This document shows positions 1 through 64,000 of a stretch of DNA of 64,000 nucleotides, in pieces. The notes under the pieces were generated by a model, which ran no database searches, was not told the origin of the DNA, and saw only the letters and a program-made list of their open reading frames with translations. Origin of the DNA: Variovorax sp. 54 (GTDB taxonomy: Bacteria; Pseudomonadota; Gammaproteobacteria; Burkholderiales; Burkholderiaceae_C). A program made the translations under genes and the position numbers. How positions within the stretch are numbered: the stretch's first letter is position 1; each line of letters opens with the position of its first letter. Location: the NCBI RefSeq assembly GCF_002754375.1, contig NZ_PEFF01000001.1:1054001-1118000 (forward strand). The letters run 5' to 3'.

Positions 1-375
1 CCCCACCAATCGCATGCGACGGGGCTCCAGCAGCGCATCGGATGCCTCCAGCGACATCAGCCGCGCCACCAGCTCCCGCACCAGCGGCGTGGCGGCAAAG
101 ACATGCGGCCCGTCCGGCAGCACCGCCGCAGCCAATGCATCGATGTGCAGGCTCCACCCCGACGTAGCCCCGAAGCTCTGTGCGGCATGGGCGCAGCGCG
201 GCGCAATCCAGCCGATCCATCCCGGCGGCTGCACCCAGCGACCTGCGGGCGTCTCGATGACCTGCAGGCCTTCGCGCAGTGCGAACAGCTGGCCGGTCTC
301 GTGCGCGTGGTAGCCCGTGACGCGCGCTGCTTCGTGCGCGTAGCGCCAGAGCGTCGCGGGCGACTCAACCGCCAT
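1..375 (-). CDS. AraC-family regulator, N-terminal part (cut by window edge)
   Basis: Reading leftwards from an ATG at 375, the frame stays open to base 1 and gives 125 residues of a cupin-like sensory domain. Residues such as YHAHETGQLFALREG, ETPAGRWVQPP and WIAPRCAHAA follow the pattern of AraC-type regulators whose N-terminal cupin precedes a C-terminal helix-turn-helix. The DNA-binding half lies outside the window, so the family call rests on the cupin half only. The gene is divergent from the small gene at 473, with about 97 bases between them that could hold both promoters. Its ligand and targets cannot be read from the sequence. Confidence 0.7.
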   Translation of the reverse strand, partial: MAVESPATLWRYAHEAARVTGYHAHETGQLFALREGLQVIETPAGRWVQPPGWIGWIAPRCAHAAQSFGATSGWSLHIDALAAAVLPDGPHVFAATPLVRELVARLMSLEASDALLEPRRMRLVG

Positions 376-472
376 GGCTGCTGGCCCGCTGGCGGTATCG
401 ATTGGCCCCGCGCCGCAAGCCGGGCGCCCCTCTGCTGCCTAGCATCGGATGCATCGCCACCAAGGAACAACC

Positions 473-766
473 ATGAAAGCGCAAGACATCATTCCCGACG
501 GTCAGGACTTCGCCGTCATCGACGGCCACACCGTGCGCAAGGGCTCGGTCGGCGCCTTCCTCGCGAATGCGCGCGTGCTCGAGGACGCCAACGCGCCAGC
601 CGACGCACGCCGCATCGCCCGCAACGACCTGCTGTCGCTCGTCCCCACGCTCGCCGCGCTGGGCCTGTTCGACGTCTTCGAACTGCGCTCGCCCGCGCTG
701 CGCGACGAGGTGGCCCGCCATCGCGCGACGCTCAGCCCTGCGCCTGCTGCTTCGCCGCGCGCGTGA
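473..766 (+). CDS. Small conserved-looking hypothetical protein (97 aa)
   Basis: The ATG at 473 follows a good ribosome binding site (AAGGAACAA). The product is 97 residues, soluble and mainly helical, with no signal peptide or membrane segment. It starts MKAQDIIPDGQDFAVIDGHTVRKG, and its core is Ala/Leu-rich and acidic (LLSLVPTLAALGLFDVFELRSP). I do not recognise a named domain. It lies between a divergent AraC-type gene and the convergent ThDP enzyme gene, whose 3' end it overlaps by 35 bases. The good RBS and plausible amino acid composition argue that it is real. Function unknown. Confidence 0.6.
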   Translation: MKAQDIIPDGQDFAVIDGHTVRKGSVGAFLANARVLEDANAPADARRIARNDLLSLVPTLAALGLFDVFELRSPALRDEVARHRATLSPAPAASPRA

Positions 767-2456
767 TCGACGCCAGCGTGCCGCGCGTGGTGATCACTTC
801 GGGGTCGAGCGGGATCTCGATCAGCGTGCCCGTGTCGGCCGCCAGCGCGCGCAGCAGCGCCGCTTCGAACTGCGCCGTCTCGGTGACGCGCTCGGCCGCG
901 TAGCCATACGCACGCGCCAGCCCGCAGAAGTCCGGGTTGCGCAGCGCGGTGCCGCTGGTGCGCTCGGGGTACTCGCGCTCCTGGTGCATGCGGATCGTGC
1001 CGAACATGCCGTTGTTGAGCAGCACGACGATGCTCTTGCCGCCGTGCTGCGAGGCCGTCGCCAGCTCCTGCCCGTTCATCAAAAAGTCGCCGTCGCCCGC
1101 GATGGTGAAGGCCACGCGCCCGGTCGCAATGCTCGCCGCAATGCCGGCCGGCACGCCGTAGCCCATCGCGCCACTGGTCGGCGCCAGCTGCGTCTTGGCG
1201 CCCTTGGCGAGCCCGTGGTAGCGGAAGTAGCGATGCACCCAGCTCGCGAAGTTGCCGGCACCGTTGGTGATGGCTGCATCCGCCGGCAGGTGCTTCTGCA
1301 GCAGCGCCACCACGGCCGCCATGTCGACCGCGCCGCGCGGCGTTTCGGCCGGCATGCCGGTGAGCGCCTGCGGCTCGAGCCAGGCTTCGTAGTCCGCATG
1401 CAGCTGCTGCGCCCAGTCTTCCCACGGCAGCGAAGGCGGCGCGCTCAGCACCTCGAGGCTGCGCGCGGCAGCGCTCATGCCGGCGTTGATCGCCAGGTCG
1501 GCCTGGTAGACGCGGTTCAGTTCCTCGGCGCTCGCGTGGATGTGCACCAGCGTCTGCTTGGCCTTCGGCGCTTCGAGCAGCGTGTAGCCGCCGGTCGTCA
1601 TCTCGCCCAGGCGCGGGCCGATGGCCAGGATCAGGTCGGCGTCCTTCACGTGCTGCGCGAGCTTCGGATTGATGCCAATGCCCACGTCGCCCGCGTACAG
1701 CGGGTGGTGGTTGTCGAAGGTGTCCTGGAAGCGGAAGGCGTTCGCCACCGGCAGGCGCCAGTTCTCAGCAAAGCGCTGCAGCGCCTGGGCCGCCTGCGTC
1801 GTCCAGCCGCCACCGCCTGCGATCACCAGCGGGCGTTGCGACTTCAGCAGCAGCTCGCGCAGCGTGCGCAGCGCGCCCGGGTCGCTCCACGGCTGGACCG
1901 CTTCCACGCGCGCCAACGGCCGTGCCGACGTCTCGGAGCGCAACATGTCTTCTGGTAGCACCAGCACGACCGGGCCCGGCCGGCCATTCATGGCGGTGGA
2001 GAAGGCGCGCGCGATGTATTCGGGAATGCGGTCGGCGTCGTCAATGCGCTCCACACGCTTGGCGAAGCCCTTGGTGCTCGGGCCGAAGAAGCTGGCGTAG
2101 TCCACTTCCTGGAAGGCCTCGCGGTCGCGGAAGTCGCTGCCGACGTCGCCGACGAACAGCACCATCGGCGTCGAATCCTGGAACGCGTTGTGCACGCCGA
2201 TCGATGCATTGGTCGCGCCCGGCCCGCGGGTCACGAAGCACACGCCCGGCCGCCCCGTGAGCTTGCCGTGCGCCTCGGCCATGAAGGCTGCGCCGCCCTC
2301 CTGCCGGTTCACCACGAAGCGTGCGCGGTCGCGGTACGCATGAAAGCCGTCGAGCACCGCCAGGAAACTCTCGCCCGGCACACCGAAGGCGACCTGCATG
2401 CCTTGTTCGACCAGGCACTCGACGATCAGGTGGCCGGCGGGTTGTGATGTACTCAT
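732..2456 (-). CDS. Thiamine diphosphate-dependent enzyme, acetolactate synthase-like
   Basis: The product is 574 residues, the usual length for the acetohydroxyacid synthase / benzoylformate decarboxylase superfamily. An N-terminal pyrimidine-binding domain carries the likely catalytic Glu53 (NRQEGG) and FVTRGPGATNA. A central domain follows, then the C-terminal ThDP/metal motif beginning GDGDF and ending NN (about residues 440-470). I chose the ATG at 2456 over an in-frame start 24 bases upstream because it matches the family N-terminus (GHLIVECLVEQG). The exact reaction (carboligation or decarboxylation of a 2-oxo acid) is not readable. The gene is divergent from the TetR gene at 2552 with an operator-like site between them, so it probably belongs to the same catabolic regulon rather than to branched-chain amino acid synthesis. 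Confidence 0.88.
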   Translation of the reverse strand: MSTSQPAGHLIVECLVEQGMQVAFGVPGESFLAVLDGFHAYRDRARFVVNRQEGGAAFMAEAHGKLTGRPGVCFVTRGPGATNASIGVHNAFQDSTPMVLFVGDVGSDFRDREAFQEVDYASFFGPSTKGFAKRVERIDDADRIPEYIARAFSTAMNGRPGPVVLVLPEDMLRSETSARPLARVEAVQPWSDPGALRTLRELLLKSQRPLVIAGGGGWTTQAAQALQRFAENWRLPVANAFRFQDTFDNHHPLYAGDVGIGINPKLAQHVKDADLILAIGPRLGEMTTGGYTLLEAPKAKQTLVHIHASAEELNRVYQADLAINAGMSAAARSLEVLSAPPSLPWEDWAQQLHADYEAWLEPQALTGMPAETPRGAVDMAAVVALLQKHLPADAAITNGAGNFASWVHRYFRYHGLAKGAKTQLAPTSGAMGYGVPAGIAASIATGRVAFTIAGDGDFLMNGQELATASQHGGKSIVVLLNNGMFGTIRMHQEREYPERTSGTALRNPDFCGLARAYGYAAERVTETAQFEAALLRALAADTGTLIEIPLDPEVITTRGTLASITRAAKQQAQG

Positions 2457-2522
2457 GAAAAATTCGAACCTCAGTTGCAAATGTCTCCGGCAATTATGTG
2501 CGCCCGCCTTCCACGCCTTGTC

Positions 2523-2545
2523 TTAATTCCCCAATTGGTTAAATT
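2523..2545. promoter_or_regulatory. Operator-like site between ThDP enzyme and TetR genes
   Basis: An AT-rich, partly palindromic block (TTAATTCCCCAATTGGTTAA) in otherwise GC-rich DNA lies 7 bases before the TetR start codon. It aligns with the site at 3322-3343, sharing TTAATTC and ATTGGT at identical spacing. It is the likely binding site of the TetR protein, controlling both divergent genes. This is inference from position and similarity. Confidence 0.55.
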
Positions 2546-2551
2546 CGCGTC

Positions 2552-3208
2552 ATGAAGGCCCCCAAGGACTCTTTGCCCGAAACGCTCGAGCCGCGCTCGC
2601 GCGACGCCGACCGCTCGCAGCTGGCCATCCTCGCGTCGGCGCGCGACGAGTTCGCCGCGCGCGGGCTCGCCGGAGCGCGCATGGACAGCATTGCCGAGCG
2701 CGCAGGCCTGAACAAGCGCCTCATCTACTACTACTTCGGCAGCAAGGACGACCTGTTCCTGGCCGTGCTCGAGCGTGTGTACGCCGACATCCGCGCCGCC
2801 GAACAGCGCCTGCACCTGGACGAGATCGAGCCCGTCGAAGCCATTCGCCAGCTGGTGTCGTTCACCTGGCACTACTACCTGGAGCACCCCGAGTTCATCA
2901 CGCTGCTCAACAGCGAGAACCTGCACGGCGCCTCGCACCTGAAGCGCTCCGACCGCATCCAGGAGATGAACTCGCCGCTGGTGCAACTGCTGGCCACCGT
3001 GCTGGAGCGCGGCAAGAAAGACGACCTGTTCCGCGCCGGCGTCGACCCGGTGCAGCTGTACATCTCCATCGCGTCGCTGTGCTACTTCTACCTCTCGAAC
3101 AACCACACGCTGTCGGCCATTTTCGGGCGTGACCTGCGTGCCCCCAAGGCGATGGCGCAACGCCTCTCGCACATGACCGACCTCGTGCTGGGCTACGTCC
3201 TGCACTGA
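2552..3208 (+). CDS. TetR/AcrR-family transcriptional regulator
   Basis: The product is 218 residues. The N-terminal helix-turn-helix is clear: ILASARDEFAARGLAGARMD, then SIAERAGLNKRLIYYYFGSK (residues about 28-66), where the recognition helix and YYYF signature are typical of TetR. The C-terminal ligand domain includes YYLEHPEFITLLNSENLHGA and resembles TetR proteins that control catabolic genes. The gene sits between the divergent ThDP enzyme gene and the eight-gene transport/catabolic operon. Related operator-like sites lie on both sides of it, so it is probably the local regulator and autoregulated. The ligand is unknown. Confidence 0.9.
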   Translation: MKAPKDSLPETLEPRSRDADRSQLAILASARDEFAARGLAGARMDSIAERAGLNKRLIYYYFGSKDDLFLAVLERVYADIRAAEQRLHLDEIEPVEAIRQLVSFTWHYYLEHPEFITLLNSENLHGASHLKRSDRIQEMNSPLVQLLATVLERGKKDDLFRAGVDPVQLYISIASLCYFYLSNNHTLSAIFGRDLRAPKAMAQRLSHMTDLVLGYVLH

Positions 3209-3321
3209 CCGACGACGACCGGCGCGCGCCCCGCCGCGGGCGCACCCACCCTCCTTCTCGTTCTCCGGGTAATCACTAGGCCGCCGCCGTTGACGCTGCG
3301 GCGCAGCCGTTCCTAAAATCG

Positions 3322-3343
3322 TTAATTCACTCATTGGTGAATT
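3322..3343. promoter_or_regulatory. Operator-like palindrome upstream of the catabolic operon
   Basis: AATTCAC and GTGAATT form a perfect inverted repeat with a 6-base spacer (3324-3343), about 40 bases before the TTG start at 3385. The site shares TTAATTC...ATTGGT with the site at 2523-2545. It is the likely second TetR operator, placed to control the operon from 3385 to 11758. Confidence 0.6.
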
Positions 3344-3384
3344 GATCGATCCCAGAATGCGGCCCGACCGCGCGGAGACACACC

Positions 3385-4377
3385 TTGAAGCCCCTTGCCA
3401 GCACTGCACGCACCACCGTCCTTGCCTCGCTGACCTGCATCGCCGCCCTGCTGCCGGGCCTGGCCGCAGCGCAGAACGGCTACCCCACCAAGCCGATCCG
3501 CGTGATCGTTCCTTTCGCTGCCGGCAGCACGACGGACATCATTGCCCGTGCCATCGCCGACAAGATGAGCCTCAGCATGGGCCAGACGCTGGTCATCGAC
3601 AACCGCGGCGGTGCCAGCGGCACCATCGGCCAGCAGGCGGTGGCCACGGCTGCGCCCGACGGCTACACGGTGATGATCCATTCGTCGTCGCACACGGTCA
3701 GCCCCTCCACCTTCGCCAAGCTGCCCTTCGACACGCTGCACGACTTCGCGGGCGTCACGCCCATTTCGTCGCTGCCCAACGCACTGGTCATCTCGCCCAG
3801 CAAGAACATCAAGACCCTGCCGCAGCTGCTGGCCGCCGCGCGCGCCAAGCCCGGCAGCATGAACTTCGCCTCGGCCGGCCAGGGCAGCGCCACGCACCTG
3901 AACGCCGAGAAGTTCAAGATGGCCGCGAAGATCGACGCGACCAACATCCCCTTCAAGGGATCGGGTGAAGCCGTCACCGAGGTGCTGTCGGGCCGCGTCG
4001 ACTACTACTTCTCGCCCATCGCGCCCGTCATCGGCCAGATCAAGGACGGCCAGCTGCTCGCACTGGCCGTGGGCTCGCCCAAGCGCGCCGCCGCCCTGCC
4101 CGACGTGCCCACCACCACCGAGGCCGGCGTGCCGGGCTCCGAGTTCAACTTCTGGATCGGCATGATGGCCCCCGCCAAGACGCCGCGCGACGTCGTCAAC
4201 CGCCTGCACGACGAAGTGGTCAAGGCGCTGGCCACGCCCGAGGTGAAGGAGCGCTTCCTCAAGCTGGGCGCCGACGCCTGGACGCTCAAGCCCGAGCAGT
4301 TCGACGTCTACATCAAGGACGAGATCGCGAGCAACGCGCAGCTCGTGAAGGCCGCCGGCCTGTCGGTCCAGCCGTAG
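3385..4377 (+). CDS. Bug/TctC-family tripartite tricarboxylate receptor protein
   Basis: The product is 330 residues, a typical size for this periplasmic solute receptor family. A signal peptide ends near LAAAQ (residue about 29). Family motifs follow: YPTKPIRVIVPFAAGSTTDI, DNRGGASG, VATAAPDGYT and the C-terminal region FWIGMMAPAKTP. The start is a TTG preceded by CGGAGA, as no in-frame ATG fits. These receptors normally deliver carboxylates to TctAB membrane proteins, but no tctA or tctB gene is present here. ABC transporter genes follow instead. It is the first gene of a closely spaced operon. The ligand is probably a carboxylate, by family only. Confidence 0.92.
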   Translation: MKPLASTARTTVLASLTCIAALLPGLAAAQNGYPTKPIRVIVPFAAGSTTDIIARAIADKMSLSMGQTLVIDNRGGASGTIGQQAVATAAPDGYTVMIHSSSHTVSPSTFAKLPFDTLHDFAGVTPISSLPNALVISPSKNIKTLPQLLAAARAKPGSMNFASAGQGSATHLNAEKFKMAAKIDATNIPFKGSGEAVTEVLSGRVDYYFSPIAPVIGQIKDGQLLALAVGSPKRAAALPDVPTTTEAGVPGSEFNFWIGMMAPAKTPRDVVNRLHDEVVKALATPEVKERFLKLGADAWTLKPEQFDVYIKDEIASNAQLVKAAGLSVQP

Positions 4378-4408
4378 TCCGCAACAAGAGGCTCCAGTCG
4401 TCGTCGCC

Positions 4409-5182
4409 ATGTTCCGCAAGCTCCTGCTCTCCCCGGCCCTGCGCCCGTTCTTCCTGATCCTGTTGCTGCTGGTGCTGTGGGACCTGACGATCCGCCTCTT
4501 CAAGATTCCGGCCTACCTCATTCCCCCGCCGTGGGAGGTCGTGAAGCAGCTCGTGGCCGAATGGCCGCGCCTGCTCGCCGAAGCCTGGAAGACCACGCTC
4601 GCCACGCTCGGCGGCTTCGGGCTGACGATCGTCATCGGCATTCCGATCGCGATGGTCATCGCCTACTCGCGGCTCGTCGAGTCGTACGTGTACCCGCTGC
4701 TGGTGTTCTCGCAGAGCATCCCCAAGGTCGCGATTGCGCCGCTGTTCGTGGTGTGGTTCGGCTTCGGCATCTTCCCGAAGGTGATCAGCGCCTTCCTGCT
4801 GGGCTTCTTCCCGGTGGTGGTGTCGACGGTGATGGGCTTCAAGTCGGTCGAGCCCGACATGCTCGACCTGGCCCGCTCGATGGGCGCGAGCCGCCTGCAG
4901 ACCTTCTTCAAGATCAGCCTGCCGCAGGCCCTGCCCGCGATCTTCAGCGGCCTGAAGGTGTCGGTCACGCTGGCCGTGGTGGGTGCGGTGGTCGGCGAAT
5001 TCGTCGGTTCCAACTCAGGCATCGGCTACGTGCTGCAGGTGGCCAACGGCAACTTCGACCTGCCGCTGATGTTCGCCGCGCTCGTCGTGCTGTCGAGCAT
5101 CGGCGTCATTCTTTTCGTCGCCGTCGACCTGGTCGAGCGCGTGATGATTCCGTGGCATGCCTCGCAGCGCCACGTGCAGTGA
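4409..5182 (+). CDS. ABC transporter permease, SsuC/TauC type
   Basis: The product is 257 residues with about six hydrophobic helices. The permease-ATPase coupling loop is visible as DLARSMGASRLQTFFKISLPQALPAIF-type sequence (about residues 152-180), typical of nitrate/sulfonate/taurine-type inner-membrane permeases. The gene lies 31 bases after the receptor gene and 40 bases before the binding-protein gene, and forms one importer with the products of 5223 and 6254. The substrate class for this family spans sulfonates, pyrimidines and aromatic acids and cannot be narrowed from sequence. Confidence 0.93.
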   Translation: MFRKLLLSPALRPFFLILLLLVLWDLTIRLFKIPAYLIPPPWEVVKQLVAEWPRLLAEAWKTTLATLGGFGLTIVIGIPIAMVIAYSRLVESYVYPLLVFSQSIPKVAIAPLFVVWFGFGIFPKVISAFLLGFFPVVVSTVMGFKSVEPDMLDLARSMGASRLQTFFKISLPQALPAIFSGLKVSVTLAVVGAVVGEFVGSNSGIGYVLQVANGNFDLPLMFAALVVLSSIGVILFVAVDLVERVMIPWHASQRHVQ

Positions 5183-5222
5183 ACTCCCTCGTCATACCCA
5201 GAAAACTCCCGGAGACAACGCC

Positions 5223-6230
5223 ATGAAGAAACTGCTGCTTCCCTCGCTGCTCGCCGCAGCCGCGCTCGCCACCTTCGCCATCGCCCCCGCCCACGCGCAG
5301 GGCGACAAGCCGAAGGACAAGGTCACGCTGATGCTCAACTGGTACCTGTACAGCGAGCACGCGCCCTTCTTCCTGGGCAAGGAGAAAGGCTTCTACGCCG
5401 AGGAAGGCATCGAGCTCGACATCCAGGAAGGCCGCGGCTCCGCCGTCACCGCGCAGGCGGTGGCTGCCAAGTCGGCGACCTTCGGCTACATCGACGTCAC
5501 CACCATGATCAAGGCTGCCGCCAAGGGCGCGCCGCTGAAGTCGACCGGCGTGCTGTTTCAGGTGAGCCCGATGTCGGTCATGGGCTTCACCGAGAAGAAC
5601 ATCAAGACACCCAAGGACATCATCGGCAAGACCGTGGCCGTGACGCCCGGCGATTCGATGTCGCAGATGTGGCCGCTGTTCCTCAAGGTCAACAACATCA
5701 AGGCCGACCAGGTGAAGATCGTCTCGGGCGACGGCCAGACCAAGCTCAATGCCGTGACCAACGGCCAGGCTGATCTGCTGCTGGGCTACGTGATGGACCA
5801 GGCCATCAAGCTGCAGGACGCCACCGGCAAGCCGGTAACGCCGATCCGGTTTGCCGACTCGGGCGTGAACCAGATCAGCTCCGGGATCATCACCAACAAG
5901 AACCTGCTGACCGAGAACCCCGACCTCGTGAAGCGCTTCATGCGCGCCTCCACCAAGGCCGCCGAAGCCGCAGAGAAGAGCCCTGAGGCCGCAGTCGACG
6001 CGATGCTCAAGGCCAACCCGAAGGCCGGCGTGCGTGACACGCTCATCGTCGGCATGAAGCAGAGCGTGGCGCTGTATCACACGAAGGACACAGCCAACCA
6101 ACGGCCGTTCCGCGTGGCGATGAAGAACGTCAACGACTCGCTCGACCTGCTGGTGCAGTACGGCGGCATGGATGCGTCCACGCGCGGTAAGCCCGAGGAC
6201 TACGTCACCCTGGACTTCCTGCCGAACTGA
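5223..6230 (+). CDS. ABC transporter substrate-binding protein, NMT1/ThiY-like
   Basis: The product is 335 residues, exported by an N-terminal signal peptide cleaved near AHAQ (residue about 24). The NMT1/SsuA-like start of the mature domain is clear (LMLNWYLYSEHAPFF, then KGFYAEEGIEL). I chose the ATG at 5223, which has GGAGACA just upstream, over an in-frame ATG at 5157 that would lie inside the preceding gene. It is the periplasmic binding component for the permease at 4409 and the ATPase at 6254. The ThiY/NMT1 relationship suggests a small heterocyclic or aromatic ligand, but this is only a family tendency. Confidence 0.92.
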   Translation: MKKLLLPSLLAAAALATFAIAPAHAQGDKPKDKVTLMLNWYLYSEHAPFFLGKEKGFYAEEGIELDIQEGRGSAVTAQAVAAKSATFGYIDVTTMIKAAAKGAPLKSTGVLFQVSPMSVMGFTEKNIKTPKDIIGKTVAVTPGDSMSQMWPLFLKVNNIKADQVKIVSGDGQTKLNAVTNGQADLLLGYVMDQAIKLQDATGKPVTPIRFADSGVNQISSGIITNKNLLTENPDLVKRFMRASTKAAEAAEKSPEAAVDAMLKANPKAGVRDTLIVGMKQSVALYHTKDTANQRPFRVAMKNVNDSLDLLVQYGGMDASTRGKPEDYVTLDFLPN

Positions 6231-6253
6231 TTTCCTGCCCTCTCACGCATCCC

Positions 6254-7033
6254 ATGTCCCAAGTCACCCTGATCGAAGCGCGCGGCGTCTCGAAGACCTA
6301 CCAGAGCAAGGACGGCCCGGTCGAGTCGCTCAAGCCGCTCGACTTCGCCATCCGTGAAGGCGAGTTCGTCTCCGTCGTCGGCCCCTCGGGCTGCGGCAAG
6401 AGCACGCTGCTCAAGATGGTCGCGGGCCTGCTGCCGATCAGCGGCGGCGAGCTCACGCTGGCCGGCAAGCCGATCAAGGGGCCGCAGAAGGACGTGGGCA
6501 TCGTGTTCCAGAGCGCCGTGCTGCTGCCCTGGCGCAGCGTGGAAGACAACATCCTGCTGCAGGCCGAGATGCGCCACCTGCCCAAGGCCGCCTCGCAGGC
6601 CCGGGCGCGCGAACTGATGCACATGGCCGGCCTCAAGGGCTTCGAGGGCAAGTACCCGTGGCAGCTGTCGGGCGGCATGCAGCAACGCGCGTCGATCTGC
6701 CGCGCGCTGCTGCACGACCCGTCGGTGCTGCTGATGGACGAGCCCTTCGGCGCGCTTGATGCGATGACGCGCGAGAAGATGAACCTCGAGCTGCAGCGCA
6801 TCTGGATGGCCTCGAAGAAGACCGTGATGCTCATCACCCACAGCATCCCCGAGGCGATCTTTCTCTCGGACCGCGTGATCGTGATGAGCGAACGCCCCGG
6901 CTCGATCGCCGCGGTGTACGACATCGACCTGCCGCGCCCGCGCACGCTGGACATGATGGCGTCGCCCGAGTTCGGCCAGTACACGAAGCTGGTGCGCGCG
7001 CATTTCTTCTCGCAGGGCATCCTGGACCACTGA
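6254..7033 (+). CDS. ABC transporter ATP-binding protein, SsuB/TauB type
   Basis: The product is 259 residues with all ATPase motifs: Walker A GPSGCGKST (about residues 45-53), Q-loop FQSAVLLPW, signature LSGGMQQR, Walker B LLMDEPFGALD and the switch histidine in ITHSIPEAI. It energises the importer formed with the permease (4409) and binding protein (5223). It lies 23 bases after the binding-protein gene and 7 bases before the enolase-superfamily gene, which ties uptake to catabolism in one transcript. Confidence 0.95.
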   Translation: MSQVTLIEARGVSKTYQSKDGPVESLKPLDFAIREGEFVSVVGPSGCGKSTLLKMVAGLLPISGGELTLAGKPIKGPQKDVGIVFQSAVLLPWRSVEDNILLQAEMRHLPKAASQARARELMHMAGLKGFEGKYPWQLSGGMQQRASICRALLHDPSVLLMDEPFGALDAMTREKMNLELQRIWMASKKTVMLITHSIPEAIFLSDRVIVMSERPGSIAAVYDIDLPRPRTLDMMASPEFGQYTKLVRAHFFSQGILDH

Positions 7034-7040
7034 AGCGGCC

Positions 7041-8474
7041 ATGACCGACGCGCCCCGTTTCCACATCGAAGAGGTCCGCTTCGCCGAGCGCGACGTGGCC
7101 CTGCGCCTGCCGTTCCGCTTCGGCGCCGCCACCGTCACCGCCTGCCCGCAGGTCTACGTGCGGGCGCGCATCCGTTTCGAGAACGGCCGCACCGCCGAAG
7201 GCTGCGCGGCCGAGATGATGGTGCCCAAGTGGTTCGACAAGAACCCGGCACTCACCAACGAGCAGAACTTCGAGCAGCTGCGCTTTGCGCTGCGCGATGC
7301 ACGCGACGCGTACGTCGGCGAAGACGATGCGCAGACCGCGTGGACGCACTTCGCCTCGAACTACGCTGCGCTGCAAGCCCGCGCGAAGGCCAAGGGACTG
7401 CAGGCGCTGGTGGCTAGCTACGGCCCGGCACTGATCGACCGCGCGGTGATGGACGCGCTGTGCCTGCACACCGGCACGAGCTTCGCAACGGCGATGAGCG
7501 CCAACCTCTGCGGCATCGACATCGCCGGCAGTGGCCTCGCCGACGATCTCGCGGGCTTCGACATGCCCGCCTTCCTCGGCCGCCAATCGCCGCGCGCCAG
7601 CATCGCCGCACGCCACACCGTCGGCCTGGCCGATGCGATCGACGACAGCGACGCGCTGCCCGACGCGCCCACCGATGGCCTGCCTGCCACGCTCGCCGCG
7701 GCGGTGAAGCGCTACGGCCTCACGCACTTCAAGCTCAAGCTCTGCGGCAACACCGCACAGGACATCGACCGTCTCCAGCGCATCGCCCGCGTGATCGACG
7801 GCCACGCGCAGCTCGTGACGCTCGATGGCAACGAGCAGTACGCCGATGCCGACGACTTCGCCGTCTTTCTCGACCGCATGCTCTCCACGCCCGTGCTGTG
7901 GAAGCTCGCGCAGAAGACGGTCTTCGTCGAACAGCCGATCCGCCGCGATGCCGCCTTGGAGCGCAGCGTGTCGGCACTGGGCAAGCGCATCCCACTGCTC
8001 GTCGACGAATCCGACGGCACGCTCGATGCCTTCGTGCAGGCGCGCGCGCTCGGCTACACCGGCGTGTCGAGCAAGAGCTGCAAGGGCTTCTACAAATCGG
8101 TGGTCAATGCGGCGCGTTGCGCACACTGGAATGCGGCACAAGACAAGCCGCGCTACTTTCTCTCCGGCGAAGACCTGACCATGCAGGCCGGTATCGGTGT
8201 GCAGCAAGACCTCGCGCTCGTCGGCTGGCTCGGCCTGTCGCATGTCGAGCGCAACGGCCACCACTACGTCAACGGCCTCGCGGCCGTGCCCGAGGCCGAG
8301 CAGCAGGCGCTGTCGCAGCTGCACCCCGGCCTCTACGAAACCAGCGACGGCGCCACGCGCCTCGCCCTCCGCGACGGACAGTTGTCCCTGTCCTCGCTCG
8401 CCACCGCGCCCGGCTTTGCCACCGGCAAACCCGGCGCCGGCATCTCGTGGGACGCCATGCGTTCCGTCTACTGA
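7041..8474 (+). CDS. Enolase-superfamily enzyme (mandelate racemase/MLE-like), unassigned subgroup
   Basis: The product is 477 residues, longer than the usual 370-400 of the superfamily. The C-terminal half shows the barrel catalytic layout: K231-x-K233 (FKLKL), metal ligands Asp262 (LDGNEQY), Glu297 (FVEQPI) and Asp322/Glu323 (LVDESDG), and Lys345/Lys348 (SSKSCKG) on the opposite face. Enzymes of this fold abstract a proton next to a carboxylate, giving dehydration, racemisation or cycloisomerisation. A dehydratase of a sugar acid or related hydroxy acid fits the neighbouring dehydrogenase and aldolase-like genes. I cannot assign it to a named subgroup. Confidence 0.85.
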   Translation: MTDAPRFHIEEVRFAERDVALRLPFRFGAATVTACPQVYVRARIRFENGRTAEGCAAEMMVPKWFDKNPALTNEQNFEQLRFALRDARDAYVGEDDAQTAWTHFASNYAALQARAKAKGLQALVASYGPALIDRAVMDALCLHTGTSFATAMSANLCGIDIAGSGLADDLAGFDMPAFLGRQSPRASIAARHTVGLADAIDDSDALPDAPTDGLPATLAAAVKRYGLTHFKLKLCGNTAQDIDRLQRIARVIDGHAQLVTLDGNEQYADADDFAVFLDRMLSTPVLWKLAQKTVFVEQPIRRDAALERSVSALGKRIPLLVDESDGTLDAFVQARALGYTGVSSKSCKGFYKSVVNAARCAHWNAAQDKPRYFLSGEDLTMQAGIGVQQDLALVGWLGLSHVERNGHHYVNGLAAVPEAEQQALSQLHPGLYETSDGATRLALRDGQLSLSSLATAPGFATGKPGAGISWDAMRSVY

Positions 8475-8506
8475 AGCACCCCTCTCGCATCCCAAGGAAG
8501 AAAACG

Positions 8507-9670
8507 ATGGCCACCCAACGTCTCGGAATCATCATGCACGGCGTCACCGGCCGCATGGGCATGAACCAGCACCTGATCCGCTCCATCTGCGCGATCCGCG
8601 CGCAAGGCGGCGTCACACTGTCGAACGGCGACAAGGTCATGCCCGACCCGATCCTCATCGGCCGCAACGCCGAGAAGATGGAAGCGCTCGCCAAAACCCA
8701 CCACATCGCACGCTGGGGCACCGACCTCGACAAGGCGCTCGAGAACAAGGACGACACCATCTTCTTCGACGCCGGCACCACGCAGATGCGCCCCACGCTG
8801 CTGGCCAAGGCCATCCGCGCCGGCAAGCACGTGTACTGCGAGAAGCCGATCGCGACCAACCTAAACGAAGCCGTGGAAATCGCGCGCCTGGCCGAAGGCT
8901 CGGGCCTCAAGCACGGCGCGGTGCAGGACAAGCTCTTCCTGCCCGGCCTGCGCAAGCTCGACATGCTGCGCCGCGCCGGCTTCTTCGGTCGCATGCTCAG
9001 CGTGCGCCTGGAGTTCGGCTACTGGGTGTTCGAGGGCGACCTGCAGCCCATCCAGCGCCCGAGCTGGAACTACCGCAAGGAAGACGGCGGCGGCATGATC
9101 CTGGACATGATGTGCCACTGGCGCTACGTGCTGGACAACCTGTTCGGCGAGGTGAAGTCGGTCTCGTGCATCGGCGCGACGCACATCCCCAAGCGCTGGG
9201 ACGAAGCCGGCCAGCCGTATGAAGCCACCGCCGACGACGCGGCCTACGCCACCTGCGAACTCACCGGCCACAACGGCGAGCCGGTGATCGCACAGATCAA
9301 CATGAGCTGGGCCACGCGCGTGCGCCGCGATGACCTCGTGACCTTCCACGTCGACGGCACCGACGGCTCTGCCGTGGCCGGTCTGTCGAGCTGCCGCGCC
9401 CAGTCGCGCGTCGCCACGCCGCGCCCGGTGTGGAACCCCGACGAGAAGCAGATGATGAATTTCTTCGACCAGTGGCAGGAGATTCCGGATTCGCAGGTCT
9501 ACGACAACGGCTTCAAGATCCAGTGGGAGCATTTCATTCGCCACGTGGTCGAGAACGAGCCCTACAAGTGGACGCTGCCCGAAGGCGCCAAGGGCGTGCA
9601 GTTGGTCGAGGCTGCGCTCGAATCGTGGCAAGACCGCCGCTGGGTCGATGTGCCCGCGCTGAAGGTCTGA
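8507..9670 (+). CDS. Gfo/Idh/MocA-family NAD(P)-dependent dehydrogenase
   Basis: The product is 387 residues. The N-terminal nucleotide-binding region begins LGIIMHGVTGRMGMN, the family signature Glu112-Lys113-Pro114 (CEKPIATNL) provides the catalytic Lys, and His204 (DMMCHW) is the usual second active-site residue. The start at 8507 has AAGGAAG upstream. The family oxidises sugar or polyol hydroxyls. Between an enolase-superfamily enzyme and a DUF993 aldolase-like enzyme, it is likely the oxidative step of a sugar-like or cyclitol-like substrate pathway. Substrate unknown. Confidence 0.9.
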   Translation: MATQRLGIIMHGVTGRMGMNQHLIRSICAIRAQGGVTLSNGDKVMPDPILIGRNAEKMEALAKTHHIARWGTDLDKALENKDDTIFFDAGTTQMRPTLLAKAIRAGKHVYCEKPIATNLNEAVEIARLAEGSGLKHGAVQDKLFLPGLRKLDMLRRAGFFGRMLSVRLEFGYWVFEGDLQPIQRPSWNYRKEDGGGMILDMMCHWRYVLDNLFGEVKSVSCIGATHIPKRWDEAGQPYEATADDAAYATCELTGHNGEPVIAQINMSWATRVRRDDLVTFHVDGTDGSAVAGLSSCRAQSRVATPRPVWNPDEKQMMNFFDQWQEIPDSQVYDNGFKIQWEHFIRHVVENEPYKWTLPEGAKGVQLVEAALESWQDRRWVDVPALKV

Positions 9671-9683
9671 CGAAGCACACGCC

Positions 9684-10871
9684 ATGGCACTGTCGCTGAC
9701 CCTCCCCACCGCGAGCGGCGCGCTCGCGCCCTACGCCCTGCGCGGCACCGCGCCGGTGAAGCCCGAAGCGGGCGTCAAGTTCAACCGCATCGCCTACTCC
9801 GCCGCGCACGTCGTGGCCGACCCGCTCGCGGCCGTCGACCCGTGGCTGCAAGCGGCGGTCGATTGGGACACCACCATCGCTTATCGCCGCCACCTGTTCT
9901 CGCTCGGCCTGGGCGTGGCCGAAGCGATGGACACCGCGCAACGCGGCATGGGCCTGGACTGGCCCACGTCGCTCGAGCTGATCCGCCGCTCGCTCGATGC
10001 GGCGAAAGATGTGCCGGGCGCGCTCGTCGCCTCGGGCTGCGGCACCGACCACCTGAACATCGACGACGTGAAGAGCGTCGACGACGTGATCCGCGGCTAC
10101 GAAGAACAGATGGCCGCCATCGAAGCGCTCGGCGGCAAGTTGATCGTGATGGCGAGCCGCGCACTGGCCCGCGTGGCGAAGAGCCCTGCGGACTACGAAC
10201 GCGTGTACGACCGCATCCTGAGCCAGGCAAAGCAACCCGTGGTGCTGCACTGGCTGGGCGACATGTTCGACCCTGCCCTCGCGGGCTACTGGGGCACGAA
10301 GGACGTCGATGCAGCGATGGACACCGCCGTGGGCATCATCGCGGCGCATCCGGACAAGGTCGACGGCATCAAGATTTCGCTGCTCGACAAGGACAAGGAA
10401 ATCGCGATGCGCCGCCGCCTGCCGAAGGGCGTGCGCATGTACACCGGCGACGACTTCAACTACGCCGAGCTGATCGCCGGCGACGGCTTCGGCAGCGAGC
10501 CGACGCACGGCAAGAGCGATGCGCTGCTGGGCATCTTCGACGCCATCGCGCCTGCCGCGAGTGCTGCGCTCGGTGCACTGGCCCAAGGCAACACCGAGAA
10601 GTTCCACGCGATCCTCGGCCCGACGGTTCCGTTGTCGCGTCACATCTTCGCGGCACCCACGCGCTTCTACAAAACGGGCGTGGTGTTCATGGCCTGGCTC
10701 AACGGCCACCAGACGCACTTCACGATGGTGGGCGGCCAGCAGAGCACGCGTTCGCTGCAGCACTTCGCGGAGCTGTTCCGCCTCGCAGATGCGGCGAACC
10801 TGCTGGAGCAACCCGAGCTTGCGGTGCGGCGCATGAAGACGTTGCTGGCCTTGCACGGCGTGGAAGGTTGA
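9684..10871 (+). CDS. DUF993 protein, dihydrodipicolinate synthase-like lyase
   Basis: The product is 395 residues. The region around VDGIKISLLD places Lys230 where the DapA/NAL-type class I aldolases carry the Schiff-base lysine, and MYTGDDFNY followed by THGKSDALLGIF matches the downstream substrate-pocket block. The family (DUF993) is annotated only as dihydrodipicolinate synthase-like. A carbon-carbon lyase or dehydratase acting on a 2-keto acid is likely. The gene lies 13 bases after the Gfo/Idh/MocA gene and 8 before the isomerase gene. This trio probably acts in sequence on one substrate. Confidence 0.85.
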   Translation: MALSLTLPTASGALAPYALRGTAPVKPEAGVKFNRIAYSAAHVVADPLAAVDPWLQAAVDWDTTIAYRRHLFSLGLGVAEAMDTAQRGMGLDWPTSLELIRRSLDAAKDVPGALVASGCGTDHLNIDDVKSVDDVIRGYEEQMAAIEALGGKLIVMASRALARVAKSPADYERVYDRILSQAKQPVVLHWLGDMFDPALAGYWGTKDVDAAMDTAVGIIAAHPDKVDGIKISLLDKDKEIAMRRRLPKGVRMYTGDDFNYAELIAGDGFGSEPTHGKSDALLGIFDAIAPAASAALGALAQGNTEKFHAILGPTVPLSRHIFAAPTRFYKTGVVFMAWLNGHQTHFTMVGGQQSTRSLQHFAELFRLADAANLLEQPELAVRRMKTLLALHGVEG

Positions 10872-10879
10872 CCGAGGCC

Positions 10880-11758
10880 ATGCGCGACTTCTCGAAGAAC
10901 CACGACTGGCTGTCAATCAACACGGCCACCATCCGCAAGCAGTCGGGCGCCGAGGTGCCGCTCGACCGCCTCATCGACCAGTGCGCCGAACGCGGCATCC
11001 GCGCCATCAGCCCGTGGCGCGACCAGGTCGCGGCAGTCGGGCTCGACAAGGTGGCCAAGCAGCTGAAGGCGCATGGCATCGGCCTCTCGGGCTATTGCCG
11101 CGGCGGCTTCTTCCCGGCGCCCGATGCGGCAGGACTGAAGGCCGCGCTCGACGACAACCGCCGCGCCATCGACGAAGCCAAGACGCTGGACGCGCCCTGT
11201 CTTGTGCTCGTCGTCGGTGCCCTGCCCGGTGCGCTCGAAGGAAAGGTGGCCTACAAGGACATCGGACGCGCGCGCGACGAGGTGCGCGACGGCATCGCCG
11301 CATCGCTGGAATACGCCCGTGAGGTCGGCATGCCGCTGGCCATCGAGCCCCTGCATCCCATGCAAGCGGCCGACCGCGCCTGCATCAACACGCTCGAACA
11401 CGCGCTCGACCTGTGCGACGAACTCGATGCGGGCAAGACCGGCATGCTCGGCGTGGCGCTCGACATCTATCACGTGTGGTGGGACCCGAAGCTGCAGCAA
11501 CAGATCGCCCGCGCTGGCCGCGAACGGCTGCTGGCGTACCACGTCTGCGACTGGCTCACGCCGACGCGTGACCTGCTCTCCGATCGCGGGATGATGGGCG
11601 ACGGCGTGGTCGAGTTGAAGAAGATTCGCGGCTGGGTCGAGGACGCGGGCTTTGCCGGGTTCAGCGAGGTCGAGATCTTCTCGAACCTCGACTGGTGGCA
11701 GCGCCCCGGCGCCGAGACGCTCGACGTCTGCATCGAACGACACCGCAGCGCGGTCTGA
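10880..11758 (+). CDS. Sugar phosphate isomerase/epimerase (AP endonuclease 2-like TIM barrel)
   Basis: The product is 292 residues from the ATG at 10880, 8 bases after the previous stop. The fold is visible in metal-ligand blocks: IEPLHPM (first Glu and a His), LGVALDIYHVWWDP (Asp/His), YHVCDWLTP and the C-terminal SEVEIF (last Glu). Enzymes of this fold isomerise or epimerise ketoses and inositol derivatives. It is the last gene of the catabolic operon and most likely interconverts an intermediate for the Gfo/Idh/MocA or DUF993 enzyme. Exact substrate unknown. Confidence 0.88.
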   Translation: MRDFSKNHDWLSINTATIRKQSGAEVPLDRLIDQCAERGIRAISPWRDQVAAVGLDKVAKQLKAHGIGLSGYCRGGFFPAPDAAGLKAALDDNRRAIDEAKTLDAPCLVLVVGALPGALEGKVAYKDIGRARDEVRDGIAASLEYAREVGMPLAIEPLHPMQAADRACINTLEHALDLCDELDAGKTGMLGVALDIYHVWWDPKLQQQIARAGRERLLAYHVCDWLTPTRDLLSDRGMMGDGVVELKKIRGWVEDAGFAGFSEVEIFSNLDWWQRPGAETLDVCIERHRSAV

Positions 11759-11806
11759 TCGATCCGACCGAAGCGAAAGGCAGCCGCTTGTGCTGCAATT
11801 CGCCCC

Positions 11807-12904
11807 ATGGCTGACCCGACCCTCGACGACCTGCGCCGCTACGCCGTCGCGCGCACCCTCTTCACGCCCACGACGCTCCCCGCCGCGATCCGCAAGCTCG
11901 GCTTCGTGCAGGCCGACCCGATCCGCGCGCCCGCGCGTGCACAAGACCTCACGCTGCGCCACCGTGTGAAGGACTACCGCGCGGGCGATCTCGAAAGCCG
12001 CTACGCGCGGCTGGCGATCGAGGAAGATTGCCTCGTCAACTACGGCTTCCTGCCGCGCGAGCACCTGGCGCTGATGCATCCGCGCGAAGCCAAGCAGGCC
12101 TGGGACGCCGACACGCGCCGCAAGGCCGCCGACGTGCTGGCCTATGTGCGCGAACACGGGCCGGTGCATCCGCGCCAGGTCGAGCAGCACTTTGCGCATG
12201 GCCGCATCCAGAACTACTGGGGCGGCTCCAGCAATGCCACCACGCACCTGCTCGACGGCATGCACTACCGGGGCCTGCTGCGCGTGGTGCGGCGCGACAG
12301 CGGCACGCGGGTCTATGAAGCGGTGAACCATCTGCCCGCCGACGACAGCCCCGCCGGGCGCGCGCTGCGTGCGGCGGCATTGATCGTGCTGGTGGTGCGC
12401 AAGTACGCGCCGCTGCCGGCCACGAGCCTGACCTACCTCGTGCGCCTGCTCGGCTACGGCGCGCCGCACCTCGCCGCGCAAACGCAGGCGGCGCTGCGGC
12501 TGGCGCGCGACGAGCTGCTGGCCAGTTGCCGCTTCGACGGCACCACCTGGTACTGGCCCGCCGACGAGAAGCCCGCCTCGCGCCGCCATGCGCCCGACGA
12601 CGCAGTGCGCCTGCTCGCACCCTTCGACCCGGTGGTCTGGGACCGCCGCCGCTTCGAGCTGCTGTGGGGCTGGACGTACAAGTTCGAGGCCTACACGCCC
12701 GCGCCGAAACGGCAGTTCGGCTACTACGCGCTGCCGATGCTGTGGCACGACCGCGTGATCGGCTGGGCCAACGTGAGTGCGCCGGAAGGCCGATTGCAGC
12801 CGGCGTTCGGCTACGCCGATGCGAAGAAGCCGCACGGCGCGGCCTTCCGCACCGGCCTCGACGAAGAACTGCACCGCATGACGCAGTTCCTCTCCGGCCG
12901 CTGA
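11807..12904 (+). CDS. YcaQ/AlkX-like winged-helix protein (DNA interstrand crosslink glycosylase family)
   Basis: The product is 365 residues. Family blocks are clear: QADPIRAPARAQDLTLRHRV near the N-terminus, and LLAPFDPVVWDRRRFELLWG with KFEAYTPAPKRQFGYYALP near the C-terminus. The AlkZ/YcaQ (HTH_42) family has tandem winged helices and includes glycosylases that unhook DNA crosslinks. The QxD/QxQ catalytic motif of characterised members appears to be represented by Q-A-D at about residues 31-33, which fits the YcaQ branch. The gene lies 48 bases after the catabolic operon and may be read through, but has no evident link to it. Confidence 0.8.
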   Translation: MADPTLDDLRRYAVARTLFTPTTLPAAIRKLGFVQADPIRAPARAQDLTLRHRVKDYRAGDLESRYARLAIEEDCLVNYGFLPREHLALMHPREAKQAWDADTRRKAADVLAYVREHGPVHPRQVEQHFAHGRIQNYWGGSSNATTHLLDGMHYRGLLRVVRRDSGTRVYEAVNHLPADDSPAGRALRAAALIVLVVRKYAPLPATSLTYLVRLLGYGAPHLAAQTQAALRLARDELLASCRFDGTTWYWPADEKPASRRHAPDDAVRLLAPFDPVVWDRRRFELLWGWTYKFEAYTPAPKRQFGYYALPMLWHDRVIGWANVSAPEGRLQPAFGYADAKKPHGAAFRTGLDEELHRMTQFLSGR

Positions 12905-13219
12905 CGCCGCCTTTTATAATCGCCCGCCTCAGCCAGCCGCCCGCGCCCGCCGCGAGCCCGCCAGCCGTCTTCGAAGGAACGAAGACGCAGCAGCCCGAGC
13001 AACGACACCTTTCGTCGTCGCACCCGGCCACTGCCCCCACGACGCCGTAGACACACAACACCAGCCGGTGCGCTTTCCTTTCGGAAGGCGCCACGGCACG
13101 CGCTCGTTCGTTTCCGTTTTTCGCTCGCACCCGAGAAGCCATGGCGCGCCCCAATCGCGCGCCGCAGCCACTCCCCCGCCCTAGACACATCCGACCGCAG
13201 GACACAGGAGAAGCTGCAC
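12905..13219 (+). other. Intergenic leader before the TonB receptor gene
   Basis: These 315 bases hold no convincing gene. A TATAAT lies at about 12915-12920. Two stem-forming repeats follow: GTCTTCG/CGAAGAC at 12967-12986, and GCGCTTTCC/GGAAGGCGC at 13070-13091 with a 4-base loop. CAGGAGAAG just before 13220 is the ribosome binding site. No Fur-box-like sequence was seen. The stems could be leader RNA structure, but they match no riboswitch class I know. Confidence 0.4.
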
Positions 13220-15400
13220 ATGACATTCAAGAACCGTCGCCCCGGAACGCCGCTCACGCGGCGGGGCTATGCCACGCTCGCGGCCACCGCCGTGGCGCTC
13301 GCCGCCAGCGCACACGCCCACGCACAAGAAGCCGCCGCCGCCGACACACGGCAGGCGCTGCCCACCGTGACCGTCTCGGGCGATGCGGGTGAAACCGCCA
13401 CCGGTCCCGTGACGGGCTTTGTCGCCAAGCGCGGCAGCACCGCCACCAAGACCGACACGCCACTCATCGAAACGCCGCAGGCCATCTCGGTCGTCACACG
13501 CGACCAGATCGAGGCCCAAGGCGCACTCACCCTGCGCGAGACCACCAACTACACGGCCGGCGTGGTGTCGAGCTACTTCGACAGCCGCGTGGATTCGTTC
13601 AAGGCGCGCGGCGGCGAGGCCACGCAGTACCTCGACGGATTGCAGCGCACCTACGGCACCTACAACGCCAGCCGGCCCGACCCGTACATGCTCGAACGCG
13701 TGGAGCTGCTGCGCGGTCCTTCGTCGGTGCTGTACGGCCAGGGCGGCATCGGCGGCGTGCTCAACCTCGTGTCCAAGCGCCCGCAGGCCGAGACGCAGCG
13801 CGAGGTGCAGCTGCAGCTGGGCAGCCACTCGCGCAAGCAGATCGCCGCCGATTTCACCGGCTCGCTCGATCCCGAGAGCAAGTGGATGTACCGCCTCGTG
13901 GCCGTGAACCGCGACAGCGGCACGCAGGTCGACCACGTGTCGGACGACCGCATCGCGATCGCGCCCTCGCTCACCTGGCGCCCGAACGCCGACACCTCGC
14001 TCACGCTGCAGGCGTCGTACCAGAAGGACAAGAGCGGTTCGCTGATCGGCTTCTTCCCGTGGCAAGGCACGCTGCTGCCCTCGCTGTACGGGCGCATCCC
14101 AACCTCGACCTTCACCGGCGAGCCCGGCTTCGACCGCTTCGACACGCGCAGCACCTCGCTCGGCTACCTGTTCAGCCACCGCATCAACGACACCTGGACG
14201 GTGCGCCAGAACCTGCGCTCAACGGAGAGCAAGGTCTGGTACAACACCTCGTACACCAGCTTCGCGGCCAACCGCCTCACGGGCCGTCCGGCGCGCCCGG
14301 TGTTCAACGCCGACCAGCGCACCATCGAGCGCGACCTGAGCAGCGACATCAACGGCGGCAAGATGCTGCTGCTCGACAACCAGGCCGAAGCACACTTCAA
14401 GACCGGCGAGGTCGAGCACACGCTGCTGCTGGGCGCCGACTTCCAGCGCAACACCACCTCCAAGCTCTCGGGCCGCGGCCGTGCGGGCGCGCTCGACGTG
14501 TACGCGCCGGTGTACGGCAACTACACAGCCCCCACCAGCTACACGCGCGCACCCGAGGTGGTGCAGAAGCAGGCCGGCTTGTATGTGCAGGACCAGGTCA
14601 AGTACGGCCGCTGGATCGGCCTGCTGGGCCTGCGCCACGACAAGGCCACCACCGACACCGAAGGCCGCCCCGCCGCGGCGGCCGACGACAAGGCCACCAC
14701 CAAGCGCGCCGGCCTGGTCTACCTGGCCGACGGCGGCTGGGCGCCGTACCTGAGCTATGCCGAATCGTTCCTGCCGCTGGGCGGCGTCGACACGTCGAAC
14801 AACCCCTTCAAGCCCCAGCGCGGCAAGCAGTGGGAAGCCGGCGTGAAGTGGGAGCCGGCGGGCCAGCGCACTTCGTTCATGGCGGCCGTGTACGACCTGC
14901 GCGACACCAACCGCAAGACCACCGACCCGACCAACCCGCTCAACAGCGTGCAGCTCGGCGAAGTGCACGTGAAGGGCCTGGAGCTCGAGTACAAGGGCAG
15001 CATCGCGCGCGACTGGGACTGGACCACTTCATACGCGTACACCGACGCACGCGTGTCGAAGAGCAACGGCTCCGACCTGGGCAAGCGCATCTCGGGCGTG
15101 CCCAAGCACACGGCCTCGGCCTGGGTGACCAAGCGCTTCTCGATCGGCGGCCTGCACGGCTTCTCGGCCGGCGGCGGCGTGCGCTACATGGGCAAGTCGT
15201 ACGACGGCATGGACAACAACCCCGTGCCCGCGGTCACGCTGTTCGACGCGATGTTCGCGTGGGACAACGGCCCGCTGCGCCTGGCGCTCAACGTGGCCAA
15301 CCTGACCGACAAGGTGCAGATCACCACCTGCCTGGCGCGCGGCGACTGCTTCTACGGCCAGCGCCGTACCCTGACCGCGAGCGCCACGTACCGCTTCTGA
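13220..15400 (+). CDS. TonB-dependent siderophore receptor, FhuA/FpvA type
   Basis: The product is 726 residues, normal for the family. A long signal peptide ends near AHAQE (residue about 36). The plug domain follows, with DTPLIETPQAISVVTRDQI and the block RVELLRGPSSVLYGQGGIGG (about residues 160-180). The remainder is a 22-strand beta barrel ending in the aromatic C-terminus TYRF required for outer-membrane insertion. A short Cys pair (CLARGDC) precedes the last strand. It imports a ferric siderophore or similar chelate using TonB-ExbBD, which is encoded elsewhere. No Fur box or adjacent fecIR pair is visible, so its regulation is unclear. Confidence 0.93.
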   Translation: MTFKNRRPGTPLTRRGYATLAATAVALAASAHAHAQEAAAADTRQALPTVTVSGDAGETATGPVTGFVAKRGSTATKTDTPLIETPQAISVVTRDQIEAQGALTLRETTNYTAGVVSSYFDSRVDSFKARGGEATQYLDGLQRTYGTYNASRPDPYMLERVELLRGPSSVLYGQGGIGGVLNLVSKRPQAETQREVQLQLGSHSRKQIAADFTGSLDPESKWMYRLVAVNRDSGTQVDHVSDDRIAIAPSLTWRPNADTSLTLQASYQKDKSGSLIGFFPWQGTLLPSLYGRIPTSTFTGEPGFDRFDTRSTSLGYLFSHRINDTWTVRQNLRSTESKVWYNTSYTSFAANRLTGRPARPVFNADQRTIERDLSSDINGGKMLLLDNQAEAHFKTGEVEHTLLLGADFQRNTTSKLSGRGRAGALDVYAPVYGNYTAPTSYTRAPEVVQKQAGLYVQDQVKYGRWIGLLGLRHDKATTDTEGRPAAAADDKATTKRAGLVYLADGGWAPYLSYAESFLPLGGVDTSNNPFKPQRGKQWEAGVKWEPAGQRTSFMAAVYDLRDTNRKTTDPTNPLNSVQLGEVHVKGLELEYKGSIARDWDWTTSYAYTDARVSKSNGSDLGKRISGVPKHTASAWVTKRFSIGGLHGFSAGGGVRYMGKSYDGMDNNPVPAVTLFDAMFAWDNGPLRLALNVANLTDKVQITTCLARGDCFYGQRRTLTASATYRF

Positions 15401-15464
15401 AGAAAATCCCCGCGCGGGCGAAGGTCTGGCGCGCGGGTGACAACCCCGCGCTGCACGGGGCTTC

Positions 15465-15470
15465 TAGAAT
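15465..15470 (+). promoter_or_regulatory. Candidate -10 element (TAGAAT) before the FMN riboswitch
   Basis: TAGAAT lies 30 bases before the riboswitch P1 stem, a reasonable distance for a transcription start just upstream of the aptamer. A good -35 at 17 bases was not found, so this is weak. Confidence 0.35.
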
Positions 15471-15500
15471 CGCGCCGTCGTCCGGTTCGCCGGACGGCAA

Positions 15501-15656
15501 GCGTTCTCAGGGCGGGGTGCAATTCCCCACCGGCGGTGATGGCGACGAAAGTCGCACAAGCCCGCGAGCGCCTTGAACCTGGTCACAGGTTCGAGGGTCA
15601 GCAGATTTCGGTGCGATTCCGAAGCCGACGGTCACAGTCCGGATGAAAGAGAGCGC
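15501..15656 (+). ncRNA. FMN riboswitch (RFN element)
   Basis: The conserved RFN blocks are in order: TTCTCAGGGCGGGGTG, AATTCCCCACCGGCGGTGAT, AGCCCGCGAGCG, GGTCAGCAGATTTCGGTG, GATTCCGAAGCCGACGGT and CACAGTCCGGATGAAAGAGA. GCGTTCTC (15501-15508) pairs with GAGAGCGC (15649-15656) as the closing P1 stem. FMN binding is expected to repress the gene that follows, ribH at 15772. Downstream hairpins that could act as the expression platform are described separately. Confidence 0.96.
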
Positions 15657-15661
15657 GAAAT

Positions 15662-15720
15662 GCGGGCATGCCCGCGCGCCTTGCTTTGCTTTTTTGAGGC
15701 AAACCGGCGCGCGAGCGGGC
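15662..15720 (+). terminator. Expression platform of the FMN riboswitch: terminator-like hairpin with competing stem
   Basis: GCGGG-CATG-CCCGC (15662-15675) is a short stem, with a run of T 15 bases further on (15690-15695), so it resembles an intrinsic terminator. The alternative stem pairs GCGCGCC-TTGC (15674-15684) with GCAA-ACC-GGCGCGC (15699-15712) and places the T run in its loop. A further GCGGGC at 15715-15720 could pair with GCCCGC at 15670-15675. The folds share bases, which suits a ligand-controlled switch. Confidence 0.5.
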
Positions 15721-15771
15721 CTGTGGTTTCGTGCGCCCTGATTCAGGAAACCTGCTTTCTAGAGGCACACC

Positions 15772-16284
15772 ATGAGTCAGATCAACGACCTTCCCCTTTC
15801 TGCCGTCACCGCGTCGGGTTCGCCGCGCGGTCAGCGCATCGCATTCGTCGAGGCGCAATGGCATTCCGACATCGTCCACCAGGCACGCGACGCGTTTCTC
15901 GAAGAGATGGCGCGGCTCGGCGTGGCGCGCGAGCTCATCGACATCTTCGATGTGCCCGGCGCCTTCGAGATTCCGCTGCACGCCAAGCGCCTCGCCAACT
16001 CGGGCAAGTACGCGGCCATCATCGGCTGCGCGCTGGTGGTGGACGGCGGCATCTACCGCCACGAGTTCGTCGCCAACACCGTCGTCAGCACGCTGATGTC
16101 GCTGCAGCTGGAAACCGACGTGCCGATCTTCTCGGCCGTGCTCACGCCGCACCATTTCCACGAGCACGTGGAGCACCGCAAGTACTTCCACCGCCACTTC
16201 GCGATCAAGGGCACGGAAGTGGCCGAGGCCTGCTTCAAGACGCTCGAGGCGCTGGACAAGGTCGACGCGCTGCTGGCCGCCTGA
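15772..16284 (+). CDS. ribH: 6,7-dimethyl-8-ribityllumazine synthase, RibH2 type
   Basis: The product is 170 residues and catalyses the penultimate step of riboflavin synthesis (condensation of the pyrimidinedione with the 4-carbon ketose phosphate). IAFVEAQWHSDIV, DVPGAFEIPLHAKRLA and ALVVDGGIYRHEFVANTV are the substrate-binding blocks. VLTPHHFHEHVEHRKYF and KGTEVAEAC are characteristic of the RibH2 branch known from Brucella and Mesorhizobium, which forms decamers, rather than of the icosahedral RibH1. It stands alone, without ribB/ribE/ribD neighbours, behind its own FMN riboswitch. The main riboflavin operon is presumably elsewhere. Confidence 0.93.
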   Translation: MSQINDLPLSAVTASGSPRGQRIAFVEAQWHSDIVHQARDAFLEEMARLGVARELIDIFDVPGAFEIPLHAKRLANSGKYAAIIGCALVVDGGIYRHEFVANTVVSTLMSLQLETDVPIFSAVLTPHHFHEHVEHRKYFHRHFAIKGTEVAEACFKTLEALDKVDALLAA

Positions 16285-16328
16285 CCGCGGAGTTGGCAAG
16301 CGGCGCAAGCCTGCAGTAATCTGCGCGG

Positions 16329-17012
16329 ATGGCCTCTCCATCCGCCTCCAGCGATCGCTACACCCTCTACGGCGCGCCCGGTTCGGGCGCCACGCCCATC
16401 CACGCCGCGCTGACGCTGATCGGCGCGCAGGTCGAGACCGTCGACATGTCCCCGTGGGAGGGCGAGTCCGAACGCGAGCGCGTGGCGGGCATCAACCCGA
16501 TGCGCCAGGTGCCCGCGCTCGTGCTGCCTTCGGGCGAGGTGATGACCGAGAGCGCGGCCATCCTCATCTGGCTCGGCGACCGCTACCCCGAGGCCGGGCT
16601 CTGCCCCGCGCCCAGCGATCCGCTGCGCACGCGCTACCTGCGCTGGATGGTCTATTTGCCAGCGTCGATCTATTCGATGTTCTGGGTGCGCGACGACCCG
16701 CAGCGCCTCGTGCCCGACCCCGACGCACAGGCCGCGATGCTCGAACGATCGGCCGAGCGCATCGCACACTGCTGGCACCTGATGGACACGCAGATCGACG
16801 AACCCGCGCCCTACCTGCTCGGCGACAAACTGAGCATGCTCGACCTGTACGTGACCGTGATGTCGCGCTGGACCCCAGGCCGCCGACGCTTCTACCGCGT
16901 GGCGCCACGCATGACCCCGGTGGTGCGCCGCGTGGATGCCGAACCGCGGCTCGCGGCATTCTGGGCGGCGCGCTTTCCCTTCTCGCTGGACCCGAGCGCG
17001 CCGGGCGGCTAA
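16329..17012 (+). CDS. Glutathione S-transferase family protein
   Basis: The product is 227 residues. The N-terminal thioredoxin-like domain begins YTLYGAPGSGATPIHAAL and contains INPMRQVPALVLPSGEVMTESAAILIWL, where the cis-Pro and the ES motif bind glutathione. The C-terminal helical domain has LGDKLSMLDLYVTVMSRW, the usual N-capping block. The cysteine or serine expected at the active site is replaced by Gly/Ser residues (PGSG), so the catalytic type is uncertain. It is a cytosolic detoxification-type enzyme. It lies between ribH and an ArsC-like gene with no obvious functional link. Confidence 0.88.
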   Translation: MASPSASSDRYTLYGAPGSGATPIHAALTLIGAQVETVDMSPWEGESERERVAGINPMRQVPALVLPSGEVMTESAAILIWLGDRYPEAGLCPAPSDPLRTRYLRWMVYLPASIYSMFWVRDDPQRLVPDPDAQAAMLERSAERIAHCWHLMDTQIDEPAPYLLGDKLSMLDLYVTVMSRWTPGRRRFYRVAPRMTPVVRRVDAEPRLAAFWAARFPFSLDPSAPGG

Positions 17013-17040
17013 GGCAACGCAGTTTTCTATCATCGACCCC

Positions 17041-17421
17041 ATGACCGCACGCACACAGACCACCGCCTACCCGACGACGATTTATCACAAGCCCAACTGC
17101 AGCACGTCGCGCAACGTGCTGGGCTTGATCCGTGAAAGCGGCGTGGAACCAGAGATCGTCCTGTACCTGGAAACGCCGCCCTCGAAGAAGAAGCTGCGCG
17201 AGCTCACGAAGGCCATGGGCCTGACGGCGCGCGACCTGCTGCGCACGAAGGAAACGCCCTACGAAGAACTGAAGCTGGCAGACGAGAAACTGACCGACGA
17301 CCAGCTGTTCGACGCGATCGTGGCGCACCCGATCCTCCTGCAACGCCCCATCGTCGTGTCGCCGCGCGGCACGCTGATGTGCCGGCCGTGGGAGCGCGTG
17401 CGCGAGATCCTTCCCGCTTAA
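17041..17421 (+). CDS. ArsC/Spx-family protein, glutaredoxin-type arsenate reductase-like
   Basis: The product is 126 residues. The active-site block HKPNCSTSRNVLGLI has the catalytic Cys20. LLRTKETPYEEL and HPILLQRPIVVSPRG are the downstream ArsC/ArsC-like signatures. Glutaredoxin-linked arsenate reductases of this family are 115-140 residues, so the length fits. No ars operon genes are adjacent, so a housekeeping or general thiol role is as likely as arsenate resistance. It is convergent with queG, whose stop overlaps this gene's stop by 4 bases. Confidence 0.85.
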   Translation: MTARTQTTAYPTTIYHKPNCSTSRNVLGLIRESGVEPEIVLYLETPPSKKKLRELTKAMGLTARDLLRTKETPYEELKLADEKLTDDQLFDAIVAHPILLQRPIVVSPRGTLMCRPWERVREILPA

Positions 17422-18500
17422 ACCGGCTGATCTTCGGGCTGCTGCGCGAGCCCCCACGCGACATGCTCGCGCACCAGCGCACTCGGATGCCCGGCACGCG
17501 TGGCCAGCGCTTCCTTCGCGCCGTCCTCGCCTGATCGCACCGCATTGCCCAGCGCCACCGCGATGTTGCGCAGCCAGCGCTCGTGGCCGATGCGGCGGAT
17601 CGGGCTGCCTTCGGTGCGGCGCAAAAAGTCTTCCTCGCTCCACGCGAACAGCTCGGCCAGCGTGCGGCCCGTGAGCCCGTCGCGCGCGTCGAAGTCGGGC
17701 AGCGTGCTCTTCTTCGCGAACTTGTTCCAGGGGCAGATCAGCTGGCAGTCGTCACAACCGTAGATGCGGTTGGCCATGAGCGGTCGCAGCTCCGTCGGAA
17801 TGGCACCGGCGTGCTCGATCGTCAGGTACGAGATGCAGCGCCGCGCATCGAGCCGCTGCGGCGCGACGATGGCGCGTGTCGGGCACACGTCGATGCAGGC
17901 GCTGCAGCTGCCGCAGTGCGCGCTGACGGGCTCGCTCGGCGGCAGCGCCATGTCGACGTAGATTTCGCCGAGAAAGAACATCGAGCCCGCGTCGCGGTCG
18001 AGCACCAGCGTGTGCTTGCCGCGCCAGCCCTGGCCGCTGCGCGAGGCCAGCTCGGCTTCGAGCACCGGCGCCGAATCGGTGAAGGCGCGGTGGCCGAAGG
18101 GGCCGACCTCTTCGGCGATCTGCTCGGCCAGTTTGGCGAGGCGGTTGCGCAGCACCTTGTGATAGTCGCGGCCCCGCGCATAGACCGACACGATGGCTTC
18201 GCCGGGCCGCGTGAGGCGGTCGAACTCGACGGCCTGCCAGTCGCCCGGCGTGGCGCGCGGCAGGTAATCCATGCGCGCGGTGATCACGCTCACGGTGCCC
18301 GGCACCAGCTCGGCGGGCCGCGCGCGGCGGGTGCCGTGTGTTGCCATGTATTGCATCTCGCCATGGAACCCATGGGCCAGCCATTGCATCAGACCGTCCT
18401 CGGCGCTCGACAGATCGACGCCCGCGATTCCGATTTGGGAGAATCCGAGTTCCCGGGCCAAGGCCTGAATACGAGCAATGAGTGGATGGCTGACGATCAC
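17418..18500 (-). CDS. queG: Epoxyqueuosine reductase QueG
   Basis: The product is 360 residues and performs the last step of queuosine tRNA modification. The cobalamin-binding DUF1730 region covers about residues 55-150 (YARGRDYHKVLRNRL). Two 4Fe-4S motifs follow: HCGSCSACIDVCPTRAI and YGCDDCQLICPWN. A short helical repeat ends the protein (HPSALVREHVAWGL). The start is a GTG at 18500, giving the family N-terminus SHPLIARIQALARELGFSQIG. No ATG fits. The start lies inside the first codons of the divergent tsaE gene, so the two genes overlap head to head by 15 bases. Confidence 0.93.
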   Translation of the reverse strand: MIVSHPLIARIQALARELGFSQIGIAGVDLSSAEDGLMQWLAHGFHGEMQYMATHGTRRARPAELVPGTVSVITARMDYLPRATPGDWQAVEFDRLTRPGEAIVSVYARGRDYHKVLRNRLAKLAEQIAEEVGPFGHRAFTDSAPVLEAELASRSGQGWRGKHTLVLDRDAGSMFFLGEIYVDMALPPSEPVSAHCGSCSACIDVCPTRAIVAPQRLDARRCISYLTIEHAGAIPTELRPLMANRIYGCDDCQLICPWNKFAKKSTLPDFDARDGLTGRTLAELFAWSEEDFLRRTEGSPIRRIGHERWLRNIAVALGNAVRSGEDGAKEALATRAGHPSALVREHVAWGLAQQPEDQPV

Positions 18501-18980
18501 TTGCCGATTGTAGAAACGCGCACCCTGCGCTGGCAGGGCGAAAACGACACCGACGCACTGGCGCGCGCGCTCGCCGCATCGCCCGCGTTGCGCGACGCGT
18601 TCATCGCGCTGCAGGGCGACCTGGGCGCCGGCAAGACCACCTTCGTGCGCCACCTGCTGCGCGCGCTCGGCATCACCGGGCGCATCAAGAGCCCCACCTA
18701 CGCGGTGGTCGAGCCGCACGAGGCGCCCGACGGGCTGGCCATCTTCCACTTCGACTTCTACCGCTTCGCCGATCCGCGCGAATGGGACGACGCGGGCTTT
18801 CGCGACATCTTCGCGGGCCCCGGCCTCAAGCTGGCCGAGTGGCCGGAAAACGCCGCGGGGCGCACCCCACCTGCCGACCTAGCTATTAAAATAGAAGCAA
18901 TGACCGACGACACCCGCAGCGTGACCCTTCTTGCGAACACCCCTCGCGGCAGCGATCTGCTGGCGTGCCTCGCCGCATGA
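18486..18980 (+). CDS. tsaE: tRNA threonylcarbamoyladenosine biosynthesis ATPase TsaE
   Basis: The product is 164 residues. Walker A GDLGAGKTTFVRHLLRALG and the next block IKSPTYAVVEPHE, then HFDFYRFADPREW, are diagnostic. TsaE works with TsaB and TsaD to make t6A37 in ANN-decoding tRNAs. The ATG at 18486 overlaps the divergent queG start, and the stop overlaps the amidase start as ATGA. An alternative, slightly later start cannot be excluded because the conserved part begins about residue 10. The tsaE-amidase order matches the E. coli yjeE-amiB pair. Confidence 0.93.
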   Translation: MADDHLPIVETRTLRWQGENDTDALARALAASPALRDAFIALQGDLGAGKTTFVRHLLRALGITGRIKSPTYAVVEPHEAPDGLAIFHFDFYRFADPREWDDAGFRDIFAGPGLKLAEWPENAAGRTPPADLAIKIEAMTDDTRSVTLLANTPRGSDLLACLAA

Positions 18981-20479
18981 AGGCGACCGGCCTGAAACGG
19001 CGCGTGCTGCTGCAGGGCGGCAGCATCGCGCTGATGCTGGGCGTGCACCAGATCGCGCGCGGCGCCAGCATCCTCGCCGTGCGCGTGTGGCCCGCCGCCG
19101 ATTACACCCGCGTGACCATCGAGTCCGACGCCCGCCTCAACTCGCAGCAGCTGGTGGTCGGCAGCCCGCCCCGGCTGGCCGTGGACATCGAGGGCATCGA
19201 CCTCAACACCGAGCTGCGCGACCTGGTCGGCAAGATCAAGCCCGGCGATCCGTTCATCAACGGCCTGCGCATCGGGCAGAACGCACCGAAGGTGGTGCGC
19301 ATCGTGTTCGACCTGAAGCAGACCGTGCGCCCGCAGGTGTTCTCGCTGGCGCCCGTGGCCGCCTACAAGCACCGGCTGGTGCTCGACCTGTACCCCGAAC
19401 AGGCCATCGACCCGATGGAAGCGCTGATCGCCGAGCGGCTGCGCGATGCGCCCAAGAACGGCAGCAGCACCGCGCCGAGCAACGGCCCCGCCGTGGCAAC
19501 CGCCCCGCCCGCCGCGCCCTCGCCGGCCCCCGCGCCCGTTCGCCCTGCCATGCCGCCCGTCGACCCGCTGGGCGACCTCATGGCGCAGCAGGCCATGCGC
19601 CCCGGTCCGTCGGCGCCCGCGCCGGCCCTGCCTCCCGGCGGCATGCCACTGCCCATGCCGCCGGCACCGCCGCCCGTCGTGGCCGCGGCGCCACCTCCGG
19701 CGCGCCCCGTGACACCGCCCGGCCCGCCGCCGCGCGCGACGGCCAGCCGCACCGACCGCATCATCATCGTGGCGCTCGACCCCGGCCACGGCGGTGAAGA
19801 CCCGGGCGCCATCGGCCCGAACGGCACGCGCGAGAAAGACATCGTGCTGCAGGTGGCGCACCGCCTGCGCGACCGCATCAACGCGGCCAGCGTCAACGGC
19901 AGCCCGATGCGCGCCTTTCTCACGCGCGACGCCGACTTCTTCGTGCCGCTGGGCGTGCGCGTGCAGAAGGCGCGGCGCGTGCAGGCCGACCTGTTCGTGA
20001 GCATCCACGCCGACGCCTTCACCACGCCCGCCGCGCGCGGCGCCAGCGTGTTCGCGCTGAGCCAGAGCGGCGCATCGAGCAGCGCCGCGCGCTGGCTCGC
20101 CAACAAGGAAAACGACGCCGACAAGGTCGGCGGCGTGAACGTGGGCACCCACGAGGCGCAGGTGCAGCGTGCCCTGCTCGACATGAGCACCACCGCGCAG
20201 ATCAACGACAGCCTGAAGCTTGGCGGCGCGATGCTCGGCGAGATCAAGGGCATCGGCGCGCGACTGCACAAGGCGCAGGTCGAGCAGGCCGGCTTCGCGG
20301 TGCTCAAGGCGCCCGACATCCCGAGCGTGCTGGTCGAGACGGCCTTCATCAGCAACCCCGAGGAAGAAGCGAACCTGCGCCGCGCCGACTACCAGGAGAA
20401 CCTGGCCGACGCGCTGATGCGCGGCATCCAGCGCTACTTCGCGCAGAACCCGCCGCTCGCGCGCAGCCGCCAGCTCTGA
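18977..20479 (+). CDS. amiC: N-acetylmuramoyl-L-alanine amidase, AmiC-like, probable Tat substrate
   Basis: The product is 500 residues. The N-terminus has a twin-arginine signal (LKRRVLLQGG) followed by a hydrophobic stretch, as in Tat-exported AmiA/AmiC. An AMIN domain covers about residues 30-140, a Pro/Ala-rich linker about 165-255, and the zinc amidase domain starts at LDPGHGGEDPGAIG and continues through FVSIHADAF to LVETAFISNPEEE. It cleaves septal peptidoglycan during cell separation. Its start codon overlaps the tsaE stop (ATGA), so translation is probably coupled. Confidence 0.93.
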   Translation: MKATGLKRRVLLQGGSIALMLGVHQIARGASILAVRVWPAADYTRVTIESDARLNSQQLVVGSPPRLAVDIEGIDLNTELRDLVGKIKPGDPFINGLRIGQNAPKVVRIVFDLKQTVRPQVFSLAPVAAYKHRLVLDLYPEQAIDPMEALIAERLRDAPKNGSSTAPSNGPAVATAPPAAPSPAPAPVRPAMPPVDPLGDLMAQQAMRPGPSAPAPALPPGGMPLPMPPAPPPVVAAAPPPARPVTPPGPPPRATASRTDRIIIVALDPGHGGEDPGAIGPNGTREKDIVLQVAHRLRDRINAASVNGSPMRAFLTRDADFFVPLGVRVQKARRVQADLFVSIHADAFTTPAARGASVFALSQSGASSSAARWLANKENDADKVGGVNVGTHEAQVQRALLDMSTTAQINDSLKLGGAMLGEIKGIGARLHKAQVEQAGFAVLKAPDIPSVLVETAFISNPEEEANLRRADYQENLADALMRGIQRYFAQNPPLARSRQL

Positions 20480-20480
20480 C

Positions 20481-20981
20481 CTAGAAGCCCGCCACGCGGG
20501 CGCCCCACGCGGCCGCATAGAGGCCGACGCCGAAGACGCTGTGCGTCACCAGGCTCTGGAACCGTGCCATCGCAGGGCGCGGCGTGCGGCGCGCGGCAAA
20601 GCCCGCGCCCATCGCGGGCTGCATCACGCAGAACGGCAGGATCACGGTGCCGATGCCGACGATCAACGCAGGGGCGAGCGTCGGCTGGCGCGCCCAACCC
20701 AACCCCCAGCCCGCGAGCAGCACGGCGGCGAACGCGATGCCGAGCAGGTAGTGCGCAGTCCAGCCGATCACGCCCTCGCCCGCCACGCGCGGCGACTTGC
20801 CGATGGGGTTGTGAAAGAAGCGCCCGCGCGTCAGGTGCACGAGCCAGCGGCCGACGAGCGCGTAGTCCAGCGAGGGAATGCCGAACAGGCGCTGGCGCAG
20901 CACGGCCCAGAGGTCCATCACCACCGTCGCACCAGCGCCGATCCACAGCGTGCGCAGCGCGAACTCGACGGCCTCAGACAC
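20481..20981 (-). CDS. DUF2938 family membrane protein
   Basis: The product is 166 residues from a GTG at 20981, or 174 from an ATG at 21005. The GTG version starts at the conserved-looking SEAVEFALRTLWIGAGAT. About four hydrophobic segments are seen (ATVVMDLWAVL, YLLGIAFAAVLLAGWGLGW, PALIVGIGTVILPF, HSVFGVGLYAAAWG). DUF2938 proteins are small inner-membrane proteins of unknown role. The start overlaps the 3' end of the methyltransferase gene, which suggests translational coupling and co-expression under the MerR-type regulator at 21928. Confidence 0.78.
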   Translation of the reverse strand: MSEAVEFALRTLWIGAGATVVMDLWAVLRQRLFGIPSLDYALVGRWLVHLTRGRFFHNPIGKSPRVAGEGVIGWTAHYLLGIAFAAVLLAGWGLGWARQPTLAPALIVGIGTVILPFCVMQPAMGAGFAARRTPRPAMARFQSLVTHSVFGVGLYAAAWGARVAGF

Positions 20982-21843
20982 GGTCGCGCTCCTGCACCGA
21001 TGCACGCGCGGCGATCATCCAGCAGGCCGCGACAAAGCGCACTTCGTCACCATGCACATAAGGAGCGAAGGCAGCGTGCAACGCCTCAACGACCTGCGCG
21101 CGCGTCTCGGCATCCGCCTCCTGCAGGATCAGCCCGACCGGCCCGAGCCGCGTGAAGTAGTCGACCAGCGCCATCGCGGGGAACGCGCATTCAACCTCGA
21201 ACGGCTGGATGTCGACCTCGCCCCACCCGCTCGCCTCGAGGATCTCTGCGACCCGCGCGCGGTCGGCGAACGCGAACTGGCCCGGTGCGTTCGGGCGGCG
21301 CGGCGGCAGGCCGGGCAGCAGCGGTGCGGCGGCGCGCTCGGCCGTCGTCATGAACGGGTTGTCGGCCCCGCCGCGCCAGGCGATGCAGCGCAAGGCCGCA
21401 CCGTCCGTCGCGGCGCGTCGCAGATTCGCGAAGGCCCGCACCGGGTCGTCGAAGAACATCACGCCCAGGCGTGAGATCACTGTGTCGAACGCGGCCGGCT
21501 CGAAGACGTGGCTCTGCACGTCGGCGCAGACAAAGCGGGCCGACGGCAACACCTCGCGCGCGGCGCGGGCCTTCGCCGCCTCGATCATCGGTGCCGAGAT
21601 ATCGACGCCGAGGCACTGACCGGTCGCGCCCAGTTGCCGCGCCACGGCGAGCGTCGTGCGGCCGGTGCCGCAACCCACGTCGAGCACACGGCGGGCGCCC
21701 ACAGCGCGCACCGCATCGCTCAGCCGCGCTTCGAGCGGCTGGAACATCGCATCGAGCACGGCCTGCGTGTCGACCCAGGCATTGCCGGCGCGGCCGTTCC
21801 ACAGGGCGGCCTGTTCGGCATTGGCGGGAGATGTGTCGTCCAT
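20974..21843 (-). CDS. Class I SAM-dependent methyltransferase
   Basis: The product is 289 residues. The SAM-binding motif I is VLDVGCGTGRTTLAVA, with GVDISAPMI as the acidic loop and FDTVISRLGVMFFDDP as motif IV. It resembles the UbiE/BioC-like group. An upstream in-frame ATG at 21858 is possible, but the one at 21843 is preferred from the alignment of the N-terminus (ANAEQAALWNGRAGNAWV). The gene is divergent from the MerR-type regulator and its promoter carries the palindrome at 21894-21909, so it is the probable regulated target. The methyl acceptor is unknown. Confidence 0.88.
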   Translation of the reverse strand: MDDTSPANAEQAALWNGRAGNAWVDTQAVLDAMFQPLEARLSDAVRAVGARRVLDVGCGTGRTTLAVARQLGATGQCLGVDISAPMIEAAKARAAREVLPSARFVCADVQSHVFEPAAFDTVISRLGVMFFDDPVRAFANLRRAATDGAALRCIAWRGGADNPFMTTAERAAAPLLPGLPPRRPNAPGQFAFADRARVAEILEASGWGEVDIQPFEVECAFPAMALVDYFTRLGPVGLILQEADAETRAQVVEALHAAFAPYVHGDEVRFVAACWMIAARASVQERDRV

Positions 21844-21893
21844 GATCGTTTTCCTCAAGGTGCCTTCAAGCGGCGAAGGCTAGACTGTGCCAA

Positions 21894-21909
21894 TTCAAGT
21901 CGACTTGAA
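21894..21909. promoter_or_regulatory. MerR-type operator between methyltransferase and regulator genes
   Basis: TTCAAGTCGACTTGAA is a perfect 16-base palindrome. On the minus strand it lies between TTGACT and CACAGT, separated by 19 bases, the long spacer typical of MerR-activated promoters. This promoter would drive the methyltransferase-DUF2938 pair. Confidence 0.7.
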
Positions 21910-21927
21910 GTCAAGAGGGGGCAGCAC

Positions 21928-22365
21928 ATGGACATTTCGGAAGTCGCGCAACGCGCCGGCGTTCCCGCCTCGACGCTGCGCTTCTATGAAGAAAAAGGGC
22001 TGATCGCCTCGACCGGCAGGCACGGCCTGCGCCGCGTGTTCGCGCCCGACGTGCTGGAGCGGCTGGCGCTCATCGCGCTGGGCCGCGCCGCCGGTTTCTC
22101 GCTGGAAGAAATCGGCCACATGTTCTCGCCCGAAGGCAAACCGCGCATCGACCGGCAGGTGCTCGCCGACAAGGCGCAGGACCTCGACCGCACGATCCGC
22201 CAGCTCACGGCGATGCGCGACGGCCTGCGGCACGCAGCGGTCTGCCCCGCGCCCAGCCACATGGAATGCCCGACCTTCCGCCGCATCCTGCGGGCCGCAT
22301 CGTCGGGTGCATTGGAAGCCCCGAAGAAAAAGGCGCCGACGCCGCGCAAGCCGCGCGCTGCTTGA
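21928..22365 (+). CDS. MerR-family transcriptional regulator
   Basis: The product is 145 residues. The N-terminal MerR winged helix is clear: MDISEVAQRAGVPASTLRFY, then EEKGLIASTGRHGLRRVF. The coiled-coil region follows (about residues 80-110), then a C-terminal tail with CPAPSHMECPTFRRIL, whose two cysteines might sense metals or redox state, although this pattern is common in regulators of unknown signal. It is divergent from the methyltransferase gene with a 16-base palindrome between them, so it most likely controls that gene and itself. Confidence 0.88.
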   Translation: MDISEVAQRAGVPASTLRFYEEKGLIASTGRHGLRRVFAPDVLERLALIALGRAAGFSLEEIGHMFSPEGKPRIDRQVLADKAQDLDRTIRQLTAMRDGLRHAAVCPAPSHMECPTFRRILRAASSGALEAPKKKAPTPRKPRAA

Positions 22366-22522
22366 CCCCACGCGTTTGCTTGCAGGCCTTGCGTCCCGCA
22401 ACACGCGCCCTGTCCCACGCGGTGCGGCCCACGACCGCGCACAGGCAAGCGCGGCAGGCTCCTACACCGCGAAATGCATACTTTTGACCATGATGGGCCA
22501 TCACTCTCGAAAGGTGGACCTC

Positions 22523-22813
22523 ATGTTCAACACACGTCTCTGGATCGCCGCAGCGGCAGCCACATCGGTCATGACGCTGGCTGGCTGTGCGAGCGGTCCC
22601 AACCAGAACCTCGGCACAGGCATCGGCGCACTCGGCGGCGCGGCGGTGGGCCATGCGATCGGCGGCAACACGGGCAGCACGCTCGGCGGCGCAGCCATCG
22701 GCGGCATCATCGGCAACCAGGTGGGCCGCAACGTCGACGAGCGCAACTACTACAACCAGCAACGCTACCCGCGCGGCAGCGGTTACTACCCGGACAACGG
22801 ACCGCGCTACTGA
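22523..22813 (+). CDS. Glycine-zipper lipoprotein
   Basis: The product is 96 residues. A lipoprotein signal ends at LAGC (Cys22), followed by two glycine-zipper segments (GTGIGALGGAAVGHAIGG and GGAAIGGIIGNQVG) as in the SlyB/OsmB-like 2TM glycine-zipper group. The C-terminal tail is rich in Tyr, Asn and Arg. AAAGGTGG gives a good ribosome binding site. It is probably an outer-membrane lipoprotein with a stress or envelope role, and a clear terminator follows the gene. Confidence 0.88.
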   Translation: MFNTRLWIAAAAATSVMTLAGCASGPNQNLGTGIGALGGAAVGHAIGGNTGSTLGGAAIGGIIGNQVGRNVDERNYYNQQRYPRGSGYYPDNGPRY

Positions 22814-22833
22814 TCATTCATTCACACACTCAA

Positions 22834-22862
22834 CGAAAAACGCGCCCTCGGGCGCGTTTTTT
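22834..22862 (+). terminator. Intrinsic terminator after the glycine-zipper lipoprotein gene
   Basis: ACGCGCCC-TC-GGGCGCGT forms a strong GC stem preceded by a run of A and followed by six T. The A and T runs make it bidirectional, so it may also serve the dedA-like gene reading from the other side. Confidence 0.9.
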
Positions 22863-22884
22863 CATGGGGTGAGTTTGCAGCGAC

Positions 22885-23550
22885 TCAGGCCTGCGATGCC
22901 GCCGCCCGCGCCTTCTCGGCCTTCGAGGCGCGCCACGCGCCGAAGATCGCCAGCAGGCCGGGCACGAAGATCAGCGCCCAGATGATCTTGTCCAGGTGCA
23001 GCCGCACGAACGGCAGGTTGCCGAAGAAGTAGCCCGCGGTGGCGATGCCCAGCACCCAGAGCAGCGCGCCGCCCACGTTGTAGGCCGTGAACTTCGCGCG
23101 ATCCATCTCGGCCACGCCGGCCACGAAGGGCGCAAAAGTGCGAATGAAAGGCATGAAGCGCGCAAGCACGATGGTGATGCCGCCGTAGCGTTCGTAGAAG
23201 CTGTGGGCCTGGTCGAAGGCCTTGCGGTTGAAGAAGCGCGAGTTCTCCCACTGGAACACCTTGGGCCCGAAATAGCGCCCGATCGAGTAGTTGCACTGGT
23301 CGCCCAGGATGGCCGCCGCAATGAGGATGCCGCAGGCCAGCGGGAAGCTCATGAGCCCGATGCCGCACAGCGCGCCGACGATGAACAGCAGCGAGTCGCC
23401 CGGCAGGAACGGCATGACCACCGCACCGGTCTCGACGAACACGATCAGGAACAGCAGCGCATAGACCCAGGGGCCGTAGGCGACCACGAAGGCCTCGAGG
23501 TGTTTGTCGACGTGAAGAATGAAGTCGACGAGAAAGCTGATGATTTCCAT
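22885..23550 (-). CDS. DedA/VTT-family inner-membrane protein
   Basis: The product is 221 residues with about five hydrophobic segments. The family signature is seen in PFLPGDSLLFIVGALCG, GDQCNYSIGRYFG and FMPFIRTFAPFVAGVAEM, which include the acidic and arginine residues of re-entrant loops. DedA proteins are proposed undecaprenyl-phosphate or phospholipid flippases that need the proton motive force. It is divergent from the GNAT gene with 49 bases between them. Confidence 0.92.
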   Translation of the reverse strand: MEIISFLVDFILHVDKHLEAFVVAYGPWVYALLFLIVFVETGAVVMPFLPGDSLLFIVGALCGIGLMSFPLACGILIAAAILGDQCNYSIGRYFGPKVFQWENSRFFNRKAFDQAHSFYERYGGITIVLARFMPFIRTFAPFVAGVAEMDRAKFTAYNVGGALLWVLGIATAGYFFGNLPFVRLHLDKIIWALIFVPGLLAIFGAWRASKAEKARAAASQA

Positions 23551-23599
23551 GGGCGCGGATTATCCTTGTTGGCATGCTGCCCCCTTTTCGAATCACCCC

Positions 23600-24109
23600 A
23601 TGATCCAGATCCGCGAAGCCCTCGATGCCGACTGGCCCGCTATTTGGGCGGTTCTCGAACCGACGTTCCGCCGGGGCGACACCTACACCTACGCGCCCGA
23701 TGTCACGGAAGAAGACGTCCGCCACTCGTGGATGAAGGTGCCCACGCTGACCTTCGTGGCCTGCAACGACGAAGGCGCCGTGCTGGGCACCTATGTGATC
23801 CGCCCTAACCAGCCGGGCCAGGGCGCACATGTGAGCAACTGCGGGTATGTGGTGTCCGAGGCGGCGCGCGGCCTGGGCGTGGCCTCGGCGCTGTGCGAAC
23901 ACTCGCAGCAGCAGGCCCTGCGCATGGGCTTCCTGGCGATGCAGTTCAACTTCGTCGTGTCGACCAACGCGCGCGCGGTGCAGCTGTGGCAGCGCATGGG
24001 CTTCGCCATCGTCGGCACGCTGCCAGGCGCGTTCCGGCATCCGCAGCATGGCTTCGTCGACGCCTTCGTCATGTTCAAGCAGTTGCAGCCGCTGCCCGGC
24101 GCGGCATGA
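23600..24109 (+). CDS. GNAT-family N-acetyltransferase
   Basis: The product is 169 residues. The acetyl-CoA binding block is SEAARGLGVASALCEHSQQQAL (Q/RxxGxG/A variant, about residues 92-113). The C-terminal part NARAVQLWQRMGFAIVGTLPGAF is typical of small-molecule or protein N-acetyltransferases. The substrate cannot be deduced. The stop overlaps the start of the LysR gene (ATGA), so both are likely one transcript. Confidence 0.9.
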   Translation: MIQIREALDADWPAIWAVLEPTFRRGDTYTYAPDVTEEDVRHSWMKVPTLTFVACNDEGAVLGTYVIRPNQPGQGAHVSNCGYVVSEAARGLGVASALCEHSQQQALRMGFLAMQFNFVVSTNARAVQLWQRMGFAIVGTLPGAFRHPQHGFVDAFVMFKQLQPLPGAA

Positions 24110-25047
24110 AGAAGATCGAGCCCCGGCTCCTGCAGGCCTTCGTGGCCGTGGCCCGCGAGGGCTCGGTGTCGCGCGGCGCGCAGCGCCTGTTTCTCACGCA
24201 GCCGGCCGTGAGCCTGCAGCTCAAGGAGCTGGGCGCGCTGGTCGAGCTGGAGCTGTTCCAGCGCACGCCCACCGGCCTGCTGCTCACGCGCGACGGCGCG
24301 GCGCTGCTCAACCATGCGGAGCATGCGCTCGAAGGCCTGAACGATTTCGCGGTGGCGGCGGAGCGGCTCAAGGGCGGCGTGCGCGGCTCGCTGCGCATCG
24401 GCACCATCCTCGACCCCGACTTCACGCGGCTCAGCCCTTTTCTCACCGAACTGGTGGCGCTGGCACCCGAGCTCGAGACCGAGTTGCATCAAGGCACGAG
24501 CGGCGACGTGCTGGCCCAACTGCTCAACAAGGAGCTGGACATCGGCTTCTACCTCGGGGACCCTGAAGCGACCGACCTGCCGCAGGCCAGCGCGGCCGCA
24601 CGCCGTCAGGAAGGCGGCCTGCTGTTCCATTCGCAGGTGCTGGCGCGCTTCAACTACCAGGTGATCGGCCCGAGCGGCTGGGCGCCCCAGGTGCTGGGCC
24701 GCGAGTGGCCCGAGCTGGCCTACCTGCCGTGGGTGCTGGCACCGCCGACCTCGTCGCATTCGCGGCTGCTGGCGCCGGTGCTGCAGGCCCACAAGCTCGT
24801 GCTCAAGAAGGCCGCGCAGGCCGACCAGGAGATGTCGATGCTGGCGCTGGTGCGCGCTGGCGTGGGCATTTCACTGGCGCGCGATGCGCTGGCGCTGCAG
24901 GCCAGCCAGCGCGACGGCCTGGTCATTGCCGACCGCGTGAGCATCGGCTGCGACCTGCGCTTTGTCTGCCTGGCCGGCGCGCTCAAGCGGCCGGAGGTGG
25001 ACTGCGCGTGGCAGGCCTTGTCGCGCGTCTGGCGACAGGCCTTCTGA
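24106..25047 (+). CDS. LysR-family transcriptional regulator
   Basis: The product is 313 residues. The winged helix is clear at residues about 5-65 (RLLQAFVAVAREGSVSRGAQ, then LFLTQPAVSLQLKELGALVE). The effector domain follows, with GSLRIGTILDPDF. A segment near residues 150-175 is longer than usual and Ala/Arg/Glu-rich (QASAAARRQEGG). It starts on the stop of the GNAT gene. The next gene, an MFS transporter, is convergent, so the usual divergent-target rule gives no target here. Confidence 0.9.
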   Translation: MKKIEPRLLQAFVAVAREGSVSRGAQRLFLTQPAVSLQLKELGALVELELFQRTPTGLLLTRDGAALLNHAEHALEGLNDFAVAAERLKGGVRGSLRIGTILDPDFTRLSPFLTELVALAPELETELHQGTSGDVLAQLLNKELDIGFYLGDPEATDLPQASAAARRQEGGLLFHSQVLARFNYQVIGPSGWAPQVLGREWPELAYLPWVLAPPTSSHSRLLAPVLQAHKLVLKKAAQADQEMSMLALVRAGVGISLARDALALQASQRDGLVIADRVSIGCDLRFVCLAGALKRPEVDCAWQALSRVWRQAF

Positions 25048-25053
25048 AACCGA

Positions 25054-26406
25054 CTAGGCGCGCGCCCGGCCGTCGCGCACGGCCGCCGGTGCCGCCGCCG
25101 CCCCGCTCTTCTTCGCCACACGCCAGCCCTTCGGCATGAGCGCCAGCATCAGTGCAGCCAGCAACGCCGCACTGCCCAGCGTGTACAGCCCCGCGGCCGA
25201 ACCGCCGTGGTTCTGCTCCACGTAGGTCCGCAAGTTGGGCGCCACGAAGCCGCCCAGGTTGCCGATGGAGTTGACCAGCGCGATGCCGGTGGCAATGCCC
25301 AGCCCCGACAGCCGCTCCGACAGGAAGGCATAGAAGATCGGCGTGCCCGACAGGTAGGTCGACGCACCGATCGACAGCGCCGCGATCGCGAAGACCGGCG
25401 AGCCGTGCGCCGACAGGCACACGCACACACCGAAGATCGTGTACAGCGTGGCCACGGTGACGCGGCGACGGTCATGGTGACGGTCGGACCAGCGCGTGAC
25501 GAAGTACACGACGAACAGCGCCAGCAGCCACGGAATGCTGGTGACGAAGCCGACCAGGAGGCCGATCTTCTGGCCCAGGATCTGCGCGACCTGGGTCGGG
25601 AGATAGAAGATGAGGCCGTAGGCGGCGATCTGCACGATGAAGAAGTTCAGCGCGAAGAACATGACCCGCGGATTGCACAGGGTCTGCCACACGGTCTGCG
25701 GGCTGTCGGCTGACTTTTCCGCCGCTTCCTGGTCGAGCACGGCCTGCAGCGCGTTCTGCTGCGCGGTCGTGAGCCAGGGCGCGTTGTGCGGCCGGTCGAC
25801 GATGACGAAGAAGGCCACGATGCCCACCACCACGGCCATCAGGCCCTCGATGAGGAACATCCACTCCCAGCCCTTGAGGCCGCCGATGCCGTTCATGTCG
25901 AGCAGCGCGCCGGAGATCGGCCCGCCGATGACAAGCGCGCCCGCAAAGCCGAACAGCAAAATGCCGTTGGCCTGCGCGCGCACCTTCGCCGGGAACCAGT
26001 AGGTCAGCGTGAGCAGCACGCCGGGGTAGAAGCCTGCCTCCGCAATGCCGAGCAGGAAGCGCAGCACGTAGAACGAGGTCTCGCTGGTCGCGAACATCAT
26101 GGCCGACGCCACGAGCCCCCAGGTGACCATGATCCGGCACAGCCAGATGCGCGGGCCGACGCGCGACAAAATCACGTTGCTCGGCACTTCGAAGATCGCG
26201 TAGCTCACGAAGAAGATGCCGGCGCCGAGCGCGAAGGCGCTGTTGCTCAGGCCGGTGTCGATCTGCAGCGCCTGCTTGGCGAAGCCGACGTTCACGCGGT
26301 CAAGAATCGACATGATGTACATGACGATCAGCATGGGCAGCAGGCGCCAGCGCGCCTTGTGAATGGCGCCTGTGACCAGCTCGCCGTAGGGACTCGTGGT
26401 TGTCAT
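25054..26406 (-). CDS. MFS transporter, anion:cation symporter type
   Basis: The product is 450 residues with about 12 hydrophobic helices. Blocks such as DRVNVGFAKQALQIDTGLSN, YAIFEVPSNVILSRVGPRIW and WFPAKVRAQANG are characteristic of the anion:cation symporter group that imports sugar acids, tartrate, phthalate or hydroxyphenylacetate. It is the last gene of a minus-strand set (dehydratase, FAH protein, transporter), separated from the FAH gene by 46 bases. With those neighbours a sugar-acid or related organic-acid substrate is likely. Confidence 0.9.
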   Translation of the reverse strand: MTTTSPYGELVTGAIHKARWRLLPMLIVMYIMSILDRVNVGFAKQALQIDTGLSNSAFALGAGIFFVSYAIFEVPSNVILSRVGPRIWLCRIMVTWGLVASAMMFATSETSFYVLRFLLGIAEAGFYPGVLLTLTYWFPAKVRAQANGILLFGFAGALVIGGPISGALLDMNGIGGLKGWEWMFLIEGLMAVVVGIVAFFVIVDRPHNAPWLTTAQQNALQAVLDQEAAEKSADSPQTVWQTLCNPRVMFFALNFFIVQIAAYGLIFYLPTQVAQILGQKIGLLVGFVTSIPWLLALFVVYFVTRWSDRHHDRRRVTVATLYTIFGVCVCLSAHGSPVFAIAALSIGASTYLSGTPIFYAFLSERLSGLGIATGIALVNSIGNLGGFVAPNLRTYVEQNHGGSAAGLYTLGSAALLAALMLALMPKGWRVAKKSGAAAAPAAVRDGRARA

Positions 26407-26452
26407 TGTTGTTGTCTCCTGAATAGGTATGTCTGTCTGGAAGCTACCGAGA

Positions 26453-27274
26453 CTAGCCGCGTGCGACCGCGCCGTGGACCGGATTGGTCACCGCGCCGAG
26501 CCCGTCGATCTCGACCGAGACCACGTCGCCGCGCTTCAGGAAGCGTGGCGGCTTGAGGCCCAGGCCGACGCCGGCGGGCGTTCCGGTGAGGATCAGGTCG
26601 CCGGGTTCGAGCGTGATGGCGCGCGAGAGGTACGCGACGAGGAACGCGACCGAGAAGATCATTTCGCTCGTGTTGGACGACTGCACGGCCTCGCCGTTGA
26701 CGAGGCAGCGAATGCCCAGCGATTGCACGTCGGCCACTTCGTCGCGCGTGACGACGGTGGGCGCGAGCGGGCAGAAGCCGTCGAGCGACTTGCCGCGCAC
26801 CCATTGGGCCTCGCCCAGTTGCACGTCGCGCGCGCTCACGTCGTTGGCGGCGACGTAGCCGAACACATGCGAGAGCGCATCCGCTTCGCTCACGCCCTGC
26901 GCGCGTTTGCCGATGACAACGCCGAGTTCGGCTTCCCAGTCGACCTTCTCGGTGAAGCCTTCGGGCCAGGTGATCGCGTCGCCATCGGCCGCCAGCGTGT
27001 TGGTGAACTTGGCGAAGACGACGGGCTTCTCGGGGATGGCCAGGCCGGTTTCGATGCAATGGTCGCGGTAGTTGGCGCCGATGCAGATGATGTTTCTCGG
27101 TGCGAACGGCAGCGTGGGTTTGATGTCGGCGAGGGGGATCGGATTGCCTGCATCGTTCCAGGCTTTCCCTTCGACGATGTCCTGCATGTGGGCCGCATCG
27201 ACGGGCTGCAATGCGCCGTCCTTGATGTAGCCCACGCGGGGGCCCTGCGGCGTTTGAACGCTCATCCACTTCAT
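26453..27274 (-). CDS. Fumarylacetoacetate hydrolase-family protein
   Basis: The product is 273 residues. The FAH fold is clear: NIICIGANYRDHCIETG, PVVFAKFTNTL, DWEAELGVVIGK with metal-binding acids, GYVAANDVSARDVQ and the C-terminal GDLILTGTPAGVGLG. The family hydrolyses or isomerises diketo acids. Next to an IlvD/Edd dehydratase and an acid transporter, a role on a 2-keto-3-deoxy or 2,4-diketo sugar-acid intermediate is likely. The start at 27274 has AAGGAGT upstream. Confidence 0.9.
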   Translation of the reverse strand: MKWMSVQTPQGPRVGYIKDGALQPVDAAHMQDIVEGKAWNDAGNPIPLADIKPTLPFAPRNIICIGANYRDHCIETGLAIPEKPVVFAKFTNTLAADGDAITWPEGFTEKVDWEAELGVVIGKRAQGVSEADALSHVFGYVAANDVSARDVQLGEAQWVRGKSLDGFCPLAPTVVTRDEVADVQSLGIRCLVNGEAVQSSNTSEMIFSVAFLVAYLSRAITLEPGDLILTGTPAGVGLGLKPPRFLKRGDVVSVEIDGLGAVTNPVHGAVARG

Positions 27275-27329
27275 GTCTGACTCCTTCTTTTGATTTGAAA
27301 AAATTCTTTTGGCCGTGGTCGTTCAGGGC

Positions 27330-27429
27330 GTGTGCTCAGGCCACCGGGTACTTCCCTCCGCGAATGTCCCCCGGGCTTCGCCCTCCTCCTTGATTTCGCT
27401 GCGGGAAGCACCCAGTGCCCTGAGCACAC
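27330..27429. repeat. Inner inverted repeat
   Basis: GTGTGCTCAGG-CAC-GGGT-CTTCCC (27330-27356) recurs inverted at 27401-27429 with only a few mismatches. The arms enclose the left arm of the larger outer repeat (27357-27403). The fold would give a long hairpin. Confidence 0.8.
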
Positions 27430-27547
27430 TGGGCGCTGTCGTTGTGCTGGCCCGATCAACGACCGCGCTGATGACGCTCACGTCGATGGGGTGCCTTGCG
27501 CAGCGAAATCAAGGAGGAGGGGCGCAGCCCCGGGGGACATTCGCGGA
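27357..27547. repeat. Outer inverted repeat with about 47-base arms
   Basis: The left arm 27357-27403 and the right arm 27499-27547 are near-perfect inverted copies (shared core CGCAGCGAAATCAAGGAGGA). Inside each arm a small hairpin differs: GGGC-TTC-GCCC on the left and GGGGC-GCA-GCCCC on the right. Pairing in that stem is kept while the sequence changes. About 95 bases lie between the arms. This looks like a dispersed intergenic repeat or a non-autonomous mobile element, without a transposase. Confidence 0.85.
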
Positions 27548-27594
27548 GCAAGGCTCCCCGTCGGCGGGAGCGTCGCCATGAACAACAGCAGTCC

Positions 27595-29385
27595 TCAGTG
27601 ATTCCGACGCGGAATCCCGGCGGTCTGCGCCACCCGCTGGTACTTGGTCGCCGGCTTCAGCACCATGCCTTCGGACAGCGTGTCCACCATCGCGCGCTGG
27701 ATTTCCTGCCACGGCGTCTGGCTCGCGGGAATCGGGTAGCCGCCCTTCGCCTCGAGGTCGCGGGCGCGGGTCTGCAGCACCTCGTCGTCGACGAGCATGT
27801 TGACGGTGCGTTCCTTCAGATCCACGCGCACCTTGTCGCCGGTCTGCAGCAATGCCAGGCCCGTGCCTGCGGCGGCTTCGGGCGAGGCGTTGAGGATCGA
27901 CGGCGAGCCCGAGGTGCCCGACTGGCGGCCGTCGCCGATGCAGGGCAAGGCCGACACGCCGCTCTTGAGCAGGTGCGACGGCGCGCGCATGTTGACCACC
28001 TCCGACGAGCCCGGGTGCCCGATGGGGCCGACGCCGCGCATGAACAGGATGCAGCTCGCGTCGATGTCCAGCGACGGGTCTTCGATGCGGGCTTCGAAAT
28101 CTTCCGGGCCGTCGAACACGATGGCGCGGCCCACGAAGGCGTCGAGGTCGCCGGCCTTGCTCAGGTAGCGCGCGCGGAACTCGTCGGAGATGACGCTGGT
28201 CTTCATGATCGCGCTGTCGAACAGGTTGCCCGACATCACGAGGAAGCCGGCGTTCTCGCGCAACGGCTGTTCGAAGGGACGGATGACGTCGGCGTCTTTC
28301 ACGGGCACGTCGGCGCAGTTGACGGCCAGCGTGTGGCCGTTGACGGTGCGCGCGTCGGTGCGAATCAGGCCGTGGCGATGCAGTTCGGCCACCACCGCGG
28401 GCACGCCGCCCGCGCGGTAGAACTCTTCGCCGAGGTACTTGCCGGCGGGCTGCATGTCGAGCAGCAGCGGCACCTCGAGGCCGACCGTTTCCCAGTCCTG
28501 GATGTTCAGCTCGACACCCGCATGCTTGGCGATGGCGATGAGGTGGATCGGTGCGTTGGTCGAACCGCCGATGGCCGAGTTGACGACGATCGCGTTCTCG
28601 AAGGCCGAGCGCGTGAGGATGTCCGAGGGCTTGAGGTCTTCGCGCACCATGTCGACGATGCGGCGGCCCGTTTCGTAGGCCATCTGGCCGCGCTCGCGGT
28701 ACGGCGCGGGAATGGCCGCGCAGCCGGGCAGGCTCATGCCCAGCGCTTCGGCCAGCGCGTTCATCGTCGAGGCGGTGCCCATCACGTTGCAGTGGCCGGC
28801 CGAGGGCACGGTGGAGCCCACGAGGTCGATGTAGCCGGGGAAGTCGATGCTGCCCTTGGCGAACAGCTCGCGCGCCTTGAACAGCGTGGTGCCGGTGCCG
28901 GTGCGCTGGCCTTCGTGCCAGCCGTTGAGCATCGGGCCGCCCGACAGCACGATGGCGGGGATGTTGGCGGTGGCCGCGGCCATCAGCGCGGCGGGCGTGG
29001 TCTTGTCGCAGCCGGTGGTCAGCACCACGCCGTCGATCGGGTAGCCGGTGAGGATCTCGACGAGCCCCAGGTAGGCCAGGTTGCGGTCGAGCGCAGCGGT
29101 CGGGCGGCGGCCGTTCTCCTGGATCGGGTGCATCGGAAATTCCATCGCGATGCCGCCCATCTCGCGGATGCCTTCGCGCACCCGCAGCGACAGCTCGCGG
29201 TGGTGGCGGTTGCAGGGCGTGAGGTCGGAGCCGCTTTGCGCGATGCCGATGATCGGCTTGCCCGATTGCAGCTCTTCGCGGGTGAGGCCGTAGTTCAGGA
29301 ACCAGGCCAGGTGCAGGACCGAGAGTTCGCTGTGTTCCGGGTTGTTGAACCAGGCGGCGGAGCGCAGGGGGCGGGGTGTCGTCAT
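27595..29385 (-). CDS. IlvD/Edd-family dehydratase, probable sugar-acid dehydratase
   Basis: The product is 596 residues. Iron-sulfur cluster cysteines are seen in DLTPCNRHH, TTGCDKTTPAALM and the block GHCNVMGTASTMNALAEALG. The C-terminal swivelling domain includes GPIGHPGSSEVVNM and GDGRQSGTSGSPSIL. This version (length, HCNVMGTAS, GRQSGTSGSPS) fits the pentonate/L-arabonate dehydratase branch better than true IlvD. It converts a sugar acid to a 2-keto-3-deoxy acid. With the FAH protein and MFS transporter downstream it suggests a non-phosphorylative sugar-acid pathway. The start is at 29385. Confidence 0.88.
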   Translation of the reverse strand: MTTPRPLRSAAWFNNPEHSELSVLHLAWFLNYGLTREELQSGKPIIGIAQSGSDLTPCNRHHRELSLRVREGIREMGGIAMEFPMHPIQENGRRPTAALDRNLAYLGLVEILTGYPIDGVVLTTGCDKTTPAALMAAATANIPAIVLSGGPMLNGWHEGQRTGTGTTLFKARELFAKGSIDFPGYIDLVGSTVPSAGHCNVMGTASTMNALAEALGMSLPGCAAIPAPYRERGQMAYETGRRIVDMVREDLKPSDILTRSAFENAIVVNSAIGGSTNAPIHLIAIAKHAGVELNIQDWETVGLEVPLLLDMQPAGKYLGEEFYRAGGVPAVVAELHRHGLIRTDARTVNGHTLAVNCADVPVKDADVIRPFEQPLRENAGFLVMSGNLFDSAIMKTSVISDEFRARYLSKAGDLDAFVGRAIVFDGPEDFEARIEDPSLDIDASCILFMRGVGPIGHPGSSEVVNMRAPSHLLKSGVSALPCIGDGRQSGTSGSPSILNASPEAAAGTGLALLQTGDKVRVDLKERTVNMLVDDEVLQTRARDLEAKGGYPIPASQTPWQEIQRAMVDTLSEGMVLKPATKYQRVAQTAGIPRRNH

Positions 29386-29638
29386 GGCGTCGGCTTTCAG
29401 GGGGTCGGCGAACGCGCGCGGCGGCCCCCTGCGCGGCATGGCGGCGTGCCATGGCGGTGTCCTGGGTGTCTCCGGTGCGTTCTTGTTTGTGGTGCGAATA
29501 CGTTGGCGAGAGGGAGCTTAGGTTTTCGCCTTCGCCAAAGCCAATGAGATCGGTTGAGGATCGGTATAAGCGCGCCAAATACACCGCCCGGACACCCCGA
29601 TACCCTGGGAATCGCCCGGTCTGCGCCCCGCTTTTAGA
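29386..29638. promoter_or_regulatory. Divergent promoter region between dehydratase and mutL
   Basis: This gap of 253 bases holds an imperfect dyad (GTATAAGCGCGCCAAATAC, 29564-29582) in a locally AT-richer stretch, and TTTTAGAAT just before mutL (29631-29639), a plausible -10. No gene was seen. The dyad could be an operator for the dehydratase operon or mutL. Confidence 0.35.
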
Positions 29639-31537
29639 ATGTTTCCGGTGAGTGCCCTCCCCTCCTCCCTCCCCCCCGCCGAACGCCGCCCGATCCGTGA
29701 ACTCCCCGACGAGCTGATCAGCCAGATCGCCGCCGGTGAAATGGTCGAGCGCCCCGCCTCGGTGGTGCGCGAACTGCTCGACAACGCGCTGGACGCCGGC
29801 GCGCGCCAGATCACCGTGCGGCTGGCCTCGGGCGGCGTGCGGCTGATCTCGGTCGAAGACGACGGCGGGGGCATTCCGCGCGAAGAACTCACGGTGGCGC
29901 TGCGCCGCCACGCCACCAGCAAGATCGCGAGCCTGAGCGACCTCGAAACAGTCGGCACCATGGGCTTTCGCGGCGAGGCGCTCGCGGCCATCAACGCGAT
30001 TGCCGAGCTCAGCATCCTCTCGCGCTTCACCGGCGCCGACAGCGCCTTCGTGCTCGACGGCGGCACCGGCGAACTGCGGCCTGTTGCCCGTTCCGTGGGC
30101 ACCACGGTCGAGGTGCGCGAGCTGTTCTTTGCCACGCCCGCGCGGCGCAAATTCTTGAAGACCGACGCCACCGAGCTGGCCCACTGCATAGAGGCCGTGC
30201 GCCGCCATGCGCTGGCGCGGCCCGAGGTGGGCTTTTCGGTCTGGCACGACGGCAAGCTGATCGAACAGTGGCGCGCCGCCGCCACGCCCGAGCAGCGGCT
30301 GGCCGATGCGCTGAGCGACGACTTCGTGTCGCAGAGCGTCTCTGTGCTGCGCGAAGGCGGCCCGGTGCGCGTGGTCGGCCGTGCCGGCATTCCCGATGCG
30401 GCGCGCTCGCGCAACGACCAGCAGTTCTTCTACGTCAACGGCCGCTTCGTGCGCGACAAGGTGCTGTCGCACGCCGTGCGCAGCGCCTACGAAGACGTGC
30501 TGCACGGCCAGCGCCAGCCGGTGTATGTGCTGTACCTGGAGATCGATCCCGCGCGCGTCGACGTCAACGTGCACCCGACCAAGATCGAGGTGCGCTTCCG
30601 CGACGGGCGCGAGGTGCACCAGGCGGTGCGCCATGCCATCGAGGACGCACTGGCCGCGCCGCGCGCCGGCGACGCCCTGGCACCGGCCGACGCACCGCCG
30701 CAGCCTTTCTTCAAGCAGACGCCGCTGCCGCCGAGCGCAAGCTGGTCGCAGCCCGCGATCCCGTTCCAGGCACGCGAGCGCGGCACCGGCGACTTCGAGG
30801 CCATGTGGCCGCGACGCACCGAGGAACAGGGACACGCGCTGGTCACGGGCGCGTCGCAGTGGCAGACCGAAGCCCCGGCGATGTCGTTCCGCGCACCGGT
30901 CGGGCTGCCGGACAGCGAAGCGCCCGCGCCTGCCCCCGTCATGAACCAGGACGCCTGGCCGCTCGGCCGCGCCCTGGCCCAGCTGCAGGGCATCTACATC
31001 CTGGCCGAGAACAGCCAGGGCCTCGTGATCGTCGACATGCACGCGGCGCACGAGCGCATCGTCTACGAACGGCTCAAGACCCAGCTCGACGGCGCGGCCA
31101 TCACGAGCCAGCCGCTGCTGATTCCGGCCACTTTCGCCGCCACGCCGCAGGAAGTGGCCACGGCCGAAGCCTGCGCCGAGGTGCTGCCCACGCTGGGGCT
31201 GGAGATCACGCCCTTCTCGGCCCGCACGCTGGCGGTGCGCGCCGTGCCCGGCACGCTGGCCGACGGCGACCCGGTGGAGCTGGCGCGCAGCGTGCTCGCC
31301 GAGCTGGGCCAGCACGACGCGAGCACCGTGGTGCAGCGCGCGCAGAACGAGCTGCTGTCGACCATGGCCTGCCATGGCGCGGTGCGCGCCAACCGCAAAC
31401 TGACCATCGACGAGATGAACGGCCTGCTGCGCCAGATGGAAGCCACCGAGCGCTCCGACCAGTGCAACCACGGCCGGCCGACCTGGCGCCAGCTGTCGAT
31501 CCGCGAGCTCGATTCGCTGTTCATGCGCGGGCGGTAG
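29639..31537 (+). CDS. mutL: DNA mismatch repair protein MutL
   Basis: The product is 632 residues. The GHKL ATPase motifs are intact: ELLDNALDAGARQI (motif I), DDGGGIPREEL (motif II) and TMGFRGEALAAINAI (motif III). A central Pro-rich linker (about residues 340-440) leads to the C-terminal dimerisation domain, ending with ATERSDQCNHGRPTWRQL. No DQHA(x)2E(x)4E endonuclease motif was noticed in the C-terminal part (VDMHAAHERIVYE is present in its place), so the nuclease type needs comparison. A GTG at 29648 is an alternative start. Stand-alone here, although E. coli has mutL between amiB and miaA. Confidence 0.95.
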   Translation: MFPVSALPSSLPPAERRPIRELPDELISQIAAGEMVERPASVVRELLDNALDAGARQITVRLASGGVRLISVEDDGGGIPREELTVALRRHATSKIASLSDLETVGTMGFRGEALAAINAIAELSILSRFTGADSAFVLDGGTGELRPVARSVGTTVEVRELFFATPARRKFLKTDATELAHCIEAVRRHALARPEVGFSVWHDGKLIEQWRAAATPEQRLADALSDDFVSQSVSVLREGGPVRVVGRAGIPDAARSRNDQQFFYVNGRFVRDKVLSHAVRSAYEDVLHGQRQPVYVLYLEIDPARVDVNVHPTKIEVRFRDGREVHQAVRHAIEDALAAPRAGDALAPADAPPQPFFKQTPLPPSASWSQPAIPFQARERGTGDFEAMWPRRTEEQGHALVTGASQWQTEAPAMSFRAPVGLPDSEAPAPAPVMNQDAWPLGRALAQLQGIYILAENSQGLVIVDMHAAHERIVYERLKTQLDGAAITSQPLLIPATFAATPQEVATAEACAEVLPTLGLEITPFSARTLAVRAVPGTLADGDPVELARSVLAELGQHDASTVVQRAQNELLSTMACHGAVRANRKLTIDEMNGLLRQMEATERSDQCNHGRPTWRQLSIRELDSLFMRGR

Positions 31538-31540
31538 GCC

Positions 31541-33106
31541 TCAGCTTTTCGTTTCGTCGGCGGCTGCGCCGACATGCCGCAGCGTGACGGCGGCCAGCAC
31601 CGCCAGGACCGCAATGCTGACGGCGCTGGTGGCTGCGGCTGCATTCAGTCCCGCGAGGAAGGCGGCTTGCGCCTGTTCCAGCACGCCGGCAGGCAGTTCG
31701 TGCGCCACCGACGTGGCGCCGGCCAGGCTGTCCGATGCCGCGCGTTGAAGGGCCACGCTCATGCCGTCGATCGGCTCGCCCATCCGCGAGCGATACACCG
31801 CCGTCGTCAGGCTGCCCAGCGTGGCGATGCCCACGGCGAGGCCCAGCTCCTGCACCGTTTCGGACAGGGCCGAGGCCGACCCGGCCTTCTCGGGCGGCGC
31901 GGCGCCCACCACCAGGTCGGTCCCCAGCGCGGCGATGGTGCCCAGGCCGAGGTACACGAGCGAGAACGAGGCCGTCACCAGCGCAATGCCATGCGGCGTG
32001 CGATCGAGCTGACTCAGCATCAGATACCCCACGACCGACAGCCCCAGCGCGCCCGCCATCACATGGCCCGGCCGGATGCGTCGCGCCAGCAGCGGCGCCG
32101 TGATGCCGGCCGCCACCATGGCAAGCGCCGGCGGCCCCATCCACAGCCCGGCCGCGAGCGGTGACAGCCCTGCCACCAATTGCAGGTACTGGGTCACCAG
32201 CAGCATCGTGCCGCCGACACCGACCAGCCCGACCAGGAGCACCACCAGCGCAACGCTGAAAGCCCGGCTGGCGAACAGGTCGAGGTCGATCAGCGGATGG
32301 CGCAGCCGACGTTGTCGCCGCACGAACAGCAGCGCGAAAACCAGCCCACCGACGAGCGCCAGCACGGCCCCCACGCCGAGCCCGTCCTTGGCGACCTGCT
32401 TGATGCCGTAGACCACCGGCAGCAAGGCGAGCAGCGACAGCGCGACGCTGGGCAGATCGAGCCGCCCCTGTTGCGGCGCGCGGTACTCCGGCAGCAGGAA
32501 CGGCGCAGCCACCAGCAGCAGCCCGATGACCGGCAGCGCGACGAGAAAGGCCGCGCCCCAGCCGTGGTGCGCCAGCAGCACGCCGCCCACCACGGGCCCG
32601 GCCGCCATGCCGAGCGCGAACATGGTCGCCCACAGCCCGATGGCCAGCGCGCGCTGGTGCGGGTGCAGGAACATGTTGCTGATCAGCGCCAGCGTCGACG
32701 GCATCAGCGTCGCGCCCGCCACGCCGAGCACGGCACGTGCGGCGATCAGCTGGTTGGCGCTGGTCGAAGAGGCCGCGATCACCGACGCCACGCCGAACGC
32801 CGCCGCGCCGACCATGAGCAGCTTGCGCCGCCCGATGCGGTCGCCCAGCGTGCCCATCGTGACGAGGAAGCCGGCAATCATGAAACCGTAGGCGTCGACG
32901 ATCCACAGCGCCTGCGCGCTCGTGGGGCGCAGGTCCAGGGCCAGCGCGGGCAATGCGAGGTGCAGCAGCGTGAGGTCGAGGCCGAGCAGGAAGGTCGGCA
33001 GCGCCAGCAGCGCCAGCCCGGTCCATTCGCGGGCGCCAGCTCGGCCTTCGCGCCTCGTGGTCGGAAGGCCTTCAGAAAGGGAAAGTGAATCGCAAGGTGC
33101 TGTCAA
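31541..33106 (-). CDS. MFS drug efflux transporter, DHA2 (14-helix) type
   Basis: The product is 521 residues with about 14 hydrophobic helices. DHA2 signatures are seen: LDLTLLHLALPALALDL in helix 1, WIVDAYGFMIAGFLVTMGTLGDRIGRR at motif A and FALGMAAGPVVGG (motif C). It resembles SmvA/QacA-type pumps for quaternary ammonium compounds and dyes. It is divergent from the XRE-type regulator at 33210, a typical efflux-regulator pair. Its stop lies 3 bases from that of mutL (convergent). Confidence 0.92.
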   Translation of the reverse strand: MTAPCDSLSLSEGLPTTRREGRAGAREWTGLALLALPTFLLGLDLTLLHLALPALALDLRPTSAQALWIVDAYGFMIAGFLVTMGTLGDRIGRRKLLMVGAAAFGVASVIAASSTSANQLIAARAVLGVAGATLMPSTLALISNMFLHPHQRALAIGLWATMFALGMAAGPVVGGVLLAHHGWGAAFLVALPVIGLLLVAAPFLLPEYRAPQQGRLDLPSVALSLLALLPVVYGIKQVAKDGLGVGAVLALVGGLVFALLFVRRQRRLRHPLIDLDLFASRAFSVALVVLLVGLVGVGGTMLLVTQYLQLVAGLSPLAAGLWMGPPALAMVAAGITAPLLARRIRPGHVMAGALGLSVVGYLMLSQLDRTPHGIALVTASFSLVYLGLGTIAALGTDLVVGAAPPEKAGSASALSETVQELGLAVGIATLGSLTTAVYRSRMGEPIDGMSVALQRAASDSLAGATSVAHELPAGVLEQAQAAFLAGLNAAAATSAVSIAVLAVLAAVTLRHVGAAADETKS

Positions 33107-33209
33107 AAGGGGCCTCCGGGCGCGCGTTCGGGTTGCGGAAGCCCCATCTTCAGGACAAGATCATCACATTACAATTTAAGCATTTATCCTATTACTGGAA
33201 GCAACACCC
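33107..33209. promoter_or_regulatory. AT-rich divergent promoter region between MFS pump and XRE regulator
   Basis: The 103-base gap contains an AT-rich stretch (about 33160-33195, with TTACAATTTAAGCATTTATC) in GC-rich surroundings, which fits promoters and operators for both genes. GGAAG at 33197-33201 is the ribosome binding site for the TTG start at 33210. Confidence 0.5.
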
Positions 33210-34022
33210 TTGATCGAGCGCAGCCTCAGCCGCACCAAAAACGAGCTGTCGGAGTTCCTGACCCGGCACCGCCGGAAGCTGTCGCCCGCCGACGTCGGCC
33301 TGCCCTCCCAGGGGCGGCGCCGCACGCCCGGCCTGCGGCGCGAAGAAGTCGCGGTGATGGCCGGCGTGGGGCTCACCTGGTACACGTGGTTCGAGCAGGG
33401 GCGCGAGATCCAGGTGTCGCAGAAATTCCTGCTCGGCGTGGCGCATGCCTTGAAGCTCGACGACGCCGAATGCAGCCACCTGTTCCTGCTGGCCCACAAG
33501 CGCCCGCCGCCGCCGGAGGCCTATCAGCCGGTGTCGGTCACGCCCCAGATCCAGCAGCTGATGGACGACCTGCCGACCCGCCCTGCCTACGTGTGCAACC
33601 TGCGCTGGGACGTCGTGGCCTGGAACGCCGCGGCCGAGGCGCTCTTCGGCTTCAGCGCGCGCGAACCCGAAGTGCGCAACCTGCTTCGCATGGTGTTCGC
33701 CGACCCTGAATTGCGGCGGCGCCTGCCCGCCTGGCGCGACGATGCGCCCCGGCTGCTGGCGCAATTCCGATACGACTTCGCCATTGCACCGGACGATCCG
33801 GCCATGCTGGGCCTGGTTGCGGACCTGAAAGAACTCTCGCCCGACTTCCGCCGCTGGTGGGACACGCCCGACAGCGCGACCGCCCGGCGCGGCCTCGGAT
33901 GCGTACGGATGGCCGACAGGACCGACACCGGACCGTTGGAGTTTCACCACGAAACGCTGGTGGTCGACACACACCGCCACCTGCGGATGGTGGTGTATTT
34001 CGTGCAGCCGGCACCCGGCTGA
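33210..34022 (+). CDS. XRE-family regulator with MmyB-like ligand domain
   Basis: The product is 270 residues from a TTG start with GGAAG 8 bases upstream. The helix-turn-helix is at about residues 35-80 (RTPGLRREEVAVMAGVGLTW, YTWFEQGREIQVS). The C-terminal MmyB-like domain contains PAYVCNLRWDVVAWNAAAEALFG, which in related proteins binds fatty-acid-like ligands, and FHHETLVV. The gene is divergent from the DHA2 efflux gene and is its probable regulator. Confidence 0.9.
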   Translation: MIERSLSRTKNELSEFLTRHRRKLSPADVGLPSQGRRRTPGLRREEVAVMAGVGLTWYTWFEQGREIQVSQKFLLGVAHALKLDDAECSHLFLLAHKRPPPPEAYQPVSVTPQIQQLMDDLPTRPAYVCNLRWDVVAWNAAAEALFGFSAREPEVRNLLRMVFADPELRRRLPAWRDDAPRLLAQFRYDFAIAPDDPAMLGLVADLKELSPDFRRWWDTPDSATARRGLGCVRMADRTDTGPLEFHHETLVVDTHRHLRMVVYFVQPAPG

Positions 34023-34238
34023 ACCACGCTGCCTGCGGGGCAGATCACCGCTGTCAGCGTCGTTTTTGAGGGTTTTCGAGCGTTTTGCGGCGTCATCCAC
34101 GGTGCGGGCACGCACGTTGCATGGTCTCGTGCCAGGCGCCGGCGAGCGCTGCACAGGGGGGATATGACTCGCGATGCCGACGCGTTTCAGAAAGCAAGCA
34201 GATGAACTTTCGGCCGACTTTCGCTGTCCCTCCACGCA

Positions 34239-35237
34239 ATGATCAAACGCTGGCCCCTCCTCGCGTCCATCTTTTCGCTCTGTGCCCTCCTGGCCGCCGG
34301 CTGTTCGACCCTCGACGAACGCCAGCGTGAATGGATCTTTCAGCCCAGCGACCGCAGCTGGGGCAACTCGGCCCAGATGACCGAAGGCATGCAGGACGTG
34401 TGGATCGACTTTCAATCGTCCATCACCGGTGAGCCCGCACGCCTGCACGGCCTGTGGCTCGGCGGCGCCCCCGAAACCACCGAGACCCCCGTGCTGCTGT
34501 ACCTGCATGGTGCGCGCTACAACGTGGCCGGCTCGGCGCCGCGCATCCAGCGCATGCACGAGCTGGGCTTCTCGGTGCTGGCCATCGACTACCGCGGCTT
34601 CGGCAAGAGCTCCAAGGGCCTGCCCTCGGAAGCCTCGGCCCGCGAAGACGCCCGCGCCGCCTGGACCTGGCTCGCCGCGCGCCATCCGCGCCAGCACCGT
34701 TACATCTTCGGCCACTCGCTGGGCGGCGCCATCGGCATCGACCTGGCGGCCACGGTGAACGACGAGAGCGGCACCATCGTCGAGAGCACCTTCACCTCCA
34801 TCGCCGACGTGGCCAGCAGCTTCAAGTGGGGCTGGCTGCCCTTCGGCCCCTTCATCACGCAGCGCTTCGAGGCGATCAACACCGTCAAGGACATCGGCGC
34901 GCCGCTGCTGGTGGTGCACGGCACCGCCGACAGCCTGATCAACCCGACGCTCGGGCGCAAGCTGTACGACGCGGCCACGGTGCCCAAGATGTTCGTGCTG
35001 GTCGAAGGCGGCTCACACCACAACACCAACTCGGTGGGCGCGACGCAGTACCGCGCGGCACTGTCGCAGCTGTTCCGCATGAAGCCCGAGGGCAGCAGCA
35101 CCGTGGCGGACAACCGGCCGCAGCCGCGGCTGGTGTCGCCGCAGCCTTCGCTGCCTTCTTCACTGCCCTCCGCCGCGCTGTCGCCGCAAGAGGTGCGGGG
35201 CGAGGCGCACACGCCGCCCGCCCCCGCCGCCATCTAG
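34239..35237 (+). CDS. Lipoprotein alpha/beta hydrolase
   Basis: The product is 332 residues. A lipoprotein signal ends at LAAGC (Cys22). The alpha/beta hydrolase core follows: oxyanion region YLHGARYN, VLAIDYRGFGKSSKG, nucleophile Ser in FGHSLGGAIG, the acid in VHGTADSLINP and His in EGGSHHNTN. The C-terminal 50 residues are Pro/Ser-rich and probably disordered. It resembles the Bem46/YfhR-like group. A membrane-anchored esterase or peptidase is likely; substrate unknown. The 216-base gap upstream holds nothing I can name. Confidence 0.88.
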   Translation: MIKRWPLLASIFSLCALLAAGCSTLDERQREWIFQPSDRSWGNSAQMTEGMQDVWIDFQSSITGEPARLHGLWLGGAPETTETPVLLYLHGARYNVAGSAPRIQRMHELGFSVLAIDYRGFGKSSKGLPSEASAREDARAAWTWLAARHPRQHRYIFGHSLGGAIGIDLAATVNDESGTIVESTFTSIADVASSFKWGWLPFGPFITQRFEAINTVKDIGAPLLVVHGTADSLINPTLGRKLYDAATVPKMFVLVEGGSHHNTNSVGATQYRAALSQLFRMKPEGSSTVADNRPQPRLVSPQPSLPSSLPSAALSPQEVRGEAHTPPAPAAI

Positions 35238-35251
35238 GTTTCTTCAGCCAC

Positions 35252-37510
35252 TCACGCCAGGTCGAACGGCAGCTGGCGCAAGGGCTTGCCCGTCAACCGC
35301 GCGACGGCGTTGGCGAACGCAGGCGCCAGCGGCGGCAGGCCCGGTTCTCCCATGCCCTTGGGCGCATCGGCACTCGGCACGATGTGCACATCGAACTCCG
35401 GCATCTGCGTGATGCGCGCCACCGTGAAGTCGCCGAAGTTGCCCTGCTGCACGACGCCGTCCTTCAACGTGATGGCACTCCCCTGCAGGCAGGTCGACAG
35501 CCCCATCACCGCCGCGCCCTGCACCTGCGCTTCCACGCTGCGCGGGTTCACCGCCAGGTTGCAGTGCACGCCCGAAGTCACGCGGTGCAGCACGGGCTGG
35601 CCGTCCTTCACCGACGCTTCGACCACATAGGCCACCACCGACTCGAAGGACTCGTGCACCGCCACGCCCCAGGCGCGGCCATCCGCGAGCTTCTTCTTGC
35701 CGTAGCCGCTCTTGTCGACCGCCAGCTGCAGCGCGGCACGGTGGCGCGGGTGCTTGTCGCCGAAGAGGTTCATGCGGTAGGCCACCGGGTCTTGCTTGGT
35801 GCTGCGGGCGATCTCGTCGATGAGCGTTTCCATCACGAAGGCCGTGTGCGTGGAACCCACGCTGCGCCACCACAGCACCGGCACGTTGACCTGCGGGTGA
35901 TGCACCGTGAGGCGCATCGGCACGGGGTACGGATCGCGCATGCCTTCGACGGCCGTGGCGTCGATGCCGTCCTTCACCATGGAGCCGGCGAACACCGTGC
36001 CACCGGTGATCGACTGGCCCACGATCACGTGGTCCCACGCGAGGATCTTGCCGCGCTCGTCGAAACCGACGCGTGCGCGATGCAGGTGCATGGGACGGTA
36101 GTAGCCGCCCTTGATGTCGTCCTCGCGGCTCCACAGCAGGCGCACGGGGGCGTCTTTCAGGCCCGCGGTGCGCACGGCCTTGGCGATCTCGCAGGCCTCG
36201 ACCACGAAGTCGCTCGAGCCCACGAAGCGCCGGCCGAAACCGCCGCCCGCCATCTGCACGTTCACCTTCACCTGCGCCGGATCGAGCTTCAGCGTGCGCG
36301 CCGCGGCCTGGCCGTCGAGGTCGGCCGACTGCGTGCCGACCCACAACTCGGCGCGACCGTCCGTCAGCTTCACGGTGCAGTTCAGCGGCTCCATGGGCGC
36401 GTGGGCCAGGTAGGGAAACACGAACTCGGCATCGAGCTTGTGCGGTGCATTGGCCAGCGGCGCCATGTCGGCGTCGAACTTGCGGTTGCCAGGGCGGCCG
36501 GCCAGTTGACGGTATTGCGCCAGTTGCTTCTCGCTGTCGACCTTCTCGACGGCGGCGGTGTCCCACTGCAGCTTGAGCGCGTCGCGGCCGAGCTTGGCCG
36601 GCCAGTAGCCGTCGGCCACCACGGCCACACCCTCGGCACCGCGGTCCAAGGGAATGCGCAGCACGGCCTTCACGCCCTTGACGGCGCGCGCGGCGCTGTC
36701 GTCCACCGAGGCCAGGCGGGCGCCGAACACCGGCGGATGCGCCACCACGGCCGTGAGCAGGCCGGGCTGCTTCACGTCGATGCCGAAGTCTTGCCGTCCG
36801 CTGCTCTTGGCGCGCGCGTCCAGGCGCGTGGTCGGGCGGCCGATGATGCGGAAGTCCTTCGGGTTCTTCAGCGTGACCTTCTCGGGCACCGGCAGCGCCA
36901 TGGCCGCTTCGGCCAGCTCGCCGTAGCCCGCCTTGCGGCCGCCCGGGCCGATGACCGTGCCGGCCTGCGTGCGCAGCGTGGCCACGTCGACCTTCCAGCG
37001 CTGCGCCGCTGCCGACAGCAGCATGGCCCGCGCACGCGCGCCCAGTTCGCGGTACTGCGTGTAGCTGTTCTTGATCGAGTTGGAACCGCCGGTCAGGTGC
37101 ATGCCGAACAGCGGGTCGGCGTAGGCCGCATCGTTGGTGCCGCTGCGGCTGCGCACCAGGGCCCAGTCGGCATCGAGCTCTTCGGCCAGGATCATCGGCA
37201 GGCCGGTCTGCACGCCCTGGCCGAACTCGAGGCGGTTGATGGTCACCGTGACCTCGCCGTTGGGCGCGATCTGCACGAAGGCCGAGGGCTGTTGCGTCGG
37301 CTTGAGCGCGCCGCCGGCCTTGGCCGGGCCGTCGGCCTGCGCCATGGCCATGTGGGGGAAGGCGCCGAGTACGAGCCCCCCGGCGCCGGCCATCTTCAGG
37401 AAGCTGCGACGCGGCAGCGTGGCGACCTCGTCGGCTTCATCGGTCGCAGGCTGGGCCATCAGGCGCTGCAGCGCGCGCGGCAGTTCGTTGTAGTCGATGT
37501 TTGGCAGCAT
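35252..37510 (-). CDS. Molybdenum hydroxylase large subunit, isoquinoline 1-oxidoreductase beta-like
   Basis: The product is 752 residues. A twin-arginine signal (RRSFLK at residues 34-39, then [19 protein letters not shown]) sends it to the periplasm. Molybdopterin-binding blocks are seen: [28 protein letters not shown] and the C-terminal [16 protein letters not shown]. It hydroxylates N-heterocycles or oxidises aldehydes, passing electrons through the 2Fe-2S subunit (37521) to the cytochrome c (38032). The ATG at 37510 follows AAGGAGC. Confidence 0.92.
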
Positions 37511-37520
37511 GTCGGCTCCT

Positions 37521-37994
37521 TCAGGCGAGGGTCTTGGCCGCATCGGCCACGGCGGCGCGGATGCGGGCGTAGGTGCCGCAGCGGCAGATGTTGCCGGCCA
37601 TGGCCGAGTCGATCTCGTCCGTGCTGGGCTGCTTGCCCTTGGGCAGCGACTGCAGGAAGGCGGTCGCACTCATGATCTGGCCGCTCTGACAGTAGCCGCA
37701 CTGCGCGACGTCATGCTTGACCCACGCGGCATGCACCGCCGCACCGACGCGGTCGCTGCCGCCGGTCACGGCTTCGATGGTGGTGATCTTCTTGCCCTCG
37801 GCCGCCGCGATGGGCGTGATGCACGAGCGGATGGCCTGGCCGTCCATGTGCACGGTGCAGGCGCCGCACAGCGCCGCGCCGCACCCGAACTTGGTGCCGG
37901 TCATGCCCAGCGTGTCGCGCAGGGCCCAGAGGATGGGGGTGCCGGGGTCGGCGTCGACCATGTGGTCACGGCCGTTGACGTGGAGCGCGCTCAT
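37521..37994 (-). CDS. 2Fe-2S subunit of molybdenum hydroxylase, isoquinoline 1-oxidoreductase alpha-like
   Basis: The product is 157 residues, typical for this subunit. The plant-type cluster ligands are in [16 protein letters not shown] with Cys in SCITP. The second cluster is in [13 protein letters not shown] and GNICRCGTY. No signal peptide of its own was seen, so it is probably carried across the membrane with the Tat-targeted large subunit. It transfers electrons from the molybdenum centre. The gap to the large-subunit gene is 10 bases. Confidence 0.95.
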
Positions 37995-38031
37995 GTTGTT
38001 GTTCTCCGTGGGTTGAGTTGAAGGATTCGAT

Positions 38032-38409
38032 TCACTTGGCGCCGTCGAGCACCCATTGCGCGAGCGCCTGCAGGTCGGCCTCGGGCACCTGGGGTTGCGC
38101 GGGCATGGGCATCGCGCCCCACTTGCCCGAGCTGCCGCCCTTGATGCTGGCCACCAGCTGCGCGGCCGTGCCCTTGCCGTCGCCGTAGCGCGCGCCGATC
38201 TCTTTCCAGGAAGGGCCCACCACCTTCACGGCGGGCTGATGGCAGGCCACGCACGCGTACTTCTGCGCCAGCGCGGTGCTGGCGACGGCGGGTGCGGGCC
38301 AGGCGATGCTCACGCCGACAGCCAGTGCGGCCACGAGCGAGGCGGTGATGCGGCGGTCGATGCCGCGAAGCGGGTTTCGTTCGTCGTGGGTCATTTCTTT
38401 TTTCATCAT
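38032..38409 (-). CDS. Class I c-type cytochrome
   Basis: The product is 125 residues from the ATG at 38409 (ATGs at 38406 and 38394 are also in frame). A signal sequence ends near PAVASTA, then the heme motif CVACH, and the axial methionine is in KWGAMPMPAQ. It is a periplasmic monoheme cytochrome of the c551/c552 group. It lies 37 bases upstream of the 2Fe-2S gene in the same direction and is the likely electron acceptor of the periplasmic hydroxylase. Confidence 0.9.
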   Translation of the reverse strand: MMKKEMTHDERNPLRGIDRRITASLVAALAVGVSIAWPAPAVASTALAQKYACVACHQPAVKVVGPSWKEIGARYGDGKGTAAQLVASIKGGSSGKWGAMPMPAQPQVPEADLQALAQWVLDGAK

Positions 38410-38598
38410 CGTGGAGGGGAAGCACGGTCCTCGCGCCGCGCGCGGCAGGACTTCACGGCGGCCAGTGTCCGACGAAGCGTCCACGGCCACTTGCCCAATC
38501 CGCGCGCGTTCTTGCCTGAAACAACGAGACTGCGCCGGAAACGCCAGTCGCATGAGATGCGCCCGCTAGACTTTGCGCAAGCGCCCGAAAGGATTCAG

Positions 38599-39528
38599 AT
38601 GGAAGTGCTACAGCCGACGCAGCCAGACGATTCGGCCGTCCTCGGTGCCCTGGCCACGGCCGTCGGGCGCATTGCCCGAAACGACGGCGACCACGCCACC
38701 GCCATTCCCGAACTCTCGCTGCACCGCCGCAGCGCCGCGACCGAACCCGTGCATTGCATCTACGGCTTCGGCCTGGGCATCACCGTCGGCGGACAGAAGC
38801 GCGCGGCGCTCGGCGACGAGATCTATGAATACGCCGCGGGGCAGTCGCTGCTCATCACGGCCGACCTTCCCGTGGTCGCGCACGTCACCCGCGCCAGTGC
38901 GGCACAGCCCTTTCTGGGCCTCATGATCAGGCTCGATCCGCGCGCCATCGTGCAGGTGGCGACCGAGATGGCGTTGCCGCCACCGTCGAAAGAGCCCCAC
39001 AACCACCGCGCCCTGTCGCTGGGCGCGCTCGACCCGACGCTGCTGGGCACGGTGACGCGGCTCGTCGAGCTGCTGGCCGAGCCCCAACTCGTGCCCCAGC
39101 TTGCGCCGTTGCTGCAGAAGGAGATCGTCGTGCGCCTGCTCGCCGGGCGCCACGGCCCGCAGCTGCAGCGCCTCGTGACCGTCGGCTCGCCGAGCCAGCA
39201 GGTGGCACAGAGCCTGGCGTGGCTCAAGATGAACTTCACCAAGCCAGTGCTGGCCGACGAGCTGGCCGCGTCCGCGCACATGAGCCCGTCGACCTTCCGC
39301 CAGCACTTCCGCGCCGTGACCGGCATGAGCCCGATGCAGTACCTGAAGCAGCTGCGCCTGCAGGAAGCGCGGCAGCTGATGCTGAACCAGAACATCGATG
39401 CGGGCACGGCCGGCGTGCGCGTGGGCTACGAAAGCGCCTCGCAGTTCAGCCGCGAGTACGCGCGCCTGTTCGGTGCGCCACCGCTGCGCGACATCCGCCG
39501 GATGCGGGACGCGACCGCCGTCGCCTGA
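38599..39528 (+). CDS. AraC-family regulator with AraC_N domain (YqhC-like)
   Basis: The product is 309 residues from the ATG at 38599, which has GAAAGGA 6 bases upstream. An in-frame ATG at 38557 is possible. The N-terminal AraC_N cupin contains [17 protein letters not shown]. The C-terminal tandem helix-turn-helix contains [23 protein letters not shown] and [18 protein letters not shown]. YqhC-like regulators control aldehyde-detoxifying enzymes. The gene is divergent from the hydroxylase-cytochrome operon, which it probably controls. Confidence 0.9.
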
Positions 39529-39596
39529 CGTACTGCGTCGCAGGCAAGCAAGCCCCGCGCTGCCGCCCGGCACGCGCCATTTGCTACCCTCGACGC

Positions 39597-40592
39597 ATGC
39601 CCCCCGCTTCCCCTGTTCCCCCGCGCTACATCGCGCTCGCCGGCCCCACCGCGTCCGGCAAGACCGCCGTGGCCCTGGCCGTCGCGCAACTGCAGCCGGT
39701 CGAGATCGTCAGCGTCGATTCGGCGCTGGTCTACCGCGGCATGGACATCGGCACCGCCAAGCCCACCGCCGCCGAGCAGGCGGCTGTGCCGCACCACCTG
39801 ATCGACATCCTCGATGCGCGCGACAGCTACAGCGCCGCCGCCTTCGTGGCCGACGCCACGCGGCTCATCGACGCCATCCGCGCGCGAGGCGCGCTGCCGC
39901 TGCTCGTGGGCGGCACCATGCTGTACTTCAAGGCGCTGTTCGACGGCATCGACGCCATGCCCGCGGCCGACCCCGCCGTGCGCGCGCGCCTCGACGCCGA
40001 AGCCGCCGCGCTCGGCTGGCCCGCGATGCATGCGCGGCTCGCGCAGGTCGATCCCATCACGGCCGCACGGCTCGCGCCGCAAGACAGCCAGCGTATCCAG
40101 CGCGCGCTCGAGGTGTGGGAAAGCAGCGGCCAGCCGCTGTCGAGCTTCCATGCCAGCGACACCAAGGCCGCCAAGGCCGTCGACGGCGGCGTGCTCGTGT
40201 CGCTCGAACCCGAAGACCGCGCCTGGCTGCACGGCCGCATCGCCGAACGCTTCGACGCCATGCTCGCAGAGGGCTTTCTCGACGAGGTGAAGGCGCTGCG
40301 CGCGCGCGGCGACCTGTCGCCCGACCTGCCCTCGATGCGCTGCGTGGGCTACCGCCAGGCCTGGGACATGTTCGACGCCTGCGGCGACGCACCGCCCGAT
40401 GCCAAGGCCCTGAACGCGTTGCGCGAGCGCGGTATCGCCGCCACGCGCCAGCTCGCCAAGCGGCAGATCACCTGGCTGCGCAGCATGCCGCAGCGCACCG
40501 TGATCGCGTGCGATGCGCCCGACGCGGTGCAGACCGCCGTGCAGCACATCGCACAGATCGCCCACATCGCACGCGGGGCGACGCCCGCATGA
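39597..40592 (+). CDS. miaA: tRNA dimethylallyltransferase MiaA
   Basis: The product is 331 residues. P-loop [16 protein letters not shown], then [31 protein letters not shown] and [21 protein letters not shown] identify Mia[12 protein letters not shown] and [14 protein letters not shown] complete the family blocks. It adds the isopentenyl group to A37 of UNN-decoding tRNAs. It overlaps the next gene by ATGA. In E. coli miaA follows mutL directly, but here 8 kb of accessory genes lie between. Confidence 0.95.
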
Positions 40593-41239
40593 CCCTGCAC
40601 CTCTCCAACCTCGGCAAGCACTACGGCGACGCGCCTGTCTTCGAACACGTGAGCCTGCAGGTCGCGCCCGGCGAGTTCGTCGCCATCGTGGGCGAATCGG
40701 GCGTGGGCAAGTCGACCCTGCTCAACTGCATGGCCGGCCTCGACAGCTGGGACGAAGGCAGCGTGTCGCACGACGGCACCGACATCGGCGCGCTCGACGG
40801 CGAAGCCCGCGCGCTCTGGCGGCGCCAGCATGTGGGCTTCGTGTTCCAGGCCTTCCACGTGCTGCCGCACCTCGACGTGGCGCAGAACGTGTCGCTGCCA
40901 CTGATGCTGCTGGGCCGCCCGCGCGAAGACGCGCGCGTCGCCCACATGCTCGAAGCCGTCGGCCTGCCCGGCATGGGCGCGCGGCTGCCGCAGACGCTGT
41001 CGGGTGGTCAGCTGCAGCGCGTGGCGATCGCGCGTGCGCTCGTGCACCGGCCCGCGCTGCTGCTGGCCGACGAGCCCACCGGCAACCTCGACCCCTCCAC
41101 CGCTGCGAAGGTGATGGACCTGCTGATCGGCCAGACGCGCGAGCATGGCGCCTCGCTGGTGCTGGTGACGCACTCGGAGAGCGCGGCGGCGCGGGCGGAC
41201 CGGTTGCTGCACCTGACGGTGAGCGGCATCCGGGCCTGA
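40589..41239 (+). CDS. ABC transporter ATPase, LolD/MacB type
   Basis: The product is 216 residues. Walker [11 protein letters not shown]-loop [18 protein letters not shown], signature [15 protein letters not shown], Walker [14 protein letters not shown] and switch His VTHSES are complete. The NVxLPLxLxG segment and overall length fit the LolD/MacB/FtsE group, which partners with FtsX-type permeases. No permease is adjacent. The FtsX-type gene at 49330 is the best candidate partner. Translation is coupled to miaA (ATGA overlap). Confidence 0.93.
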
Positions 41240-41242
41240 CGG

Positions 41243-41947
41243 GTGAAGCGCCCATCGACACCCGTTCCGGGCGCGTTGGTGATGATCGCCGTGCTCTACC
41301 TGGCCACCGAGCTGTGGCAACTCGCCACACGCCCCACGCTCATGGTCGGCGTGCGCATCGTGGTCTATGCGTTCGTGTTCCGTGCGGCGCTGCGTGGCAG
41401 CCCGTGGGCGGCCGGGCTGTGGGGCGTTGCGAGCGCGGTGGCCACGGCCGCGTGCGGCTACGCCCTGTGGGTCATTGCCCGGCACGGTGCCGTAGGTGTC
41501 TCGGCATCCAGGCTCGCCTACCTTTCCCTCATGACGGCCTTCTTCGCCGCAGGCACGCTCTACATCGTCCGCAGCCAGAACCTGAAGGCCTTCCAGCGAT
41601 CGCGCCGCGTCGGCGGACCACCCGATGGCGCACGCGTGACGCTGCGCCACGGCCACCTCACGCTGATTCGCTACAGACGCCCTGAGGTGCGCGTCGCGCT
41701 GGACGCCATCGATCGGATCGCGGTGCGCTCGCACACGAAGGTCGACAACCTGCCGCACGTGTGGATCGAGCTGTGGACCGACAGCGACCGCGACGACCTC
41801 TCCGCCGAAGTGGGCACGCTTGCCGACAACTTCAGGCAATTCGAGGACTGGCTGCTGGCGCTGCCGGACTTCGATGCAGCCGACTACCGTCAGCTGCTCG
41901 ACTGCGGCGAAAACGCGCGCCGCGTCGTGTGGCAGCGCGTGACCTGA
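41243..41947 (+). CDS. Hypothetical inner-membrane protein
   Basis: The product is 234 residues from a GTG 3 bases after the ATPase stop. Four hydrophobic segments occupy the first 105 residues (ALVMIAVLYLATELW, VRIVVYAFVFRAAL, AAGLWGVASAVATAACGYALWV, LAYLSLMTAFFAAGTLYIV). The C-terminal 125 residues are soluble, with an alternating beta pattern (GARVTLRHGHLTLIRYRRPE). I do not recognise a named family. The short gap suggests it is co-expressed with the ATPase, but it does not look like an FtsX permease. Confidence 0.75.
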   Translation: MKRPSTPVPGALVMIAVLYLATELWQLATRPTLMVGVRIVVYAFVFRAALRGSPWAAGLWGVASAVATAACGYALWVIARHGAVGVSASRLAYLSLMTAFFAAGTLYIVRSQNLKAFQRSRRVGGPPDGARVTLRHGHLTLIRYRRPEVRVALDAIDRIAVRSHTKVDNLPHVWIELWTDSDRDDLSAEVGTLADNFRQFEDWLLALPDFDAADYRQLLDCGENARRVVWQRVT

Positions 41948-41950
41948 GGC

Positions 41951-42916
41951 TCAGGCCGTGCCGCTCAACAACGCGGCGTAGCGCGACAAGTCAACGTTCC
42001 CGCCGCTGATCACGATGCCCACGCGCTGGCCCTCGATGGCCTTCGCAGCCGCGATGGCACCCGCGAACGCGAGGCAGCCCGTCGGCTCCACCACCATCTT
42101 CATGCGCTCCGCGAAGAAGCGCATCGCCTCGACGAGCTGCTCGTCGGTGACGGTGAAGATGTCGTCGACGTCGCGCTGGATGATGCCGAAGGTGTACGCG
42201 CCCAGGTGCTGCGTCTGCGCACCATCGGCGATGGTCTTGGGCGTTTCGATGTGCACGATCTTGCCGGTGCGCAGCGACTGCTGGCCGTCGTTGCCGGCCT
42301 CGGGCTCCACGCCGTAGACCTTGCACTCGGGCGCCAGTGCGCGCGCCGACAGCGCCGAGCCCGACAGCAGCCCGCCGCCGCCGAGGCACACGAACAGGTG
42401 GTCGAGCGGACCCGTCTCTTCGATGAGTTCCTTCACCGCCGTGCCCTGCCCCGTCAGCACATCGGGGTGGTCGTAGGGCGGGATCATCGTCATGCCGCGT
42501 TCCTGCGCGAGCCGCTTCGTCAGCGCCTCGCGGTCTTCGGTGAAGCGGTCGTACATCACCACTTCGGCGCCGTAGCCCTTCGTGGCCGCGACCTTGGCGG
42601 CGGGCGCGTCCTTGGGCATGACGATCACGGCCGGCATCGACAGCAGCCGCGCCGACAGCGCGATGGCCTGCGCGTGGTTGCCCGACGAGAAGGCGATCAC
42701 GCCGCCCTTGCGCTGCGCTGCGTCGAACTTCGACAGCGCATTGAACGCACCGCGAAACTTGAATGCGCCCATGCGCTGGAAGTTCTCGCACTTGAAGAAG
42801 AACTGCGCGCCCCAGCGCTCATTGGCGGTGGTCGATTGCAGCACCGGCGTGCGGTGCGCATGGCCTTCGAGCCGCGCGGCCGCGGCGATGACGTCGTCGT
42901 AGGTAGGGAGTTGCAT
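41951..42916 (-). CDS. PLP-dependent threonine/serine dehydratase or hydroxyaspartate ammonia-lyase
   Basis: The product is 321 residues, the short form without a regulatory ACT domain. The PLP Lys53 is in RMGAFKFRGAFNAL. The SSGNHAQAIALSA block binds the substrate, and the glycine loop CLGGGGLLSGSAL binds phosphate. Length and blocks match the serine racemase / threo-3-hydroxyaspartate dehydratase group, and catabolic threonine dehydratase is an alternative. It is divergent from the GntR gene, with the palindrome at 43000-43015 between them. Confidence 0.88.
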   Translation of the reverse strand: MQLPTYDDVIAAAARLEGHAHRTPVLQSTTANERWGAQFFFKCENFQRMGAFKFRGAFNALSKFDAAQRKGGVIAFSSGNHAQAIALSARLLSMPAVIVMPKDAPAAKVAATKGYGAEVVMYDRFTEDREALTKRLAQERGMTMIPPYDHPDVLTGQGTAVKELIEETGPLDHLFVCLGGGGLLSGSALSARALAPECKVYGVEPEAGNDGQQSLRTGKIVHIETPKTIADGAQTQHLGAYTFGIIQRDVDDIFTVTDEQLVEAMRFFAERMKMVVEPTGCLAFAGAIAAAKAIEGQRVGIVISGGNVDLSRYAALLSGTA

Positions 42917-42999
42917 GGGTCGAGCTTAGCGGCGGCTCGCCATTCTTTGCAGCCCCGATGGGTAAAAACCCGGGGATGCGTGCCGCCCCGGAAGTCCGT

Positions 43000-43015
43000 A
43001 CTCTGTATACAGAGT
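43000..43015. promoter_or_regulatory. GntR-type operator palindrome
   Basis: ACTCTGTATACAGAGT is a perfect 16-base palindrome with a TGTATACA core, as bound by FCD-type GntR regulators. It lies 17 bases before the GntR start codon, between that gene and the divergent dehydratase gene. Autoregulation of the GntR-dioxygenase-oxidoreductase operon is likely. Confidence 0.75.
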
Positions 43016-43032
43016 TCAGAAAAGGCCCTGCC

Positions 43033-43746
43033 ATGCCCGCCCAGTTGCTCAGCATCGAAGTCGCTCCCGACCTCGTCGATCAGGTCTACCGCGCCCTGCT
43101 CGGCGCCATCAGCAGCGGCGCGCTCGCGCCGGGCGAACGGCTCACGCAGGAGGACATCGCGGCCCGGCTCGCGGTGTCGCGCCAGCCGGTGCTGCAGGCG
43201 CTGCGGCTGCTCAAGAAAGACGGCTTCGTGCAGGACGCGCCCGGCCGCGGCGTGCTGGTGGCGCCGCTGGAGGCCGAGGCGATGCGCAAGGTCTACCAGG
43301 TGCGCGGCGCGCTCGACGTGCTGGCCGCGCGGCTGGCGGCGCAGCAGCGCTTTCGCATCGACCCGAAGCTCATCGAACGCGGCCGGCGCGCGGCGCGCGG
43401 GCGCAACGTCGAAGCCATGATCGATGCCGACGTGGCCTTTCACCAGGCCATCTACGCCGCCTCGGGCAACCCGCTGATCGGCCAGAGCGCCGACCCGCAC
43501 TGGCGCCATCTGCGCCGCGCGATGGGCGCGGTGCTGCAGGCCGAGCCGCAGCGCGAATCGCTGTGGGACGAGCACGAAGCGATTGCCGACGCCATTGCCG
43601 CCGGCGACGTCGAGCGCGCCGCGCGCCTGAGCGACGCGCACGTCTCGCGCGCCAGCGACGCGCTGGCCGAGCGGCTCACGCAACAGCTGGCACGCACCGC
43701 TGCATCCGCATCTGCAATCCCCACCAAAAAAGGAGACAAGGCATGA
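43033..43746 (+). CDS. GntR-family regulator, FCD type
   Basis: The product is 237 residues. The N-terminal winged helix includes GERLTQEDIAARLAVSRQPV and LRLLKKDGFV. The C-terminal FCD domain has the metal-ligand pattern DADVAFHQAIYAASGN and the C-terminal helix with HEAIADAIAAGD. It overlaps the dioxygenase gene (ATGA), so regulator and enzyme are made from one message. A palindrome upstream is its probable binding site. Confidence 0.92.
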   Translation: MPAQLLSIEVAPDLVDQVYRALLGAISSGALAPGERLTQEDIAARLAVSRQPVLQALRLLKKDGFVQDAPGRGVLVAPLEAEAMRKVYQVRGALDVLAARLAAQQRFRIDPKLIERGRRAARGRNVEAMIDADVAFHQAIYAASGNPLIGQSADPHWRHLRRAMGAVLQAEPQRESLWDEHEAIADAIAAGDVERAARLSDAHVSRASDALAERLTQQLARTAASASAIPTKKGDKA

Positions 43747-44618
43747 AGCTGACCCCCGAGCAACGCGCGCAGTTCGAGCGCGAGGGCTACCTGTTCTTCC
43801 CCGGCCACTTCTCACCCGAAGAGACGAAGGTGCTGACCGAGGCGGTGCCCGACCTGTACAGCAAGCGCGCGGCCTTCAACGTGCGCGAAAAAGGCTCCGA
43901 CGCCGTGCGCACGAACTTCGCCGCGCACCTCATCAGCGAGCCCTTCGCGCGGCTGGCGCGGCACCCGCGCATGGTCGGGCCGGTGATGGACCTGTTCGAC
44001 GAAGCGGTCTACATGCACCAGTTCAAGATCAACGGCAAGATGGCCTTCGAAGGCGACGTGTGGCAGTGGCACCAGGACTACGGCACCTGGCTCAACGACG
44101 ACCTGATGCCCACCGAGCGCGCAATGAACGTGGCCATCTTTCTCGATGAAGTGACCGAGCACAACGGCCCGCTGATGTTCATTCCGGGCAGCCACCGCAA
44201 GGGCGTGGTCGATGCAAAGCACGACCTCACGACCACCAGCTACCCGCTGTGGACGGTCGACAACGACCTGATCCGCCAACTCGTCGACCGCGCGGGTGGC
44301 ACGCAGGGCGGCATCGTCTCGCCCAAGGGACCGGCCGGTTCGATGATCCTGTTCCACAGCTGCCTGGTGCACGCCTCGGGCAGCAACCTGTCGCCCTTCA
44401 ATCGCGTGGCCGTGTACCTGAGCCTGTGCGCGGTCAGCAACCACATCCGCCGCCACAAGCGGCCCGAGTACATCGCGCATCGCGACTTCACGCCGATCGA
44501 GATGCTGCCCGACGACTGCCTGCGCCAGCCCTACCCCGTCGACGTGCCGTGGAAAGACGGCCTGCCCGAGAGCGCGCTGCGCACCTCGCTCGACGTCATC
44601 GATTCCGTGGAAGCCTGA
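43743..44618 (+). CDS. Phytanoyl-CoA dioxygenase-family Fe(II)/2-oxoglutarate enzyme
   Basis: The product is 291 residues. Iron ligands are His110 and Asp112 in WQWHQDYGTWLNDD and the distal His210 in FHSCLVHASGSN. Arg221 (NRVAVY) is placed to hold 2-oxoglutarate. NGPLMFIPGSHRKG matches the family. The pattern is close to that of ectoine hydroxylase EctD, but no ectoine genes are adjacent. It hydroxylates an unknown small molecule. Between a GntR regulator and an SAF-type oxidoreductase, it may start the breakdown of that compound. Confidence 0.9.
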   Translation: MKLTPEQRAQFEREGYLFFPGHFSPEETKVLTEAVPDLYSKRAAFNVREKGSDAVRTNFAAHLISEPFARLARHPRMVGPVMDLFDEAVYMHQFKINGKMAFEGDVWQWHQDYGTWLNDDLMPTERAMNVAIFLDEVTEHNGPLMFIPGSHRKGVVDAKHDLTTTSYPLWTVDNDLIRQLVDRAGGTQGGIVSPKGPAGSMILFHSCLVHASGSNLSPFNRVAVYLSLCAVSNHIRRHKRPEYIAHRDFTPIEMLPDDCLRQPYPVDVPWKDGLPESALRTSLDVIDSVEA

Positions 44619-44623
44619 ACACC

Positions 44624-45985
44624 ATGAGCCTGCACACCCGCCTGCAACAACGCGCCGCCGAAGGCCGCCCCATCCGCATCGGCCTGATCGGCGCCGGCAA
44701 GTTCGGCGCCATGTACCTGGCGCAGATTCCACGCACGCCCGGCGTGCAACTGGTCGCCATTGCCGACCTCTCGCCCGCCGCCGCGCGCGTCAACCTCGAG
44801 CGCGTGGGCTGGCTGGCCGAGCGCAGCAATGCCGGCTCGGTGCAAGAGGCACTGAAGACCGGCGCCACCTGGATCACCGACGACTGGCAGGCCGTGACGC
44901 GCGAGCCGTCCATCGACATCGTGGTCGAGTGCACGGGCAACCCGATTGCCGCGGTCGACCATTGCCTGGATGCCTTTGCGCACGGCAAGCACGTGGTCAA
45001 CGTGACCGTCGAGGCCGACGCCTTCTGCGGCCCGCTGCTCGCGCACAAGGCGCAGCAGGCCGGCGTGGTGTATTCGCTGGCCTTCGGCGACCAGCCCGCG
45101 CTGATCTGCGACCTGGTCGACTGGGCGCGCACCTGCGGCTTTCCGGTGGTGGCGGCCGGGCGCGGCCACAAGTGGCTGCCGCACTTCACCGAATCGACGC
45201 CCGAAACGGTGTGGGGCAACTACGGCCTCACGCCCGAGCAGGCGAAACGCGGCGGGCTCAACCCGAAGATGTTCAACAGCTTCCTCGACGGCTCCAAGCC
45301 GTCGATCGAAAGCTCGGCCGTGGCCAACGCCACCGGCCTGGGCGTGCCCTGGGACGGCCTGCTCTACCCGCCCGCGAGCGTGGAAGACATTCCCTTCGTC
45401 ACCCGTCCGAAGAGCGAAGGCGGCGTGCTGGAACGCAAGGGCATGGTCGAGGTGATCTCGTCGCTCGAAGCCGACGGCCGCAAGATCCCGTACGACATCC
45501 GCATGGGCGTGTGGGTCACGGTCGAGGCCGAGACCGACTACATCAAGAACTGTTTCGAGGAATACAACGCCCACACCGACCCGAGCGGGCGCTACTTCAC
45601 GCTGTACAAGCGCTGGCACCTGATCGGGCTCGAAGTCGGCATGTCGGTCGCCAGCGTGGCGCTGCGCGGCGAGCCCACCGGCGTGGCCACCGGCTGGAAC
45701 GCCGACGTGGTCGCCACCGCCAAGCGCGACCTGGCGGCGGGCGAGATGCTCGACGGCGAAGGCGGCTACACCGTCTGGGGCAAGCTGCTGCCGGCCGAGC
45801 GCTCGCTGCGCCTGGGCGGCCTGCCGCTCGGGCTGGCGCACAACGTCAAGCTCGTGCGCCCCGTGAAAAAGGGCCAGAACCTGAGCTGGGCCGACGTGGC
45901 GATGGACACCAGCACGGCCGCCTACCGGCTGCGCCAGGAAATGGAAGCGCTGTTCACGCCCGCGGTGCGCGCCCGCGCCGCCTGA
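44624..45985 (+). CDS. NAD(P)-dependent oxidoreductase with C-terminal SAF domain
   Basis: The product is 453 residues. The N-terminal Rossmann domain has IRIGLIGAGKFGAMYLAQI. A homoserine-dehydrogenase-like middle part contains VVECTGNPIAAVDHCLDAFAHG and VNVTVEADAFCGPLLA. The C-terminal SAF part begins near VVATAKRDLAAGEMLDGEGG. This architecture is widespread but its reactions are largely unassigned. The gene follows the dioxygenase by 5 bases and probably acts on its product. Co-factor is NAD(P)-type from the glycine motif. Confidence 0.85.
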   Translation: MSLHTRLQQRAAEGRPIRIGLIGAGKFGAMYLAQIPRTPGVQLVAIADLSPAAARVNLERVGWLAERSNAGSVQEALKTGATWITDDWQAVTREPSIDIVVECTGNPIAAVDHCLDAFAHGKHVVNVTVEADAFCGPLLAHKAQQAGVVYSLAFGDQPALICDLVDWARTCGFPVVAAGRGHKWLPHFTESTPETVWGNYGLTPEQAKRGGLNPKMFNSFLDGSKPSIESSAVANATGLGVPWDGLLYPPASVEDIPFVTRPKSEGGVLERKGMVEVISSLEADGRKIPYDIRMGVWVTVEAETDYIKNCFEEYNAHTDPSGRYFTLYKRWHLIGLEVGMSVASVALRGEPTGVATGWNADVVATAKRDLAAGEMLDGEGGYTVWGKLLPAERSLRLGGLPLGLAHNVKLVRPVKKGQNLSWADVAMDTSTAAYRLRQEMEALFTPAVRARAA

Positions 45986-45999
45986 GCGCGACCTGAACG

Positions 46000-46019
46000 G
46001 GCCCCGCAGTAGAGGGGCC
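46000..46019 (+). terminator. Possible weak terminator after the oxidoreductase gene
   Basis: GGCCCC and GGGGCC (8-base loop) form a stem 15 bases after the stop, followed by TCTCGTT. The T tract is poor, so termination is uncertain. Confidence 0.35.
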
Positions 46020-46153
46020 TCTCGTTGCGCCAAAGGGCGAACGGATCAAGAATCTTCTGCTCGGCACCCGTCCGGTGTCGAAATGACCGGTGGCGGGCCG
46101 TCATTGTGGTGAGCGCTCTTGCTCGGCAAGTTTTCCCTTCCAGGAGAAACACC

Positions 46154-46528
46154 ATGCAGTACATGTTGATGTTCTACCAACCCGCCGCCGAATTCGAACA
46201 ACGTGACGACCCCTCTTCGCAGGCCTACCGCGCGAGTTGGGTCGCGTACGCCGACGCGGTGCGCCAGTCGGGCGTTGCGCTCGGCGGCCATGGCCTGTTG
46301 CCGCCCATGACCGGCACCACGCTGCGCGTGCGCGGCGACAAGCGCCAGGTGCAGGACGGCCCCTTCGCCGACACCAAGGAGCAGCTCGGCGGCTACTTCG
46401 TGGTCGACGTGCCCGACCTCGACGCCGCGCTCGAATGGGCCGCGCGCGCGCCCTGCGCCGCCAGCGGCGGGGTCGAAGTGCGGCCGGTCTTCACCGCCAC
46501 CGCAGCGGCGGGTACGAGCCAGACGTGA
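46154..46528 (+). CDS. YCII/DGPF-domain protein
   Basis: The product is 124 residues. The YCII fold is seen in MQYMLMFYQPA, and the DGPF signature in QVQDGPFADTKEQLGGYFVVDVPDLDAALEWA. CAGGAGAAAC is the ribosome binding site. Proteins of this type are encoded beside ECF42-type sigma factors and are thought to belong to their signalling. The stop overlaps the GTG start of the sigma factor (GTGA). Confidence 0.9.
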   Translation: MQYMLMFYQPAAEFEQRDDPSSQAYRASWVAYADAVRQSGVALGGHGLLPPMTGTTLRVRGDKRQVQDGPFADTKEQLGGYFVVDVPDLDAALEWAARAPCAASGGVEVRPVFTATAAAGTSQT

Positions 46529-47814
46529 CCACTCCGGCGGCACACCACGCCGCCGAACAGGCGGCACGCGATTCAGCCGAACGGGCGGCCCACAATTCAG
46601 CCGAACGCGCGGCACGCGCGTCGTACGGGCGGCTGCTCGCCATCCTGTCCGCGCGCACGCACGACATCGCGGCCTCCGAAGACGCCCTGGCCGACGCCTT
46701 CGCCCGCGCGCTCGAGCGCTGGCCCGCCGACGGCGTGCCGGTGCAGCCCGACGCCTGGCTGCTGAGCGTCGCGCGGCACCGCAAGCTCGACGCCTGGCGC
46801 CACAGCCGCGTGCAGGACGACGCCACGCAGACGCTGCTGCTGCTCGCGGGCGAGATGGACGAGGCCGGCCATGACGCCGATGCTGCCGCCACCGTGCCCG
46901 ACGAGCGGCTGCGCCTGCTCTTCGTCTGCGCGCACCCGGCCATCGACGCCGCCGCGCGCGCGCCGCTCATGCTGCAGACCGTGCTCGGCCTCGATGCGGC
47001 GCGCATGGCCGGCGCGTTCCTCACCTCGCCCTCCGCGCTGGGCCAGCGGCTGGTGCGCGCCAAGGCCCGCATCCGCGCGGCCGGCATCTCGTTCGAATAT
47101 CCGCAGGCGCGCGACCTGCCGCACCGGCTGCGCGACGTGCTCGACGGCATCTATGCCGCGTACGGCACCGGCTGGGACGACGTCGACGGCGCCGACGCCC
47201 TGCCCCGCGGCCTCACGACCGAGGCCATCGACCTGGGCCGCATCCTGTGCCGCCTGATGCCAGCCGAACCCGAGCCGCTGGGCCTGCTCGCGCTGATGCT
47301 GTTCTGCGAGGCACGCACCGCCGCGCGCCGCACCGAAGCCGGTGCCTACGTGCCGCTCGACCAGCAGGAGATCACGCGCTGGGACCACGCGCTGCTGGCC
47401 GAGGCCGAGCACCATCTGCGCATCGCATCGGCCATGCAGTCGCTCGGGCCGTACCAGCTCGAAGCCGCGATCCAGTCGGCCCACTGCGAGCGCCGCGCCG
47501 GCGCACCGGTGCCGCCCGAGGTGCTGGTGTCGCTGTACGAAGGCCTGCTCGCGCTGCGGCCCAGCATCGGCGCGCAGGTCAGCCTGGCGTGTGCGCTGGC
47601 GAATGCGCGCGGACCCGAAACCGGGCTGCGCGCGCTCGATGCGATTCCGTCGGACGAGGTGGCGAGCTACCAGCCGTTCTGGGCGGCACGTGCGCACCTG
47701 CTCGCGGCCGGTGGTGCGCGCGTGGCGGCGCGGCAAGCGTATGACCGGGCGATCGGGTTGAGCAGCAATGGCGCGGTGCGGGCGTACCTGCACGCGATGT
47801 CGGAACGGGCTTGA
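46525..47814 (+). CDS. ECF42-type RNA polymerase sigma factor with C-terminal TPR-like extension
   Basis: The product is 429 residues from a GTG overlapping the stop of the YCII gene. Sigma-2 is at about residues 32-95 (SEDALADAFARALERWPADG, LLSVARHRKLDAWRHSRV). Sigma-4-like sequence follows (LMLQTVLGLDAARMAGAFLT). The long C-terminal extension has helical repeats (TTEAIDLGRILCRL to YQPFWAARAHLLAAGGARV). ECF42 factors lack a classical anti-sigma and are paired with DGPF proteins, as here. The first 30 residues hold a tandem repeat, so a slightly later start is possible. Confidence 0.9.
   Translation: MTTPAAHHAAEQAARDSAERAAHNSAERAARASYGRLLAILSARTHDIAASEDALADAFARALERWPADGVPVQPDAWLLSVARHRKLDAWRHSRVQDDATQTLLLLAGEMDEAGHDADAAATVPDERLRLLFVCAHPAIDAAARAPLMLQTVLGLDAARMAGAFLTSPSALGQRLVRAKARIRAAGISFEYPQARDLPHRLRDVLDGIYAAYGTGWDDVDGADALPRGLTTEAIDLGRILCRLMPAEPEPLGLLALMLFCEARTAARRTEAGAYVPLDQQEITRWDHALLAEAEHHLRIASAMQSLGPYQLEAAIQSAHCERRAGAPVPPEVLVSLYEGLLALRPSIGAQVSLACALANARGPETGLRALDAIPSDEVASYQPFWAARAHLLAAGGARVAARQAYDRAIGLSSNGAVRAYLHAMSERA
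46561..46620 (+). repeat. 24-base tandem repeat at the start of the sigma factor gene
   Basis: Two and a half copies of a 24-base unit (GCGGC...TTCAGCCGAACG) encode AARDSAER, AAHNSAER and AARAS. The copy number is likely to vary by slippage, which would alter the N-terminal helix but keep the frame. Confidence 0.8.
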
Positions 47815-47819
47815 AGCGC

Positions 47820-49256
47820 TCAGTCCTGTAGCACCGCAGCAGCGCCAACGCGCCGCCCTTCAAGCCGGCTGCCACCCTGCGTCAGCGTGACCCCATTCAC
47901 CTCACCACCATCGCCCCGCCGAAACACGAACTGCGCACCGATGGCCGTCACCGCAAAACGATCAGGCCCGGTGGGCGTGAGCCCGTTGTAGCCCTTGCCC
48001 GATTCACGTGCCAGCAAACGCCCGTCGCGCACGGTGAAGCCCAGCACCTGCGCCTTGCCGACGCGGAACTCGCCCGCGTAGTCGGCCAGGCGCTTCGGAT
48101 CGATCGGCACTTCCGCCGTCGGCACCGGGTAGCGGCTCTTGCCGATGGCGAGCATCACGGGCTGCAGCGGGGCGCGCTGGTTGCTGGCGAGCACGATGAG
48201 CGCTTCGCCGGTGTCGGGCGCCAGCAGCCAGAGCGTGCGGTAGCCCTCGGTGACGCCCGCGTGGTAGTAGGTGCGCCGGCCGGTCTCGGGGCCGCGCACC
48301 ATCACGGCATAGCCGATCTCGGCGCCCTCGTAGCGCGCGAGCGGCGTGAGCAGGCGCGTGGCGGCCGGGCCCAGCGGGCCGTGGGCGCCGGCAAGAACCG
48401 CGCGGCTGAAGGCCAGCATGTCGGCGGCGGTCGAGCGCAAAGCGCTGGCCGGCGCGTAGGCCAGCATGTCGAAGCGCCGCTGGCGCTGGTCGCCCGCGAA
48501 CGGCGGCGCCATGCGCGAGGCCTTGTCGCCGAGCGGGATCACGGTGTCGTTCATGCCCAGCGGCTCGGTGATGCGCGCGCGCACCAGCTCGCCCCACGAG
48601 GTGCCGTAGCGCAACGCCAGCAATTGCCCGAGCAGCGCCATGCCGAAGTTGCTGTAGCGCGCCTCGCACGGCGCCGCAACGCCCGTGAGGCGGATGCGCG
48701 CGAGCGCGGCCCAGAACATCGGCAGGTCGAAGCTGCGGAACTGCTCGGCCAGCGCGGCGCCACCGGTGACGCCGTCGGCCATCACGGGCAGGCAGCCGGT
48801 GTGCGTGACGAGCTGCCTCAGTGTGATCGCGGCCACGGCGGGCGGCACGCCCTCGGCATGGCCGGCCAGCAGCTTGCCCACGCTGTCGTCGAGCGCCACG
48901 TCGCCGCGCTCCACGGCCTGTGCCAGCAGCAGGCCGGTGAAGACCTTGGTGACCGAGCCGATCTCGAACATCGGCTGCTCCGCGCTGGCGGGCGCAACGG
49001 CGCGCGCCACCAGCGGCTCGGGGTTGTGGGCGATGCCGTAGCCGGCCTTGTCGCCGCGCAGCACGCCGACCACCAGCGTGCCGCGTTCGGCGCCGAGCGC
49101 GGTGCGGGCCAGCACGGCCGGGTCGCTGGCGAGCGAGAGCGGTGCAGAGGGTGCGGACGGCGGTACGAGCTGCGCGCTCGCCGCGCCCGCCAGCCAGGGC
49201 GCGAGAAGCCAGGGTGCCAGCCAGCGGCGGCACCAGGCGGAGGGCAGAAGCCGCAT
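47820..49256 (-). CDS. Beta-lactamase-fold serine hydrolase (class C/penicillin-binding type)
   Basis: The product is 478 residues. A signal peptide ends near AGAASAQ (residue about 29). The catalytic SxxK is EIGSVTKVF, the tyrosine motif is YSNFGMALLG and the third motif is YYHAGVTEGYRT (HxG). The C-terminal 110 residues form an extra beta domain (KRLADYAGEFRVGKAQ...). It is a periplasmic enzyme, an esterase or D,D-peptidase rather than proven beta-lactamase. It is divergent from the large permease at 49330 with 73 bases between. Confidence 0.9.
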   Translation of the reverse strand: MRLLPSAWCRRWLAPWLLAPWLAGAASAQLVPPSAPSAPLSLASDPAVLARTALGAERGTLVVGVLRGDKAGYGIAHNPEPLVARAVAPASAEQPMFEIGSVTKVFTGLLLAQAVERGDVALDDSVGKLLAGHAEGVPPAVAAITLRQLVTHTGCLPVMADGVTGGAALAEQFRSFDLPMFWAALARIRLTGVAAPCEARYSNFGMALLGQLLALRYGTSWGELVRARITEPLGMNDTVIPLGDKASRMAPPFAGDQRQRRFDMLAYAPASALRSTAADMLAFSRAVLAGAHGPLGPAATRLLTPLARYEGAEIGYAVMVRGPETGRRTYYHAGVTEGYRTLWLLAPDTGEALIVLASNQRAPLQPVMLAIGKSRYPVPTAEVPIDPKRLADYAGEFRVGKAQVLGFTVRDGRLLARESGKGYNGLTPTGPDRFAVTAIGAQFVFRRGDGGEVNGVTLTQGGSRLEGRRVGAAAVLQD

Positions 49257-49329
49257 CGTCGGAATCCTCGGGCGTGAAGTCGTCATCGTCGAACAGCCGC
49301 CATCCTGCCACGGCGGCCACAATGACCCC

Positions 49330-51915
49330 ATGCGTGCATTGCTTTCGACTTTCTCCTGGCAGGAACTGCGCCACCACCCCTGGCGCAACGCGGCGGCCGT
49401 GCTGGCCGTGATGCTGGGCGTGGCGCTGGCGTTTTCGGTGCAGCTCATCAACGCTTCGGCGCTCGACGAATTCTCCAGCGCCGTGCGCTCGGTGAACGGC
49501 CAGCCCGACCTCGAAGTGCGCGCGGCGCAGGGCAGCTTCGACGAGGGCGTGTTCGGCCGGCTCGCGCGCCGGCCCGAGGTGGCGCTGGCGAGCCCGGTGC
49601 TCGAGTTCCAGGGCCTCGCTTTGGGCGGCGACGGGCACCAGCTGCCGTTGCGCGTGATCGGCGTCGATGCGCTCGCGCTGCCCACCATCGCGCCCGCGCT
49701 GATGCCGCAGTCGGTGGCCGATGCCGACCGCTTCGCGCTGTTCGCGCCCGGCCATGTGTTCCTCAACGCGGCGGCGCGCCAGGCGCTGCAGTTGCCGCTG
49801 CAACCCGTACCCGGCGAAAGCCTGCAGCTGCGCAGCGGCGCCGCGTGGCAGCGTCTCGCGGTGTCGGGCCACGTGACGGCCGGCGGCGCGGCGCTGGCGG
49901 TGATGGACATCGCGGCTGCGCAAGAGCTGTTCGGCCAGCTCGGCCAGCTGAGCCGCATCGACCTGCGACTCGCGCCGGGCACCGACCGCGCGGCCTTCGT
50001 GGCCGCACTTGAAAAGTCGCCCGACTGGCCCGCGGGCCTGAAGTTCGCCGAGCCGGGCGATGCGGCCGAGCGCGTGAGCAACCTGTCGCGCGCCTACCGC
50101 GTCAACCTCACGGTGCTGGCGCTGGTGGCGCTGTTCACGGGCGCATTCCTGGTGTTCTCGGTGCTCGCGCTCAGCGTGGCCAAGCGCGCGCAGCAGTTCG
50201 CACTGCTCGGCGTGCTGGGCCTCACGCCGCGCGAACGGCTGCGGCTGGTGCTGGCCGAATCGCTGGTGCTCGGGCTGATCGGCAGCGCGGCCGGCCTGGC
50301 GCTCGGCACCGCGCTCGCGGCCTTGGCGCTGCGCGTGCTGGGCGGTGACCTCGGCGGTGGCTACTTCGAAGGCGTGGCGCCGCGGCTGCACTGGAGCGGC
50401 GCCGCTGCGCTGTTGTACGGCGGGCTCGGCGTGGTCGCTGCGCTCGTGGGCGGCTGGTGGCCCGCGCGCGCCGCGCAGGCATTGCCCGAAGCGCAGACGC
50501 TCAAGGGCCTGGGCGCCGCACCCGCGCAGGGCCGTCACCACTGGCTGGCGCTCGGGCTCATCGGTGCGGGTGCGGCGCTGGCCAACCTGCCGGCGATCGG
50601 CGGTATTCCGGTGGCGGCGTACCTGTCGGTGGCCTGCCTGCTGGTGGGCGGCATCACCGCCCTGCCCTGGCTCATCGCGCTGCTGTACGACCGCGTGGCG
50701 CCGGCGTTTGCACGGCGCGTGCTGCCGATGCTCGCCGTCGAGCGCGCGCGCCGCATGCGCGGCACGGCGGCTGTGGCGGTGAGCGGCGTGGTCGCGAGCC
50801 TGAGCTTGGCGGTCGCGCTCACGGTGATGGTCGCGAGCTTCCGCGAATCGGTCACGCACTGGCTCGACGTGGTGCTGCCGGCCGACCTGTACGTGCGCGC
50901 CACCTCGGGCGGGCGCGGCAGCAGCAACAGCGGCGGCACCAGCAGCACCGACACCGCGACCTTCGCGCCGGCCTTCGTGCAGGCGCTGGCGCAGCTGCCC
51001 GGCGTGGCGCGCACCGGCACGCTGCGCACGCAGTCGCTGCAGCTCGACCCCGCGCAGCCCGCCGTGACGCTGATTGCGCGCAGCCTCGAAGGCGGTGTGG
51101 CACGCGGGCTGCCGCTGGTCGGCGAGGCGCTGCCCGTGCCACCCGGACAGACCGGCATCTACGTGAGCGAACCGATGGTCGAGCTGTACGGCGCGAAGCC
51201 GGGCTCCGCGTTCGCGCCGCTGTCCGATGCAATGCGCGCGTCAACGCCGCAGGTGTTCTTCGTGGCCGGCGTGTGGCGCGACTACGCGCGGCAGTTCGGT
51301 GCGATCGCGATGGACGCGCGCGACTTCGAGCGCATCACCGGCGAGCACGACGTGAGCGACGTGGCCCTGTGGCTCGCGCCCGGTGCGTCGGAAGCAGAAG
51401 TGCAAGCGGCCGTGCGCGAACTCGCATCGCGAACATTGCGCGACGGCGCAGTCGAGCTCGCCTCGGTCGGCCAGATCCGCGCGACCTCGCTGCGCATCTT
51501 CGATCGCAGCTTTGCCGTCACCTACTGGCTGCAGGCCGTGGCCATCGCCATCGGCCTGTTCGGCATTGCCGCCAGCTTCAGCGCGCAGGTGCTGGCGCGG
51601 CGCAAGGAGTTCGGCCTGCTCGCGCACCTGGGCTTCACGCGGCGGCAGGTGCTGGCCGTGGTGGCCGGCGAAGGCGCGGCCTGGACCGCCATCGGCGCGG
51701 TGGCCGGGCTGCTGCTCGGGCTGGCCGTGTCAGTGGTGCTGGTGAAGGTGGTGAACCCGCAGAGCTTCCACTGGAGCATGGACCTGCTGGTGCCCTGGGT
51801 GCGGCTGCTGGCGCTGTGCGCGGCCGTGGTGGCGGCCGGGACGTTCACGGCGTGGATGGCGGGGCGCGCCGCGGCAGGGCGCGATGTGGTGCTGGCGGTG
51901 AAAGAGGACTGGTAG
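49330..51915 (+). CDS. Large FtsX-type ABC transporter permease
   Basis: The product is 861 residues. An N-terminal membrane helix (AAAVLAVMLGVALAFSV) is followed by a periplasmic part, a first FtsX block of helices at about residues 255-420, a second periplasmic region (about 500-720), and a last FtsX block at about 725-850 (FGIAASFSAQVLARRKEFGLLAHLGFTRRQ). Two FtsX repeats in one chain fit the large LolCE/MacB-related permeases. No ATPase is adjacent; the LolD-like ATPase at 40589 is the likely partner. Confidence 0.92.
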   Translation: MRALLSTFSWQELRHHPWRNAAAVLAVMLGVALAFSVQLINASALDEFSSAVRSVNGQPDLEVRAAQGSFDEGVFGRLARRPEVALASPVLEFQGLALGGDGHQLPLRVIGVDALALPTIAPALMPQSVADADRFALFAPGHVFLNAAARQALQLPLQPVPGESLQLRSGAAWQRLAVSGHVTAGGAALAVMDIAAAQELFGQLGQLSRIDLRLAPGTDRAAFVAALEKSPDWPAGLKFAEPGDAAERVSNLSRAYRVNLTVLALVALFTGAFLVFSVLALSVAKRAQQFALLGVLGLTPRERLRLVLAESLVLGLIGSAAGLALGTALAALALRVLGGDLGGGYFEGVAPRLHWSGAAALLYGGLGVVAALVGGWWPARAAQALPEAQTLKGLGAAPAQGRHHWLALGLIGAGAALANLPAIGGIPVAAYLSVACLLVGGITALPWLIALLYDRVAPAFARRVLPMLAVERARRMRGTAAVAVSGVVASLSLAVALTVMVASFRESVTHWLDVVLPADLYVRATSGGRGSSNSGGTSSTDTATFAPAFVQALAQLPGVARTGTLRTQSLQLDPAQPAVTLIARSLEGGVARGLPLVGEALPVPPGQTGIYVSEPMVELYGAKPGSAFAPLSDAMRASTPQVFFVAGVWRDYARQFGAIAMDARDFERITGEHDVSDVALWLAPGASEAEVQAAVRELASRTLRDGAVELASVGQIRATSLRIFDRSFAVTYWLQAVAIAIGLFGIAASFSAQVLARRKEFGLLAHLGFTRRQVLAVVAGEGAAWTAIGAVAGLLLGLAVSVVLVKVVNPQSFHWSMDLLVPWVRLLALCAAVVAAGTFTAWMAGRAAAGRDVVLAVKEDW

Positions 51916-51935
51916 CGCCGCCCGCAGGCGGGATT

Positions 51936-52616
51936 TCATTTCTCCGGGCGTGGCGCGCTGGCACGCATCGGGGCGACGACTTTCTCCTGCCATCGTCGGG
52001 AAAGACCGCGTCGGGACGAAGCGCCTTCCGCCCTCACGGTGTGACCGGACGCATGCGCGCAGTAGTCCAGGGCCTGGCGAAGTGCCGTGTCCACTCTGCG
52101 CAAGGAGATGCGATGCCGGTCTGCCACGTCCTGGCGGGTCATCTCCTCGATTTGCAGTGCAACGAGTACCGAGCGATGCCGATGCGAAAGCCGCTGCATC
52201 GCCTGTTCGACGGCCTCCACGGCCGAACGCGCCTCGGCGATGGCATCGGGGCCGGGCGCCTGATCGGCCAGGAGATCGAGTGCCGTATCCCATTCGCCCA
52301 CGTACTGCCAGGACCGATCGCTGCGCAGGCGATCCATGGCCAGGTTGCGCGCCGTTCGATAGACATAGGCCCCGGGACTGCGCACGGGCTCCGATGCCGT
52401 CATATCGCCCAGACGCAGCCAGGCGTCGTGCAAGCATTCGCTGGCCTGATCGGAACAGCCGAGATCGCGGGCCAACCGGCGATGCAGGTACGTGTAGTTC
52501 GCCGTCAGGAACGCCCGCAGCGCGACGCCGGCGGGCTCACCGTGACCCGCGAATGGCCCTTGAAAACAAGGACCGAGATCGAACCCAGCCGCGGACATCG
52601 TCTTACTTGCCGGCAT
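51936..52616 (-). CDS. FecI-like ECF RNA polymerase sigma factor
   Basis: The product is 226 residues. Sigma-2 is seen at LHDAWLRLGDMTASEPVRSP with YVYRTARNLAMDRLRSD, and sigma-4 at MQRLSHRHRSVLVALQIEEM with VADRHRISLRRVDTALRQAL. The ATG at 52616 lies 14 bases inside the 3' end of the adhesin gene; an in-frame ATG at 52598 would start just after its stop. No FecR anti-sigma or TonB receptor is next to it. It may respond to or control the adhesin system, as the last gene of that transcript. Confidence 0.9.
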   Translation of the reverse strand: MPASKTMSAAGFDLGPCFQGPFAGHGEPAGVALRAFLTANYTYLHRRLARDLGCSDQASECLHDAWLRLGDMTASEPVRSPGAYVYRTARNLAMDRLRSDRSWQYVGEWDTALDLLADQAPGPDAIAEARSAVEAVEQAMQRLSHRHRSVLVALQIEEMTRQDVADRHRISLRRVDTALRQALDYCAHASGHTVRAEGASSRRGLSRRWQEKVVAPMRASAPRPEK

Positions 52617-55600
52617 GACGCAACCTGGTCTTCTCGGCGTCGGTCAGCAACGACATCACCGACGCGTCGAACTGGTTGCCGTGTCCAAGGACCTGCACGG
52701 GGTTGGCCGGGTCGTAGCGAAGCGAAGCGCCCGCTTGCGCGCCGGGGCGTGGCGGCGACGATGTACCCGCACCTGCCGGCGACAGGCTTTCGTTGCCGAA
52801 GCCCAGCACCCGCACCGTGAAAACCGAGGGCAGGTTCTGCCGTGCCGCGGCCCGCTCCTGTCGCATGGACTCCTGCGCCGCCATGGCCGCCGCCGACGCC
52901 GCCGCGCTGGCGGTGGTCAGTGCCCCGATGTTCACCGCCGCCACCACCGGCAGCCCGGTCGTTTCGCCCTTGACCTGGATGTTGTCGGCATTGCGCACCT
53001 GCAGCGCGGCAATGTTGAGGTTGCTGGCGACCCGGATGCCGGCATCGCCTGCATCGATGGTGCCCTTCGGCGCGACCAGGTCCACGTCGCCTTCGCCCAC
53101 GGTTCCGATGCCGGCGCCGCTCATGTCGCGCTTTTCCTGCACGGTGATGTTGCCGTCTGCGTCCGCGGTGACTTCCGGCGCCTGCGGGATGCGCACCGTC
53201 TTGGCGCCGCGGCCGGCATCGATGTCGCCCTGGGTGGACCACAACACCTGGTCGCTGCCCAGGGGCTCGGCCTGCGAGACGAAGGACAGGATGCGCGAAC
53301 GGTTCACGGTGATGTCCCGGTCGGCGAACACGTTGACCTGCCCCGGCGAGGCCAGCGTCACCAGGCCGTATCCGTCCGGCACCACCGCGCCCAGCGCCGC
53401 CACCTGCAGGCCGCCGCCGGGGGTGAAGACGTTGATGTCACCCCCCTGGTGGGTGCGCGCCGCCATCCGGGTCGCGGCGATGCTGCCCACGCCGGACCAG
53501 CTGCTGCGCCAGTTGTCCGGCAGGTCCGCGGCGTAGCGAACGGGCGGGTCTGCGGCCGTCGCACCACGGAACAGCGTGTCGATGGCCGCGGAGCCGCGGC
53601 GATAGCCGCCGTTGAGCGGACCGTTCTGCCCATCGCCCCCGTTCTGGTCGCGCCCTCCTTCGCGCAGTTCATAGACAAAGACCTGGCGCAGGAACTGCTC
53701 GCGCACCAGGGGCGGCAGTTGCCGGTATTGCTCCCACGCCTGCTGCGGGCTCAGCTTGCCGTCCGCGTTGCCGCTCAGGCTGGCGACCTTGTCGGAACCG
53801 AGCACGCCTTCCACGAAGGACACCAGGCCCCGGCGCGTGAGCTTGGGCAGATCGCCGCGGTTGTCCACGCCGTCGGTGAGGTACAGCGGCGCCACTGTCC
53901 CGTCGGCCAGGGTGGTCTTCAGGTACTGCGGCATGGCGGCCACGTTGGCCGGGTTCAGGTAGGCCGACTCGAAGGCGTCGTAGCTGGCGGCCTTGTTCAT
54001 GCCGGCCATCAGGGTGATGTCGGCGCCCTCGACGGGCAGGGCCTTGATGATGTTCGGCTCCTCGCCGCGCGGCGTTGCCGACACGTAGTCCCAATAGCGA
54101 TTGCCGTTGGTGTACAGCGAAAAGTTGTTGCCCTGGATGTCGCGCCCGGCCAGCAGCAGCAGCTCCCCCGGCCCTTGCAGGGCGGTGCGGCTGCCCCTGT
54201 CGTAGTAGTACGACGCCGCGTCTCCGCTGTTTCTCGCATAGGGATGCGACAGGAACCGGTTGGCGACAGCCAGGATGTCGTTGCCCGCCGCCAGCACCGT
54301 GCTGTCGGTGGCGCGCAGGTTTCGCGCACTCAGCTCGAAGTTGCGGATGTCGGTGCCGGCCTGCACGCGCACCGATTCCGACGCGATCAGGTTCAGGTCG
54401 CTGATGGAACCGGCGGCCGCGTAGAGGCGGCTGGGCACGAAGTCGTGCGCCTGCATCGGCAGCGTGTCCGGGTTGTCGAACAGCTCCGCACCGTTCTGGC
54501 TGTTCGTCAGGAAGGTGTTCGTCACCAAGAAGCCGCCATAGACCGACTTCAGCGGCGCGCCAAACGCCGACGCACCGCCCAGCATGGTCGTGAGACCTGT
54601 CCATGGGCGAAAGATCGAGGGCCACTTGTCCAGTGTGGTCTGGGTCATCACGATGGCCCCCGTGTTCAGCAGGCTGCTGCCGCGCAGGAAGCGCAGGTCT
54701 TTCGCGGCCAGCAGCGAGAGGTCGCTGGTGTTCGCCGGCGCCATCGCCAGCAGGCCCGCGACGTCGATGCTTCCGCTCAGGGCCGACACGCTCAGCTTGG
54801 CGGGGTACAGGCCCACCATGTCCGTCTGGAGCTTGGGGTCCGTCATGCCGTTCACCAGCTTGGTGGTGTTGCCCGTCTCGTTGCCTGCCACGTATTCCGA
54901 CTGGTTTTCCAGACGCACGTTGCCACCGGTGGACACCAGCGTGACGGCGCTGCGCTCGGTCTGGCTGCTCATGAACATCGCATGGCTGGCCCCGCCACTG
55001 GTGTCCCTGTCGGCCTGATCGATGTAGGCACGGCGTATCTGCATGGGGTCGATCACGGTCTGCAAGACCAGGTCGCCCAGCGTCTGCAGCTTGAGCGTGG
55101 CGTCCGACAGCGCCAGCACGGGCGCGATGTCGTAGGCATAGGTGGCGCCGGACCCGTTGCTCGATGTGCCGGTCATGACATAGCCGGCGGCGCTGGTGCC
55201 TGCGTCGATCTCGCCGGCGCCGCGGCCCACGTAGTACTGGCCGGCCTTCAAGGCGCCGCCTGCGCTCACCTGCAGCTGCCCACCATTGCGCGTCACGAGG
55301 GAGGCCGTGGCATCGCCGGCGAAACGCCCGCCCGTCACGCGCATGGTGCTGGGCAAGGCCACCACCAGGTTCACCAGGTCGCCGCCCGCCGACAGCTTCA
55401 CGTTGCCGCCCCCCAGCGCGCCCAGGCCCTGCTGGAAGCTGGCGTGATTCACCCACCAGCTCGGTTGCTGGCCCCGGGCGGACATGACCGGCGCCCAGGT
55501 GTCGCCCATGTTGTACGCGTCGTAGTAGCCGGTGGGACTGCTGAACTCGCCCCCGTAGCGTCCCTGGCGGAACAGCCATTCGGTCAGGATCTGGTCCGAA

Positions 55601-58600
55601 CGCGCGCCCTGCCGGGTCGGCGCGCGCACGCTGCCCTGGACCGCGACGTCCAGGTGACCGCCTGCGGTGCCGTACTGGGCATCGACGCTGGCGGTGTCGA
55701 AGCCGCCACCCAAGGTGGGATCGGCCTCGGCCCGGCCTGCTGTGTACAGCGCGGACTCCTTGTGGGCGAGCACCAGGTCGCGCCCGGCGCGTACCGTCAG
55801 GTCACCGCTGCCGGTGCGCACCAGCTTGCCGGCGCCCGACTCGGCACCGGCCGTGCCCACCCGGATCGTGCCGGCATCGGTCGCGAGCGCACCCGGCGCC
55901 CGCGTGGCCAGTGCGTCGACCGAATTCAGGTCCGCGCCCGCCACCAGGCGCAGGTTCCACGACGCGGCCTGCTGCAGCCTCGCCGCCCGGCCCGCGCCGT
56001 TGTCGCGGCCCGCCACGTCGAAGCCGTCGCTCAGATGGCCTTCGATGTTCAGGTTGCCGCCGGCGCGCAGCGTCAGCGTGCCTTCGCGGTGCGCCGCACC
56101 GAAGCTGTCGAACAGATTCCAGTCGCGGCCCAGCGTCAGGTCGCCCGGGCTGGTGATCTCGATGCCCGCCGCCAACGTGTAGGCGGCGGCGTTGCCGCCC
56201 AGCCTCGCCAGGATGCCGGTGTGGCCTGCAAAGGCATTGGCCTCGGCGATCGCCTGCGGGGCCACGGATTCCACCGTGCCGTCCGTGCTGGCATGGCGGC
56301 GCACGCCTTCGAGCACCGCGGAGCGCGCGCCCTGCACGGCGGCGTTCAGCGCCGTGACGTTCAGGCCGTCGTTGCCTGCGGTGCGCTGCGCCCGCAGCCG
56401 CAGCTTGCCGCCTTCGCCGCCGCTCAGGTCCAGCGTGCCGCCGGCCAGGTGCAGCTGGCCGTCGACCGCTTCCAGGTCGATGCGGCTGCTGCCCAAGCCA
56501 TCGATGGCGTCGGTGGCATGGGCCGCCAGCACCGCGCCGGCCTGCATCGTCAGCCCCGCCCCGCCGACCAGGCGGATGCTGCCGCCGTAGGCCGCGTTGG
56601 CCTCGACGCGCGCCGTGCCGTCGACAGAGATCACGCCGCGGTCGGTGATGACTTCGAAGTCGGCCACCCGCGTGGTGCCCGCGATAGTCAGGTCGCCCTG
56701 GCGAACGCGGAACTGCCGCGAGCGGCTGAAACCCGAATCGTTGAGCGTTCGCGCCAGCGCGCCGAAATCGTCCAGCCGATCGATGGCCAGCGCAAAGTTG
56801 CCACCGTTGCCGCCCGAACCGGCCTGCGCTTGCAGGGTGCCACCGAAGTGGACCCGTCCGCCTGCCGATGCGTCCACGCTCAGGCGGCCGGCATCGCCGC
56901 CGCGCGGATGGGCGGACAGGTCCAGCAGGCTGCCTGGGGCCAGGTCGATCAGGCCGCCTCGCGTCGCCAGGCTGATCTGGCCGGCATCCACGTACCGGGC
57001 CGCGTCGAAGAAGACTTTTTCCAGGCCCCCCGCGTGCAGGCGGCCCGACTCTGCAAGCGTCAGGTTGCCCGTGCCGGCATCGACCGCAATGCTGCCGCCC
57101 AGCGCCAGCACCGGCAGCGCCACGGTCACGCCCTGGCCCGACAGGCTCAGGCGTGCGCCCAGACTGGCGCGGCCCAGTGACGCCATCTCCTGCGCATCCA
57201 GCTGCGCGTCCTGCTGCAACACCAGTTGCCCCTGCGTTCGCAGTGCCTGGTCGGCGCCGGACACCCCTTGCAGCACCGGCGTGCGCAGCGTCAACGCCGA
57301 CGTACCGGCATCCAGGCTCCCGGTGCCTACGCCGGCGATGCGCCGGCTGGCCGACAGCAGCACCTGGTCGAAGCCGGACATCGTCTTGTCGCCCACGCCC
57401 AGCACCAGTTCGTCCGCCGACAGCGCCAGGCGACCGCTGCCTGTTGCCGCGCCGCTGAGCGACGCGCCCGTGTTTTGCAGCGTCAGGTGGGAGGCCTGCA
57501 CCTGCACGGCATCGGCGCCATGACCCCGCAAGGCTGCGGCGTCGAACACCACCTGCGCCAGGCCGCGCATGTCCAGCGAGCGATAGAAGTCCAGGCTGCC
57601 GTAGCTGTGCAGCGTCAATGCCTGCGCGCGCGACAACTGCGCCAGGGCGTCGGTGTCCAGCACCAGGCCGCCGGTGCCGCCGCCGATGCCGATGCGGCTC
57701 GCCGCAACCGACAGGGCCTTGCCCGACAACTGCGCGCCGGCGGCCATCTCCGTGTTGTTGGTGGCGTCGAGCAGCAGCGCCTCGCCGCCCTGCAGCAGCG
57801 CACCGGCGCCGATGCGCACCTGGCCGCCGACGGTGGTGTCCACGTTCTCGCGCAGCGCCCGCACGGCCTGGCCGCTGCTCACTCGCACCAGCGCGCCCCA
57901 GTCTCTGGAGGGCGTGACGATGTGGTCGTCGCTGGTGTCGTTCGGCGTGTTGTTGTCGCTCCACACGGCCGCCACCTGCGGCTTGAGCACCAGGTTCGCC
58001 TCGTCGCCCGACGCCCGGCCGTCCGCGCGCAGCACGCTGCCCGACTCGACCGACACGGCATTCGCCGCGGCCAGGATCACTTCCGGGCCGCTCAACGCGG
58101 TGCCTGCCGTGTTGCGCAGCACCACATCACTGGCGGCCACGTCCACTTGCAGGCCGCGCACATTGCCTGTGCGCGTGCCGCCCACCAGCAGGCTGCCCGC
58201 GCCGAACCGCGTCAGGCTGCCGGCATCCACGACCAGGTAGCCATCGGCGCGCAGGTCGCTGCTGTCCTGCCCCGCGCCGACGATGGCGATCTTGGCGGCA
58301 GCAATGTCCACCAGGCTGCCGCGCCCGCCCGCATCGGGTTGCGCGCGCAGTTCGCCGTCCAGCGTCAAGGCGCGGTCGGCCTTGAACACCACCGCGCCGC
58401 CATCGCGGGCCAGACGCGGGGTCACGACGTCCTGCCCTGTCAGGCGGTATTGCGTCAGCTTGAACGCATCCGAAGAGAAGAAGGCGTTGCCCCGCGCTTC
58501 GTTGTATTCACTGACCTTGCGCACCAGGCTGGCGGGCAGCACGCGCCAGCCCGAGGCCGTGGCATCGCGCGCGCCACTGATCGTGTTCTGTTCCCGCCCG

Positions 58601-61600
58601 GCCACGATCGTCGAGCCGTCACGCAGGCTCACCACTTCGCCACGGGAGGCGGCCCACGCCGGCAAGGCCTGGCCCGTGCTCTGCACCGCAAAGGCGCCGG
58701 GCAGCAGCGCATAGCGTGCCGGCAGGAGCGTGTACCAGCCGGCCCCCAGGCCGCCGCCGGCCAGCCAGACCTTCTGGCCCGCCGCACCGCCCGCCACGGG
58801 CGACAGGCCCTGGTAGCCCGGCAGCACGGCGTACATGCCGGGCAGCGTCAGCACGTCGTGCGAGCCGCCCGAGCCGGGCACGTGCTCCCATGCATGCAGG
58901 TCGCCGCCGCCCGCGATGTCCACCACCGCGCCCGCGGCCATGGCCACATCCGGCGCTTGCAGGAGCACGCGCTTTTCCGGCAGGGACGACAGGTAGCGGT
59001 TTTCGTCCAGCGAACTGGCATCGCCGGCATTGGCGCGATTGCGGCCCTGCGGGTTGGCCGGGTCCAGCCAGTATTCGGCGTTGCGCAAGCTGCCGTAGAG
59101 CACGTCCAGGCCCGCACCGGACACCGAGGTCAGGCTGTTCGTGCCCAGCGTCAGGCGCTCGCCGGCATTCAGCGCGATCTGCCCGAAGGGCGCGCGCAGC
59201 ACGCCGTCCTGCTCGATGACGGGCGCGTTCAGCGTCAGGCTGCCGCCGGCCGACAGAGGCGCCGCGACGCTCCCGTTGCCGCGCACGGTGATGGAATGGT
59301 CCGAGTTGATTCGCGCCGTGACGGCGGTGGCCGGGTAGACCTGCGCGGCCTTGATCTCCAGCGCGCCACCCACGTCCAGCGTGGCCCTGAGCTGGGGGTC
59401 GTCGTAGTCGGTGCCGCCTTCGCTGTAGGCCCCCGCCACGAAGCGCAGGTCGCCGGTGTCCAGCACCGTGCGTTCGAAGCCGCGCAGCTTGACGTCGACG
59501 GGCGACGCAGACTCGCCCTTCACACCCCTGCCTGCAATGTCGATGGCCTGGCTGGCCGACAGGATCAGTTCGCCCGCATTGCGGGGCGTGGCGCCGACCG
59601 CACCGACCGCGCCCGCCGCACCTGTCAGTGGGTTCAGTTGCAGATGGTGGGCATGCAAGCGCACCACGCCGCCCAGCCCGTCGCTCTGGATGACCGGGGC
59701 GGTGATGCCCAGGCGACCGGCGATGCTCAGGTCGACGCCGCCGGCCAGCTGCACGCCCACTTGCGTGGAACGCAGATCGACCGCCGAGAAGCCTGTGTCC
59801 TGCAGCGCCTTCGCCGACACGTGCAGGGTGCCATCCGAGGTGGCGATGTTGCCGATGTTGATCTTGTGGCTCAGTGCCGTTCCGGTGCCGCTCCAGAAAT
59901 ACTTGTTGAGCAGTTCCACCACCCGCTTGTCGATGCTCGCGTCGTGCTCCCACGGCGCCCTGTCGGCGCCCGGTCCCGCGGCAAGCGCCGCACCCGCGTC
60001 GAGGACGAGCCCCTTGCTGCTGGACACCGACGTTGGCAGCGTGGTGTTGATCGCGGTGCGCATGGCGCTGTTCATCTTGACGTCGCCGGCGTACGCGTCG
60101 TGCACGTCGAGGTTCCCGCTGGTGCCGATGATCCGCGCGTACCTTTCGCCGTTGAAGGTGTACGTTCCGGTGGGGCTCTTGTAGTAGAGGAAGGAGCCGA
60201 TGTCCGGCGCCACCAGGTCCCCGGACGAACTCCCGGCCGCGCTGGTGTCCGTGATGGACAAGGACCCACCCGCCGCCTGGGCATTGCCGCCGTGGGCGCG
60301 AAGCCTGGCATTCATGGCGCCGCCGGCCGCGGCCACCATCACGACCGCGCCGCCATCGCTGCCCAGTTCCTGTTCCACGCGCCGCAGGGCGCCGAGCGCC
60401 CCCGTGCCGCGATCCCAATACGCCACCGTGCCCCGCGCGCCCGACACGTCGATCAGCGCACCCGCCTGCGCATCCAGCGTCCCGGCGTTCAGCGTGACCG
60501 TGCCGCCCGGCAGGACCTGGCCCTGGGGCAAGCGCATGACCGGGTCGTGGAAGATCTGCGCCACCCCGGGCAGCAGCAACTCGGCCCCGTCGGCCAGCGT
60601 CAAGGTGTTCTTCGCGCGGATGTTCAGCGTCCCGGCCGGCGCCTGAAGGCGGCCCGCCACCACCACGGAAGCCTGCCCGGACCCGTCCGCGTCCAGCGAA
60701 ATCGAGCCGCCGGTTTCTGTCTGGATGCTGGCGTTCGCGCCGATGCGGATACCGCCGCCGGACGCACCGGTCGCCAGCGACAGGCCACCCGGCACGCGCG
60801 CGGCGCGGCGCTGTTCGCTCAGTTCGTCCAGCGCCCTGGGGGCCAGCACATCGCCCAATGCGCCGCCGCTGGGCAGCGTGCGCAGCGTCGATACCGCAGC
60901 GGGCATGTCCCAGCTCGCGGGTTGGATGTGCACCCGTGCGCCTTCCGCGACCACGACGTCCCCGCCGAGCGAACGGATGCCGATCGTGCCGAAGCCGCGC
61001 TCGGCGTACAGGGTCTGCGGCAGGTGCAGCGGCCTGGCTGCGCTCGACGTCTTCCCGTCCGTGGCCCCGCCCGCGGGTGCGGCGCCGCCCACCTGCACGT
61101 CGCCGATCGCCGTGATCGTGAGCCGGGACGCGTCGCCCCCCGACCAGCCGCGCAGGTCCAGCGTGTCGAGCGCCGTGTGGTCGAACGCCGTCAGGCTGAT
61201 GGCCCCGCCGTTGCCCGCCTGCACCTTGCCGGCCTTGCCGCCTGACGTGGCACCGGACAGCCAGCCGCCGCCGGACACGTCCAGCGCCGCGCCGGCGGCC
61301 ACCTCCACGTTGCCGTACACCGTGCCGAGACCCTCTTTCATCGGGGTCCCCAGTGCAATCGAGCCCCCGTGGATGGCGCGGCCCAGCGTGACGCCGCTGC
61401 CGGTGTCGTTGACCCACTGGCCCGCGACGCTCAGCAGGCTGTTCGCACCCAGGCGCAGCACACTGTCCGCCTGGCCGCCGGCGCTCAGGGCAATGGCGCC
61501 ACCCGGGGCGATGAGCTTGCCCTGGATGTCGAAGTTTCCGGGGATGCCCTGGCCGTCGTAGACCGCGGCCGTGAAGCGCGCCCCCGGCTGGAGATTCACC

Positions 61601-64000
61601 ACCGCGCTGTCTTCCAGCACGAACCCGGTGTTGAGGTTCAACTCGATGGCGCCCAGGCCTGAATGGCTCAGCCCCGCGGCGGACAGCCAGGTGGTGCGAC
61701 CCACACCCGCGCCGGCGCCGGGGGATTGCCCTTCCGGCTCGGTCAGGAAGGCGTCCTTGCCCAGCGGACTGTCGATGCTGAAACCCGCCGGCAGCAAGGC
61801 GGGCTTGTCGCTGATGATGACCTGGCCCAGGGTCCACATGCCCTCTTGCGCCCTGTTGGAACCCACCGTCAGGCGGCCGGCCCGAGGCAGCTCGGACGCT
61901 TCCTGCACCCGGTCGCCGGGCTGCACCGAGCCCCTGAACTCACCCTCCAGAATGAAGGCGCTGCCGGCACGGATGTCGATCGAACCGGCATTGCGGCCTT
62001 CCTCGTAGCCCGGCTCCCAGCGCCGCCCCGACAGCATCGGATTGACATAGGTCTGCGTGACACCCCAGCGCGCATGCGCGTGCTGGTACTGGCCCGCGAT
62101 GCCCGTGTAGGTCATGTCCGCCGGAGCGGACGACATGGTGTAGGTGCGCCCGTCCGCGCCGCGCAGCCGGGTTTCCGTGTTCCAGCCGTCGCTGTAGCGC
62201 ACCGAGCCGCCGGACACATCCAGGATGGCGCCCGGCCGCGTGATCACCGAACCATTGGACTGGATGGTGATGTCGCCGCCTCGCGCCGCCAGCTCGGACA
62301 GGCCGACCAGGCCGTTGCCCACCCAGCCCGTCACGTCCGCCAGCGGGGTGCCGACCCAGACGCCCTTGAGCGCCTTGCCGGACTCGTCGGTGACCCATTC
62401 GACGCCCGCCATCAGCCCCTTGAAGGTGCCCGTCCTGCGTCGATCCACGATGACCTTCCTGCCGTACAGCCAGGTGTTCGCTTGCAGGTGGGAGTCGCGC
62501 AGTTCGTTGATGCGCAGTTCGGCCTCGACGAAGTTGCTGGCCATGTCCACCGGCATCTGCATCAGTCCCGCGGTACTGACCGTGGCGTGTTCGCCGATGA
62601 GGATGCGGCTGCCGTCGCCCACCTGGGTGTTGCGCTGCAGGGCCGCAGGGTTGGCCTGGGCCTGGATGTCGATGTTGCCCGCAGCGGCGGTGACCTGGGC
62701 ACGGGTCTGCACGTCGATCGTCTTGCCGTAGAGCTCGATGCGGCCAGGCTGGTAGCGGTTGGCCAGCGAGCCGCTTTCGATCCGGGTGGTGTCCTGCCAG
62801 TCGTTGACGACCTGGGTGATGCTGTCCGGCCCCAGGGTCAGCGTGCCGCCCGACCAGGCCGCCAGGCGCGGGACATCGGCCGCAAGATTGATGTCGATGT
62901 TGTGCACGCCCTGGCCCCAGGCGCGCAGGCGGATGGAGCCCGTGCGGTTGTTCAGCGCGGTGCTGGCTTGCAGGATGCCGCCCTGGTTGATGTCGCGCGA
63001 CACCATGGTGATGTCGCCGTGATCGGCCTGGATGATGCCGGTGTTGTGCACGCTGTAGCCGACCTGGGCCGCGCGCTGTTCCATCAGCGGCAGGATGTCG
63101 GACACGATGCGCCCGATGAGATAGGGCTGGAAGGCGGGCGCTGTCTGTGGATTGATCAGGAACTTGGCCGGAAAGACCCAGGGCCGCACCGACGAGGTGA
63201 CGGCATCGAAGCCGCGCACGGTGGGGCTGATTTCCTTGGCCTCCAGCCACACGTTTTCGCCGGCGCCCAGCAGCGTCTGGCCGCTCGGCGTGCGGATGCT
63301 GCCCGCATTGCCGACCTTGGGCGCGAACATCAGCACGTGGCCCCCCTGGCCCGTGATCTGCGCGCCGGCCAGCACCTTGACGTCGCCCGGCGGCTTGCCC
63401 GGATCGAAGGCCGGGCCCATGTCGGCGAACTGCACGTTCGAATCGGTCGGCATCTGCGGGGAGTTCTCGCCGAAGGTGGGAATGCCGACGCCCACTTCGA
63501 GGCCGCTCCAGTAACCGGGGTCGCCTGCCTTCGTGCCCAGGCGCGTGTTGAGACCGGCCTTGAACTGTTCGTCGCTGAGCTTCAGGCTGGAGGCGACCAG
63601 GTTGCGCACGTTGACCTGGCTGCTGCCGGTGAACAGGATGCCGTTGCGATTGATGAGGTAGACGCTGCCCTCGGCCTCTATGCGGCCGGCGATCTGGCTG
63701 GGTCGGCCGCTGGGGTCGTTGATGCGGTTGAGCGCGATCCACTCGTTGGCGCCGGTCTTGGCGTGGGTGCCGGCACGCTGGTCGAACTTCACCGTCGTGT
63801 GCTTGCCGACGTTGAAGGTCTCCCAGTTCAGGATGGCCTTGTCGGCGGTCTGCTCGATGGTGACCGTGGTCCTGCCGTTCGCTGCGGTCTGAACGGGATC
63901 CTTGGCGTTGAGCCAGCCGGCTGTCAGCGAATTCGTGTCGACCTTCAGGCCGCCTTCGGCCAGGCCGTCCGGCGCGGATTCGCCGCTGGCCAGCGCCTCG
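52603..64000 (-). CDS. Giant filamentous-haemagglutinin-family (TpsA-like) exoprotein, 5' end outside window
   Basis: The frame is open from the stop at 52603 to the window edge, at least 3,798 codons. The TPS secretion domain is present near the visible N-terminus (ILNWETFNVGKH, INRNGILFTGSSQVNVRNLV). The long middle consists of irregular Gly/Ala/Asp/Val-rich beta-helix repeats. The C-terminal part (GGDINVFTPGGGLQVAALG, DIDAGRGAKTVRIP, APKGTIDAGDAGIRVASNLN) is the DUF3739 module. I saw no cysteine anywhere, as is usual for proteins exported unfolded through TpsB. No tpsB gene is in the window. It probably forms a surface or released adhesin fibre. Confidence 0.92.
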   Translation of the reverse strand, partial: EALASGESAPDGLAEGGLKVDTNSLTAGWLNAKDPVQTAANGRTTVTIEQTADKAILNWETFNVGKHTTVKFDQRAGTHAKTGANEWIALNRINDPSGRPSQIAGRIEAEGSVYLINRNGILFTGSSQVNVRNLVASSLKLSDEQFKAGLNTRLGTKAGDPGYWSGLEVGVGIPTFGENSPQMPTDSNVQFADMGPAFDPGKPPGDVKVLAGAQITGQGGHVLMFAPKVGNAGSIRTPSGQTLLGAGENVWLEAKEISPTVRGFDAVTSSVRPWVFPAKFLINPQTAPAFQPYLIGRIVSDILPLMEQRAAQVGYSVHNTGIIQADHGDITMVSRDINQGGILQASTALNNRTGSIRLRAWGQGVHNIDINLAADVPRLAAWSGGTLTLGPDSITQVVNDWQDTTRIESGSLANRYQPGRIELYGKTIDVQTRAQVTAAAGNIDIQAQANPAALQRNTQVGDGSRILIGEHATVSTAGLMQMPVDMASNFVEAELRINELRDSHLQANTWLYGRKVIVDRRRTGTFKGLMAGVEWVTDESGKALKGVWVGTPLADVTGWVGNGLVGLSELAARGGDITIQSNGSVITRPGAILDVSGGSVRYSDGWNTETRLRGADGRTYTMSSAPADMTYTGIAGQYQHAHARWGVTQTYVNPMLSGRRWEPGYEEGRNAGSIDIRAGSAFILEGEFRGSVQPGDRVQEASELPRAGRLTVGSNRAQEGMWTLGQVIISDKPALLPAGFSIDSPLGKDAFLTEPEGQSPGAGAGVGRTTWLSAAGLSHSGLGAIELNLNTGFVLEDSAVVNLQPGARFTAAVYDGQGIPGNFDIQGKLIAPGGAIALSAGGQADSVLRLGANSLLSVAGQWVNDTGSGVTLGRAIHGGSIALGTPMKEGLGTVYGNVEVAAGAALDVSGGGWLSGATSGGKAGKVQAGNGGAISLTAFDHTALDTLDLRGWSGGDASRLTITAIGDVQVGGAAPAGGATDGKTSSAARPLHLPQTLYAERGFGTIGIRSLGGDVVVAEGARVHIQPASWDMPAAVSTLRTLPSGGALGDVLAPRALDELSEQRRAARVPGGLSLATGASGGGIRIGANASIQTETGGSISLDADGSGQASVVVAGRLQAPAGTLNIRAKNTLTLADGAELLLPGVAQIFHDPVMRLPQGQVLPGGTVTLNAGTLDAQAGALIDVSGARGTVAYWDRGTGALGALRRVEQELGSDGGAVVMVAAAGGAMNARLRAHGGNAQAAGGSLSITDTSAAGSSSGDLVAPDIGSFLYYKSPTGTYTFNGERYARIIGTSGNLDVHDAYAGDVKMNSAMRTAINTTLPTSVSSSKGLVLDAGAALAAGPGADRAPWEHDASIDKRVVELLNKYFWSGTGTALSHKINIGNIATSDGTLHVSAKALQDTGFSAVDLRSTQVGVQLAGGVDLSIAGRLGITAPVIQSDGLGGVVRLHAHHLQLNPLTGAAGAVGAVGATPRNAGELILSASQAIDIAGRGVKGESASPVDVKLRGFERTVLDTGDLRFVAGAYSEGGTDYDDPQLRATLDVGGALEIKAAQVYPATAVTARINSDHSITVRGNGSVAAPLSAGGSLTLNAPVIEQDGVLRAPFGQIALNAGERLTLGTNSLTSVSGAGLDVLYGSLRNAEYWLDPANPQGRNRANAGDASSLDENRYLSSLPEKRVLLQAPDVAMAAGAVVDIAGGGDLHAWEHVPGSGGSHDVLTLPGMYAVLPGYQGLSPVAGGAAGQKVWLAGGGLGAGWYTLLPARYALLPGAFAVQSTGQALPAWAASRGEVVSLRDGSTIVAGREQNTISGARDATASGWRVLPASLVRKVSEYNEARGNAFFSSDAFKLTQYRLTGQDVVTPRLARDGGAVVFKADRALTLDGELRAQPDAGGRGSLVDIAAAKIAIVGAGQDSSDLRADGYLVVDAGSLTRFGAGSLLVGGTRTGNVRGLQVDVAASDVVLRNTAGTALSGPEVILAAANAVSVESGSVLRADGRASGDEANLVLKPQVAAVWSDNNTPNDTSDDHIVTPSRDWGALVRVSSGQAVRALRENVDTTVGGQVRIGAGALLQGGEALLLDATNNTEMAAGAQLSGKALSVAASRIGIGGGTGGLVLDTDALAQLSRAQALTLHSYGSLDFYRSLDMRGLAQVVFDAAALRGHGADAVQVQASHLTLQNTGASLSGAATGSGRLALSADELVLGVGDKTMSGFDQVLLSASRRIAGVGTGSLDAGTSALTLRTPVLQGVSGADQALRTQGQLVLQQDAQLDAQEMASLGRASLGARLSLSGQGVTVALPVLALGGSIAVDAGTGNLTLAESGRLHAGGLEKVFFDAARYVDAGQISLATRGGLIDLAPGSLLDLSAHPRGGDAGRLSVDASAGGRVHFGGTLQAQAGSGGNGGNFALAIDRLDDFGALARTLNDSGFSRSRQFRVRQGDLTIAGTTRVADFEVITDRGVISVDGTARVEANAAYGGSIRLVGGAGLTMQAGAVLAAHATDAIDGLGSSRIDLEAVDGQLHLAGGTLDLSGGEGGKLRLRAQRTAGNDGLNVTALNAAVQGARSAVLEGVRRHASTDGTVESVAPQAIAEANAFAGHTGILARLGGNAAAYTLAAGIEITSPGDLTLGRDWNLFDSFGAAHREGTLTLRAGGNLNIEGHLSDGFDVAGRDNGAGRAARLQQAASWNLRLVAGADLNSVDALATRAPGALATDAGTIRVGTAGAESGAGKLVRTGSGDLTVRAGRDLVLAHKESALYTAGRAEADPTLGGGFDTASVDAQYGTAGGHLDVAVQGSVRAPTRQGARSDQILTEWLFRQGRYGGEFSSPTGYYDAYNMGDTWAPVMSARGQQPSWWVNHASFQQGLGALGGGNVKLSAGGDLVNLVVALPSTMRVTGGRFAGDATASLVTRNGGQLQVSAGGALKAGQYYVGRGAGEIDAGTSAAGYVMTGTSSNGSGATYAYDIAPVLALSDATLKLQTLGDLVLQTVIDPMQIRRAYIDQADRDTSGGASHAMFMSSQTERSAVTLVSTGGNVRLENQSEYVAGNETGNTTKLVNGMTDPKLQTDMVGLYPAKLSVSALSGSIDVAGLLAMAPANTSDLSLLAAKDLRFLRGSSLLNTGAIVMTQTTLDKWPSIFRPWTGLTTMLGGASAFGAPLKSVYGGFLVTNTFLTNSQNGAELFDNPDTLPMQAHDFVPSRLYAAAGSISDLNLIASESVRVQAGTDIRNFELSARNLRATDSTVLAAGNDILAVANRFLSHPYARNSGDAASYYYDRGSRTALQGPGELLLLAGRDIQGNNFSLYTNGNRYWDYVSATPRGEEPNIIKALPVEGADITLMAGMNKAASYDAFESAYLNPANVAAMPQYLKTTLADGTVAPLYLTDGVDNRGDLPKLTRRGLVSFVEGVLGSDKVASLSGNADGKLSPQQAWEQYRQLPPLVREQFLRQVFVYELREGGRDQNGGDGQNGPLNGGYRRGSAAIDTLFRGATAADPPVRYAADLPDNWRSSWSGVGSIAATRMAARTHQGGDINVFTPGGGLQVAALGAVVPDGYGLVTLASPGQVNVFADRDITVNRSRILSFVSQAEPLGSDQVLWSTQGDIDAGRGAKTVRIPQAPEVTADADGNITVQEKRDMSGAGIGTVGEGDVDLVAPKGTIDAGDAGIRVASNLNIAALQVRNADNIQVKGETTGLPVVAAVNIGALTTASAAASAAAMAAQESMRQERAAARQNLPSVFTVRVLGFGNESLSPAGAGTSSPPRPGAQAGASLRYDPANPVQVLGHGNQFDASVMSLLTDAEKTRLRHAGK

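Follow-up and report, generated by a model that had tools for sequence, protein, structure and literature searches.

The galactarolactone route runs through Udh, Gci and KdgD, and the locus described here has in common with it the logic of a dehydrogenase, an enolase-superfamily enzyme and an enzyme of the dihydrodipicolinate synthase (DHDPS) superfamily. By contrast, the enolase-superfamily enzyme of this locus (ENO) has no match to Gci in PDB sequence and profile searches, and a Gfo/Idh/MocA-family dehydrogenase (GFO) and a xylose-isomerase-like TIM barrel (ISO) are found here in addition. A second point of reference is the muconate-lactonizing/dipeptide-epimerase/N-succinylamino-acid-racemase (MLE) subgroup of enzymes (3dg6, 3q45, 2p88), whose two-domain fold, KxK motif, metal-ligand positions and lysines after barrel strand 6 recur in ENO. 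However, identity amounts to 14–21% over 321–362 of the 477 residues of ENO among the 50 structural matches listed, and the NCBIfam and PDB sequence matches of ENO are marginal. The dihydrodipicolinate synthase/N-acetylneuraminate lyase superfamily is matched in TIM-barrel fold and strand-6 lysine position by the DUF993 protein, in which, according to an alignment made by eye, His189-Trp190 replaces Tyr133-Asn134. RutR regulators share the TetR architecture of the regulator encoded here but differ in their target genes. For DUF993, GFO and ISO, three of the four enzymes, there are direct relatives of solved structure (4dnh, 3oqb and 3ju2), but these entries carry generic names.

The window analysed is a stretch of 64,000 nucleotides from Variovorax sp. 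54. An earlier note on this DNA had described a run of eight genes at 3385–11758, and all eight open reading frames are present on the same strand and in the order given (Table 1). Their coordinates also bear out the compact spacing of 7–40 bases claimed there, with successive gaps from TctC to ISO of 31, 40, 23, 7, 32, 13 and 8 bp. Given this spacing, together with a single promoter-like site and a single palindrome, the eight genes probably form one transcription unit. The unit is larger than first described, as the TetR gene, the divergent gene for a TPP-dependent enzyme and the promoter/operator region also belong to it. TctC is an orphan in that the operon contains neither a TctA nor a TctB gene.

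Table 1. Features of the locus, in window positions; gene coordinates follow the gene starts used in this work (TTG for TctC).
Feature	Position	Strand	Basis or remark
TPP-dependent enzyme, PRK08199 subfamily, acetolactate-synthase-like, divergent	732..2480	-	NCBIfam NF006052
Second, weaker operator-like site, TPP/TetR gap	2525..2544		core TTCCCCAATTGGTTAA, 1 mismatch to TTMACYNNNNRGTKAA
TetR-family regulator, RutR-like	2552..3208	+	Pfam TetR_N, TetR_C_29
Sigma-70-like promoter TTGACG-18-TAAAAT	3290..3319	+	sequence match
Putative operator, perfect 20-bp palindrome AATTCACTCATTGGTGAATT	3324..3343		4 bp downstream of -10 element
TctC/Bug-type solute-binding protein	3385..4377	+	Pfam TctC 7e-71
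ABC importer permease	4409..5182	+	Pfam BPD_transp_1
NMT1/THI5-type ABC solute-binding protein	5223..6230	+	Pfam NMT1 1.6e-46
ABC importer ATPase	6254..7033	+	Pfam ABC_tran
ENO, enolase-superfamily enzyme, 477 aa, MLE-like fold	7041..8474	+	Pfam MR_MLE_C 2.4e-9
GFO, Gfo/Idh/MocA-family dehydrogenase	8507..9670	+	Pfam GFO_IDH_MocA
DUF993, dihydrodipicolinate-synthase-fold enzyme	9684..10871	+	Pfam DUF993 1e-187
ISO, AP_endonuc_2/xylose-isomerase-like TIM barrel	10880..11758	+	Pfam AP_endonuc_2

Transcriptional control of the operon is likely to involve the regulator encoded directly upstream. The promoter-like site is the sole one found between 2400 and 13300 on either strand; because one site was found against a mean of 0.7 in shuffled sequence, the match is weak by itself. 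The motif TTMACYNNNNRGTKAA occurs 50 times across 80 related loci, compared with 0.45 on average over 20 shuffles and no occurrence of the reversed pattern. Forty-five of these copies lie at most 450 bp upstream of TetR, TctC, permease, gfo, eno, TPP, F13 (see below) or TTT genes, and 35 of the 80 loci carry a copy upstream of genes of the system. Five copies that appear to lie inside F13 are believed to reflect an F13 representative that was taken too long at its 5' end, where they would be located. The operator-like site between the TPP and TetR genes recurs in relatives, exactly in 5 of 18 and with at most one mismatch in 16 of 18. The genome of strain 54 itself has one exact site, namely that of the operon, and the control pattern likewise occurs once; at one mismatch 35 sites compare with 37 for the control pattern, which is no excess, and from this list we kept solely the TPP-TetR site, which is conserved in relatives. 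Since the counts in this genome do not exceed those of the control, the case for the operator sites is one of position and conservation. On these grounds the TetR protein probably represses the operon, and the divergent TPP-enzyme gene is a probable member of the same regulon. The RutR box presumably has a layout similar to that of the palindrome. With 76.7 bits the TetR protein stays below the cut-off of the NCBIfam RutR equivalog (368), and a literature search for the RutR operator returned unrelated papers only.

ENO had been singled out as an unusual, long member of its superfamily, a view that is upheld, and no close characterised relative was found among NCBIfam models and PDB sequences. 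Its sole NCBIfam match, HProlDhtase, reaches 16.7 bits against a cut-off of 500, and the PDB sequence search at E up to 1 yielded one match, a dipeptide epimerase, with 26 bits. Only MR_MLE_C was recognized in Pfam, and the models for the enolase N-terminal domain gave no match at E up to 0.01. The predicted fold corresponds to the superfamily build of a capping domain and a modified TIM barrel. Residues K231, K233, D262, E297, D322, K345 and K348 are invariant in all 32 aligned sequences, as is a WFDK motif in the capping region. The KxK lysines K231 and K233 are located on strand 229–233, and K345 and K348 both follow strand 341–343, either being a candidate for the base lysine expected at the end of strand 6; D262, E297 and D322, the putative metal ligands on strands 3, 4 and 5, end the predicted strands 258–262, 293–297 and 319–322. 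The previous suggestion of a dehydratase role for ENO is not established, the MLE-like lysines being equally suited to epimerisation or cycloisomerisation. Of the 8000 candidates scored in a search with ENO, 7997 match with E values of 1e-3 or better, and the names among the 120 listed are generic. In a quick tree with long branches the window protein falls into a clade of 20 sequences, 18 of which derive from loci with NMT1 genes and module A (GFO-DUF993-ISO).

The remaining enzymes of the operon have closer structural relatives. GFO passes the Pfam cut-offs for Gfo/Idh/MocA domains and is most similar to 3oqb (633 bits); K113 of an EKP motif, D200 and H204 (DxxxH) are conserved in at least 98% of 59 aligned sequences. 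It stays below the NCBIfam equivalog cut-offs for levoglucosan dehydrogenase (49.6 versus 650 bits) and IolG (64.2 versus 355 bits). ISO is related to 3ju2 (SMc04130, 344 bits), 3qc0 and 7vpf, and E156, D195, H221, E263 and E265 are conserved in at least 98% of 46 sequences, the Glu/Asp/His/Glu residues being candidate metal ligands. The closest solved relatives are named uncharacterized protein, oxidoreductase, sugar isomerase or xylose isomerase. The earlier statement that the GFO, DUF993 and isomerase families are found together holds as gene context. The TPP enzyme exceeds the cut-off of NF006052 (782.7 versus 539 bits), and solved TPP enzymes match it only moderately (best 216 bits).

The DUF993 protein is most similar to 4dnh (SMc04132 of Sinorhizobium meliloti, 529 bits), a structure solved since 2012, and the locus tags suggest that the DUF993 and ISO genes of S. 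meliloti 1021 lie near each other. Lys230, for which a Schiff base had been proposed, does not vary among the 34 aligned sequences. It is located on the sixth strand (226–232) of the TIM barrel, and its distance of 25 residues to GDD is the same as that of K161 in DapA. Fold and spacing thus fit the proposal, and an imine at this lysine is predicted. The motif G-[ST]-[ST]-G-E for pyruvate-carboxylate binding, present in DapA and NanA, is absent from the DUF993 sequence and consensus, which makes it unlikely that the enzyme works as an ordinary keto-deoxy-acid aldolase. A profile comparison aligned the C-terminal part without significance. Among the 50 matches listed in a structural comparison, 4dnh is followed by DHDPS-family entries only and type I dehydroquinase does not appear, although DUF993 may still be of that type. 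In some genomes the DUF993 gene has as its neighbour a gene for a CoA-transferase, for a shikimate-dehydrogenase-like protein or for an enoyl-CoA hydratase.

The gene set is more than a chance arrangement because its order recurs outside the class and its genes are statistically linked. Five genomes from another class of the same phylum (L128–L131, L144) have kept the order TetR-permease-NMT1-ATPase-ENO-GFO-DUF993-ISO. In a family sample DUF993 was present in 36 of 40 ENO-bearing genomes compared with 63 of 299 overall, and at most 12 kb from ENO in 31 of the 40. Twelve of 22 matching genomes with weak hits only (E 4e-8 to 8e-4), which we took as general enolase-superfamily hits, are excluded from the ENO count. 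Tblastn counts for 51 well-flanked loci place DUF993 no more than 10 kb from ENO in 38 and leave 13 without it nearby. F11, a DHDPS-like protein, is its counterpart in a module B that also comprises the SDR F13 and the epimerase-like F10. Either DUF993 or F11 is found within 10 kb of ENO in 45 loci, and neither is present near ENO in six.

The co-occurrence of DUF993 and F11 in 13 of these loci might indicate that ENO is an epimerase or racemase which joins modules A and B, each handling one stereoisomer, within one TetR regulon. The MLE-type lysines would permit epimerisation, the operator motif TTMACYNNNNRGTKAA also precedes F13 and TTT TctC genes, and elsewhere in the genome of strain 54 an F13-GNAT-F11 cluster is accompanied by a separate set of TetR and NMT1 genes. 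We nevertheless regard this arrangement as rather unlikely: DUF993 occurs without F11 nearby in 25 of the 51 loci and F11 without DUF993 in seven, the module-B cluster of strain 54 has no exact operator site, and its genome lacks a close F10 (27% identity).

We prefer to read the locus as a catabolic operon whose substrate is a polyhydroxylated carboxylic acid, most probably a sugar acid (for example, a derivative of a hexuronate or an aldonate), and give this reading about an even chance. An acid as substrate is favoured because of the enolase superfamily and the TTT or TRAP transporters found in relatives. A carbohydrate-like substrate is favoured because the psicose-epimerase-like F10 adjoins ENO in relatives, and because rhizobial relatives carry CUT1 sugar importers, GH39 and KduI/IolB genes near ENO, or DUF2264 near GFO-DUF993-ISO. 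GH39, KduI/IolB and DUF2264 are weak hints since they are confined to rhizobial loci, none of the 80 ENO loci having them nearby. Against this reading stand the CoA-transferase, shikimate-dehydrogenase-like and enoyl-CoA hydratase neighbours of DUF993, for which a plain sugar-acid route has no need, the NMT1-type importer, a kind that to our knowledge is not typical of sugar acids, and the ENO loci that lack DUF993 or both DUF993 and F11. The proposed chemistry draws on the fold of ENO, on the fold and the lysine of DUF993 and on the conserved residues of GFO and ISO. We infer the substrate and the order of the steps as follows. The ligand would lift TetR from its site, and the NMT1-ABC system, perhaps together with the orphan TctC, would import the acid. 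The lysines of ENO may then remove the proton adjacent to the carboxylate, followed by beta-elimination or epimerisation, ISO may isomerise an aldose/ketose-type intermediate, and GFO would oxidise a hydroxyl group to a ketone with NAD(P). Lys230 of DUF993 could form an imine at this ketone, followed by retro-aldol cleavage or loss of water, and the TPP enzyme, as a probable part of this regulon, would handle a 2-keto-acid product. The sequence of oxidation, dehydration and Schiff-base cleavage put forward earlier is not established.

The substrate might instead be a carbocyclic acid of the cyclitol or shikimate/quinate type, with DUF993 acting as a Schiff-base dehydratase like type I dehydroquinase and ISO as a second dehydratase or isomerase, a combined proposal that we consider unlikely. 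A shikimate-dehydrogenase-like protein (PF08501) is encoded beside the DUF993 relative of Paraburkholderia caribensis (77% identity), and similar proteins occur near ENO in two loci (L072, 41%; L054, 36%). A KduI/IolB-type gene adjoins ENO in Rhizobium, and F10 and ISO weakly resemble TIM barrels of the inositol and psicose pathways. However, the shikimate-dehydrogenase-like gene is found near just 2 of 80 ENO loci, and its Paraburkholderia copy reaches the cut-off of none of the 16 shikimate-dehydrogenase models listed.

Degradation of an aromatic or N-heterocyclic acid appears quite improbable. It would agree with the NMT1/SsuA-type binding protein and the orphan TctC. NMT1-ABC genes lie near 25 of 51 ENO loci, a good part of which belong to close Variovorax relatives, but TTT genes are near equally many (25 of 51), and in Sinorhizobium carbohydrate importers are found there. 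One F11 cluster of Rhodococcus includes CoA-transferase and enoyl-CoA hydratase genes, with ring-hydroxylating dioxygenase genes about 8 kb away; by contrast, none of the Pfam families assigned to the operon is that of an oxygenase, an amidase or a ring-opening enzyme. The hint at heterocycles or aromatic acids that the earlier note took from the importer is weak, since the same enzymes are also found in relatives beside TTT, TRAP, carbohydrate (CUT1), dipeptide-type or MFS transporters. A diverged version of the established route for uronate oxidation (uronate dehydrogenase, galactarolactone cycloisomerase, keto-deoxy-glucarate dehydratase) is very unlikely: module B follows the same logic with its SDR dehydrogenase, enolase-superfamily and DHDPS-superfamily enzymes, but ENO has no sequence match to 4ggb or 4hpn (PDB, E up to 1; profile search, 0.01), which we take to be galactarolactone cycloisomerase, the structure matches of F11 are weak and limited to sialate lyase and DHDPS, and we know of no counterpart of GFO and DUF993 in that route. 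The glyoxylate carboligase pathway was dropped because the TPP protein is only 26–28% identical to E. coli Gcl, and E. coli Hyi and GlxK had no match in the compared loci at the limit used. GlxR-like proteins (26–32%) are encoded in six loci (L030, L033, L042, L054, L078, L084), that of L084 belonging to the 3-hydroxyisobutyrate/threonate dehydrogenase family while staying below every cut-off. Pyruvate kinase genes in four loci (L069, L072, L078, L091) are, at a guess, part of a chromosomal glycolytic cluster.

Literature searches on the family combinations, SMc04130-33, SMc04134-38, PF06187 and the PDB codes found no described pathway, in line with what had been claimed for this gene set, and a search on DUF993 found no paper naming the family. 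SMc04132 and SMc04133 appear among the genes tabulated in a study on the PHB regulator PhaR, and PMC12076931 has the Gci paper in its reference list, its passages that we saw not being about this system.

Taken as a sugar-like or carbocyclic acid pathway, the locus may represent a widespread undescribed route with a new family of long enolases catalysing a new kind of proton abstraction, a DUF993 protein acting as a new lysine-imine lyase or dehydratase on a ketone not adjacent to a carboxylate, a dedicated TetR regulon and two exchangeable modules for oxidation and cleavage; we give this joint interpretation about an even chance. For the ENO and DUF993 families, a defined context emerges from the operon, its conserved palindrome and the pair of exchangeable modules, and the TetR protein may serve as a sensor of the operon's substrate. 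The enzymes of the operon also occur together in other bacteria, and the operon offers a starting point towards a degradation pathway that appears undescribed.

The eight compact genes claimed in the earlier note are real and stand in the order described there. Each has a Pfam match (TctC, BPD_transp_1, NMT1, ABC_tran, MR_MLE_C, Gfo/Idh/MocA, DUF993 and AP_endonuc_2 along the operon), and gene coordinates give gaps of 31, 40, 23, 7, 32, 13 and 8 bp. The unit exceeds these eight genes by an upstream TetR gene, absent from that note, and a divergent TPP-enzyme gene. The genome, a single 6.64-Mb contig, encodes one DUF993 protein, and the nearest named relatives of the enolase-superfamily enzyme (ENO), among the matches listed, belong to Variovorax (94–95% identity).

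Features in and around the operon and elsewhere in the window
Feature	Position	Strand	Remark
TPP-enzyme gene	732-2480		upstream; divergent from TetR
TetR gene	2552-3208	+	upstream of operon, on its strand
Sigma-70-like match TTGACG-18-TAAAAT	3290-3319		between TetR and TctC
Perfect palindrome AATTCACTCATTGGTGAATT	3324-3343		4 bp past promoter match
AlkZ-like DNA glycosylase gene	11807-12904	+	48 bp past operon end, same strand
TonB-dependent receptor gene	13220-15400		ahead of FMN riboswitch
FMN riboswitch (Rfam RF00050, 108.2 bits)	15499-15658	+	
6,7-dimethyl-8-ribityllumazine synthase gene	15772-16284	+	FMN riboswitch 113 bp upstream
3729-aa ORF	52603-63792	-	TPS secretion domain and DUF3739; filamentous-haemagglutinin-like exoprotein

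It is very probable that the genes form an operon under TetR control. The promoter match is the sole sigma-70-like one within 2400-13300, and is weak by itself because shuffled sequences average 0.7. The putative operator motif TTMACYNNNNRGTKAA has one exact site in the genome, the palindrome in the table; this count means little, since reversing the pattern as a control likewise yields a single site, and it is the position that carries weight. Across the related loci examined (the best 80 of at least 578 ENO relatives, from 597 stretches) the motif occurs 50 times, compared with an average of 0.45 in 20 shuffles and none for the reversed pattern, the sites not being independent because many of these loci come from close Variovorax relatives. 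Forty-five copies, spread over 35 of the 80 loci, have a gene of the system at most 450 bp downstream: 19 precede TctC and the rest TetR, permease, gfo, eno, TPP, F13 (an NAD-dependent epimerase/dehydratase family gene) or the TctC gene of a TTT transporter. The other five fall within the F13 representative sequence used, probably in an over-long 5' part of it. The TPP-TetR region, taken to include at most 60 bp of the TPP gene and 30 bp of the TetR gene, carries the exact motif in 5 of 18 relatives and the motif within one mismatch in 16 of 18, which places the TPP gene as a putative member of the regulon; the window itself has a one-mismatch copy there (35 such matches in 6.64 Mb genome-wide).

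The gene set is linked, as a genome-neighbourhood check of ENO and DUF993 confirmed. Neighbours were counted within 10 kb of ENO in the 51 of the best 80 loci with at least 8 kb on each side. DUF993 was found in 38 and absent in 13, the Gfo/Idh/MocA dehydrogenase (GFO) in 38, the AP_endonuc_2 isomerase (ISO) in 35 and TetR in 36; GFO, DUF993 and ISO were all present in 33. Broader samples matter because the 80 loci hold many near relatives. Among 299 genomes of the family (own genome included), DUF993 occurs in 63 and ENO (E ≤1e-30) in 40, 36 of which have DUF993, within 12 kb in 31 and within 4 kb in 27 (Fisher p 7e-25, overstated because the genomes are related). Ten of 299 Pseudomonadota genomes, likewise including our own, have a strong ENO match, nine with DUF993 and eight with it within 4 kb. 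Five genomes from another class of the phylum keep the order TetR-permease-NMT1-ATPase-ENO-GFO-DUF993-ISO.

In these five, GFO (70–72%), NMT1 (58–61%), DUF993 and permease are 58–72% identical to the proteins of the window whereas ENO is only 40–42% identical, and a quick tree places their ENO outside the window's clade; either faster evolution of ENO or its replacement inside an otherwise inherited operon may explain this. The AlkZ-like gene, near ENO in 12 of the 51 loci (11 of them Variovorax), is possibly co-transcribed with the operon, a clear pathway link being absent. A Meth_synt_2 (MetE-like) gene accompanies ENO in eight of the 51 (L039, L042, L045, L063, L066, L076, L078 and L092), and some substrates might thus carry a methyl group.

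ENO often adjoins a second module consisting of F13, F11 (DHDPS family), F10 (AP_endonuc_2, psicose-epimerase-like) and a TTT transporter. DUF993 without F11 is found at 25 of the 51 loci and F11 without DUF993 at 7; 13 have both and 6 neither. The own genome has a second cluster at about 5226600-5232260 (~5.23 Mb), comprising an F13 SDR, a GNAT acetyltransferase and a DHDPS-like F11 together with its own TetR paralogue (51%) and NMT1 protein (33%); the cluster contains no exact operator copy, and the genome no close F10 (best match 27%). Transporters at the 51 loci are NMT1-ABC alone (18), TTT alone (19), TRAP alone (3), mixed (8) or none recognised (3). Paroceanicella has a TTT transporter, and in Sinorhizobium a carbohydrate ABC importer is divergent from TetR-GFO-DUF993-ENO-ISO. 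ENO of Rhizobium leguminosarum neighbours a dipeptide-type ABC importer, KduI/IolB, GH39, a TIM barrel and a 2-hydroxyacid dehydrogenase, with no DUF993 in the stretch examined; GH39, KduI/IolB and DUF2264 occur near ENO in none of the best 80 loci. The requirement shared across these transporters would be a carboxylate with carbohydrate character.

DUF993 also occurs without ENO: with LacI, a different Gfo protein, CoA-transferase, enoyl-CoA hydratase and aldehyde dehydrogenase; with two GMC oxidoreductases and an SDR alongside a CUT1 importer; with MFS, GFO and ISO in Erwinia; and, in Paraburkholderia, with CoA-transferase and a protein that resembles shikimate dehydrogenase but bears the annotation ThiF. 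The last gene ("ThiF adenylyltransferase", PF08501; 8122-8946 of locus L162, P. caribensis) adjoins a DUF993 relative (77% identity). Given these varied neighbours, DUF993 seems to work with differing oxidising enzymes, as would be expected if its substrate is a ketone. Its occurrences beside a CoA-transferase, unaccounted for in our main reading, feed the alternative of a carbocyclic (cyclitol or shikimate/quinate-like) acid with DUF993 as Schiff-base dehydratase, which we regard as unlikely. We favour a carboxylated, polyhydroxylated substrate, which is reasonably probable, and somewhat more confidently predict DUF993 to be a lysine-imine lyase or dehydratase; for the full route as proposed the chances are roughly even.

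No paper naming DUF993 was found among 5.39 million open-access papers (subscription papers and preprints lie mostly outside), nor did locus tags, PDB codes or gene combinations retrieve a pathway there, so that the earlier statement that none is described is borne out in this literature. The enzyme superfamilies are already known; what is new is a probable, unassigned catabolic operon combining an unusual enolase with a lyase-like enzyme of unknown function.
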